From contig BDDD01000435.1 of assembly GCA_001972305.1 (NCBI GenBank), positions 548,581 to 612,580 of the forward strand: 64,000 bases of DNA. The letters are read 5' to 3'. Position numbers and translations under genes: made by a program. Shown here piece by piece: positions 1-64,000 of the stretch (position 1 is its first letter; each line of letters starts with the position of its first letter). The notes beneath the pieces are model-generated. The model did not search any database, was not told the DNA's origin, and worked only from the letters and a program-made list of their open reading frames with translations. This stretch comes from Cephalotus follicularis (Eukaryota > Streptophyta > Magnoliopsida > Oxalidales > Cephalotaceae).

Positions 1-363
1 AATAACTGTAACCGAGGCGGTTATTGTAATTTTATGCACGTGAAATTGATTGGCCGTGATCTGCGGAGGAAGCTGTTTGGTAGGTATAGGGACCGCGGTT
101 TTAGGGGGAGTAGGAGCCGGAGCAGGAGTTTAAGTCCACGTCATGGTAGGAGGGATTATGATAGACGAGACAGAGATAGGGATTCTAGGGACCGCGATTA
201 TCGTGGCGATTGGAGACGGAGTGGAGACCGTCACGATAGATACGAGAGAGAGAAGGAGAGAGATGGTAGTAGGAGAAAATATGGGAGCCCGCCGCAGCGA
301 GAAGGAAGCGAGGAACGTAGAGCTAGAATTGAGCAGTGGAACAGAGAAAGGGAGGAGAATTAG
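1..363 (+). CDS. U2AF35: U2AF small subunit (U2AF35), C-terminal part, 5' truncated by window
   Basis: This is the 3' end of the gene for the small subunit of the U2 auxiliary factor, a nuclear splicing factor that recognises the AG of the 3' splice site. The frame is open from base 1, upstream of the first Met at 34. The first residues form the end of the second CCCH zinc finger (C-x5-C-x3-[12 protein letters not shown]). The conserved [18 protein letters not shown] block follows, then an Arg/Ser/Asp-rich RS domain ([10 protein letters not shown] and RD repeats), then the conserved plant tail [19 protein letters not shown]. The stop is TAG at 361-363. What is seen is about 120 aa; the first zinc finger and the U2AF-homology RRM lie upstream of the window. 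The tail ends one residue after REREE, slightly shorter than the Arabidopsis protein as I remember it. Family identity is secure. Confidence 0.93.
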
Positions 364-3300
364 TGAGTGCAACACAATTTGGCTTCGACTTTTGCTTTGT
401 TTTAATGCCTTTTTTTAATCATATGCTAGGCTTAGGCTCATGTATTTTATTTATGCTCCTTGAAAGTCTGGTTTTAATTTAAATTGGTCTTCAAGTCAAC
501 CATAACTGAACTATTGTTTGTATTGTCAGTTTTATGTAGCATTTTAGCACTCATTAGTTGTTTCTTAGTTCGATGTCAAAGTGTTCGAGGTGCATAAGTC
601 CTGGTTTTAAAAGCTTTTCCTGATCCTCTTCATGATCATACCTAGCTATATGTACTATATCTTTTTGAGTTGAAACTCTTGTAATGTTCTTTAGGTGAAC
701 AATCTTTCATCATTTTTGTACTTCGTATGCGGTTCCACACTTCCACTGGATTTGATTTGATCTTGGATCATGACTACAAAATTTTGGAGTTCCATATTTC
801 TTTAGAGCAATTATAGGAGAAATTGGAGGCTGCCATGTTTTAATTACCACATCCCAATATTTTGAGCTTCAAAAACTGGAGATTGGCACAGTTTATTTTA
901 CTCTTCGAATTTGCCGCCAAGTTGATACAGGTCTTTTGTTTTGATCTGAATATCCCTAATGAAATCTCTCTTATATATCTATTAGCCGAGATTTTTTTCT
1001 TTTTTGGGTGGCTCTTTATATCATGTCTATAGTTTCCCCTTTTCTGTGGAGAAAAGACGTGACTCAACTTCATCAATTACTGGTGCTAAGTTTATGAATG
1101 CCCAACTTCCTGTGGGGTTGATCATTCACTCATTTGCCTTGAGCTTCTTGGAATTTTTTTTCAGTATTTAGAAAACATTCGTTTCTCTCTTATTCCTTAA
1201 TGTGGGAGTAAATCTTCACAGTAGCTCTTGTTTTAAGATTGTATAATGTAAAGTTCAATAAAATAATTACCTAAAACAATCCAAAGTTTTAAGCTAATAT
1301 CTTTCCAACATCATATAACAATTAATATTTATCCAAAGATAATTATTGGGTCTAAAATACATACAGATGACATTTTAAATAGGTAGGTTGAGAAAATTAG
1401 ATTTTGCTGGCTGTACAAAGATTATCAGGCGTATTTGTTGGAGAGAAGAACGGTTTGGTGCCAAAGCATTGTAGATAGTACTTTTTGAAGATGCGTTACT
1501 GGTTATGTTAGAAAGCAATGATTTGTTGTGATCTGGAAAGTGAGCCATGATGTATCTTGATATATTATTTGTGGTGTATAGCATAAGAGTTGAAGCTTGG
1601 TACATGTCTTCTTTTTTTCCCCTAAATCTTTAATAGATTTAGTGTTGAAGCTGGGTACATGTCTTTTTTTTTTTTCTTAAAGCTGTCATAGATTTAGTTA
1701 TTCTTTAACAAAGCTAAAAGGTTTAGCTCTCTTTTGTGTTGGGTGGCTCCATAATTCTTCAAATTACATTGGAATGGACCTTTTTCATTTGAAAATTGTT
1801 TTTGAACATTTATTCGTATTTGATACAATTAGCGGTGATTTTTTTGAATAACTTGATTGAAAGAAGGGATGTTGGATCTTGTATCTTTGTTCCATCTTTG
1901 GGTAGTTGCATGAGGTAAGCAAAACTATGAAAGTTTCTGTGCCGTTTCATGTGATGGCCCTTGTCAAGCTTTGAGTTTTTTGCCAAAGTTGCTTAAAAAA
2001 ATCTTTAGGCTTTTGCTGTTATTTACACACTTTGGATCGAAAAATGCCTTAAAACTATGTTCTTGTTTGTCTAGAGTCTGGGTGCAGGGAACCTGCGTTC
2101 TATGGTTCTGCTTGTCAGTTTTTCAAATATGATGACCCAGACTAGGGTTCCCCCGGTTTGTGTTTACTCTCATCTTTAAGCGGTACTGCATATGCTCATT
2201 CTTTTTTCTTTTCTCTTTTTTATCCCAGTTGTAGTTTGATCAGATCCCCATTTTGGTAATGCATATGCTTCATTGGGTTCTCTATTGTGTAGGATTTTGC
2301 TCATCTTAGCAATCACCTTTGTTCCATATATTTCTCGGTTTCAGTTGTAGTTTGCGTATGGTGTGCGTAAGACTAGTGGAAGGTTTGCTAGCCAATTTCC
2401 CCCCGGGGACAAGGGGACATTCCCACCGATGGGCGAATTGAATCCAATGAGTTATCTATTACCTGAAACCTGTAAATTGGCTAGATTCGGGGGAATTGAT
2501 TGGTGAAGATCATTGTATTCTGCTAGAGTTTCTTTTGGCTGTGGAGTAAAGAAGTTGTTGTAGCCAAATCACTGGCATCTGGATAGATTCGGAGGTGGAT
2601 TCCAATCTCTTAATTATGTTCTTCAAGCTCTTCGTCTTCTTCAAGATTATCTTTTGTTATACTATCTTCGGTCCCGAATAAGCTCTCCGTACCAGACAGA
2701 AGATTAGCAATGAAATAAATCATCCTTCCACATAGCTTGTTTTATTCTCTCTGGACTTTCATCTGAGTCATTGTCTGTATTCAGCTCTGGTATCAATTAA
2801 TGCAGGGACAATGTCTCCGTTACATTCAATATTTTCTCCTGAGAAGCCATAGGTGTGGTTTTACTTCATTTTGCCATGGAAACTTGAGTTTCTAGAAGGT
2901 AAACAGAAAGGTTAAAGCTGGATATTTGTGTACTAAAAAAATTTAAACTTGGCATTTGATTAAGTCAGAATACCAATTTAATTTAAAACTAGTAGTTAGG
3001 TACACAAATGTAGAAAAGTTAAGGAAGATTATTTTGTGATTTTTAAAGTTTTGTTTAAAAGTACAAAAGGGTTGTTCAAGTCATAAAAACTTTGGTTAAT
3101 CTTACAAAAGGGTTGTTCTATTCATAAAAACTTTGGTTCTTTAACGTCACCGTTGGTGCGAGGAATTAATTTATGGGGAATTAAATGTAATATAATGAAA
3201 TGATCATTTTTATTTTTTTATTTGGTAACAGTTATGAGAATTGAACAATCCATTTTATTTTACTGTTAGATATGATCAAATTGGTATAGAAATAGATGAG

Positions 3301-4833
3301 AATAAAATGGTTGATTTTCCAAATTAATTTTTGTCATCAAATAATAAAATTAATTTTTTAGTTATATAATTTAATATTTTTACTAGTATAATATCTATTT
3401 TGATTATTTAGCATAATAATTACCTGTCATATTTATGTATATGTATAAAATAAAGAGAGAGGGTATTTTTGTAAAATTTATTATTATCTATTCTATTCTA
3501 CTCATTCATCTTTACATATTCATTCTCATTCATTCTTACACTTGATTCTATCTCACTATTTATTGATGCAGAAAATTATTCCTCAACAGTCCTCCGGCGT
3601 GCGGATGGTTTATTTGTTGGGGAAGAGACGACGATGCTCTGAAGAGTGTTCTGCGGTGGTCTGCTTCCTGCTTTCTCTGGTCTTCTCTGCATACACAGTG
3701 AACAAACCGTCGAAATTTTACTCCCGGGAACCCTCTGATGCTAAAGTCAGTGTTTAACAGAGAAAAAGAATGTATGAGAGAAACTGATCAACCTTGGTAT
3801 ATTCTGTGTATGTAGTATTCATAGTCTTCCTGGTTGTAATTGCTTGCATCATGGTGGAGTTATTGGTCCATAGAAAACTGCCTGATTTACAAGGGCGTTT
3901 CTTTATCTCTCTCAATTAGTTATCCCATAATGAAGAGAATATCTCCCTCATTATGACCATGATCTGGGTATTTAATCCGTACTCATTGGTTTTCAGGACA
4001 CTTGTCAGCATCTCCATAAGATGCAGATTTTTTTCATATCACTATTCAAAATGTGGTACCAAACAAAATAAAAAGAATAACTAGTAATCTATTGTATTTT
4101 ATTTTCACTCATTCCACCATAGTAAACGTGACCTAAGTCTCAAGTTTAAGTTTTCTCATACCTTGTTATGGTCACTTTCACATAGGTTTACTCTAATAAC
4201 ATTGGTATGTGATATAAACTCAAAATTTTCAATATTAAACCCTATTCTTTTGTCAATAAAGTGCTTGCGGTGAGGGACATTAATGTGAAAAAATGATTTG
4301 TCCGATCAACAAAAATCAAGAACATTATGTGAACAACCTAGCTTCATACGTAATGCACATGCCCAGGTCACGAGTTACGACATATTTAAAGTGGGCTAAT
4401 TTCGAGCTGTCTAATTTGAAGATATGCGTGTCCAGTCCACTGTCCGTTTTCCACTAGATATCGGTGACCAATTTAAAAGTGGCCCTCCTTTGGTTGTTAA
4501 GTGGTCCTTTGGGGGGTTTGTATTTTTGGCAAAAAGGTTTTTCAAAGAATTTGTGTGAAAATAACTGTGTTTGGATGATAACATTAATAAGTGTTTTTTC
4601 AACTAAATATATATATAAAAAAAGTATTTGATAATCTAAATGTTATATTATATGTGTCATTGAGACATTCTAGGGAAAATGTAAGGGTATTTGAAAAAAA
4701 AACAAAAACATTACTAAAAGTTCAAAAAGTTTGAAAACAAAGTTTTTCAATTTTTGCAAAAACTTTTCCAAAACCTTAACATTACAACCCCTTGGATCAT
4801 TTTCTTAGTAATCACTTAAATACAAACATGTTT
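364..4833. other. U2AF35 3' UTR/downstream intergenic DNA, no gene recognised
   Basis: T-rich and AT-rich sequence with only short, family-less open frames. The first part must hold the U2AF35 3' UTR; I cannot place its end. The last 350 bases before the retrotransposon (about 4480-4800) contain TTTGGATGATAAC-like and poly-A/T stretches resembling small non-autonomous DNA elements, without a defined terminal repeat. Confidence 0.5.
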
Positions 4834-4838
4834 GGTTC
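4834..4838. repeat. Target-site duplication of E1 (left copy)
   Basis: GGTTC directly abuts the left LTR. The same five bases follow the right LTR at 19088-19092. A perfect 5-bp duplication is what an LTR-element integrase produces, and it fixes the element ends. Confidence 0.93.
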
Positions 4839-5843
4839 TGTTGATACAGAAATCCTTCTCTCAACAGTATCCTACGTGGAGGACTTTTATTTGTTAAGAG
4901 AAACGCTAGCCAAAGGATGCCTGGAGGAAGAAGGTTGATCTCGGACACCTGCACAAGGTAACAACAATGGTGGGAGTCCAGGAGGTTGTTCTCCCGGGGA
5001 CACTCCGACGCTCAAGTTAGTCAAGTGCAGATGAAATAATGCTCTCTTGAATGTAAAAATTGCTGACCTTTGTTCAGTATGTTGAACTCGTATTTATAGT
5101 GGTGTTGGGTAACTATTATAGCGTGAAAATCGGATGTGATGGCTGTCCCCTAAGGAAATTCCGAGGATCTCGGGATTTCCCTTATCTCCACCTGATTTTT
5201 CTCTTCTTTCCTTTATCACCTCCTTAATTATCTCGTTTCATTTGTTGAAGTTGATCAGGATTCAATCTTCTTGTTTGGATAAGTAAAAATCCCAACTAAT
5301 CTGCAGAAACTGATCCCCTTATCCCGTAGATAAGGTTGAGGTCCTCCGCTTGTAAGACTGTTGAAGGTACTGATTATAAAACTGCAGCTGAGGTCATGGT
5401 CTTCATTAGTCCGAGGACAAAGGTTGTTTGGATACGTCCGAGGAGGAGCTTGATAGTTTCTGTGTAGTGAATGCCTCTTGTTCCGTGTCTGGTAGGTCCT
5501 CCGGGCCGAGGGAGTCCTCGGCCCTTACACCTTGGATGTAGTCTTCTTCTTCCACGGATATGCTCTAGGAATGGATGACCTGTTGTGTGGCCGAGGGTAT
5601 CCTCGGCTGGGTTGCTTCAAATGGTGTCCTCGGACCTGGATCCGAGGAGAATAATGTTTGTACTGGCATCACTGGGTGTGTCCTCGGCACTTATGCTGAG
5701 GAAAAGTCCTCCTTATGTCACTGTTTTGTTGGTGAACAGGCTTCCTCTGCCTTTAATTCATCAATCCTTGTCATTTGGACATCTGGAAGCTCTCGGATGA
5801 GGACACGTGTTGCTTTTGATTTAACATAATTTTTCCCACATCA
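4839..5843 (-). repeat. E1 3' LTR
   Basis: 1005 bp, differing from 18083-19087 at 17 positions. In element orientation it runs TGATGTGGG to CTGTATCAACA. It contains TATTTATA (minus-strand TATAAATA), which marks the U3/R promoter, and a cluster of short hairpins on a CCGAGG/CCTCGG core in U3 (5503-5702). Confidence 0.95.
5503..5702. repeat. Cluster of four CCTCGG/CCGAGG hairpins in E1 U3
   Basis: Four short inverted repeats lie within 200 bp. 5503-5524 has 9-bp arms GGGCCGAGG/CCTCGGCCC around GAGT. 5590-5607 has 7-bp arms GCCGAGG/CCTCGGC around GTAT. 5627-5648 has 8-bp arms TCCTCGGA/TCCGAGGA around CCTGGA. 5681-5702 has 8-bp arms with one mismatch here; these are perfect in the other LTR. All use the same hexamer core. 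Function unknown. Confidence 0.8.
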
Positions 5844-5860
5844 TATGCCCCCCTGGTCCT
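5844..5860 (-). other. E1 polypurine tract
   Basis: On the minus strand the bases abutting the 3' LTR read AGGACCAGGGGGGCATA, the purine-rich primer for plus-strand DNA synthesis. E2 has the same tract at 62169-62185, which supports one family. Confidence 0.85.
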
Positions 5861-6246
5861 TGTTCTCTGACCTTGGTCAGAAGAGAAGGAGCAGAGTTGA
5901 GAGCCGTGGCCCAGGCAATACACCTTTGCAAAGCTTGCTATTAATCCTCTTCTTATGTACCAGCCGAGAACAAAGACTTGTATTATTTTTTGAAGAATGT
6001 TGGAATGTTGAATGTGTCTTGGTAGAGGATCAAAACTGCCCCCTTGTCTTCTCATGTCCCATCCGTTGGTCCTCGTGCTATGAACCCACCTTATTGCAAT
6101 TAAATAACGTATTAAGCACACTTAACACATGGCATGAGCAGAGCGTTTCCCGCCTCTGCCGCTTCGTTTCCCGCGCTTGGACTGTCGATTGGTTTCTCAG
6201 CCATTGGATCCCTTGCTAGGTGGAGGGCCAGGATTAGAAGCAGGAC

Positions 6247-6255
6247 CTATAAAAG
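6247..6255 (+). promoter_or_regulatory. TATA box of the E1 antisense gene
   Basis: CTATAAAAG lies about 230 bp upstream of the ATG at 6482. The matching region of E2 has the same TATAAAAG 190 bp upstream of its antisense ATG. Conservation in place and orientation suggests a dedicated promoter separate from the LTR. Confidence 0.6.
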
Positions 6256-6481
6256 AAACCCTAAATCACCTATCCATTCTTTTACGCCTTCTTGCTTTTT
6301 ACTAATACCTGTGAGTTCTTGAGATTTACAAATTCTCTCGTGCCTTCAACCTCAAATCTTCGTCTTCAACCCATCTTCATCCAAGTTTCTGAGTAAGTTA
6401 ACGGTTCTTTTACTGTTCTAAAACTGGTTCTTGTGTTTCCTCCTTACTCTTTCTTCATCTTCTTAGTTTACCTTGACCTAA

Positions 6482-8897
6482 ATGGCCAGAACCAAACGTA
6501 TGGCTAGGATTTCTCCTCCCTTGGAGGTTGAGCCCCTGGCTATGGTGATCCCCCATGTTGAGAGTCCTCCTGCTAAGAGTCCTTCTGCTGAAAGTCCCCT
6601 CCCATCTGAGGGTAGCTTGGGGGCTGCTGTGGGTGAACCTGTCGTTCCCGATACTGAGGCTGACTCCTCTGCCCCTGATGGCTTTGGTGTCAGTCAGCGC
6701 TCTCTCTCAGCAGGACGTGGTTGAACTAACCACCAAGTTCAATTTCCCCTCTGGGTTGAGATTCTGTCTCCCCAAGGATCCTCGGACGGTCACCAAGAGT
6801 AAAAAGGGCCTCTTCATTGTCTTCGAGGGGGCTCTCACTCATGGACTGAGGATCCCTGTTCCTACCTTTGCTTTGTCGATCTTGGAGACATTCAAGGTCC
6901 ACCCTTCTCTTCTTCAACCCCAGTCATGGAGTTTTATAATAGGTTTTCTCGTTAGATGTCAAGAGTCCGAGGTGACCGCCACAGTGGGGTTGTTCAAACA
7001 ATTCCATGTCATCTCGTCCTTGCCAGGGAAGCGTGGCTCCTTATTTAAGTCACGTCCTGGCATTGCAAAAATCCTCACCAAACCAACCCAATCCATTAAA
7101 CACTGGAGGACGAAGTATTTCCTCATCAAAAACTTCGAGGGGTTCATCTCCCCCGTGTGGTGTGATTCCTTGGACACCACACGTCTTAATAAGAGGCCCA
7201 CTTTGACCGCAGCCGAGGACCTGGACCTCCATAAGCTCATCCACTTGGAGCCCGAGGAGGTGAACTCCGTGATCGCCGATGAGCGTCTGGTCCGGGCTGG
7301 ACTAAGTGTGGCTCCAAGCCAAGGGTCACACTTGGCCGAGGTCGAGGAAGCCTCAGGGGACGAAGGGTCCCCTGCCCAATCCCTCCCCCAAGAGATGGGG
7401 GAAAACTGTATAAAGCTTTCGTCTCCTCCGTCCTTTTTGTCTTCATTTTTATAATCTTATAGTTGAATTTTAAGTTACTAACTTTATTGATCTCTGCTTG
7501 CACAGCTATGTCTTCTCGGCGAGGGTTCAATACTTTGTTCTCTGCATGCAAGGGCTCTAAGTCCTCCTCTGATGCTGCAGCAGAAAAACAAAAGGCTGCC
7601 GAGGCAGATGCCAGACTGAAGGCTGCCGTGGAAGCGGCCAGACGAAAGGTGGCCGAGGAGGCAGCTAAGAAAAAGGCTGCAGAGGGGGCCAAACAAAGGG
7701 CCAAGGATGCCTTGGTTGGGGCTAAACAACTGAAGAAGACAGGGGTTACTTCCAAAGGGAAGGGCTCCAAGCGCCCAGTCAGTGGGCGTACCTCTGACGG
7801 TCCTCCAAACAAAAGGGGGAGACTTATCACTGAGTCCGAGCTGGACTCCATCCTTGGATGAACTGAAGACGTCCCCATCATCCTGCCCCCCTCTCGGGAC
7901 GTGGAGAGGATGATCAAAGAGCTAGAGGGAGTTGGGATGGGCTCCTCTAGCTTAAATACTCAAGGGTTGCCTTTTGCCCTTAGCTCGCTCTGTCTCTTCC
8001 CGGACGAGCTGAAGGAAAAGGAGGAATGGTCCAGCAAGGACCGTGTACATAATTGTCTGCGAAGCCAGTTTGAGGTAAATGAAGATCCTCTGACCGTATA
8101 GTTTGCACTTCTGTTTTCTGTTCTAACTTTCTTTTTCTCTGCAGGCTTTGAATAACAACCACCTCTTGGTTGAAAATTACTCAATCATTTTGGAGAGGAA
8201 CGAAAAGATGAGGTAGGAAATGATGGAGGAGAAGGAGACTTCTCGGAACGCCAAGGCTCAATTGGAGGAGGTCCTCAAGGCTCAAGAGACTACTATTGAG
8301 GAGAGGAACAGGGCCGTTCTGGAGAAGGACCAAGCCCAAAAAGAGCTTGCTAAAGCTCAATATCTGTTCAAGTCCCTGCAGAAGCAAAATGAGGAGACCT
8401 TGAGGAGGTACGAGGAGGCCATGAAGAGGAGTGAGGAGGAAAAGGCTAAGGCTGTGAAGGATGCCCTTGATGAGTTTAGGTCCTCGGACGAATTCCTTAG
8501 CTTGATGGAAGCCTCCGTAGAGGACTTCAAGGCTTCTGATGCCTTTGGCGAGGAGATCGTCAAGGAATCTGCTGAGAACTATCGCCGAGGGTTCTACACT
8601 TGCAAGAATTGGGTCCAGGCTTTGCACCCAGAGGTTCCCCTGGACGAGGTCGCCTTTTGCTCGGCTGCCCAGGCCTTCGATTTTTATCCAGACGGATACG
8701 AGGCTGAGGAAGAGAGAGCCGAGGAGGCCTTGGCAAGGAACACTGGGAAAGAAGTTGGTGAAGTGGATCCAGAAGCTGAGCTTGGGCCCAAGGATCCTGC
8801 CTCAGAGACTACTACTCCTCTTCCTCCTCAAACTGGGCCTTTTGTGCCTCCTCCTCCTGAGGATGACACCTCCGCCGATCCTCCTGCCTTAGCTTAG
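6482..8897 (+). pseudogene. Antisense gene of E1 (gypsy-type Transposase_28-like/coiled-coil protein), broken
   Basis: Opposite strand to gag-pol, between pol and the 3' LTR. Modelled on the intact E2 copy, it has three exons: 6482-7407, 7506-8074 and 8145-8897. Introns start GTATAAAG and GTAAATG and end TTGCACAG and CTCTGCAG. Exon 1 encodes the domain known as putative gypsy-type transposon (Pfam Transposase_28; blocks KDPRTVTKSKKGLF, LLQPQSWSFIIGF, KYFLIKNFEGF). Exon 2 is Ala/Lys-rich. Exon 3 is a coiled coil followed by YRRGFYTCKNW and AFDFYPDG. Three lesions are visible: a 1-nt frameshift near 6690-6705, an in-frame TGA at 7859-7861, and TAG at 8214-8216. The biochemical function is unknown. 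The family is recurrent in Tat-lineage elements. Confidence 0.85.
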
Positions 8898-9427
8898 CTT
8901 TATCTTTTCTTTCTTGTAATGATCTTTTTTCTTTTCTGTACTTGTAATCTTTGATACATGAATGGAAAGAAGTTTTTGCATCCTGTGCTGTCTTTACTTT
9001 TTTGCATTGTGGACTTGTGTTTACATTTAGTATATACGCTTACAACCCTCTTGAGGATTTTACCACTTGGGACCTCTGACTTCTCGTAGAAGCAGACACT
9101 CCTCCAAAAGAACTTCAAGTAACTTGGAAAACATTAATAGCGAACCTCATGTAATCACTTCCATGCATTAATAAAAGAACTTTCTTCATTCTCTAACCTT
9201 GACTTAAATCCTTGTTGTAGTGGCTAACCTCTGCGTTCTCGTAATTATTAATAATTCCCTTAGGAATTGTCTTCAAGGTGACCTCTGACTTCCCAAGCAC
9301 TTGACACAAATACAAGTAAAAGGAGCTCTAACTTCTCAGACCTCATCTTCTATTGGCCTCTTATATCCTTTACCTTTGAAAACATATATATATTGATGAT
9401 TCCCTTAGGAATTTTATTCTTGTTGTG
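8898..9427. other. E1 spacer between antisense gene and nested insertion
   Basis: AT-rich non-coding sequence. It aligns only loosely with 58980-59110 of E2. It probably holds the 3' end of the antisense transcript; I see no further gene. Confidence 0.6.
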
Positions 9428-11848
9428 TGTCACGCCCCGAATCGTGGGATGGGCCCCGCGATTCGACACGTGGCAATCCGTACAATCATAAAAATTTAGA
9501 ACTTAATATAAATCATAATCAAAATCAAAATCAAAATCCTTTATTTATTGTGTGGATTACAGACCCAGTTCAAATCAAATAAATTACATCATCATGAACC
9601 AGAATAAAATAAAATAAAATAAATACATAATTTATTTCTGCAATTGCGTCCATGGAAGCGTACTGTCGAGGAGGAGAACTTACTGTACTTTTTATCCTTG
9701 CCGCTGCTGCGATGTGCCTCCGCTACCTGTACCTATACCTGGCCCATTCAAGAGAATGGGTCAGCAACCCTGAGGGTTGTGTAGGTCACCCCATACACGG
9801 GCACATACCAGAGGAACAAGCAAGCACAAGCAGAGGAGAAAATAATATAAATATGCAATCACAATCAAAATATAATCATCATCATGCCTTTATCCTCGGA
9901 CTACTCTACTCGAATCATACATAAAAATCATGCAGGCGTAACATTCAAATACTGGCGCCAACACATCTTCGTCTTCCCTCCTCCCAAGGCCATGGCGCTT
10001 AACACCGCACACTTAAGACGCGCGCCAGTGGACGAGGATGACCACAGCACCTTGTCCTCGAAAGTTTGGCGTTATTACTAAGGACCAGCTTCGTGAGTGC
10101 AGGTAGACCATGGCGCTCTGCTATGGCGCAACCTCGGGCAGAGCAGAGGAGAGTGCAAGACGTCTTCGTGGGGAGCTCGAGCCCAGTTCCATGCGTGGGA
10201 CGCATGGACCTGCTTCCTCGGACGCCTGGGACTAACGCGTCCTCGGCAGCGTCTTCGGAGACATACTGGCTCATCTCTAGCGTCATGGCAGAGAGTGCTA
10301 CACATGGCAGAGGACAAGGACGTCCTCTGCGCATGGTGTTCTCAGCATCTCGAATCCTCTGCTCCTATGCTCGCTCGATGGCACCTCAGCAGGTCACCTC
10401 GGAGCCTTGGGTCCACAGGCATGAGCCCATGGTCTTGCAAAGGACGGGAAGCATGCAGAGGACAATGGCGTCCTCTGCACATGCGCTGGTGCGTACGGCA
10501 TGGCACCTCGGCAATGTCTCCTTGGACAAGCATGCTTGGTAGTTGGTGCACGGCACTATGGCTCCTCAATAATTGGTGCTCGACTCCTCGGCACCTTAGG
10601 AGCAGGCATCTCGGACGCTCGATAGTTGGATGATCAACACCTCACTTCCACCACTACGCCTCCTTAGCCATTGCATAAAATGTCAGTGGTTGGGTGTCAA
10701 CATTGCATGTTGAGCATGCAATACTGGGCAGTGCACGGAGTCACTGTAAATTGACACCTTCAATGGCACTTCGGTGCTTATCAGTGGCATGCCATGGATG
10801 GGTCCTCCGTTTCATGGCAGAGGAAGCTACGGTTGGCGCCCTTGCAGAGGAGAGTTACAATGGCTCCTCGGATGCTTACCACCTCAGCATCTCGGCCCAT
10901 CATTTCCAGCGTGGGCAGAAAGGTTTAGGTGTGGTAGGGGAGCATGGCTAGTAACACTCAACCTTCCTCTCCTCTCCTCTGCATATTGCATCCTTCGAAC
11001 ACTTATTTGTGCAACAGTAGCTCGCTAAATGGCAAGAAGGGAAAGCTACACGCAAGGCATAATTACAACTAAAAGATGCTTGAAGGGATTAGCCTATGTA
11101 TATATACCTGGTCTTACTACTGCTACACCCTTATAACACAATCTCATATTAATAACATCAAGAACAACAAGCAGATAGTAAAATACAGAGAAGGCAACAT
11201 AACAATCCACACACACAATATGCTGGTAGGCACCCAGGTATAGAGTAACCTACTTGGAGATGGTTGGAAACAGAGATCGTCCTCTTGCTCCCCAATCCCT
11301 GGACTTCCTTCCTTGCCAAGGGCTACCACACTCCAAGTTGTCTCTTGCTTTATTTCCTTACTTTCCAGGGGACGGCACACTCCTTCAGCAAATATATATA
11401 TGTGTGGGCAGGGACCCTTCTTCTTGGCTTCTTCCTCCTTTTTCCCCAACAGCAGGTCCCCACTCTCCACTTTCTTCACTCTCACGAAAATTCAAGAACC
11501 AGTGAAAATGAAGAATGCCAAAGCTTATTCCAGGGCTGTCTTGGTCCATATATATATGCATCAAAAGAAGAGTCTGGAATTCTCAAGAAATTCCTAAGGA
11601 ATGCAGGCCATCTTCTGGGCTTGGGCTTGGATTGGGCTGCCCTCTTTAATAATCCTTTCCTTATTAAATTTTAAGTCCAATACTTTGCACCATATAATCT
11701 TGGCCCAATAATTCTTAAGCCCAAAGTCATAATTTATACTCCATTAAGACCCAACGAAAATACATCATAAATTCGGGTCCAGCCCAAAAAGTGGGAAAAT
11801 AATTACAAGGCCCAATAATAATATTTTATAATATTTAGGGCTCTTACA
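9428..11848. mobile_element. E3: LTR-type insertion nested in E1 (probable solo LTR, 2421 bp)
   Basis: The insertion starts TGTCACGCC, ends CTCTTACA, and is flanked by a perfect 5-bp duplication TTGTG (9423-9427 and 11849-11853). Removing it restores ATTCTTGTTGTGACCTCGG, which matches the uninterrupted E2 sequence around 58930-58955. TG...CA ends with a 5-bp duplication indicate integrase-mediated insertion. I see no internal direct repeat, PBS or recognisable protein domain, so a solo LTR fits best. The middle part (about 9950-10900) is GC-rich and gives overlapping open frames on both strands that match nothing I know. A non-autonomous element with unrecognised short LTRs is the alternative. 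Confidence 0.75.
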
Positions 11849-11853
11849 TTGTG

Positions 11854-12748
11854 ACCTCGGATTGCTCGCGTAAATAGGTAATTAACTCCAAAAAGGCTTA
11901 AATAACTTGGCAAAAGCATAAGTGAAAATGGGCCTTGCCTTCTCGAACTTTATCTTTAATTAGTTCCTTAGAACTTTTAACTTTGATCAAATCACTAACC
12001 TTTGGTAGACGAGGTCACATAATCTTGATGGTCCCCGTAGGACCTTTTACTCTTGAGAGTGCTTCAGTTTGACAGTAACTGAGTCTTCAAAATCTTTATA
12101 CTCGTATTTTGAGTTCTTGGTCTGCTCGGACAAGTTCTCATGGGTTTGCCGAGGAGAGTATCGTCTGACCTAAGAGTTTTTAGGACAGGCCGACTGAGCT
12201 TTCAGTCCACTTGGAGATACTTGTATTAAAGTGCTCAGTCCGACGAGCTTGATCATTGCGAGTTCTCATGGATTAGTCTTTCAAGTCACGACTTTAGGTC
12301 TGATTGGACAAGTTCTCATGGTGTTGCCAACCAGAGTTTGCTCCCTTGGGAGTCTAAGTGCTTCCTTGGAAGTATTTAGGTGTGCTCCTCGGAAGGAGTC
12401 TTTTGTACGCTCCTCGGAAGTAGGCTTTTTGTATGCTCCTCGGAAGGAGGCTTTTTGAATGTGCATCCTTGGATGCTCTTGAACGCCTGTTTGGCTGGTC
12501 TGTCTGAGACCTCGGCTTGTGTTGATTTTCTTTTTGAGAATTAGCCTTCGTAAGGCTTAGGAAACCTCGGATCTTGGTGCCCCCTTGAGGGCATGGTCCG
12601 AGATGCTTTATGTAGAACTGAGGGAACTGATCGGTGGCTGTTCAGAGGTTTGAGGACTTGAACATTGGACCTCCGGTCCCTTGCAAACTTGGAACTATAA
12701 TATAGAACACAAATCTTGAAAAATTTCAATTGAAAAAATATCTTACAT
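11854..12748 (-). other. E1 non-coding region downstream of pol
   Basis: In element orientation this follows the pol stop. It is clearly similar to 57972-58930 of E2. Apart from the 25-bp tandem array at 12384-12458 I see no feature. Confidence 0.7.
12384..12458. repeat. 25-bp minisatellite in E1, three copies
   Basis: GCTCCTCGG recurs at 12384, 12409 and 12434, an exact 25-bp period. Each unit contains the near-palindrome CTCCTCGGAAGGAG. E2 has five copies of the same unit at 58281-58405. Confidence 0.85.
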
Positions 12749-15700
12749 TCATTGATAGTACTTCCTCAGATGCTCGGCATTCCAAGCTCTGGCAATCTCC
12801 CTACCCCCCAAAGTTTCAAGTTTGAATGTTCCTGGGCGGAGGACCCTTTTGATCTTGTACGGCCCTTCCCAGGCAGGGGCTAGCTTTCCTCTGGTACCAG
12901 TAGGATCTGCAACGGCTGAGTTCCGTAGAACTAAGTCTCCTTGCCTCAGTGGTCTTGGGCTTACTTTTTTGTTGTAGTAGCGACTAACCCTTTGTTGGTA
13001 GGCTGCAACTCTGATTGCAGCTTTATCTCTGAGCTCTCCCACTAAGTCGAGGAGGCACCTCAGCCCTTCTTCATTGTTGTCCCCAGTAAAATGTACCACT
13101 CTTGGTGATTGTACTCCAACCTCTACTGGTATCATAGCGACTGTCCCAAAACAAAGGTTGTACGGGGACTCACCAGTTGTAGTCCGAGGAGTGGTTCTAT
13201 ATGCCCATAATACACTTGGTAGTTCTTCGGTCCACCTTCCTTTGCTGTCTTCTAGGCGCTTTTTCAAGCCCGAGATGATTTCTCTGTTGATCACCTCGGC
13301 TTGACCATTACTTTGAGGGTAGGCTACTGAGGCAAGCCTATGCTCAATCCTCCATTCTCTGAAAAAGTCCCGAAAGGCTTGGCAATCAAACTGCTTACCA
13401 TTATCAGTGATAATGGTCCTCGGAACTCCAAATCTGCAAATTATTGACTTCCACACAAAACTCTCCGTGTTCTTCTCTGTTATTGTTGCCAGGGGTTCTG
13501 CTTCCACCCACTTAGTGAAATAGTCAACCGCTACAATGAGAAACTTCCTCTGGCCTGTTGCCATTGGTAATGGTCCGACGAAGTCCATTCCCCACTGTGC
13601 GAAGGGCCACGGAGCCGTAATGGATGTCAAAGGTTGAGAAGGCCTCCTGCTTATGTTGGCGTTCCTCTGACACTTGTCACACTTCCTTACTAAATTTATT
13701 GCATCTTGATGCATAGTCGGCCAGTAGTACCCTTGCCTTAGAAGCTTGTGAGACAGAGTCCTGCCCCTAGTGTGGTTTCTGCAAATTCCTTCATGAACCT
13801 CCCTTAGAGCATAATCGGCCTCTAAGGGGTTCAAGCATCTCAGCCAAGGAAATGAGAAAGACCTTTTGTAAAGGATCCCATCTCGGAATTGGAACCTGTT
13901 TGCTCTGTAAACTAGCTTCCTCGCCTCCACGGGGTCCTCGGACAGGATCCCGTCCCTTAGCCAAATAACAAAGGGAGTCATCCAATTTGGCTCGTGAGGA
14001 GTATCTATGTCCATTACCTCTACCTGTGAGATTGTCGAACGCTCCAAGTAGTCAACTAGCACTGTTTGATTTTTCTCTAACTCCTCTGCTGTTGCTAGCT
14101 TGGACAATTGGTCTGCTCTGACGTTCTCCGCTCTTGGCACTTTCACAATCTTCAAAACTTCAAAGGCTGACTTCATGCCCTGAAAATGGGCTAAGTATTT
14201 TGTCATGAGGTCTTCTCGGGCCTCATACTCCCCATTTGCCAAACCAACCACTAGCTGGGAATCACTAGAGGCTTCAATCCTCTGCACCTCCAAGTGGTCA
14301 GTCAGAACCTTGATTGTATGGGCTTGAAAATATGGCCTCAATTTCCTGGCCGAGATGATCAAAGCATATGCATATTTCTCCACCTCTGGGTACCTCCCCT
14401 CTGCATCGTTTAAAGCCTTGCTCACATAGTACAGAGGCTTTTGAACTTTGTCCTCTTCTCGGACTAGCACTGCACTTACTGCGCCTGAGGTGGCCGCAAG
14501 GTACAAATACAGGTCTTCTCCATCCTTAGGCTTTGAGATCAGAGGAGGAGAAGCCAAATATTCCTTCAGTTTGTCGAAGGCTGCTTGACAGTCATCTGAC
14601 CATGAGAATCCCTTGGGATCTCTGAGTATTTTAAAGAAGGGAAGGCACTTTTCTGCTGACTTAGACACAAACCTACTCAAGGCTATGATCTTCCCATTCA
14701 ATCTCTGGACATCCCTGATGGTTTGAGGTGGCCTCATGCTTTGAATGGCCGAGATCTTCTCTGGGTTGGCCTCTATACCCCTGCTAGAAACCATGAATCC
14801 GAGGAACTTTCCCGAGGTGACCCCAAATGTACACTTGGACGAATTGAGCTTCATGTTGTATCTCCTCAACACCTCAAATGTCTCCTCCAAGTCTTTTACA
14901 TGAGGATTCCTGGCTGGGGTCTTGACAAGCATGTCGTCTATGTACACCTCCATGTTCTTCCCAATCTGAGGCTCAAAAATCTTGTTGACCAGGCGCTGGT
15001 AGGTGGCCCCTGCATTTTTCAAGCCAAAGGGCATAACTTTGTAGCAATACATTCCTCGGTCAGTTATGAATGCTGTATTCTCCTCATCCGATCTATGCAT
15101 TGGGATTTGATTGTACCCCGAGTAAGCATCCAAGAAGCTTAGTAATCTATAGCCCGAGGTTGCATCCACCAACTGATCTATCTTCGGGAGAGGGAAGTTA
15201 TCTTTAGGGCAGGCTTTGTTGAGGTCTGTGAAGTCTATGCATATCCTCCATTTCTCATTGGCTTTTTTGACTAACACAGGATTTGCTAGCCAGTTCGAGT
15301 AGTGTACTTCTCGGATAAAACCTGCCTGCAACAACTTGCTAACCTCCTCGACTATTGCCTGCTGCATCTCAGGGGCGAAGTTCCTCTTCTTTTGTCTGAT
15401 CGGTGGCCTGGCTGGATCCACACTTAGCTTGTGAACCATCACATCTAGACTGATGCCAGGGACCTCCTCTGACGACCATGCAAACACATCCTTATTGTTT
15501 CGGAGGAATGTTATTAATTCCTCTTTCTCCGCCTCTCCAAGTTGTGAGCCAACTTGGAGTATTCTCTCTTCGTTGTCCTCCTCCACGGGCACTTGGAGGA
15601 CATCCTCTACCAGTTGTGGACGCTCAGGTTCCATGTCTCCTCTGAGCTCCACATTTGCTATGGAAAGGACCTTGCCCTTCCCCTTGTCTGAGATGGCAGT

Positions 15701-18037
15701 TTTATAACATCTCCTCGCCACCTCTTGATCTCTTCTGACCTCCCCCACGCCAAACCTTGTGGGAAACTTCATCAGTAAGTGTCTCGTAGACACTATGGCC
15801 TCCAACAAGTTCAGACCTGGTCGCCCTATTATAGCATTGTATGGGCTTGGGGTGTCCACCACCAGGAACGTCATCTCGACTTGAGTCTGACGTGGGGACG
15901 TGCCTGCAACCACGGACAGGTTGATAGATCCCAGAGGATGGATTGTCTCACCTGTGAAGCTAACTAGTAGGGTTTTGACAGGCTTTAGTTGGTCGGCCGG
16001 TATCCTCAACTGATCGAATGCATGCTTGTACAGTATATCGGCCGAGCTGCCGCTATCAAGGAGAATCCTCTTCATGGTAAAGAGTTCTACCAGAAGGGTA
16101 ACCACCACTGGGTCATCGTGAGGAAGACGTACTCCCTCATAGTCCGCCTCCGAGAAGGATATCACCTCCTCATCTCCTCCAGCTCTGAGCCTTTTGCTGT
16201 GTGGGACTTGTTGCACAGCAAGGGACTGTCTCCCATAGGCCTTTCTCGCATTTGAATCGTCGCCGTCAGACGCGACCCCCCCAGAGATGGTATGGATAAC
16301 ACCTCTGGGTTGTTGCTATTGTTGCTCCTCCTGCTGCTGAGGAGCCTCTTCTCTTCTCTGCTCTCTTCTTCCTTGAGGAGCATCTCTGTCAACATACTTG
16401 CGTAGATGTCCCTTTCTAATCAGATCCTCAATCTGATTTTTGAGTTGCCTGCACTCCTCTGTATCGTGACCGTGGTCACGATGGTACCGGCAGTACTTCT
16501 CCATGCTTCTGTTCTCTGTCGGGGCCCTCATCTTCTCGGGCCATTGGAAAGGGACCTTATCTTGCTCCACTGCAAGTATTTTAGTACGTGTATCCAGGAG
16601 GGGAGCAAAGGTATTGTAAGATGGAATTGGTGCTCCACCCCTGGATGTACCCTCCCGCCTAGAAAGCTTATGTCTGAGGTCTCCCTTGGACAGGTCTGAC
16701 CTCTCCTTTCTCTTCTCTCTTCTCTCGGGAGCATTTCGTGAATGCTCCCTTCTCTCCTCCTGTTGGCCAATCCAAGGTGCCTTCTGCTTCCTGGCCAACA
16801 TCTCTTCCTCAGCGTTCACATATCTCTCGGCTCTTTTCAACAATTATGCCATGTCCTTGGCCGGCTTCTTCAGTAGAGAGAAAGTAAATCTCGAGTTGCT
16901 CCTCAGCCCATTATTCAAGGCTGCCAGAGCAAAGGACGGCTCCAGGTCCTTGACTGTGAGAGATTCTTTGTTAAACCTGGTGAGGTAATCTCTCAACGTC
17001 TCATTCTTACCCTGCACTACGTTGATGAGATGGGTAGAGTTCCTCCTCTAAGTGGTGCTGTTGAGGAACTTCGTAACGAACAGTTCCGTAAACTGATCGA
17101 AGCTTTTCACTGAATTCTTGGCTAAAGTGAAATACCATGATTGGGCAGCTCCATTTAAAGTCACCGGGAACCCGCGGCAAAGCATTGCGTCCGAGGCCTG
17201 ATGCACCCACATTGCCTGGATATAAGTGCGCACATGTTGAATGGGGTCCGAGGACCCATCGTACTTGTCAAGACATGGGTTTTGAAACCCACTGGGGACC
17301 GGCTCTGCTACGATCTCGGCCGTGAAGGGGTGTGCATTGATATTTTGCACCTCGGATAGGTACCCCCTCGGATGTTCCACTCCTCGGAACCTCCTTTCCA
17401 AGTCTGCAAGCCTCATGTTCACTGCTTTCTCTACCTCTTCAATGTTCCTAGCTCTGCTAGAAACATGTGACCCTCCAGCCACTGAGGCTGGGGGGTTGGC
17501 CCTACTCCCTCGGGCAGTACCAGCTCTGCGTGGAGCATTAGAACTCACTTGTGCCTCCTCTGCTCCCCTGTCCTGCTGCCAAGGATCCACATCCATGGGC
17601 TGGTGCTGAGAGTGTCCTCTCCTGGGATCGTTGGGATGATCCCTAGCGGTCGAGGACTCAGCTCTCTGAGACGCATTGATCTCAGGTCTCCTTCCCAGGG
17701 GATTGTTGTCCCCTGACGGCCTAAGGGGAAGTTCGTCTCACCTCGACCGGTTTCGCCTGGCACCTCGTGGATGCCTTGTCTCCACCTCTGGCCTATGGGG
17801 GCCAGAAACTCCTCGGGCCACTTGCTGAGCAAGCCCTACTTGGTGTTGTTGGTTGGCTAGAGTTGTGACCAACCGATCTGTGACGCGCTCCAATCCTTGG
17901 AGGAATTGGTTGAGTTGTTCCCCTGTAACGGGAGTTGGATCTTGGGCCGCTACTTGAACGGCTTCTGGTGGAGGAGCTGCAACCTCTTCTTGTTGGCTGC
18001 GAGTGGCTCCAACCAGGGTATTCTTCCTCGGTGGCAT
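12749..18037 (-). pseudogene. E1 gag-pol (Gag, protease, RT, RNase H remnant, integrase), disrupted
   Basis: One reading frame runs from the ATG at 18037 to the stop near 12749 but is cut by TGA 17738-17740, TAG 17048-17050, TAA 16844-16846 and TAG 16316-16318. E2 has sense codons at all four sites. Order: Gag, with the variant knuckle C-x2-H-x4-H-x4-C (CRYHRDHGHDTEEC); aspartic protease with intact active site LLDSGSSADILY; RT with MEVYIDDMLVKT; integrase with an HHCC finger and the D, D, E core (MDFVGPLP, ITDNGKQF, NGQAEVINRE). The last 1155 codons are uninterrupted. RNase H is almost gone: about 363 bp present in E2 (56079-56441) is missing in frame, with the junction near 14296. The copy could not retrotranspose alone. 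Confidence 0.95.
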
Positions 18038-18062
18038 GGTTGTTGACGACTTTTTGTAGTGT

Positions 18063-18080
18063 TTCCCACAGACGGTGCCA
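18063..18080 (-). other. E1 primer-binding site
   Basis: On the minus strand, two bases after the 5' LTR, the sequence is TGGCACCGTCTGTGGGAA. E2 reads TGGCGCCGTCTGTGGGAA, so E1 carries one G-to-A change. Nine bases of the E2 form fit a tRNA 3' end ACGGCGCCA (tRNA-Asp type); the primer identity is inference. Confidence 0.8.
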
Positions 18081-18082
18081 AC

Positions 18083-19087
18083 TGTTGATACAGAAATCCT
18101 TCTCTCAACAGTATCCTACGTGGAGGACTTTTATTTGTTAAGAGAAACGCTAGCCAAAGGATGCCTGGAGGAAGAAGGTTGATCTCGGACACCTGCACAA
18201 GGTAACAACAATGGTGGGAGTCCAGGAGGTTGTTCTCTCGGGGACACTCCGACGCTCAAGTTAGTCAAGTGCAGATGAAATAATGCTCTCTTGAATGTAA
18301 AAATTGCTGACCTTTGTTCAGTATGTTGAACTCGTATTTATAGTGGTGTTGGGTAACTATTATAGCGTGAAAATCGGATGTGATGGCTGTCCCCTAAGGA
18401 AATTCCGAGGATCTAGGGATTTCCCTTATCTCCACCTGATTTTTCTCTTCTTTCCTTTATCACCTCCTTAATTATCTCGTTTCCTTTGTTGCAGTTGATC
18501 AGGATTCAATCTTCTTGTTTGGATAAGTATAAATCCCAACTAATCTGCCGAAGCTGATCCCCTTATCCCGTAGATAAGGTTGAGGTCCTCCGCTTGTAAG
18601 ACTGTTGAAGGTACTGATTATAACACTGCAGCTGAGGTCATGGTCTTCATTAGTCCGAGGACAAAGGTTGTTTGGATACGTCCGAGGAAGAGCTTGATAG
18701 TTTCTGTGTAGTGAATGCCTCTTGTTCCGTGTCTGGTAGGTCCTCAAGGCCGAGGGAGTCCTCGACCCTTACACCTTGGATGTAGTCTTCTTCATCCACG
18801 GATATGCTCTAGGAATGGATGACCTGTTGTGTGGCCGAGGGTATCCTCGGCTGGGTTGCTTCAAATGGTGTCCTCGGACCTGGATCCGAGGAGAATAATG
18901 TTTGTACTAGCATCACTGGGTGTGTCCTCGGCACTTATGCCGAGGAAAAGTCCTCCTTATGTCACTGTTTTGTTGGTGAACAGGCTTCCTCTGCCTTTAA
19001 TTCATCAATCCTTGTCATTTGGACATCTGGCAGCTCTCGGATGAGGACACGTGTTGCTTTTGATATAACATAATTTTTCCCACATCA
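18083..19087 (-). repeat. E1 5' LTR
   Basis: 1005 bp, the promoter LTR for the minus-strand gag-pol. The TATA box TATAAATA lies on the minus strand at 18335-18342. Its inner end (TATCAACA in element orientation) abuts the primer-binding site. Confidence 0.95.
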
Positions 19088-19092
19088 GGTTC

Positions 19093-21472
19093 ATGGTGGC
19101 ACCTTTAGTTGGTTTTAGTGGAGGTGGTAAAATAGGTCATAAATACCAGTTTGTGTTTGGGTCAAATGAGTAACGAGTATAAAATACATTTGTTTAAACG
19201 GATTGCAATTTCCTTAACTTCTATGCGATTCACATATTTATCCAAATAAACGGGTGTTGATACCTGAATTTTCAAAGCTCAAAAAGTAACATGTAGATGC
19301 ATACATGCCATGCTAAGAAGGACGTTGCACCTCATTCTTCTTATTTATATGTCGGATAGTGGTTTTGACCCCCCACATCTCATTTACATGTTGGGTAGTG
19401 ATTCCGGTCTACCACATCTCATTTACTTATTTATATGACAATGCTTGATGGATATCGTTGTAGGCAACCTTAGTTGTTGCCTCAGTTTTGGTATGGAAAC
19501 ACCATTTTAGTTTTATCATTACAATTCATATTATGTTTATTAACATTTTCTCTCATTTTTTACTTGTTCACGGGATATCGTTTAGGGAGTGGTTTAGTTG
19601 GCATAGAAAGTTCAGTATGATGATCTTGAGGTTTTTGTTCGAATCTTTTTAAGGTAATTTGGGCTTCCTCACTTCAAAAGATTTGAATTTAGTGACACTA
19701 CGCAATAATTTATGGAAGTTTTTGGCATTTGAAAGGTCACAATATTTTTCATGCTTCAAGGATTTGTGGCAATTTTTCTACACTTCAGGACCCATCATAG
19801 TCTTTTTGTGCTTTAAGATTTTGCGGTACTTTTTTGTATTCGAGAGTCTATGACAGTTTTTGACGAACTATCACAAAAGTTCAATTGCAATGGCTTGTAT
19901 ATGCTTTATATGAAAGTGGATTACAAGCTTTAGTTGATAGGAGAATGCATGGAAGAATGATGTGGCAACACCTAGTCACTTCCCTCCACTAAAATTATAC
20001 ACTTGTCTTCGTCTCACACTTTGGTGACTCTAATAACACCTCCTGCCAAGTGTTGAATAGTGTTTTGATTCAGAGATGGCATGCCTAGTGAAATGTGACA
20101 TGAGGATAAACATCTTTTATCCATATACAATATTAAAAGACCAGTGTCCTCCACCAAATACACAAGAAACTGCTACCTATTATCAGAAAACTACTAAAAA
20201 AACACCAGAAACTGCCACCCCTCAAACCTTTGCCTAATAGACATTTGTTTGCTTTCTATTAGTGAAAGTATATTTCTTCAAAACAAGGACTAGTATTAAT
20301 ACGACATAAGGAATATAGGAAAATGAATTTTGATCATTTTGGAAAGACAAAAAAGTAAGAGATTATGCTATTTGTCGTGTTGTCTCAAATTTTTGTCTTA
20401 AATAATGTAGCAATTATTAATACACGTCATATGTCATAACATTTATACAATATCATCTATGTATCAATCATTAAAAAGTGCCACATTGTTTGGGACACAA
20501 ATTCATGACAAAAATTCAAGACAAAAAACATTACTCTTTTTTGGACTCTTATTGCAGTTTCTCTGGTGAATTTTGGGCTGATCAATGGCTAAACAACATA
20601 AATACCAAACTTAATTGCTCGTCTCATAAAGTCCTATTAATGTAAGAACTTGAGCAATCTTGCTACAACTAGGACACTTCCAACACCTCATGAGTGGTAA
20701 TCTAATGTCCAAACTATTCCATAGTTAATATTTTATCATGTCTTGAAATATTTAAATCTAATCGTTAGTTTTGATAATATATCTATATAGATCACTTATA
20801 CAAATAAGTCAACAGAAAATCTATAGATATTTCATTAAATATGCTTGTTTTTAATGGTTTAATGAATAAATTATAAAACGATCAAAATTTGTATGTACAG
20901 ATGAAATAATTATGGATATCAGATGATTTAAAAATTTGTATACATAGTGTTGCATTTGAAAATTATAATTATAAGTATTATAGAAAAACTAAGTGTGAAA
21001 AAGAGGAATCTGAAGAGCGCAAGTACAAAGATATATGGCCATTAGGGGTGAAATCAGATCAGGTTGGGTTTTCTGTAAAACCCGATCCGATCTGGCATGA
21101 CTAGATTGTGAAATCGAATTGGGCACTTCGGGTTCTAAAATTTACAATCCTAAATCGAAACCAAGTAGAGAAAAAAAATTTAGCCTATCCGTCGGGTTCG
21201 GATAATTGGATAATTGGGTTTAATTATCAAACTAGCGGTGGAATTTGGTCGAATCAGGTCGAGTTTTCTGCAAAACCCGATTCGATCTGGTATGACCAGA
21301 TTATGAATTAAAGTATTCAAAACCAAACCTAGCATCATGAATTTTGAAATTTATAATCCGAAACTAAAACCAAAACCAACTAAAGACAAAATTTGAATCG
21401 ATCCATTAAGTTTGGTTCGATTCAAATCCGGAGTTTAATTCCCATATGCTCATGGATATATTAACTTACTAA
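19093..21472. other. Intergenic AT-rich DNA
   Basis: No coding region or RNA gene recognised; open frames are short and without recognisable domains. A diverged repeat pair lies at 21046-21430. Confidence 0.5.
21046..21430. repeat. Diverged ~185-bp tandem duplication
   Basis: Two successive blocks share the order: (T)CAGGT(T/C)G, GTTTTCTG(T/C)AAAACCCGAT, CGATCTGG(C/T)ATGAC(T/C)AGATT, then (T)AAATTTA(C/T)AATCC and an A-rich tail. The GGGTTTT...AAAACCC parts can pair into a small hairpin. This looks like an old repeat of unknown class. Confidence 0.6.
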
Positions 21473-21477
21473 TGCTA

Positions 21478-24253
21478 TGACACGCCCGGACCCAGCCCGG
21501 CTGGGATCCGTCATGCCCGCTTACGAGGCCAAACCTTCCATCAGAGACTCACTCGTAGGTTCAGCATATCAGAGTTTCAGAAATACATTTTTAAACAGAA
21601 AATTTCTTCAAAACAGAAAAGTTCCTTGAAAAACTTGAAAATAATTCTAACTCTTAAATTTATACTAAAATCGGGCATGTAGTATTCGTTTATCGGACTA
21701 TGCCCCCTGTAAAAAAAACACGGTTTTATAAAAATGGGCTCAGCCCTCAGCAGACCACACTCCCTAAGGAGGAAACAGTTTATAAAATGGGCTCAACCCT
21801 CAGCATATCACAATTTAAAAATAGAAAACAAGTATGGGTTGGGCTCTGCCTCAACAATATTATCAAAACATAAATAAAAAACATGGCTCAGCCCTTTTAA
21901 AACGAAACTAAAACATTTGTATAAAACATAACTAATGCATAATTTAAAATGTTGATGTAGTGATGGTATGCATATGTTGACTCTGGTAGGTATGCCCTTG
22001 TGGTCTTACCTCAGCAGATAGACTGACTCTAGCTAACAAAGCTCAGGAGACTAACCTGTCAGAACTAAAAACAGAAAACAAATGAGGGGGTTAGTCCATA
22101 GGATTAGTGAGATGGACAAAAAGACTCCGCAGAGTTTTGCTCGCATATAAATATCTTTGCAGAAATGTTACAACCAAAAGTATAAAATAAAACTTATACT
22201 GAATTTCAGAAACAAAATGAAAATCAGAAACAGTATAAATTTCAAAATCTGAATTATAAACAGATTATAAAACAATTTCTAACTGAATCAGCAGAAAGTC
22301 AGATTATTTTCCCAAAACATATTTAATTCCTTAGAACTCAGATATATGTAGTATTTTAAATAGTTTAAACATAATAAATATAAATATGCCATGAGTCTAC
22401 TAAGTAAGGTTGACGTATGGGCCCCGTCGGGCTGAATGTCCAGCAGAAATAGTGGCAAGGACACCGTCGTGTCCAAGCATCAGCAGAAAGTCATACACGT
22501 GCAGACAAAGCCTCTCATGTGCATCAGATATGTAATAATACAATACCAAGATCACCATACATCTAAACATATTTAACAGATTTCAGAATACAGAATCACA
22601 GATTTCAGAATACAGAATACAGAATCCTCAAAACAGACTTTAAACACATTTAAACAGATATAGAAATCAGCAGAGCCGTCAAAACAGAGTTAAAACAGAT
22701 ACAGATTTCGTTTTCTTATCAAAGCAGATATAACAAAAAATATCGTCATAGTATGATTATAATCATGCGAGCATTCAAAAAAATTAAAATGAAGTTCAGA
22801 CATTAAAATCCTAAACAAATTTCAAAAATGAACTAAAACTAAGTTCATTCAATTACGGAAAAAAATGAATGAAAACGTTCAAACATTCAAACCATTGAAA
22901 AAACTTCAGCATAAAAAGGTTAAAAAAGGCGTTTCACTCACAGAACAGACGAGCAAGTCCCTCGACTGGTTGCCTCCACGGCCGACCTCAAAGGCAGGAT
23001 CCTCTGCCAACAGACAAACAGACAGACAACAGACTATCAAACTCAAACACGCACTAAGACGTGAAATGCTTTATGCAATAAAATGTGTGCAGATGTCAGA
23101 AAACTATAACCGACCAAAACGGTCAATAACAGCAGAAGTTTGATAGTTCAAAACATCATTTAAACCTCTTATTAAACACTATTTCGAAATCATTTAAACT
23201 AGTCCAAGTGATTGTCCAGGTTATCCAAATTTCGGATCAGATAAACAATTCATGCTCATATATATAACAGAAACAGATATAGATACAGAAATACAGAATT
23301 CAACGGAAAATAGATTAACGGAACAAAATTTAGAGTTTACCAAAATCGGACGGAACGGAGCTCAGAGCCAGAATCCCGTAGCTGAACTGGAACGGATCAC
23401 CCCTACGTGAAAAACGGAGTCAGAAAGGTGGACGCGTCTGACATGCGCGGTCCCCGGTCAGCAGCTGAAAAGGCCGGGTCTAGTGCGCCGGAGGACGGAG
23501 GTCACGGATCTGGGGCTCATTGGTCATGGCTTCGCCGCATCTGGCCTGAACGGGTACGTTGACCGCGGCTGACTTCCCCTCTGATCTGCGCTGCCGGCGT
23601 TGTCACGGGTTGGGGCTGGTCGCGTTCAAACCCCCGCGACGTCAGGATGCCGAATCTGGACCCGCATTGCCGTGACGGTCACCTGAGACGGTGGATTGAC
23701 GCAAAACAGAGGTGGAGAAAGAAGAGCTTCGTGCGCGCGCACGGCGAGGTGGTGGGGTCCGATGGACTCAGGAGGTCGCGAGGGTCACGCCTGTACCTTC
23801 GCCGGCGTCAGTTCAGCAATGACGCCGGCGGCAGAAGGCAGAGAGAACGGGAGAGAGGAAAAGAGAGACGGGGAGAGAAAGAAGGCCAAAAATGAGAAAA
23901 CAAATGGCATTTCACACGTATATATATATTCAACCCTAACAGACTTGGTTTTTGTCCAGAATTTAACCGATACGATCATAAATTGGATGTTTAGGACATA
24001 CCACTTGGCTTATTTTTCGAATACAGTAACCATTTCAGTAAAACATATTTAATTTACAAAAAAGAAACATTTATTTGTTATACAGAATAAACCGTTGGAT
24101 TAAAATCACATTGATAAAAATTCATTAATGTCGTGATGCATATGTCATGAATGCCATAAAAATAGACTAACGCTAGACAGACAGACAGAAAGCCACGTAG
24201 GCTCACAGACATAGACCGTACTAGGACACCGATATTAGAACACAGATGTCACA
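21478..24253. mobile_element. E4: probable solo LTR or LTR-type insertion, 2.8 kb
   Basis: Begins TGACACGCCCGGACCC and ends GATGTCACA. Flanks are TGCTA (21473-21477) and TGCTG (24254-24258), one mismatch. If the ends are shifted by one base, the flanks ATGCT (21472-21476) and ATGCT (24253-24257) match perfectly. No internal LTR pair, PBS or polyprotein is seen. The interior has CAGAATACAGA-type simple repeats and a GC-rich part near 23340-23880 whose open frames look spurious. The TG(T/A)CACGCC start resembles E3, but I see no similarity further in. Confidence 0.55.
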
Positions 24254-24261
24254 TGCTGTGT

Positions 24262-24500
24262 TTTTTAAAGTAATTTTAGTAAAAGTGATGTTGTCAAAAA
24301 TGTTTATGTTTGGTAAATATATTTTTGAAACACATCATAATTTTTTTTTGTCAAATATTAAAGTTCATAAAAATTCTTAGTAAGTTACATTATGTGAGTG
24401 ACAAAAACACTTTTCGAACTGACTTTATCCTGTTGGTTTTAAAAGTGTTTTTGTTTCTTTTAAAAATAAAATTACTTTTACTAAAAATAATTTTAAAGTA
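24262..24500. repeat. MITE-like inverted-repeat element
   Basis: AAAGTAATTTTAGTAAAAGT near 24266 is matched about 210 bp later (near 24472-24496) by its approximate inverse, ACTTTTACTAAAAATAATTT. The interior is AT-rich with GTTTGGTAAA. The structure resembles a small foldback DNA element sitting directly against E4. No clean target duplication was identified. Confidence 0.4.
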
Positions 24501-24599
24501 ATTTTATCAAAAACTAAATTGAGTCCAAATTATTTTTAGACAATCCTCGTTACCAAACAATAATTAAATTAACATGATGTAAGTAGGGAGTATTTTTAT

Positions 24600-25000
24600 T
24601 GTGACGGGCACAATCAGACAGAGCTTATTGCCAGCAAGCTAAAAATAAAAAAAAAATTTGCTCCATCGTCCACTACTCGCCTTTCTATTGGTTGAGTGAC
24701 GGCAACAACGATCCCTCAATCCACGTAAGCTTGTGATACTGGGATCATACACGTGACTGCCTCAAACTCAAAGTACTGGTTTATTTGGACTAGTCTTTAT
24801 TTATATCTTGCTCACAAAGGAAACGCGTTTTCTAATACCATCACTGTTGTCATTATTGAACGGTCTCCTCTTATTCCCTGGCTTAAAACCTTCACTGGCT
24901 TATGTAATTATATATTTTATTATCAGTCATTTATTCGTTTATTTGTTGATTCATAACGATATAGGTTTTATTAGTTTGTGTTATAATTAACTGCTCTGGT
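24600..25000 (+). promoter_or_regulatory. bZIP60 upstream region with ACGT-core motifs
   Basis: CCACGTAA at 24721 and ACACGTGA at 24749-24756 (CACGTG core 24750-24755), with ATTGG at 24687-24691 and a TGACG nearby, lie 240-320 bp before the ATG. CCACG and ATTGG/CCAAT are the parts of plant ER-stress elements, but their spacing here does not match a canonical ERSE or P-UPRE. This is a candidate regulatory cluster only. Confidence 0.35.
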
Positions 25001-27171
25001 ATGGAGGATCTGGGATTTGTAGAGGATGGTGAGTTGCTAGGAGATATTGATTGGGACAAATTACTTGCAGAAATCCCAGATGAGGCTTTTCTCGTGAACG
25101 AAGGAGAAGAACATCCTCTACCTCCTCCTGTTGTTAGCGATTCAACATCTCCCGATTCATTGTCTTCATGGATCGGCGAGATCGAGGCCACATTGATGGA
25201 AGATGATATCATCATCAATGACGATATTTTCTCGCAGCAATCTTCATGGATCGGAGAGTTAGATACCTTATTGATGAGTGACAACGATGATAATAAAAGG
25301 GTTGTCGCTCAATCGCCTGCGGATGCTTCTAGTCCTGGTGAGGTCGTTGACAAGGAATCTAAATCTAACCTCTCCGAGGAACCTGCCGGTGTTGTTTGTG
25401 TTGACGTTAAAGACAACGATTCTGAAGTTGCTGATGATCCCGTCTCTAAAAAACGGAGAAGGTATCACTAATTTAATCACTTCTTAATTTGAGAGGGGCA
25501 GTTCTATGTCCTTTTTATCACTACTTATTGAACTGTCTTGATCTTTTTCATGTTTATATTCGTTGGTACTTTGTGTTGTTGGTATCTGGCTTTCAAATGG
25601 AATCGTCTGATTGATGCTTCTGGTACTGCTGTTTAAGAATTCATGTTGTGGGCATCATACTCAATTATTCATGTAAACTTAATTGTTTTAATGTGTTATA
25701 TCTGTTTAACTTTATTTTTTAGTTGTGATGGAAATTTCATCTTTACACTGGAGAGAATCAAGGGTTGTATGAGATATTGTTATCTCATACAATATCTACT
25801 GTAACATCTTTAAATTTCGTAAGGTGTCTGTTTTGATGAAATAATGTTCTCCTTCTGTTGGAGAGATTCAGGTGCAGGGGTTGTATACGATATTTGATAT
25901 AATTTTCTAGGCATCTTATTAACTTATGCATGCTGGAAATTGTTGACACTATGTCAAGTGTTGATGAGTTTCACTTCTAATAGTGTCATTAGTGATGGAA
26001 TTAAGTCATACTAGGGGTGGAGACTTTTAATGGTTGGATGTGAACTTTTGATGGTTGGATGTGATATCTTGATGTGATTTTCCAGGCAGTTACGAAATAG
26101 GGATGCTGCAGTGAGGTCTAGGGAAAGGAAGAAGACGTATGTGAGGGATCTGGAGATGAAGAGCAAGTACATGGAAGCGGAATGCCGGAGATTGGGGCGA
26201 TTGCTTCAATCTTGTCTTGCTGAGAATCAATTTCTTCGTGTTAGCTTGCAGAATGGCAATGCATTTGGTGCATCCTCGGCCAAGCAGGAGTCTGCTGTGC
26301 TCTTGTTGGGTATGACTTATAAGCTGTTTTGTGCTTGCTTCCTTTCATTTAAAACTTTAGTAGTTGAGAATAGGAATATTGTTATAGCATAGAGAGATTT
26401 TGTTTAATTTGTCATATTAGAGCCGCTATTTGTTTTTCCAGTAGTTATGCGCAACTTTCTGGTGGATATGACGGTAATAACAATTAATTCTATTATTCTA
26501 GCATGCTTTTGTTGGTTCGTCTAGGATAAAAAAAAAGATGCTGTTAGTTGTGCTAATCGAGCTTTTTGTGTAAGCGCAAGCGACCATGCTGATTATAAAG
26601 ATTCTCAAAACTCATACATATACATCATGATGCTCATATATGCGATAGCAAGGTCATTGTTACCTGTTTAAACATTCACCTTTCATAGAGATGTTGTGGG
26701 TGGTATAAATATTTAGTGTTCAAGCTTTTTTAATAGCCCTAGCAATCAATTTATCTACAATAGGTTTTACCACAAGCTTAAATGAATCATTTTTTATTTT
26801 TGCTGGTAAAAACATAACAATTTTGTCCATTAAGCTTGGGTGCTCTTTTCAATGACATTATGGCCGACACTGAAATAGCATTATCTTGTAGTGTTAGGCT
26901 GACGAGTGTTCATCCTGGTTGCTTTGCAGAATCCCTGCTGTTGGGTTCCCTGCTTTGGTTCCTGGGCATCATGTGTCTGTTCATTCTACCCATACTGCCT
27001 CAGTCAGATCTGGAGGCAACGGTGGAAAAAGGTCAAGGAAGTCTGGCTCCAAAAGAATTAGGGAATAAGATGTTTACATCTTCAGTGGTACAATCTTTAT
27101 TAAGTAGGAGATGCAAAGGCTCAAGGACGAAGATGAAAACAATAATGCATGCCTTCGGAGTTTTGGCGTGA
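25001..27171 (+). CDS. bZIP60: bZIP60, ER-membrane bZIP factor of the unfolded protein response
   Basis: Three exons, 25001-25461, 26086-26309 and 26930-27171, give 308 aa in the unspliced form (Arabidopsis bZIP60 is about 295). The acidic N-terminus has two SSWIGE(I/L) repeats. The basic region starts KKRRRQLRNRDAAVRSRERKK (N-x7-R) and crosses the first intron; a leucine zipper follows. Exon 3 encodes one membrane segment, LLLGSLLWFLGIMCLFILPI (about residues 231-250). In the family this form is anchored in the ER. On ER stress IRE1 cuts the mRNA and removes 23 nt, shifting the frame so that the membrane segment is lost and a nuclear form is made. Both IRE1 cut sites are present (separate entry). 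The identification is firm: the zipper-to-membrane junction KQESAVLLLESLLLGSLLWF is characteristic. Confidence 0.95.
26295..26937 (+). promoter_or_regulatory. IRE1 unconventional splice site of bZIP60, split by a spliceosomal intron
   Basis: In the mRNA two 7-nt loops CUGCUGU occur, each cleaved as CUG|CUGU. Site 1 is between 26294 and 26295, site 2 between 26937 and 26938. The excised piece is 15 nt from exon 2 (26295-26309) plus 8 nt from exon 3 (26930-26937), 23 nt in all. Stem 1 can pair AGGAGU with GCUCUU. Stem 2 pairs GGAAUCC with GGGUUCC; its first two bases come from exon 2, so it forms only after normal splicing. Removal joins G26294 to C26938 in a new frame that stays open to TAA at 27066-27068. 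Confidence 0.92.
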
Positions 27172-28145
27172 GCCCCCTTTAATTGCATTATCCTTGGGCC
27201 GTTTGTTTTCGCTTATGAGATGATTTCACCAAACCAATTCGTCTGCTGCATTGTCTACAGCATTCACTGTTTCATGCATTACAGGGCTGTTTGATCAGAG
27301 TTAACAGCGCTGCAATCCGTGCAGCAGGGGGTGCTGCAGACAATGCATCAGAGGATCTGCAATGTGATTTCCGGGGTATAATAAGTATGGTGGAGGATTT
27401 TGGTGGTTAAATTCAATAGTCTGTTCCTCATTACTATGATATTTTGGCCTCGTTTTTTTGTTACGATGACCCTTTATTCTCTATGCTTTGGTCTTGCATA
27501 TTTCAACCATATGACAAATAGTAATATGGGTAGATGTGTTCATGTTAGTATTTTGACACATTATATAGAATTTTAAGTGCACCTTTTGGCGGATATTAAC
27601 GCGTTATGGTACTATATTTGATTCCTATACAGGACTGCCTAAAATGGATTATGAATTTATTTATGGTTTATATATGCAGGGAATTAAGAATGAAAACTAA
27701 CCGATAGACCGTAGAGAAAGAAGAGTCTTTCAGTACTTAGAGGTAATATAGCTGGTGTAATTCAATTTATAAAGAAAAAGGGGGAAAAAAGAGATTATGG
27801 TAGAATAAATGGTTGTTATAAGGGTGGTGTTAAGGATATTTAAAATGATTGTTATAAGGGGAGTGTTAAGGATATTGTCTTTAGTCACTTTTTAAGGTAT
27901 GATTTATTATTTTTATAGATAAAAAATTGATATGTATGATTTATGAAATAATAAATCATATTTAACGGTTAAATTTAAAAAATATAAATAGGATACAGGA
28001 TCTTTAGAGGCTGACTAAAGAAAATGTGTATTTTTTTTATTTGTAAAATATAACTTAGCTTACAATCTAATTTATTTTATTTATTTTGTTGCAACGTAAT
28101 TCTTAATCCTTCGTTGTCATCCAATAGTTGACAACCGAGAGACCT

Positions 28146-28259
28146 AATCCCTATGACTTGTAGCTCAAGCGGAGGGCCAAGCTATCTAAAAAGAAAAAAC
28201 CAAATCCCTATGACTTGTAGCTCAAGCGAAGGGCCAAGCTAACTAAAAAGAAAAATCCA
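28146..28259. repeat. 57-bp tandem duplication
   Basis: The unit beginning AATCCCTATGACTTGTAGCT starts at 28146 and again at 28203. The two copies differ at only a few positions. Confidence 0.85.
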
Positions 28260-28768
28260 AGTAACATTGACGTGAAAACGTATATGTACTACACTAATAC
28301 TAATATTTTCAACTTGAAAATATTTATTCAAAATCTGAAAGTTGAGTGGAGGGTTAGGTGAGGAAGGGGCTAAGTGAGGCAAATAACTAATACAACCGGT
28401 GTTCTTTATTGTTTGTGTTGAGTTGTTTGGTAAGTCAGTACGCTCTGTAAAATTACAAAAACATCCTTCTCAGCATATTCTATCGAATATGCATTCGATA
28501 ATGTGACATTACGATTCACGTCTTGACTTTTAAATTTTTGCTGCACATATCCACATCAAAATCTTTGCTTATATTTTTCTTAAAAATTGACATTCAACGC
28601 GCTACGACCGTTAGGGCAATTAGGTAATTGTAAGAGGGAGTGAAGTCAGTGACAAAATCGTAATAAACTAAAAAACAAACGTGAATACAGTGATGGCCCA
28701 TTAAAAAACAAACCGGTGGGCTTTAGTTGGATGTATCGCCAGGTCTCCTGCCTTTCACCACCTCACAC

Positions 28769-28776
28769 TATAAAAA
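28769..28776 (+). promoter_or_regulatory. TATA box of PFP alpha
   Basis: TATAAAAA lies 123 bp upstream of the ATG at 28892, in the context CACACTATAAAAACGG. Spacing suits a short 5' UTR containing the CA-rich run at 28790-28890. Confidence 0.6.
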
Positions 28777-28891
28777 CGGTCCTTCAAAGCCAAAAAAAAA
28801 AAAAAAACAAGGAGGCTACAACTACAAAAATCACACTTACACCTACATTGCAACAACTAAACAAACAAACGACGAAACCTACCATCTACCA

Positions 28892-35383
<6,492 letters not shown>

Positions 35384-37420
35384 AAAAACAATTTACTACA
35401 TATTGTCTTGACATCTGCTGGGGCATCTACTTGTGGGATCAAAGTTTCAAATTTCAAGGCACCTTGTCTTTTTCTTTGTAGTGTTTTTTTTTAACCATCG
35501 GTGCAGAATTGTTAGGACAATAAAGTTAGCTTATTTTTTGCCACCTTTTCTTGGTTTAGAATTACAACTCCTTGATAATATTTACGGGATTTTATTTCGA
35601 ATTTTGGAAATATGAAATTTTGTTTATGCTCTACTTGTACGGTTGTAGATGGTTCTAAAATTTCCTGCACCGCAAAGATCTACCCATGTAATTTGACTCC
35701 AAGAGATGTTGGTGGATGATTTAATTGCATATTGCATTTACGATAAGTCCGAATCTTTACCCAGAACCATTGGACTTTCCATCAGTATATTCAGAAGTCT
35801 CTTACATTTTTTTTTATGAGTCTATTTGTTTACGAATAATTTTATGAACAACAATTAAAATAAAAGCAACTGAAAATAATTATTGAGATTATGATATATT
35901 ATAATTTTTAATTTAAGTTAATGTGATTTGTTTTAATTTTACTTTTTTTTGCTATAACATATCAGTATTATCCATAATATTACTTTAATTTTACTGATTT
36001 AATTGTGGTCCGTCGTCAGAATTCATTTTTAGGGATGTAGGATAATCTCAGCAAGGTCTGTCTCAATTGCTTCTGATTTTTTCTTTCAAGATGTAGGCCT
36101 TAATCTTAACAACATCGCCGAGGAATAACATAGCTGCAGATCAGACCAGTGTTTTGAAATTTTTTAATTCAGTGGAGGAGCTGTAACCCATCAATTTTTT
36201 TTTAAATCCTGTAAACCAGATTTAGGTGGGCATTTTCATATAAAATCGAATTCATTATATGATAGATCACTATTAAGAGTTATATATTAAGAATCATATG
36301 ACACCCACCCAACACCTTTAACATACTAAAAAATTACATGACAAACCGACTTGATTGACTATCAAAATATTTCATTCATTGAAATGTAAGTGTTGCGAAT
36401 CAGAATTGTTTACGAACGTTATTTTAGAGATTTATAGAACCGTATTGTATCGCTTTTAATCGTAATTTATGTGATTTAATATAATCATGTAGAGATGACG
36501 TTTTAGACAATTGTAATTTCAAGTGATATCGTTTCTAATACAAACATAATAATAAGAGTTTAGATTTTACAATACTTTGTGCTGATCGTTGAATGTAAGG
36601 TTTTTAAAAAATATATATTTAAATGAAATTCAATAGTCCAGAGAATCTCATTTATAATAATATGTATATTATAGTATATTTTTTAATTTTTTTTAATTTT
36701 TTTGCCATTGTGACTATAAAAAAAGAATACTGACTAATAAGTTATGGAGTAATTGATCTCTGCCTAAGAAAAAGAAAAAAAAAAAAGTAAAAGTGATATT
36801 GTTTATCTTATAAATTCAATCACATGTTATAAAGGAAAATGTATATAATGTGATATAGAGTGTGCTATATGCTTTCTAAACTCAATATCTTATATTTACG
36901 ATTTAATTTTTACAAATTCATCTTTCTGAGATACTGACATATGTTAATTTTTTAAATTATTTTATCCTCCATGCATGGTAATTCAAAACTTGTAACTCCG
37001 TATAAAAAAACAAATAAATGATTGAATTGTATTTCATTAGAACGCAAAATGAATCAATTGTACAAAAGTCAAAGAGGAATCGTACTATATGTAACAGGAA
37101 CTGATTACTTCTAAAAGCTGTAGAAGGATGAAGCTGGTGTCGTCGTCCTGCTGAAGGCGAATGAGTAACTCTCGAAAACCCCGAAATTAATAAATAAACT
37201 CCTCTTTTTCTCTTCTCAGTGGGCTTTGAATTTGATCCAGTGGAGCTCTGCCTACTGCAAAGATTCCACTCCTCATTATTTCTCTCTTTTTTCGTTTACT
37301 TTACGGTCAGTTTCCCTCTCTATTCGCACTAATTTCACTTTTTAATCAAACCCTAAAAAACCTGTATTTTATAATTCTAAATAATGGGACGCTATTAGAG
37401 TCTGTATCATCATCGAAGTC
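35384..37420. other. Intergenic DNA between PFP alpha and the FAR1-related gene
   Basis: Very AT-rich. The first part holds the PFP alpha 3' UTR; the last 230 bases, less AT-rich with CTCTTTTTCTCTTC tracts, probably contain the 5' UTR of the next gene. No other gene is seen. Confidence 0.55.
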
Positions 37421-40400
37421 ATGGAATTGGATGACACGAGTGGTTGTGCGACTTCTGGCGGCGAATTTGAACACCCAGATGAGTACGATGATTGTAGTAG
37501 TAACATAGATTTAGCTGAATCCTCGGAGAGGTTAGATTTAGGTCGTGACCCAAATCTTGAACCCTTTGAGGGTATGGAATTCGATTCTGAGCAGGCTGCC
37601 CGCATTTTCTACAACTCCTATGCACGCCGCATAGGTTTCAGTACGCGGGTCAGCGTCTACCAGCGCTCACGCCGTGATGGCTCCATCATATGTAGGCAAA
37701 TTGTGTGTTCCCGCGAGGGGTTTCGTCGCGAGGGCAATGAGAATAGATCCAAAAGACAGCGAACCATCACTAGAGTTGGGTGTAAGGCCCAAATGACTGT
37801 TAAGAAACAGCCTTCTGGGAAATGGGCGGTGTCTAAGCTTGTCAAAGACCATAATCATGAGCTTGTGCCCCCGGATAAGGTGCATTGCCTTAGGTCTCAT
37901 AGGCATGTTTCTGGTTCTGCCCGGAGTTTGATTGATACACTTCAAGCAGCAGGGATGGGCCCCAGTGGGGTTATGTCCGTGTTGATTAGGGAATCGGGTG
38001 GACTTAAAAATGTTGGTTTCACTAAAGTTGATTGTCAGAATTATATGAGTAGTAGCAGGCAGAGGACACTCGGAAGTGGGGGTCAGATTGTTTTCGACTA
38101 TTTGAAAAGAATGCAGGCCGAGGATTCTGGTTTCTTTTGTGCGGTCCAAGGAGATTGTGAGAACTCATCAGGAAACATTTTCTGGGCAGATGCGAATTCA
38201 AGAATGAATTATAATTACTTCGGGGATACCGTTACCTTTGATACCACGTATAGAACGAATCGGTACAGGGTTCCTTTCGCCCCATTTACAGGGTGGAACA
38301 ATCATGGACAGCCCATATTGTTTGGATGTGCTTTACTTCTTAATGAATCAGAGTCCTCATTTGTTTGGCTATTCCAGACTTGGCTTGCTGCCATGTCTGA
38401 TCACCATCCCGTCTCACTCACGACAGACCAGGATAGAATCATACGAGCAGCTGTTGCACAAGTGTTTCCAGAAACCAGACACCGATTTTGCAAATGGAAT
38501 GTTTTCAGAGAAGCCCAGGAGAAACTGTCAGGTGTATGTCAATCATATCCAACTTTTGAAGCAGAGTTCCAGAGGTGCATCAATGTGACAGAGACAGTTG
38601 ATGAGTTTGAATCATGTTGGGAGTCTCTTATTCACTTATACAATCTTGGGGATAAAGAATGGCTTCAATCAATGTACAATGCTCGCCATCAGTGGGTACC
38701 TGTTTATCTACGAGATACATTCTTTGGGGAGACATCCATAACACAAGGAAATGATAGTATACACTCCTACTTTGACGGCTATATAAATGCATCAACTAAT
38801 ATTCAGGTGTTGATTAAGCAGTATGAGAAAGCAGTCGCCTCTAGATTTGAAAAGGAAGTGAAAGCGGATTTTGATACCATCAATACTGCACCAAATTTAA
38901 AAACTCCATCTCCTATGGAAAAACAAGCAGCAAACCTCTATACTAGGAAGATATTTGTGAAATTTCAGGAGGAGTTAGTTGAGACTCTTGCTTATCCTGC
39001 AACCATAATTGATGATAAAGGTTCTGAAATTATGTACCGGGTGGCAAAATTTGGGGAAGACAACAAAGCACACTTTGTTAGGTTAAATGTGTTTGAAAGG
39101 AAAGCAAATTGTAGCTGTCAATTGTTTGAGTTTTCAGGTATTATTTGTAGGCACATATTAGCAGTTTTTAGAGTGACAAATGTTCTCACACTCCCAACTC
39201 ACTATATATTGAAACGATGGACTAGAAATGCCAAAAGTGGTGTTCTATTGCATGATAATGCTCTTGGGTTACCAAGCAATACTCTCAAGTCTTATGCTGT
39301 TCGCTATGATAATCTAAGGAGGGAAGCTATCAAATATGTAGAAGAAGGAACAGAATCAATATATATTTATACTTTGGCAATAGACGCTCTTCAGGAGGCT
39401 GCCAAGAAGGTGGCTGCTGCAAAGAACCATGGTCCTGGAATGCTCCAAGATACTCTGGTTAATGGTAGCCAGCAGCATCAGTCTTGCTCCATGGTCAGTT
39501 TTTTAACTCATTTATTACTCATATTTCTCTTTGCAAATTGTTGTTTCCTAATTCCTACAAGTGTTTCTCTTTCTTTTCACTAAATTCCTGTCCGTGTGCC
39601 ATTTTAACTATATTTGCAATATTCTGAGGTTGTGCATGTCCTGTTGGATTATGCTGTGTACCTCTTTTATACATATGAAGAATGCAATGTTGTATGCTAG
39701 CATATATTTGCTACAATTTCAAACAAATAGAATCAAGACCTCGTATGAAATCATTGAAACCAACAAATAAAAGAAAGACCTTTTATGGAACCATTAAAAC
39801 CAACAATGCTTCGCTAAGCTAATGTCTTGGAAATCCAATGATGACATTGAGAGTGACATCTATATAGGGAAATCCTTTCTCTGGAAAGCAATCATAGTAG
39901 GTCAGATAATAAATTTTTATTTTGACACAAGTGGAGATCATTGGTGCAGCCAACAATTCAATATTAACCGAAGGCAGAAATGTCAACCTGTGACCCAAAG
40001 AAACTTCTTCTAATGCTTCCAGACATATTGAGGGCCATATATCTATTGACAGGGTCTATGCGAAAGATGGTAATCAGAAAATGCATAATATGTAATACAT
40101 GTCCCCTAGATCCTGCTGTTGACCTAGGCATATCGTTAAACGATTATGATTTTCTGGATTGGGACGGTGGGCGGGTCTTCAAGAAATTGATGTCGTCTTC
40201 TTTTCCTTTATTGATTTGTTTAGGCATTTGATGCTTTGAGCTGTGTTTCTTACATAGACAGCTATATTTCCAATTTGACTTTTAATCATACAAGCTCCTC
40301 ACTTTTGCAGGATCATGACAGAAAAATTCAGGAATTGACTGCTGAATTGGAAAATGCAAGTCAGAAATGTGAAGCATATCGATCAAAACTTCTTGCTGTA

Positions 40401-40475
40401 GTGAGGGATATTGAGGAACAGAAGTTAAAGATATCGGTGCAGGTTCAGAACGTGAGACTAAATCTGAAGGAATAA
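37421..40475 (+). CDS. FAR1-RELATED SEQUENCE (FRS) transcription factor, transposase-derived
   Basis: The best model has two exons, 37421-39493 and 40311-40475, giving 745 aa; the intron is phase 0 (ATG|GTCAG to TTTTGCAG|GAT). An N-terminal FAR1 DNA-binding domain (about 55-150) ends in VKDHNHELVPPDKVHCLRSHR. A Mutator-like (MULE) transposase domain follows (about 270-370: FDTTYRTNRYRVPFAPFTG, LTTDQDRIIRAAVAQVFP, HRFCKWN). A SWIM zinc finger lies near 562-580 (CSCQLFEFSGIICRH). The last exon is a short coiled coil (HDRKIQELTAELENASQKCEAY is its start region). FAR1/FHY3 relatives are nuclear factors domesticated from Mutator transposases, acting in light signalling and growth. It looks closest to the FRS5-type subgroup from memory; the number is uncertain. 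An additional small exon in 39494-40310 cannot be excluded. Confidence 0.9.
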
Positions 40476-41079
40476 ATGGAGGGGTGCTATGGACTTCATT
40501 TGCACCTGTGTTCATGTAAACCAAGTATAGCAGTAAGTGGAAACAGAAAAAGGCTGAGTGGGTTAAACGCTAATTGGCCTGCCCCCTAACTCTCTATCAT
40601 TCCATAGACATACTTTTCATCTAGTTTTGGTTGGAGGATATATATTTAATTCCTAAGGTTAGGAAAGGTTTTTCGCAGTATAACATACCTGCAGCATAGT
40701 GGTATTTAGTAGATGAAAGGTGGTAGTTGAAGTTAAAACAAGCTTAGTTTGCTTGCTTGATCAACAAATGGAAGTTTCATCAGTTTGCAGCTGACAAACT
40801 GAAGGGTGAGTTATTCTTCCAAGATAAATTGCTGTTTGTTCATGAAGATATCTGAATCCATGAACCTCATCCATATGCCTCTTTCTTGGGCTGTTAGTGT
40901 GGATATGTAGTGTAGATATGCATTGTTGAAGGATGTCAATATCAAACAAGATTAACAAGATTCATGTAGCCGTAGCTAGTGGGGAAACAGGGTTTTGTAA
41001 ATTTTTTGTTAAAAGCATCTGAAATTGTAATGAATGCAGTTTCCTTTCACAATGTACAGCATAGATACTGAGAATTTAA
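40476..41079. other. 3' flank of the FRS gene
   Basis: Non-coding, AT-rich; no recognisable feature apart from the probable FRS 3' UTR. Confidence 0.5.
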
Positions 41080-41102
41080 GTGCTACTATTTGTGTGTGGT
41101 GT

Positions 41103-41290
41103 GGCCCACCAAGTACATTCTTTGAAATTGAAGCCTTATTTATCTGCACGGATCATCCAATTGGGCCGGGCTACTGGACTGCCTGGTAAAGAAACATTCA
41201 GGCCCATTGAAAAACGTAAATTTAGAGAGGTTATAGGGGCATATATGGAAATAAAGCTTAAATATTTGAATTTCAAACAATGTTCCCGTT
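41103..41290 (+). promoter_or_regulatory. CDKB2 promoter: three site II motifs and one MSA-type core
   Basis: TGGGCC/GGCCCA (site II, bound by TCP factors in proliferation genes) occurs at 41103-41108, 41162-41167 and 41201-41206. A minus-strand CCTAACGGG (AACGG core 41286-41290) matches the YCYAACGG part of the mitosis-specific activator bound by three-repeat MYBs. All lie 110-300 bp upstream of the ATG, which suits a G2/M-expressed kinase. Short motifs, so functional status is inferred. Confidence 0.45.
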
Positions 41291-41347
41291 AGGCAACGAG
41301 CAAAGAATCCCATCACTTAAAAGGCAATTGTATAGAGAGACAGTGTT

Positions 41348-41353
<6 letters not shown>

Positions 41354-41399
<46 letters not shown>
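41354..41399 (+). repeat. (GA)23 microsatellite in the CDKB2 leader
   Basis: Perfect GA alternation over 46 bp ends in the A of the start codon. GA runs near plant transcription starts are bound by BPC/GAGA-binding proteins and are length-variable. Confidence 0.95.
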
Positions 41400-41405
<6 letters not shown>

Positions 41406-43264
41406 AAATGGAGAAAACTGTATCGGCAATGGACGCATTCGAGAAGCTAGAGAAGGTAGGAGAGGGGACGTACGGGAAGGTATACAGGGCTCGAGAGAAG
41501 GCAACCGGTAAGATCGTGGCACTGAAGAAGACGCGCCTTCACGAGGACGACGAAGGCGTCCCTCCAACCACTCTCCGCGAGGTCTCCATCTTGCGCATGC
41601 TCTCTCGCGATCCTCACGTCGTCAGGTTCTTTCTTCTTTTTTGCCTAACTCTAAAATTACCATCTCTTTTTTAGGGTTTTCTACTATTTGGGGATTTTCA
41701 TGTTTTTTTTATCTGGTTTTTCTGTTGTTATTTTTAATTAATATACTGTGTTGTGTATATGTATAATTATTTTATAAATAGACTGATGGATGTCAAACAA
41801 GGGCAGAATAAAGAAGGGAAGACAGTACTGTATTTGGTGTTCGAGTACATGGACACTGATCTTAAGAAATTCATCCGTACTTTTCGCCAATCTGGAGAAT
41901 CAATTCCTGCTCAAACTGTTAAGGTATATACTGATATACATATCGTATAGACAATGCCTCCATAGAAATTGTTTTGCATTTGATTCGCGATTTTGTCATG
42001 TTTAGCCTTTAGCTTAATCGTTCTAGTTCTTTTGCAGAGCTTGATGTACCAACTTTGCAAGGGTGTAGCCTTCTGCCACGGCCATGGGGTCTTGCACAGG
42101 TAAACAATTTTTGTTCATATCCTCACTCTCTGCTCTCTATTCTTTAAACGAGTAAGTAAATAAGGCAGCGTATAGATTTTAAATCTTTTTTTCACTGTTT
42201 CCCATACAGGGACCTCAAGCCACACAATCTCCTGATGGATCGAAAGACAATGATGCTTAAAATTGCTGACCTTGGACTTGCTCGAGCATTTACCCTCCCG
42301 ATCAAGAAGTATACTCATGAGGTAATAATAAATGCATTCCTTACCTGGTTCCTTCTTAATTTATCTATTGCTTATTTGATTATCCATTTTGGTTTTATAT
42401 TGGGTGCTTCTTTGTTCCAGATATTGACATTGTGGTACAGAGCTCCTGAAGTCCTCCTTGGGGCTACCCACTATTCAACCTCAGTAGACATGTGGTCTGT
42501 TGGTTGCATATTTGGTAACTAACAATCCCTCAATTCTCTTATCATATTTATTTTAATATTTCGATTTTCATCTACTATTATTACTTGTGCATATGCTAAA
42601 TGGATGCTATTTTATTTCATCTGAAATTTAGCTGAACTAGTCACAAAGCAAGCACTGTTCCCTGGTGATTCTGAACTGCAACAGCTCCTGCATATTTTCA
42701 GGTTCACATTTTTTTAGGGCCTTCTTAGTACTATCTGTTGCCATCCTCGAGTCTTTGTAGTGATTATTCTCCTCTCATTGTTCTTCTTTCTTTCTTCTGA
42801 TACAGGCTTTTAGGCACCCCCAATGAACAAGTGTGGCCAGGAGTAAGCAGCCTGATGAACTGGCATGAATATCCTCAGTGGAGCCCTCAGCGCGTTTCCT
42901 CAGCTGTTCCTGATTTGGATGAAAATGGGGAAGATCTGCTGACGGTAATTTGGAAATTTGCACCCTCTACTTTTACCTGGTTATTTTTATATGCAAGTTC
43001 TTGTTTGGAGAAGAACATGTAATTTGGAAATTTGCACCCTCTACTTTTACCTGGTTATTTTTATATGCAAGTTCTTGTTTGGAGAAGAACACATTTTAAT
43101 ACTCTAATGTTATACGTGAATGTCTTCTTCTTTATTCATAGTAACTGAGAAAATGAAAGTTGTTTGTACAGAATATGCTGCATTACGACCCATCGAAGCG
43201 TATTTCAGCGAAGAAAGCTATGGAACACCCTTACTTCGATGATCTGGACAAGGCTTCTCTCTGA
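41399..43264 (+). CDS. CDKB2: Cyclin-dependent kinase B2
   Basis: Eight exons keep frame and give 312 aa (Arabidopsis CDKB2 about 315): 41399-41625, 41782-41923, 42038-42099, 42210-42321, 42421-42514, 42632-42701, 42806-42944, 43172-43264. The plant-specific mitotic kinase acts in the nucleus with cyclins at G2/M. The cyclin-binding helix reads PPTTLRE (55-61), diagnostic for CDKB2 (CDKB1 has PPTALRE, CDKA PSTAIRE). Visible kinase features: glycine loop GEGTYG (21-26, with the inhibitory T24/Y25), ATP lysine in VALKK (K43), catalytic HRDLKPHN (D145), DLGLA (D164), activation-loop T179 in KYTHE, and APE in YRAPEVLLG. The alternative Met at codon 4 is also plausible; 41399 is the first in-frame ATG. 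The 3' end faces the PILS gene 360 bp away. Confidence 0.96.
42945..43092 (+). repeat. 74-bp tandem duplication at the CDKB2 intron 7 donor
   Basis: The block starting GTAATTTGGAAATTTGCACC occurs at 42945-43018 and again at 43019-43092, nearly identical. The first copy begins exactly at the intron's GT, so the second carries a duplicate donor-like GTAATT. Confidence 0.92.
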
Positions 43265-43624
43265 AGAATTTGCCATTGTGTTTTGATCACTCGGCGAACA
43301 GAAATTCTGTAATGGATATTTTTGCTTTTCTCAAGCATACTTAAGTCTTCCTGTATCAGTTATAGTAGTGATTTCCTTGCAATTTGAAAAATATTATGGT
43401 AGTGATTTCCTTGCAATTTTTGCCATTAACCATCAAACCATGATGAGGCCTATCTTTTGGTACTACACACACTACTTGAGATGATACATTTTCAGATGAT
43501 TGTTCCCAAAAGATGAGCAAAGTTTTTATTTTTTCGAGGCCTTTTTCATTATGAATATTCTTTGCTTGGCTTTGCAACACTTGAACAGACTGGCATGTGG
43601 TTCGATAGTTGTAATAAATAGACT
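43265..43624. other. Shared 3' region between CDKB2 and PILS
   Basis: Convergent genes end here; both 3' UTRs must fit into or overlap within 360 bp. A 20-bp sequence (TAGTGATTTCCTTGCAATTT) is repeated near 43364 and 43399. Confidence 0.6.
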
Positions 43625-46600
43625 TCAAGCCACAAGCCACATGAAATATGTTGACCAAAGAGTTAGAGAAACCGAAGCCAATGCGTAAGTCCACAGCATG
43701 ATAACAGAACATTCACTCTCACCTGCTCCAAATAATTGAGTAATGGTACCTGCACATCAAGTAATGTGAAAATTACTGATAAGAATTATTAAATATTTTT
43801 TAATCTTCTAGCAGTAAACAATCTCTGAAAACTAAATATACCTATGTTCATAGCTGGGGGAACTGCATATTGTAGCAAAAGAACAAATTGATACAAAGGA
43901 TCATCACCATGCACCAAACCAAAATGGAGTGCCACTTTAATGATGAGAGTGCCACATATAGGGAGGGCAATATAACGAGCGATTATGATGCCAACAATAA
44001 GAGACTTATGGATTCCTGGCCCTCGCAAACCTGAAAAGTTAATAAATCCCATATTAATAATTGCCAACTCCAATCACTGACACAGATGAGCAAAGAATAA
44101 TGTTTTACCTTTGAGCAGGTTCCCTCCTACTATCAGGGTGAGAGCTGGGATGGCTCCATCTCTGCAGTCAGAAAGCCAAAAAAATAAAAACTCGGTAGGC
44201 CGAGCAAGCAATACTAGATTTCAGCCAGACTAACTGCTGGAGTTTGTCAGGATTTGAAACACAAAATTGATAAAGGTTTGTCCATCTTAAGAAAGAGTTG
44301 GTGCACAGGTTTCATACCCTAATAAGGCAGCAGAGTCTTGAATCACACGTAAAGGAGCACCATCACCAATCATTGACTGCCGTATCTGAGGGACTAATCC
44401 AATTATAAAACCAACTATCTAGACAAGAAGAAGAGATTAAGTTCAGTCAACATGTCAGCTTATAAACAGGAGCTCTTGCCTAGATTTGGAAAATGCAAGA
44501 CCAAATAAGCCAGCTATCACCATGAGATTGTGTCAAAATTTTATGTTGTTCTCTGCTAAAATGTTGAGTTAATTCCATCTGAACTTACAAAAAGGAAAAT
44601 ATATTTTTATGCAAGAGATATGGAAATGAAAATTGCGTCTGCAACTTGACCAGATGTTCTTTGAACTTCTTCTAAGAGTGCCCAAAGGAGGGAAGGAATA
44701 TGATAGATTGTATAAAAAGAGAAGCAGCCTGTTTGTTTCTCTTTCTTTTAATTTGGTAAACACTCTTCTACTTGATGAAATTTTTTCAAAAGGACGCATA
44801 TTACAGAGAATACACATAAAGTATAACCATACCGCTCCATTAGTTGAAGGGGCAAATAATTTCTTTAAATTGATGTATCCGAGCAGTATCTTCATTTGTT
44901 TCTGAATTTTAACCGAAATTGCCACCTGTCATGAAACTCCAAAGAGTTACAATAAGCCTCTGACAAGAAAAGGTAAAAAAAAAATCACAACAGTAAAACC
45001 ATACCATACTATATGCAAATTGAAAATGATCAAATTTCTAAGACTAATGTGAGAGAGCCTTCAAGAGTCACTATAGCAACTTTGCTGGGAATATACTATA
45101 CCTATCCATGAATATGATTATTAAAAAACTTTGTCACTCTCTTTGCAGGGCGCGGCAGATTTGACAGGACTCAAAATGAGTTTCTCTTGAATGCTATATG
45201 CCTAAGATAAAGATAACTTCAAACTGAATCTGAAAAATGTAAGTGAGATTGTAATAAAAAATCAAGATTCTACTCTCTGGCACTAATAAACAGTCAAATT
45301 TATTAGCAGGTCTTGTTGTGGTGATGCGGATAGTTTTAACAATATCATTAAATGAAGGCAAATTCCCAACTACATGAGATGCAAAGAGTTGTAAAGATAA
45401 AGAAACAAAGCTACTGTAAATGTTATAACCTCGGCTTTCCCATCAGACCTAGAGCACGGCAGTGCATATCGATCTGAACGGTCCTCAGATATCAAGAATT
45501 CCTTGGAAGGAAGTAGTGGTTCTGTGAAACTTGCCAAGTCTGATGCAGATGTCTCCCTAGAAGATTTGTCGATAGAGTTGTCATTTATATTGGATTGTTT
45601 GGCTCCAATACTTGAATATACCCGCACAAGATTATACACGTAAGACCACAAATAGATGGCTCCAATCTGCAGGTCCCACGGTTACAACGAACCAAAAATA
45701 GAAGTGACTCAAAAGTCAAGCAGGGAAGTACTACAAATCAATTCATGCATTAAGCCAATTAAAGTTGTAGCATCATGCTAATACAAGTTTCATGAAAAGA
45801 AGAAAATATCATTGTTCTTTGCAATTGAAGTTACAGAAAGCATTCTATTACAGAGTTTCCATCTTGAATCCAAATAAACTATACAACTTACCGCCATTGA
45901 AAGTGATGCATATGCCATTCCATATGAGTAACAGACATCAGGAGATCCAAATGGGGCTCCTTTTTCTTTGCAAACTGTTGGGATTATGATGAGAGGCAAA
46001 TTCCCCAGATTTCCTGTTTACAAAAACTCAAAATTTATATCATGCAACGCTACATATAACTTCAGTGACAAGAAACCAAACTCCTCGGTGAATGGCTCTG
46101 AAAGCGGTGATTTCAGCAATGTTAATTAGAAAATCTAGGTGAAGACCGGAGACCTATATGTTCAATGCTTGTTTCCGAGAGAAAAATCAATACCTAGACC
46201 AAGATTGTATGGACCCCAGTGATAGCAGTGTTCATTCACTATAGCACTTACATAAACGAAATAATAGCAATTTCAATAATAAGTATCAAAGTCAAAATTA
46301 AGCTGAGCAATCAATGAGCTAACAGTCTTCAGAGTAGTGGACTAGATATAGAAAACAAATTAGAAAGAAAGCTTAAATGATTTTAGCCATTTGGTAGCCT
46401 GTGGGATACATTAATTTAGTAGAACGAATGCACAAGCTAGTTTTGAAAGATTCATGTTAGTAAAACAAAAAGGTTAGCAGTGTTCCATAAATCTTAGCCC
46501 AGACCCACTTGCATTCAACATAAAGGAGTTGAAACAGGAGACAATAAAAAGGTAACTACACAACTGTATAGTTTCCAAGTTTACCAGCAGCACAGCAACC

Positions 46601-47226
46601 CAAAATGAGGCCTCGCAGTTGAGGGGGAGGTCTTGTTAATTTAATAACAATCCATCCAAATATCGATCCGATGATAAATGTGATAAGAATATTGATTGGC
46701 ATGAACCACCTAAACATTCAATCAAAAAACAACTTCAGACTGCTAAGTATTGACTACACAAATTGATGTGGTGACAGAATCTGACTCACAACTTAACCAT
46801 GCTTTCATAAGTGATTGTTTTGGCAAGGTTGGCGGCCACAAGGGCTGGATTGAAGACATAAAAAACAACCTGTTCACAAACAGAATACTCCAGTGAGGAT
46901 TAATCATTAATGGAATAAGTTAGTCATCAACCTTAAGGTAAAAAATAAAAAAGAAGATCAAAAGAACAAAACACTGGATGAACACAATGCAGTCAACTAT
47001 TGGGTGTTCATAGTATCTTAATGTAAACCATCATATATCCATCTTAAGCTATGTAATCTATACAGTGAAGTCAGTAATGATATTAGCTCACATTGTTCAC
47101 ATGCTTTCTAGCGTCATCCCCCAAGACGTTGGTTTGATCCAGAGCAAGATAAGCCCCAAGAGCTGTTATCAGTAGCACTTTCAAGATTGGAATGGATGAA
47201 GCAATGAAGAGTCCAAGCAGCCCCAT
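43625..47226 (-). CDS. PIN-LIKES (PILS) family auxin carrier
   Basis: Ten exons on the minus strand keep frame and give 419 aa, typical for PILS: 47226-47092, 46869-46790, 46709-46585, 46013-45892, 45666-45430, 44925-44833, 44418-44318, 44161-44109, 44030-43842, 43749-43625. PILS proteins sit in the ER membrane and control intracellular auxin. The N-terminal half starts MGLLGLFIASSIPILKVLLI and has the PIN/PILS blocks FYVFNPALVAANLAKTITYE and GNLGNLPLIIIPTVCKEKG. A hydrophilic loop (about 175-250, with an acidic LLPSKEFLISEDRSDR stretch) separates it from the C-terminal membrane bundle (IVGFIIGLVPQIR, GPGIHKSLIVGIIIARYIALP, LLQYAVPPAMNIG). The last exon ends TLWSTYFMWLVA. The first Met is supported by alignment to the conserved N-terminus. 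Which PILS member this is cannot be said from sequence alone. Confidence 0.94.
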
Positions 47227-50200
47227 GCTCAAAATCTACCACTGACTCCGTAAATGATTTTGGCCCTTCTATATAGGAAGTGAAATTATGTAGTTTTGGA
47301 TTCTTTAAATGACCTGGACCAAAAAAAAAATGTACTTTTGCATTTTAAAACGTTTGGATTTTAATGAAAAACAACCAAACCTCTGAATATATACCACATG
47401 TTTTGACAGACAAACACAAAAAGTGAAATGAGAAACAAGGACATGGCTACATCTTCCTAGGATATGTATTTGTTTTTAGCAGATAACATACAAGTTTATA
47501 TGAATAAATATATTAAAACCACTTTTTGTGGATAGCAAGTAAAGTAAAAATAAAAAAAAATCAAACCTTATACTATTATTTTTAATTTTTATTCATAAGA
47601 AGAGTAAAAGGATTCGAAGCCAATCTCGGAGAAGTAATTCCGGATCTAATACTCAGTCAACCTTATACTCTATCCAGGATTTTAGTAACATGGTTAACTA
47701 CAATATATAACATGTATATGGAAACATGTTATTTTAACCATAAAATTTGCACAACTGTTACATTATGAAAATGGAAATAAAAAATAGCTGATACAGATAC
47801 ATGTCATTCTCTCTTTTTCATGTATTATTAAGAATTGGAATAGGATATTTATTCCATCCCCAGTACTAGAAAAATGTGTAGGTAAGAGTAGTCTTTCACA
47901 GTGTTTTAATATTAGAGGAGGTGCATCTTCAGTCTAATACTTTTAGCTAATAATTTATAACCACGTAAATACAATAAATAAAATTTGTCTATAATATAAA
48001 AGATAAAATAATTAATTTATATTTATATGACTAATTATTATTGGTTAAATGTATGTATGTAAGAATTTCTCAAAATATTGAGGTCAAGTGGATCAAATCT
48101 TGGATTGCATAATAACCCCATCAAGTGTATATACATGTAGAGTTGGTAATCTGTGTTAATAGATAGGGTTTGTATCGTGTCGATAAACAGTTATAACACT
48201 CTAAGGTTAAGCTTAATCCGATTTATTTATTAATCGTTTCAAAAACTCAAACTAGACTCGTTTATTAAACGTGTCGATCTGCATAACCCGTTTAATAAAC
48301 GAATTAGGTCAATCAACTTAAATTACTTTATTAATATGTTAATCTATATATGAAAAAGAGTGAAAAAAATGATTGTTATTATAAATCAATACTATTTTAA
48401 TAATTAATTAAATATACATTATGTTTTGTTGATAATGACTTATAAGAAGAATAATTTTTATTATTATGTCAAATTAATGACATAGATATAGATACGATTA
48501 ATAAATAGTTCAATTATAAGTCAATTTTGAATTAAATTGATTAATCTTAAAATGATTCGTTTATCAATCGTGTTAAACATATAGATATTAAATTAACTCA
48601 AATTTATTTCGATCAAATTTAAATTTATTAATTCTATATCATTTTTCAATCGTACTCACATGTGATGTGATGACTCAAATTCACGGTTGCAGATTTCGTT
48701 ACGTCTATTGACAACGAAATATGGAAATTGGAACGCTGACTTTTATTGACTCATAATTTGTCTTGTTGCCCATCAAGGTAGAAAAACAAAGACCAAACAG
48801 ATCACAATTAATCAAGAAGAATATAGTACGGCTAAAGAAAGAAACCTAATATAGTAACACTAGTTTCATAGTTATCCATTGTTTTCATATTTATCTACTA
48901 GGGGTCACTTGTTATGGGTCACTTGTTACGAAGGTATCCTAATTTAGAGATTATCTGATATGTCATTTTAAATTGATTTTCTTTTTAATTTTTTATATGA
49001 ATGTTTTTGATGATATAATACTATAGTAAAAGTTTAGATAGACAAATAATTTTATAAATTGATATACGAAATAGATTTATATAACAGTGTATCAAACGAC
49101 CCCTTACTCTCGTACGTATACACTTATCCATCACTCTTAAACTCTCTTTACTTCTTTCCATATTTATTTATTGATTCTATACTAATCCATTAATTTCAAC
49201 CTTATTTATAGACTTAATAGTTTTTGGAAGACATTTTACAATTCTCCTATGTTAAAGATTGCAAGTTTTCAAGAATACTTAAGTCGATACCTAACTCATG
49301 GACGGCGCCACACTATAAAAAGTGATGTATAATTTTGTAAAAAAATAAAAAATCATACATTTTGAATCAAGTATACAAATTCATAATTTTTTTGTACTCC
49401 TTGTCGTTATCATTCATGTGAGCATATCCTTTAGTTTATTTATTTTTTTGGAATATACTTTTAAAGAATCAGTTATATAATCGGGTGAGAGAATGTTTAA
49501 TGAATAGTTGTTTAGTTAAATATATTGAAAAAAAAATGTCTTTTTTTTTCATTTACGTAGAGTGTGGGATTTATCTCGGTTCGTTCATATGTCAAATTAG
49601 ATATAATGATTTAATAAAATTTATTTACTTATCTATTAATAATTATTGAACCCCTAATTAAACTGTTGACTCCGCCACTTAGTTACCTTATTCTATTGAC
49701 TTTTTCATGCTACCTTTCTGGTTATCCTCTTTTATAAATTTAAATATTATGGGTCACTAATAATTTTTTTTTAAAACTTGATTATAAACCCTCATTTTGC
49801 GTAGTGAAATTCATGTTAGTTAGTATGGCGTAAGACGACAAATTAGGGACATTCAATGCCAACCAAGGATTTTCAATGGTAAATTTGTATTTTGTTGGGA
49901 TGTTTTTCAATCCTAATTATTATTTTGATGTTACAAAATTTTGGGGTGTTTTTCAAGAGAATAATGATACTAAATATAACTGTGGTACTATCAGAATTGT
50001 GTCAAAATATTATTGACGGTGTTTTAAAACATTTTTTATGATTATATAATTTTTGATATGAAATCACAAATACTATTTTTGACACTGTGATTTTTTGAGA
50101 TGTTTAATAACAGAAAAATACTTATATGTAGAAACCATATAATGTACTTAATCAATAGTACACAATCATCTAAATATTAATTAATTATTTTGTATCTATT

Positions 50201-51450
50201 TTATCGATAAACTTCATTTATTATGTATATGTGATTACATAACGTTGATTACAATTGATTACACACAACAATTAAAATTGACTTTTCAAAAAACCTTTGC
50301 GCTACTTACTATACGAGGCTCAACACATGTTTCACCAACATATTTAATATTTCAAAGGCAAGAAAAGGCCTGGTAACGAATTTCCTTCCATAAGTAGGAT
50401 TGATTCAAGGCCTAATAACAAAATGCATAGCTGTTTAGATCCCTTTAACCATATCCAATGCGCAGATTCTGCACCTCTAAAATCAATACGTGTAATACAT
50501 CAAAATCTTTATAGCAACAAAATGGTTAATTGCCTAGAAACTCCTACAGGATAATTAACGTAACTTAACTAGCATCAAGTTTTTTTTTGGCAAACTTTAG
50601 AACGAAATAAAAACTTACCAACATAAAAAGAGATGTATACCAGAAAATAAACACCACAAAAAAAAAAGATTAAGTGAATTTGTTTAATATATATTATTGA
50701 TAATTACCTCCTGATAAATTTGCTTTAAGGAACGAAGATCTCAACAGAAATCTCACGATTTTCTTTGTCCTTAGTTATTGCACTTGAATTTGCTTCTGTT
50801 TCTCCCTGGAAGAGATCCCTCACGCAAATTTTATATGTGCATTTCTGGAGCTGTAGCTGTAGCTGTGGCCCTCACAAAGTCACCCATCATTCACTTTCTA
50901 TCACTCTCCTACAAATTATGTATAAATATGTCATTCCACAAACTATCTTGTCTTATGCTGTTGTAGTATCCGAGTTTAGAGAGAGACACAAAACATTGTT
51001 TAAACGAGGTTCAATCATAGCCACGAACATGGATTTTTAATGCATCGGTGCCTAACAAGTCTACTTACAATTTGCTTCTCTGATGGCAGAAAGATACGAG
51101 TAACAAGACACGTAAAGGTATTGCCTGGCTGCTTCCTAGATGCCACCTTGCAATACAAATTTTTTATAATTATTATAATTAAAACAGTTTTTATTTCAAT
51201 CCTTAGAATGAATTTCAATAGTTATAAATACATTACGTCAAATTATATTTTCAAACATCTTTAATGATTTTAATACTGTGACGTATTTGTAACCATTGAA
51301 TCAATTTTTTCACCTGCAATAATTATAAAGGATTTGGATTCGTGACGTCAAATTTCACTTATTTAACTTGTCATATAATTCTCTTGACTAGTTATAATGG
51401 TCAAGATCAATATATTTAAAAGTACACTCTCTAAGTGAATCACAACTTAT
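47227..51450. other. Intergenic AT-rich DNA upstream of PILS
   Basis: No coding gene recognised. The segment 48150-48650 is rich in GTGTCGAT / CCCGTTTAATAAACG motifs common in small plant repeats. A non-coding first exon of PILS may lie within this stretch (a GAG|GTAATT donor-like site on the minus strand near 50705), but this is speculative. Confidence 0.45.
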
Positions 51451-51455
51451 GCATC
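51451..51455. repeat. Target-site duplication of E2 (left copy)
   Basis: GCATC abuts the left LTR and recurs at 63115-63119 right after the right LTR. Confidence 0.94.
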
Positions 51456-51486
51456 TGATAGAGGAAAAATATGTTTATATTAAGAA

Positions 51487-51498
51487 GGACACGTGTCC
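51487..51498. promoter_or_regulatory. Perfect 12-bp G-box palindrome in E2 U3
   Basis: GGACACGTGTCC is self-complementary with the CACGTG core bound by plant bZIP and bHLH factors. It is identical in the 3' LTR (62217-62228). E1 keeps only ACACGTGT at the same place. Confidence 0.6.
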
Positions 51499-52124
51499 AC
51501 AGCAGACGTGACCAGCTGTCCAAGAGGGATTAGAAGCTTATCAGCAAGCCGAGCAGAGAAGCACGCACATGGCAAAGAACGTCCTTCTCGGACCTGCAGC
51601 CGAGAACCATTATTTTTCGAAGAGAACACACTGAAACCTCAAGTCTGAGAATACACCTCGGACTGTGAGCCAGAAGACCATATCCAGGGCGCAAGGGCCG
51701 AGGACTACCTCTGCCCACAATATCTATCAGACATGGAACAGGAGGTACGCCCTCCACTACGCAGAAACTGAGAAGCTTCTTCTCGGACATATTCAAGTTA
51801 GCTTTGTTCTCGGACCAAAGAGGACCATGATCTCAGCAACAGAGTCATAATTGACCACATATACAATCTAATAATGGAGGACCTCAACCTTATCTACGGG
51901 ATAAGGGGATCAACTTCAGCAGATTAGTTGGGATTTGTACTTATCCAAACAAGAAGATAGAATCCTGATCAACTACAACACAGGAAACGAGATAATTAAG
52001 GAGGAGATAAAGGAAAGAAGAGAAAAATCAGGTGGAGATAAGGGAAATCCCGAGATCCTCGGAATTTCCTTAGGGGACAGCCATCACATCCGACTTTCAC
52101 GCTCCAACAGTTACCCAACACCAC

Positions 52125-52132
52125 TATAAATA
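52125..52132 (+). promoter_or_regulatory. E2 LTR TATA box
   Basis: TATAAATA in the context CCACTATAAATACAAG, conserved in E1 (18335-18342, minus strand). It should place the U3/R boundary about 30 bp downstream. Confidence 0.7.
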
Positions 52133-52386
52133 CAAGTTCAACATACTGAACAAAGGTCAGCAACTTTTACATCATAAAGCACCCTATTTCATCTGCACCT
52201 TGTCTAACTTGAGCGTCGGAGTGTCCCCGGGAGAACAACCTCCTGGACTTCCACCATTTTTGTTACCTTGTGCATGTGTTCGAGATCACATTCTTCCTCC
52301 AGGCATCCTTTGGCTAGCGTTTCTCTTAACAAATAAAAGTCCTCCACGTAGGATACTGTTGAGAGAAGGATTTCTGTATCAACAGT

Positions 52387-52404
52387 TGGCGCCGTCTGTG
52401 GGAA
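52387..52404 (+). other. E2 primer-binding site
   Basis: TGGCGCCGTCTGTGGGAA starts two bases after the 5' LTR. The first nine bases complement a tRNA 3' end ACGGCGCCA, as in tRNA-Asp; complementarity beyond that is doubtful, so the primer is inferred. Confidence 0.85.
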
Positions 52405-52429
52405 ACGCAATGAGAAGCCATTAACAACC

Positions 52430-55400
52430 ATGTCTCCCAGGAAGAATACCCTAGTTGGAGCCACTGGTAGCCAACAACGCCAGGAGGTCATAGCTCCTCC
52501 ACCAGAAGCCGTTCAAGAAGAGGCTCAACAACAAGCTCCCGTTACAGGGGAGCAACTCAATCAGCTCCTCCAAGGGATGGAGCGTATCACAGATCTGTTG
52601 GTCACAACTTTGGCCAACCAACAACAAGCCGGGCCTGCTCAGCCAGTGGTCCGAGGAGTTTCTGGCCCCCAGAGGCCAGAGGTGGAGACAAGGCACCCAC
52701 GAGGTGCCAGGCGAAACCCGTCGGGGAGAAACGAACCTCTCCTCAGGCGGTCAGGGGACAACAATCCCCTGGGAAGGAGAGCTGAGATCAATGCATCTCA
52801 GAGGGCTGAGTCCTCAACCGCTAGGGATCATCCCAACGATCCCAGGAGAGGACACTCTCAGCACCAGCCCATGGATGTGGATCCTCGGCAGCAGAACAGG
52901 GGAGCAGAAGAGGCACAAGTGCGTTCTAATGCTCCACGCAGAGCTGGTACTGCCCGAGGAAGTAGGGTCAATCCCCCAGCCTCAGTGGCTGGAGGGTCAC
53001 ATGTTTCTAGCAGAGTTAGGAACATTGAAGAGGTAGAGCAAGCAGTGAACATGAGGCTTGCAGACTTGGAAAGGAGGTTCCGAGGAGTGGAACATCCAAG
53101 GGGGCACCTATCCGAGGTGCAAAATATCAATACACACCCCTTCACGGCCGAGATTGTAGCAGAGCCGGTCCCCAGTGGGTTTCGAAACCCAAGTCTTGAC
53201 AAGTACGATGGGTCCTCGAACCCCATTCAACATGTGCGGACTTATATCCAGGCAATGTGGGTGCATCAGGCCTCGGACGCAATGCTTTGCCGAGGGTTCC
53301 CAGTAACTTTAACTGGAGCTGCCCAATCATGGTATTTCACCTTGGCCAAGAATTCAGTCAAAAGCTTCGATCAGTTTACGGAACTGTTCGTCACGAAGTT
53401 CCTCAACAGCACCACTCAGAGGAGGAACTCTACCCACCTCATCAACGTGGTACAGGGTAAGGATGAGACTTTGAGAGATTACCTCACCAGGTTCAACAAA
53501 GAATCTCTCACAGTGAAAGACCTGGAGCCGTCCTTTGCTCTGGCAGCCTTGAATAATGGGCTGAGGAGAAACTCGAGATTAACTTTCTCAATAATGAAGA
53601 AGCCGGCCAAGGACATGGCAGAATTGATGAAAAAGGCAGAGAGATAAGTAAAAGCAGAGGAAGAGATGATGGCAAGGAAACAAAAGACACCATGGACTGG
53701 CCAACAGGAGGAGAGAGGGGAGCATTCACGAAATGCTCCCGAGAGAAGAGAGAAGAGGAAGGAGAGGTCAGACCTGTCCAAGGGAGACCTCAGACATAAG
53801 CTTTCTAGACGAGAGGGTACATCCAGGGGGGGAGCGCCAACACCATCTTACAATACCTTTGCCCCTCTCCTGGACACACGTACTAAAATACTTGCAGTGG
53901 AGCAAGATAAGGTCCCTTTCCAATGTCCCGAGAAGATGAGGGCCCCGGCAGAGAACAGAAGTGTGAAGAAGTACTGCCGTTACCATCGTGACCATGGGCA
54001 CGATACAGAGGAGTGCAGGCAGCTGAAAAATCAGATTGAGGATCTGATTAGAAAGGGACACCTGCGTAAGTATGTAGACAGAGATGCTCCTCAAGGAAGA
54101 AAAGAGTAGAGAAGAGAAGAGGCTCCTCGGCAGCAGGAGGAGCAACAACAACAACAACCCAGAGGTGTTATCCACACAATCTCTGGGGGGGTCGCGTCTG
54201 GGGACGACGACTCGAATGTGAGGAAGGCCTATGGGAGACAGTCCCTTGCTGTGCAACAAGTTCCTCACAGCAAAAGGCTCAGAACTGGAGGAGATGAGGA
54301 GGTGATATCCTTCTCGGAGTAGTGGCAGCTCGGCCGACATCCTGTACAAGCACGCATTTGATCAGCTGAGGATACCGGCCGACCAGCTAAAGCCTGTCAA
54401 AACCCCACTGGTTGGCTTCACAGGTGAGACGATCCATCCTCTGGGATCTATCAACCTGTCCGTGGTCGCAGGCACGGCCCCACGTCAGACTCAAGTCGAG
54501 ATGACATTCCTGGTGGTGGACACCCCAAGTCCATACAATGCAATAATAGGGCGACCAGGTCTGAACTTGTTAGAGGCCGTAGTGTCTACGAGACACTTAC
54601 TGATGAAGTTTCCCACAAGGTTTGGCGCGGGGGAGGTCAGAGGAGATCAAGAGGTGGCGAGGAGATGTTATAAAACTGCCATCTCGGACAAGGGGAAGGG
54701 CAAGGTCCTTTCGATAGCAAATGTGGAGCTCAGAGGTGATGTAGAACCAGAGCGTCCACAACCAGTCGAGGATGTCCTCCAAGTGCCCATAGAAGAGGGC
54801 AACACAGAGAGAGTACTCCAAGTTGGATCACAACTTGGAGAGGTGGAGAAGGAGGAATTGATAACATTCTTCCGAGATAATAGAGATGTTTTTGCATGGT
54901 CGGCAGAGGAGGTTCCTGGCATCAGTCCAGATGTAATGGTTCACAAATTGAGCGTGGACCCAGCTAGGCCCCCGATCAGACAGAAGAAGAGGAACTTTGC
55001 CCCTGAGAGGCAGCAGGCGATTACCGAGGAGGTCAGTAAGCTGTTACAGGCAGGTTTTATCCGAGAAATACACTACTCGGACTGGCTAGCAAATCCTGTG
55101 TTAGTCAAAAAAGCCAATGGAAAATGGAGGATGTGCATAGACTTCACAGACCTCAACAAAGCTTGTCCAAAGGATAACTTTCCTCTCCCAAAGATTGACC
55201 AACTGGTAGACGCAACCTCGGGCTATAGATTATTAAGCTTCTTGGATGCTTATTCGGGGTACAATCAAATCCCCATGTATAAGTCAGACGAGGACAAGAC
55301 AGCGTTCATCACGGACCGAGGAATGTATTGCTACAAAGTTATGCCCTTTGGCTTGAAAAATGCAGGGACCACCTACCAGCGCCTGGTCAACAAGATTTTT

Positions 55401-57971
55401 GAACCTCAGATTGGGAAGAACATGGAGGTGTACATAGACGACATGCTCGTCAAGACCCTAGCCAGGAACCCTCATGTAAAAGACTTGGAGGAGACCTTTG
55501 AAGTATTTAGGAGGTACAACATGAAGCTTAATCCGTCCAAGTGTACATTTGGAGTCACCTCGGGAAAGTTCCTCGGATTCATGGTTTCTAGCAGAGGTAT
55601 AGAGGCCAACCCAGAGAAGATCTCGGCCATTCAAGGCATGAGGCCACCTCAGACTATCAGGGATGTCCAGAGATTGAATGGGAAGATTGCAGCCCTAAGC
55701 AAGTTTGTCTCTAAGTCAGCAGAGAAGTGCCTCCCCTTCTTTAAAATACTTAGGGATCCCAAGGGATTCTCGTGGTCCGACGACTGTCAAGCAGCCTTTG
55801 ACAAGTTGAAGGAGTATTTGGCTTCTCCTCCTCTGATCTCGAAGCCTAGGGATGGAGAAGACCTGTATTTGTACCTTGCGGCCACCTCGGGCGCAGTGAG
55901 TGCAGTGCTAGTCCGAGAAGAGGACAAAGTTCAAAGACCAGTGTATTATGTATGCAAGGCTTTGAATGATGCTGAAGGGAGGTACCCAGAGGTGGAGAAG
56001 TTCGCCTATGCTTTGATCATCTCGGCAAGAAAGTTGAGGCCGTATTTCCAAGCCCATACAATCAAAGTTTTGACTGACAAACCACTTAAACAAGTTCTTG
56101 CCAAGCCTGACACCTCGGGCAGATTAATCAAGTGGTCAGTCGAACTAGGCGAGTATGATGTGAAGTTCGAGTCCAGACCAGCAATCAAGTCACAGGTACT
56201 GGCCGACTTTGTTGGAGATAATACACCTACGGAGTGTATGGAGGAGAACCCTTCCGAGACCGAGAAGGGGATGTGGAAGTTATCAGTGGATGGATCCTCA
56301 TGCCTCACTGGCAGTGGGGCAGGATTAGTATTAACAAGTCCAGATGGGTGGACGTTGGAATATGCTTTGAGGTTCAAATTCAAAGCCACAAATAACGAAG
56401 CTGAGTGGGAAGCTCTGATAGCTGGACTAACAATTGCCAAGCACTTGGAGGTGCAGAGGATTTAAGCCTCAAGTGACTCTCAGCTTGTGGTTGGCTTGGC
56501 AAATGGGGAGTATGAGGCCAGAGAAGAGCTCATGACAAAATACTTAGCCCATTTTCAAGGCATGAAATCAGCCTTCGAAGTGTTGAGAATTGTAAAGGTG
56601 CCAAGAGCAGAGAACGTTAGAGCTGACCAATTGTCCAAGCTAGCAACAGCAGAGGAGTTGGAGAAAAATCAAACAGTGCTAGTTGATTACTTGGAGCATC
56701 CGACAATCTCCCCAGCAGAGGTAATGGACATAGATGATCCACAGGAGTCAAATTGGATGACTCCCTTTGTTATCTGGTTAAGGGACGGGATCTTACTCGA
56801 GGACCCCGTGGAGGCGAGGAAGCTGGTGTATAGAGCAAACAGGTTCCAATTTCGGGATGGAATCCTCTACAAAAGGTCATTCTCTTTTCCTTGGCTGAGG
56901 TGCTTAAACCCATCAGAGGCCGATTACGCACTAAGGGAGGTTCATGAAGGAATTTGTGGAAATCACACTGGGGGCAGAACTTTGTCTCACAAGCTGCTAA
57001 GGCAAGGCTACTACTGGCCGACTATGCATCAAGATGCAATAAACTTAGTGAGGAAGTGTGACAAGTGTCAGAGGAACGCCAACATAAGTAGAAGGCCTTC
57101 TCAACCTCTGACATCAATTACGGCCCCGTGGCCTTTCGCACAGTGGGGAATGGACTTCGTCGGACCACTCCCTATGGCAACTGGTCAGAGAAAGTTTCTT
57201 ATTGTAGCAGTTGATTACTTCACCAAATGGGTGGAAGCAGAACCCTTGGCCACAATTACAGAGAAGAACACAAAGAGTTTTGTGTGGAAGTCAATTATCT
57301 GCAGGTTCGGGGTTCCGAGGACAATTATCACTGATAATGGCAAACAGTTTGATTGCCAAGCCTTCCGAGACTTTTGCAGAGAATGGAGAATAGAGCATAG
57401 GCTTGCCTCAGTAGCCTACCCTCAAAGCAATGGTCAAGCCGAGGTGATCAATAGAGAGATCATCTCGGGCTTAAAGAAACGCTTAGAAGACAGCAAAGGA
57501 ATGTGGACCGAGGAGCTACCAAGTGTATTATGGGCATATAGAACCACTCCTCGGACTACAACAGGAGAATCACCCTACAGTTTATGCTTCGGAGCCGAGG
57601 CTATGATACCAGTGGAGGTTGGAATGCAATCACCAAGAGTTGTCCACTTCACTGAAGACAACAATGAAGAGGGACTTAGATGCCTCCTTGACTTAGTGGG
57701 AGAGCTCAGAGATAAAGCTGCAATCAGAGTTGCAGCCTACCAACAAAGGGTTAGTCGCTACTACAACAAAAAAGTAAGCCCAAGACCACTAAGGCAAGGA
57801 GACCTGGTTCTACGGAACTCAGCCGTTGCAGATCCTACTGGTACCAGAGGAAAGTTAGCTCCTGCCTGGGAAGGGCCATACAAGATCAAGAGGGTCCTCC
57901 GCCCAGGAACATTCAAACTTGAAACTTTGGGGGGTAGGGAGATTGCCAGAGCTTGGATGCCGAGCATCTGA
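52430..57971 (+). pseudogene. E2 gag-pol (Gag, protease remnant, RT, RNase H, integrase), disrupted
   Basis: Gag starts MSPRKNTLVGATGSQQ and is open for 405 codons to TAA 53645-53647. It then continues in frame through the knuckle CRYHRDHGHDTEEC to TAG 54107-54109. Relative to E1, 92 bp is missing at 54319/54320. This shifts frame, creates TAG 54320-54322 and removes the aspartate codon of the protease DSG. RT is intact (VYIDDMLVKT). RNase H is present (LSVDGSS, NNEAEWEAL) but has TAA at 56463-56465, where E1 has GAA. Integrase runs 56487-57971 with an HHCC finger and D,D,E core; a 1-bp loss near 57956 replaces the normal tail AEHLRKYYQ. E1 has sense codons at the E2 stops, so the parent family evidently had one continuous frame. 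Confidence 0.95.
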
Positions 57972-59119
57972 GAAAGTACTACCAATAATTGTAAGAAATT
58001 TTCAATGAAAGTTTGAAATTCTTCAAGATTTGTGTTCAACATCCTAGTTCCAAGTTTGCAAGGGACCGGAGGTCCAATGTTCATGTCCTCAAACCTCTGA
58101 ACAGCCGCCGATCAACTCCCTCAGTCTTAAGCTAAGCATCTCAGACCATGCCCTCAAGGGGACACCAAGATCTAAAGCTTCCCAAGCCTTACGGAGGCTA
58201 ATCCTCAAGAAAGAAAATCAACACGAGCCGAGGTCTCACGCGGACCAGCCAAACAGGCATCCAAGGATGCATAAACAAAAGCCTCCTTCCGAGGAGCACA
58301 CAAAAGCCTCCTTCCGAGGAGTACACAAAAGTCTCCTTCCGAGGAGCACACAAAAGCCTCCTTTCGAGGAGCACGCAAAAGACTCCTCCCGAGGAGCACA
58401 TATATCTATCAACAAAGACTTCCAAGGAAGCACCAAGACTCCCAAGGGAGCAAACACTGGTTGGAAACACCATGAGAACTTGTTCAACCAGACCTAAAGT
58501 CGTGACTTGAAAGGCGAATCCATGAGAACTCGCAACGATCAAGCTCATCGGACTGAGCACTTTAATACAAGTGTCTCTAAGTGGACTGAAAGCTCAGCCG
58601 ACCTGTCCTAAAAACTTAGGTCAGACGATACTCTCCTCGGCAAACCCATGAGAACTTGTCCGAGCAGACCAAGAACTCAAACTATGAGTATAAAGATTTT
58701 GAAGACTCAGTTACTGTCAAACTGAAGCACTCTCAAGAGTAAAAGGTCCTACGGGGACTATCAAGATTGTGTGACCTCACCCACCAAAAGTTAGTGAATT
58801 GAGCAAAATTAAAAGTTCTAAGGAACTAATTGAAGATAAAGTTTGAGAAGGCAAGGCCCATTTTCACTTATGCTTTTGCCAAGTTACTTAAGTCTTTTTG
58901 GAAGTTAGTTGCTTATTTATGCGAAGAATCCGAGGTCACAACGTGGATAAAATTCCTAAGGGAATTGTTAACAAGTTCAAGCATGCAGAGATCAACCACA
59001 ACACTTAGCATAAAAATTTAAAAGCAAGGCCAGAGAATGAAAAAGAAGTTCCTTTATTAATACATTGAAGAGATTACATGAAAGAAGACTAAAAAACTAT
59101 TACAAGCTAAGGCAAAAAA
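57972..59119. other. E2 non-coding region between pol and antisense gene
   Basis: Similar to E1 until about 58950, then diverged. Contains the minisatellite 58281-58405. The poly(A) signals of both convergent transcripts should lie here; I cannot place them. Confidence 0.65.
58281..58405. repeat. 25-bp minisatellite in E2, five copies
   Basis: Units start at 58281, 58306, 58331, 58356 and 58381, each like G(C/T/A)CTCCTTCCGAGGAGCAC followed by ACAAAA. Contiguous, with no unique spacers. E1 has three copies. Confidence 0.92.
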
Positions 59120-61586
59120 TTAAGGCTGAGGAGCATCTTCTTGTTCAGCCAAGGGATCTTCGGGAGGAGGTGAAGGAACAAAAAAGGCCGCAGTTGAAGG
59201 CAGAGGAGGAACGCCCAAGCCAGCGAAAATGTCCTCTGGAGTTGAAGAAGGAGGAAGAGCTGAGGAGTTTACCGCAGGGTCAGAGGGAGCAGCAGTAGGA
59301 TCTGCGGCGAGAACAACCACCTCTGGAGAAGTAGAAGTTGGCATCTCACCCACGGGGGCAGCCGAGGCCTCTTGAGCCAACCTCTGACGGACCCTGTCCT
59401 CCACCTCATCGATCCCCTCGGGGTAGAAGTCAAATGCATTGGCAGAGTGATAATACACCACTTCATCCAGAGGGAACTCAGGCTTCAGAGAAGTGACCCA
59501 ATTTCGGCAGGCATAGAAACCTCGGCGAAAGTACTCGGCCGATTCCTGGAAGACTGCTTCATCGAACTCCTCTGAGCCCTTAAACTCCTCCACCGAGGAC
59601 CTCAGCAACTCCTTGAACTCCTCCGAGTTCTTAAAGTCGGCCACGGCCTGATGCTGTTCCCTCCTCAGTTGTTCCTTCTCTTTCCTCTGCTGCTGCTGAA
59701 GCTTGACCACCAGATCACTATTTTTATCCTCGACCCGTTTCAGCTTGGCCTCCAGCCTCTCCTTCTCGGCCTTCATCTCCTCAAAGTCCTCAACTGCTTG
59801 TTTCTTTTCCTCGACCAAGGACTCCTGAGCCTTCAGAACCTCGTTCAGCTGAGCTTGGGCCGAGCGTGCAGTTTCTTCTAAGGTGGCCATGCTCGACCTC
59901 AGCTCTCGGTCCCTGGCCACAACTGCACAGAAGTTGTCCACAAGCAGCTGGGTGTTGTTCAGAGACTGTCAGAGAAGTGAAAAAGTGTTAGACATTGTAA
60001 AGAACTAAGGTGCAAGAAAAACCAAGGTAACTAAAGAAGAGATCATTTACCCTCAAGTGGCTCCTCAGGCAAAGGGTCGCCAAATCTTCGTTGGTCCACT
60101 TCTGCCTTGCCTCCATCTCCTGGGGCAAGAAGACCACCCGGCTAAGTGCTTGAGGGACTCCAGGACCGTTCAAGTTCAAGTGGTCACACTCCATGCCATC
60201 AAACCCATCAAGCAGCTCGTCCATCGTCCGAGATGGAGGAAGAATTATGGGATCTCGGGAGCTAGATCCGAGGGCAGCCACGTCCTCGACCTCCCGCACC
60301 TTCTCGGTGCCTTCCACAGTTTTAGCCTTTCTGCTCCTCTTGGTCAGAGGAGCGTGTTCAGTTGAGGGGGTGTTGTCAGCAGGCCTCTTGCTGGCCTCCT
60401 TCCTCTTCTCGGTCACAACCACCGGTACCCTAGCAGAGGGAGGAGGAGGAGTCTTGGTTTGTGTTCTTGGCACCTCGGTCAAAGGGGCTTTTCCCTTAGA
60501 CTTTGACCCAGTAGGTGCAGGAGTCTTCCTCTGATCAGTGGCCTTAATGATGGAAGAAAGATCTCGCCGAGGAGCCATTGCTGAAAGAAGACAAGAGAGT
60601 TAGAGTCAGAGATCAAAAGAAATCCAAAGGTTAGTGAAAATGGCATTAACAGAAGAAAGGGAGGAGACAGATTTTATACAATTTGGTTCAGACATTGGGG
60701 GCAGAGGACTATTGTGCTCTCCCTCTTCCTCTGATTCTTCCTCCTCGGATACGTCGGAGGAAGATCCATGTCCGAGGACCACACTTAGTCCTGCCTGGAC
60801 CAGACGATCCTCAGTTATGGTGGAATTTACATCCTCTGGCTCAAGGGCCAGGAGCTTGCTAAGACCTAGCTTCTCAGCCGAGGTCAGACGAGATTTTGTA
60901 TTTAAGGATTTAACGTCCAAAGACGTGCACCAGGGAGGGGGAATAAACCCCTCGAAGTCCTTTATTAAAAAGTATTTCCTCCTCCAGTTTTTTATAGATT
61001 GGGTGGGGTTGAGAAGAAGTTTTTTCACCCCAGAACGGGATTTGAAAAAATACCCGCTCGTTTTGGGGGTGGCCAAGATGACATGAAACTCTTTGAAGAG
61101 ATTCACAGTCGCTTCGACCTCGGACTCAATGCATTTGACTAAGAATCCTATCATGAAGCCCCAAGACTGAGGTTGGAGAAGAGAAGGATGAAGACTAAAG
61201 CTAAGAAGGACCGAGATGGCGAAGGAGGGGACAGGGACCCTCAGACCATGGGCAAGGGCCCCTTCGAAGACCATGAAGAGGCCTTCTCGGCTCTCGGTGA
61301 CTACCCGAGGATCCTTAGGAAGGTTGAAGGTCAACCCACGAGGGAAATTGTACTTCCTGGTAAGCCTTTTGACCTCGGCTTGACTAAGTTTACTCAAACC
61401 AAAGACACAATCCTCAGACAGAGGATTGGCCTCTGCAGTGGGTGCATCAGGGTCACCCACCACAGCCCCTAGGCTACCTTCCACATCACATGGCCTTTCA
61501 GCAGGGGGAATCAACATAGCTAGGAGAGCAACAGACAGGGGAGTAGAAGAAGAAGAAGACCCAAAAGAAAATTCTTGGCTAGCCAT
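59120..61586 (-). CDS. Intact antisense gene of E2: gypsy-type Transposase_28-like/coiled-coil protein, 760 aa
   Basis: Three exons on the strand opposite gag-pol: 61586-60680, 60580-60051, 59965-59120. Introns are 100 and 85 bp or within one base of that (GTATAAAA...TTTCAG, GTAAATGA...CTGACAG). Phases fit and no stop interrupts 760 codons. Exon 1 carries the putative gypsy-type transposon domain (Pfam Transposase_28): KDPRVVTESREGLFMVFEGA, LLQPQSWGFMIGF, KYFLIKDFEGF. Exon 2 is low-complexity with a basic KRSRKAK patch, a possible nuclear signal. Exon 3 is a long coiled coil (about residues 500-570), then FKGSEEFDEAVFQESAEYFR, FYACRNW, AFDFYPEG and a Pro/Ala-rich tail. Such antisense frames recur in Tat-lineage elements; their function is unknown. 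Splicing is inferred from E1/E2 conservation, not shown. Confidence 0.85.
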
Positions 61587-61770
61587 GAAAATAAATGATG
61601 AAGAAGAAGAAAACGATATAGGAAAGCAAAGAGTGGTAGGAACTTACCAAAGATTTAAAGTTGAAAATTTGAGAAAGGGAATTGAAGACACTGCAAACTC
61701 GACAAGCTCTCAAAAGCACTGTAAATTCTTAAGGTTGAAGAAGCGAAAGTTGTTATGAGAGAAGCAAAAG

Positions 61771-61778
61771 CTTTTATA
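61771..61778 (-). promoter_or_regulatory. TATA box of the E2 antisense gene
   Basis: Minus-strand TATAAAAG in the context GGCCTATAAAAGC, 185-192 bp upstream of the ATG at 61586, mirroring 6247-6255 in E1. Confidence 0.6.
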
Positions 61779-62168
61779 GGCCCCTTCCTTGGATCCTGGC
61801 CATCCACCTCACATCAGATCCAACGGTGGGAAGACAGACTGTCAAATCAGGCGCGGGAAACGAAAAGGCAGAGGCGGGAATTACTATGTGCATGCCACAT
61901 GTCAAGCATACTCAATACGAAACATCAATGATAATCATAACGGTTCAATACTCGAGGCCTGTTGATAAGATTGAGGGCAGACCAAAGGTCAAGCGCTAGT
62001 CCTCGGTTCAAGCAGACCAGGTTATGTGTCAGAGCAACAATAAAGGCAACACTCTCGTCCTCAGCCCATTTGTATAAGGAAGAGCTACCAAGAAGTATTG
62101 CAGAGGAGTCTTGCCTGGGCCATGGCTCTCAACTCTGATCCTCCTCCTCTGACCAAGGTCAGAGAACA

Positions 62169-62185
62169 AGGACCAGGGGGGCATA
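62169..62185 (+). other. E2 polypurine tract
   Basis: AGGACCAGGGGGGCATA directly precedes the 3' LTR and is identical to the E1 tract. Confidence 0.87.
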
Positions 62186-63114
62186 TGATGGAGGAAAAAT
62201 ATGTTTATATTAAGAAGGACACGTGTCCACAGCAGACGTGACCAGCTGTCCAAGAGGGATTAGAAGCTTATCAGCAAGCCGAGCAGAGAAGCACGCACAT
62301 GGCAAAGAACGTCCTTCTCGGACCTGCAGCCGAGGACCATTATTTTTCGAAGAGAACACACTGAAACCTCAAGTCCAAGAATACACCTCGGACTGTGAGC
62401 CAGAAGACCATATCCAGGGCGCAAGGGCCGAGGACTACCTCTGCCCACAATATCTATCAGACATGGAACAGGAGGTACGCCCTCCACTACGCAGAAACTG
62501 AGAAGCTTCTTCTCGGACATATTCAAGTTAGCTTTGTTCTCGGACCAAAGAGGACCATGATCTCAGCAACAGAGTCATAATTGACCACATATACAATCTA
62601 ATAATGGAGGACCTCAACCTTATATACGGGATAAGGGGATCAGCTTCAGCAGATTAGTTGGGATTTGTACTTATCCAAACAAGAAGATAGAATCCTGATC
62701 AACTACAACACAGGAAACGAGATAATTAAGGAGGAGATAAAGGAAAGAAGAGAAAAATCAGGTGGAGATAAGGGAAATCCCGAGATCCTCGGAATTTCCT
62801 TAGGGGACAGCCATCACATCCGACTTTCACGCTCCAACAGTTACCCAACACCACTATAAATACAAGTTCAACATACTGAACAAAGGTCAGCAACTTTTAC
62901 ATCATAAAGCACCCTATTTCATCTGCACCTTGTCTAACTTGAGCGTCGGAGTGTCCCCGGGAGAACAACCTCCTGGACTTCCACCATTTTTGTTACCTTG
63001 TGCAGGTGTCCGAGATCACATTCTTCCTCCAGGCATCCTTTGGCTAGCGTTTCTCTTAACAAATAAAAGTCATCCACGTAGGATACTGTTGAGAGAAGGA
63101 TTTCTGTATCAACA
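62186..63114 (+). repeat. E2 3' LTR
   Basis: 929 bp, TGATGGAGG to TATCAACA, nine differences from 51456-52384. Followed by the GCATC duplication. Confidence 0.96.
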
Positions 63115-63119
63115 GCATC

Positions 63120-64000
63120 CATGTCTAATTGTTTATACATTACAAGGGTCACAACAAGTTTATTTATAATTCTCTTACGAGGACGACACTATGTTTTTTT
63201 ACTCCATTTATAGTCAATGAAAATTGATAACCTAAGATCACAAATATGATGATTTGAAGATCTTATTTGAATTTGGTAACATGGGCAACCAGATTTCTTT
63301 TTGTTGATTTTTTTTTTTGTTTTTTTGTTTTTTTTTGTGATCCATATCCTCCTATTATATCTTGGATAATTTTATCTTTCATCTACTTACATGCTTGCTT
63401 GCCTAGTGAAAATTTGTCAAGGAATTGGGGCTTGCAACTTGCAATGTTCCTTAACACTCTTTTCAACACCACGTAACCATCTCTCCTCTTGCAAATTAAG
63501 AAACCCTTTTCAATAGAGTAGTCGTCCACCGCAAATATCACAAATGAAATTGGCGATTAAAGGCTCAAATAGACAATATATAGCCAATGCTCGACCGCAA
63601 AATAGAGGTAACAATAAATCAGTAAAGTGGATGTAAGGTCTGTTTGGTATTACTGTTATGCAGAATCACTTTTAAAAACTCTGTAACTAAAAGTGTTATA
63701 GCTAAAAGTGTTGTGAGACTTACAAAATCGTTTGGTAAACAAAATGACTAAAATCACTTTTTAGAAGAAAAAGTTGTGTTGTGTGCATTGTTTGGTTAAT
63801 TTTTTTTAAAGTACTTCAAGAATGTAAAATGACTGAAATGAGTATAATGATAAATTTGTTTAATTAACAAAACTATTGTTTAATACACCTATTATGATAA
63901 CAACGATGAGTTTTTTTTTGTGCCTTTGGTTTTTTCCTATTTTTTAATTCAAATTTCTATTTTCTAACATTATTTAACTAGACTAATGAAAATTTATGTT
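63120..64000. other. Intergenic AT-rich DNA, MITE-like sequence near the end
   Basis: No gene recognised. From about 63640 the sequence (GTTTGGTATTACTG, AAAATCACTTTTTAGAAG, GTTTGGTTAATT) resembles small AT-rich foldback elements and may continue past the window. Confidence 0.45.

What the first reader, a model, noticed from the sequence alone, without database searches (positions are those of the whole stretch)
59120..62185. Intact spliced gene inside a dead retrotransposon, antisense to gag-pol
E2 gag-pol is broken in at least five places, yet the antisense three-exon gene reads through 760 codons with good splice sites and its own TATA box. Being antisense also explains how it can keep introns: the packaged genomic RNA carries their complement, which has no splice signals in that sense, so they survive reverse transcription. 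Antisense frames are known from Tat-lineage elements; a spliced, independently promoted, 760-aa version with a Transposase_28-like domain plus coiled coil is a testable model.
Basis: partly seen in the sequence, partly recalled or inferred. Interest (0 to 1): 0.78.

Follow-up and report, generated by a model that had tools for sequence, protein, structure and literature searches.

The report
Spliced antisense gene in plant retrotransposon
A plant retrotransposon carries, on the strand opposite its own replication genes, a second protein gene that appears to have introns and to be kept by natural selection across many copies, so the mobile element seems to run a host-style spliced gene of its own.

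Summary
On the minus strand of a Retand-type element (51456-63114) three exons (61586-60680, 60580-60051, 59965-59120) join at GT-AG sites into 760 open codons, with a Transposase_28 domain (E=9e-8), a coiled-coil-like exon 3 and a TATA box. In 49 further copies of the same 1.58-Gb genome the splice dinucleotides are kept in 48, 46, 49 and 48 of 49. Indels counted against E2 are multiples of three in 53 of 53 cases in exons 2-3, 58 of 74 in exon 1 and 3 of 155 in introns. Median dN/dS is 0.23; wrong frames give 1.09 and 1.55; pol pieces 0.06-0.07. A much diverged version in element E1, on an equally related pol, has introns at the same places: the gene behaves as an exchangeable module. Both versions share a promoter block with paired E2F-like sites (793 exact genome matches). 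Antisense Transposase_28 ORFs are already published; introns in them were not found in what I could read, but key papers were not held. E2's intactness beside its broken gag-pol is no evidence by itself. Transcription and splicing remain untested.

The parts
51456..63114 (+). E2, complete Retand-type LTR retrotransposon; 5-bp target duplication GCATC at 51451-51455 and 63115-63119
   Evidence: LTR pair 10 substitutions in 935 aligned, no gaps; gag, RT, RNase H and integrase domains
51456..52384 (+). 5' LTR of E2
62186..63114 (+). 3' LTR of E2
52430..53647 (+). gag piece of E2 (ends at an in-frame stop)
   Evidence: Retrotrans_gag E=4.5e-15
54462..56465 (+). RT-RNase H piece of E2
   Evidence: RVT_1 E=8.5e-34, RT_RNaseH; RVT_3-like after it at E=3.5e-4, just under cut-off
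56487..57971 (+). integrase piece of E2
   Evidence: rve E=1.8e-16, Integrase_H2C2
61853..61880 (-). promoter block with two E2F-like sites (TTCCCGCC 61880-61873, TTTCCCGC 61860-61853)
   Evidence: 30-nt window starting at 61880 ranks 2 of 484 in conservation; TTTSSCGC upstream of the ATG in 41 of 50 copies; exact E2 pair in 23 of 46 copies with the region; 793 exact genome matches of the 29-nt pattern, reversed control 1
61773..61778 (-). TATA box of the antisense gene
   Evidence: TATAAA in 45 of 49 other copies
61642..61647 (-). GTAAGT, possible donor of a 5'UTR intron (acceptor unresolved in E2)
   Evidence: GTAAGT upstream of the ATG in 45 of 50 copies and in E1
60680..61586 (-). exon 1: Transposase_28 domain
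   Evidence: PF04195 E=9.2e-8; dN/dS 0.187
60581..60679 (-). intron 1 (99 nt)
   Evidence: GT 48/49, AG 46/49
60051..60580 (-). exon 2: linker with bipartite NLS-like stretch
   Evidence: KRP...K[RK].[RK] in 40 of 50, K[RK]SR core in 50 of 50; dN/dS 0.266
59966..60050 (-). intron 2 (85 nt)
   Evidence: GT 49/49, AG 48/49
59120..59965 (-). exon 3: coiled-coil-like stretch, conserved C-terminal segment, proline-rich tail
   Evidence: dN/dS 0.232; weak coiled-coil-type family matches below cut-off; conservation profile
59053..59058 (-). AATAAA, poly(A)-signal-like
   Evidence: present in 11 of 20 copies, two of which (L039, L041) were read for only 103 and 55 nt after the stop
58275..58400 (.). 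5 x 25-bp tandem repeat between integrase and antisense gene
4839..19087 (-). E1, second element of the same family, opposite orientation; target duplication GGTTC at 4834-4838 and 19088-19092
   Evidence: LTR pair 17 substitutions in 1006; 89-91% to E2 in gag-pol
6482..8897 (+). E1 copy of the antisense gene, diverged and broken, GT-AG introns 7408-7505 and 8075-8144 at the same places
6146..6174 (+). paired TTTCCCGC sites of the E1 antisense promoter (6146-6153, 6167-6174); TATAAA at 6248-6253

Best explanation
A functional accessory gene of a Retand-lineage retrotransposon. SHOWN by sequence: a pol II-type unit on the antisense strand (conserved TATA box and E2F-like block), three coding exons with conserved splice sites, and purifying selection on the joined frame while the family multiplied. 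INFERRED: it is transcribed from its own promoter, preferentially in dividing cells because of the E2F-like sites; it is spliced by the host; it makes a nuclear protein (Transposase_28 module, NLS, coiled coil) that works in trans for the element, most likely as a DNA- or chromatin-binding regulator of the element's transcription or silencing state. Because packaged genomic RNA is the opposite strand, its introns are not removed during retrotransposition. The gene also moves as a cassette: E1 and E2 share a backbone but carry very different versions.
For: 760-codon joined frame. Splice sites 48, 46, 49, 48 of 49. Indels a multiple of 3, counted per copy against E2: exon 1 58 of 74, exon 2 40 of 40, exon 3 13 of 13, introns 3 of 155. 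Median dN/dS 0.229 over 1225 pairs; shifted frames 1.085 and 1.547; 0.22-0.24 in all seven dS bins. Codon positions 1, 2, 3 of exon 1 are on average 93, 93 and 79% identical to E2, with the same pattern in exons 2 and 3. Same intron places in E1 at 56, 34 and 38% aa identity per exon. No intronless match among 40 scored candidates in each. Promoter block. NLS-like stretch. The antisense gene of a maize relative (Grande gene23) has its own promoter and a nuclear product, as reported in a review of which I read two of three parts (PMC7264820).
Against: No RNA or protein data. Donor 1 (T|GTATAA) is a weak match to the plant consensus (recalled). Exon 2 has an ATG just after its acceptor, so a separate short ORF is not excluded. 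Pol is under 3-4 times tighter constraint (dN/dS 0.06-0.07). Exon 1 has 16 of 74 indels that are not a multiple of three. Single splice dinucleotides are not exceptional against other intron positions (34 of 172 reach 46 copies). The copies are high scorers for the E2 protein, which favours unbroken exon 1, and the scored set is not exhaustive (E2 itself does not appear in the list). The exact E2F pair is in 23 of 46 copies with the region. No usable fold (pLDDT 37), so DNA binding is untested.
Confidence: 0.8

Rival explanations
1. Two or three separate antisense ORFs, not one spliced gene; the 'introns' are spacers, as in published maps that draw several antisense ORFs per Retand element.
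For: Exon 2 starts with an ATG right after its acceptor; a published survey counts 104 antisense ORFs over 63 clusters and does not use the word intron (PMC11963269).
Against: GT and AG kept in 46-49 of 49 copies while 152 of 155 indels in the spacers are not a multiple of three; same places and same reading phase in E1.
Confidence: 0.08
2. The antisense transcript works as RNA (double-stranded RNA or silencing control) and the open frame is incidental.
For: Antisense transcription can feed siRNA production, as discussed in PMC7264820.
Against: Selection acts on the encoded protein: dN/dS 0.229 against 1.085 and 1.547 in shifted frames.
Confidence: 0.05
3. E2's copy has been taken over by the host as a gene and is kept intact after its element died.
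For: E2's antisense frame is intact while its gag-pol has about five lesions.
Against: LTRs differ at only 10 of 935 sites, so the insertion is young; intactness by chance is about 0.13 (arithmetic); 12 of 50 copies lack internal stops.
Confidence: 0.03
4. As a more specific function: the protein is an anti-silencing factor like VANC of Arabidopsis VANDAL transposons, binding element repeats and removing methylation.
For: VANC targets often form tandem repeats (PMC5735166, abstract); E2 has a 25-bp repeat array beside the gene.
Against: The array lies in the stretch that stays about 90% alike between E1 and E2, outside the diverged gene unit, so the two do not seem to change together. No sequence link to VANC was tested.
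Confidence: 0.25

Closest known systems
Retand-lineage antisense TRP28 (Transposase_28) aORFs, surveyed by Vicient 2025 (PMC11963269)
   Same: Antisense ORF between pol and 3' LTR with PF04195, reported for 97% of recently active clusters; LTR, internal and POL-3'LTR sizes of E2 in range
   Different: That paper maps single ORFs and its main text has 0 uses of 'intron'; here three exons, selection over the joined frame, an E2F-like promoter block and a module swap
Maize Grande gene23 (Gomez-Orte 2013, not held; known through PMC7264820)
   Same: Antisense gene in the same place, own internal promoter, nuclear protein
   Different: The review's main text has 0 uses of 'intron'; the original paper could not be read, so the difference is unproven
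Phaseolus pvRetro13-type ORF2 with SMC domain (PMC4093653, passages)
   Same: Extra ORF of Ty3/gypsy elements with an SMC-like (coiled-coil) domain, called antisense in PMC7264820
   Different: Treated as one ORF; no intron mentioned in the passages search (0 uses). No sequence comparison was made here
HTLV-1 HBZ and HTLV-2 APH-2 (review PMC10186651, passages)
   Same: Antisense, spliced, nuclear regulatory protein of a retroelement
   Different: HTLV-1 antisense transcription starts from a TATA-less 3' LTR promoter and HBZ is a bZIP protein; here an internal TATA promoter and no bZIP match
Ogre and EVADE introns (review PMC12786077, passages)
   Same: Plant LTR retrotransposons with functional introns
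   Different: Those introns serve subgenomic RNAs of the element's own transcript; these lie in an antisense gene
VANDAL VANC anti-silencing proteins (PMC5735166, abstract)
   Same: Extra gene of a plant mobile element, a possible parallel in function
   Different: Different kind of element; no sequence link tested

Membership tests
Tat/Retand LTR retrotransposon | Ty3/gypsy order gag-RT-RNase H-integrase between LTRs with target duplication | tested here: met
Tat/Retand LTR retrotransposon | additional RNase H between RNase H and integrase | tested here: inconclusive
   RVT_3 at the right place, E=3.5e-4, 20.9 bits against cut-off 21.6, piece ended by a stop
Tat/Retand LTR retrotransposon | antisense TRP28 ORF between pol and 3' LTR | tested here: met
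   region 57972-62185 (4.2 kb), within the published 2.9-6.6 kb
Tat/Retand LTR retrotransposon | position in the reverse transcriptase tree | not tested
   no reference RT set was used
HBZ-like antisense retroviral genes | antisense, spliced coding gene | tested here: inconclusive
   met by sequence signals, not shown on RNA
HBZ-like antisense retroviral genes | TATA-less promoter inside the 3' LTR | tested here: not met
   conserved TATA box in the internal region
HBZ-like antisense retroviral genes | bZIP domain (HTLV-1) | tested here: not met
   no bZIP among the 7 Pfam families at E up to 1
VANC-type anti-silencing proteins | binding to element motifs and loss of methylation | not testable with these tools
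   needs methylation and binding data

The most novel reading that the evidence does not exclude
The Transposase_28 ORFs and the SMC-like ORFs mapped separately across Retand elements of flowering plants are exons of one ancient spliced antisense gene. Its E2F-like promoter ties its expression to S phase, and it is traded between elements as a complete transcription unit, giving a plant retroelement a cell-cycle-gated, host-spliced regulatory protein analogous to HBZ.
Probability: 0.35. Interest if true: 0.78.

Novelty: new variant of a known kind. Interest (0 to 1): 0.62.

Why it matters
A retroelement is expected to lose introns because it copies itself through RNA. Placing an intron-bearing gene on the opposite strand escapes this, and here many copies seem to do so under selection. 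It could explain why antisense Retand ORFs look fragmented, gives a complete protein with which to test the unknown Transposase_28 function, and offers a promoter-based clue (E2F-like sites) to when the element acts. Gene predictors may be annotating such units as host genes.

Tried and rejected
Structure: AlphaFold2 on exon 1 with a two-row alignment gave mean pLDDT 37, useless, so no fold search was made; the second job was not used. PDB sequence search of exon 1: one hit at E=0.92, taken as none. Rfam and tRNA scans of the window: nothing. 5'UTR intron: donor GTAAGT is conserved, but in most copies the nearest AG leaves only about 30-40 nt, and in E2 the next AG lies past the ATG, so it stays open; the N-terminal peptide is conserved, which favours the ATG at 61586, though the codon-position signal there is weak. 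Poly(A) signal: AATAAA in 11 of 20, only suggestive. Host domestication of E2: rejected as above. Transposase_28 loci L001-L008 gave only exon 1 matches at about 30-35% identity, 7 of 8 of them short of the full domain region or with stops, so introns there were not judged. A separate dN/dS for the Transposase_28 stretch failed for too few codons. Integrase tree: E1 groups with L057 at low support (0.549), so it was not used beyond distances. Three aligned copies (L023, L044, L056) have shifted or cut frames and were kept in all counts.

Full report
What is there. The window holds two elements of one family of LTR retrotransposons. E2 lies at 51456-63114 on the plus strand and E1 at 4839-19087 on the minus strand, each with a 5-bp target duplication. 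Their LTR pairs differ at 10 of 935 and 17 of 1006 aligned sites. E2 encodes gag, reverse transcriptase, RNase H and integrase domains. Its gag-pol has about five lesions: two in-frame stops in the gag/nucleocapsid part, a frame change in the protease part, a stop in the RNase H part and a frame change at the integrase end. E1 has one open stretch of 1188 codons over most of pol.

The antisense gene. On the minus strand of E2, exons 61586-60680, 60580-60051 and 59965-59120 are separated by introns of 99 and 85 nt with GT-AG ends and join into 760 codons. Residues 106-169 match Transposase_28 (PF04195), E=9.2e-8.

Is it more than chance? The genome in which the window lies (1.58 Gb, unnamed) was searched with the protein: 59 of 24,423 first-look candidates were scored, and the listed matches fall exon by exon, ending near residues 304, 302-482 and 479-760. 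The set favours copies with an unbroken exon 1 and is not exhaustive: E2 itself is not in the list. Thirty of the loci end some tens of bases before the end of exon 3. Splice dinucleotides are kept in 48, 46, 49 and 48 of 49 copies. Of 172 other intron dinucleotides, 34 reach 46 copies and 19 reach 48, median 37.5, so each site alone is not exceptional; the four together, at the very places that keep the frame, are. Indels that are a multiple of three, counted per copy against E2 (so an inherited indel counts more than once): exon 1 58 of 74, exon 2 40 of 40, exon 3 13 of 13; introns 3 of 155; 5'UTR 102 of 307.

Selection. By Nei-Gojobori counts over 1225 pairs of 50 copies, median dN is 0.093, dS 0.415, dN/dS 0.229. 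By exon it is 0.187, 0.266 and 0.232. The same letters read one or two bases out of frame give 1.085 and 1.547. The ratio stays at 0.22-0.24 in all seven dS bins. For the same family two pol pieces, with 16 sequences each of 21 at hand (19 loci, E1, E2; the rest had no match or under half of the piece), give 0.070 and 0.062 at dS 0.426 and 0.454. So the protein was selected while the family spread, more loosely than pol. E2's own survival is not evidence: with five lesions in about 5.5 kb, no lesion in 2.3 kb has a chance of about 0.13 (my arithmetic), and 12 of 50 copies have no internal stop by one count, 11 by another.

Introns and strand. No intronless match was seen among 40 scored candidates at junction 1 of the E2 type, 40 at junction 2 and 40 at junction 1 of the E1 type (the first looks held 1704, 2038 and 1222 candidates). 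It does not prove it, since the spliced antisense mRNA would have few ways back into an element.

Two versions, one backbone. E1's gene is 56, 34 and 38% identical to E2's protein in the three exons, with introns at the same places. In the integrase piece (16 sequences) E1 is about as far from the others (dS median 0.470) as they are from each other (0.454). In 227 codons of exon 1 (50 copies) its dS to them is 1.45, against 0.338 among themselves. The E1 version has its own large set in the genome: 150 of 150 scored matches (of 13,628 first-look candidates) at 85-100% identity, E1 itself included. The simplest reading is exchange of the antisense unit between elements by template switching; I could not fetch E1-type backbones to test it further.

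Promoter. TATAAA is kept in 45 of 49 copies. The 30-nt window from 61880 ranks second of 484 for conservation between 62100 and the ATG; the first-ranked starts at 61925. It carries two sites like the E2F consensus (TTTSSCGC, recalled). TTTSSCGC is found upstream of the ATG in 41 of 50 copies; the pair in its exact E2 form is in 23 of 46 copies with the region. E1, whose promoter is otherwise diverged, has two exact TTTCCCGC there. TTTSSCGC occurs six times on both strands of the 64-kb window, three of them in these two promoters. The 29-nt block occurs 793 times in the genome against 1 for the reversed pattern. Of the 100 places listed there I picked by hand those that matched: 15 lie 419-577 nt before an E1-type exon-1 match and 7 lie 302-323 nt before an E2-type exon 1; this is a selection, not a full count. 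In single-letter shuffles of the E2 promoter 6.7% hold TTTSSCGC, so one site in one copy would mean little.

Protein. Most conserved are residues about 121-220, reaching past the Transposase_28 match. Exon 2 holds a bipartite NLS-like stretch in 40 of 50 copies and its K[RK]SR core in 50 of 50. Exon 3 looks like a coiled coil (weak family matches under cut-off) followed by a conserved segment. No solved relative of exon 1 by sequence and no usable model.

What is known. [quoted passage not shown] abstract, background, one results section and discussion read), which suggests a DNA-binding regulatory role. A 2020 review (PMC7264820; two of three parts read) reports that maize Grande gene23 has its own promoter and a nuclear product, and urges looking for antisense and spliced transcripts. 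A word search found 0 uses of 'intron' in the main text of either. A 2019 survey gives Transposase_28 for 23% of Retand elements (PMC6317226, passages). A 2025 review says plant LTR elements generally lack introns, naming Ogre and EVADE as exceptions (PMC12786077, passages). Searches that could have shown introns or splicing in such antisense genes gave no such title or abstract in their listings; I did not open most listed papers. Three key subscription papers are not held, so priority is not settled. The nearest working parallel is HTLV-1 HBZ, a spliced antisense nuclear protein (PMC10186651, passages).

Verdict. A real, selected antisense gene with conserved splice signals, by sequence evidence; a new variant of a known kind. 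Expression, splicing in the cell and function are not shown.

Noticed in passing
window 9430-11850: E1 carries an insert of about 2.4 kb between the 3' end of its antisense gene and pol, absent from E2; it starts near TGTCACGCCCC and may be a nested element or solo LTR.
   Followed up: no
window 61642-61647 and 6380-6482: Conserved GTAAGT in the 5'UTR of the antisense gene; in E1 a plausible acceptor precedes the ATG, so a further, untranslated exon is possible.
   Followed up: partly
G000, list: The two free letters of the promoter block fall into groups (mostly TT beside E2-type and GC beside E1-type genes, and many TC), hinting at a third version of the antisense gene.
   Followed up: no
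window 60679-60581 and 60050-59966: Introns diverge less (median 0.24 and 0.17) than synonymous sites (0.415) over the 50 copies; perhaps loss of methylated C in GC-rich exons, perhaps constraint.
   Followed up: no
G000:C397:426248-426448: A Transposase_28 match listed with an open frame of 1285 codons, much longer than the others; possibly a version without introns.
   Followed up: no
window 58275-58400: Five copies of a 25-bp tandem repeat between integrase and the antisense gene.
   Followed up: partly
window 42945-43091: A 73-bp perfect tandem duplication outside the two elements.
   Followed up: no
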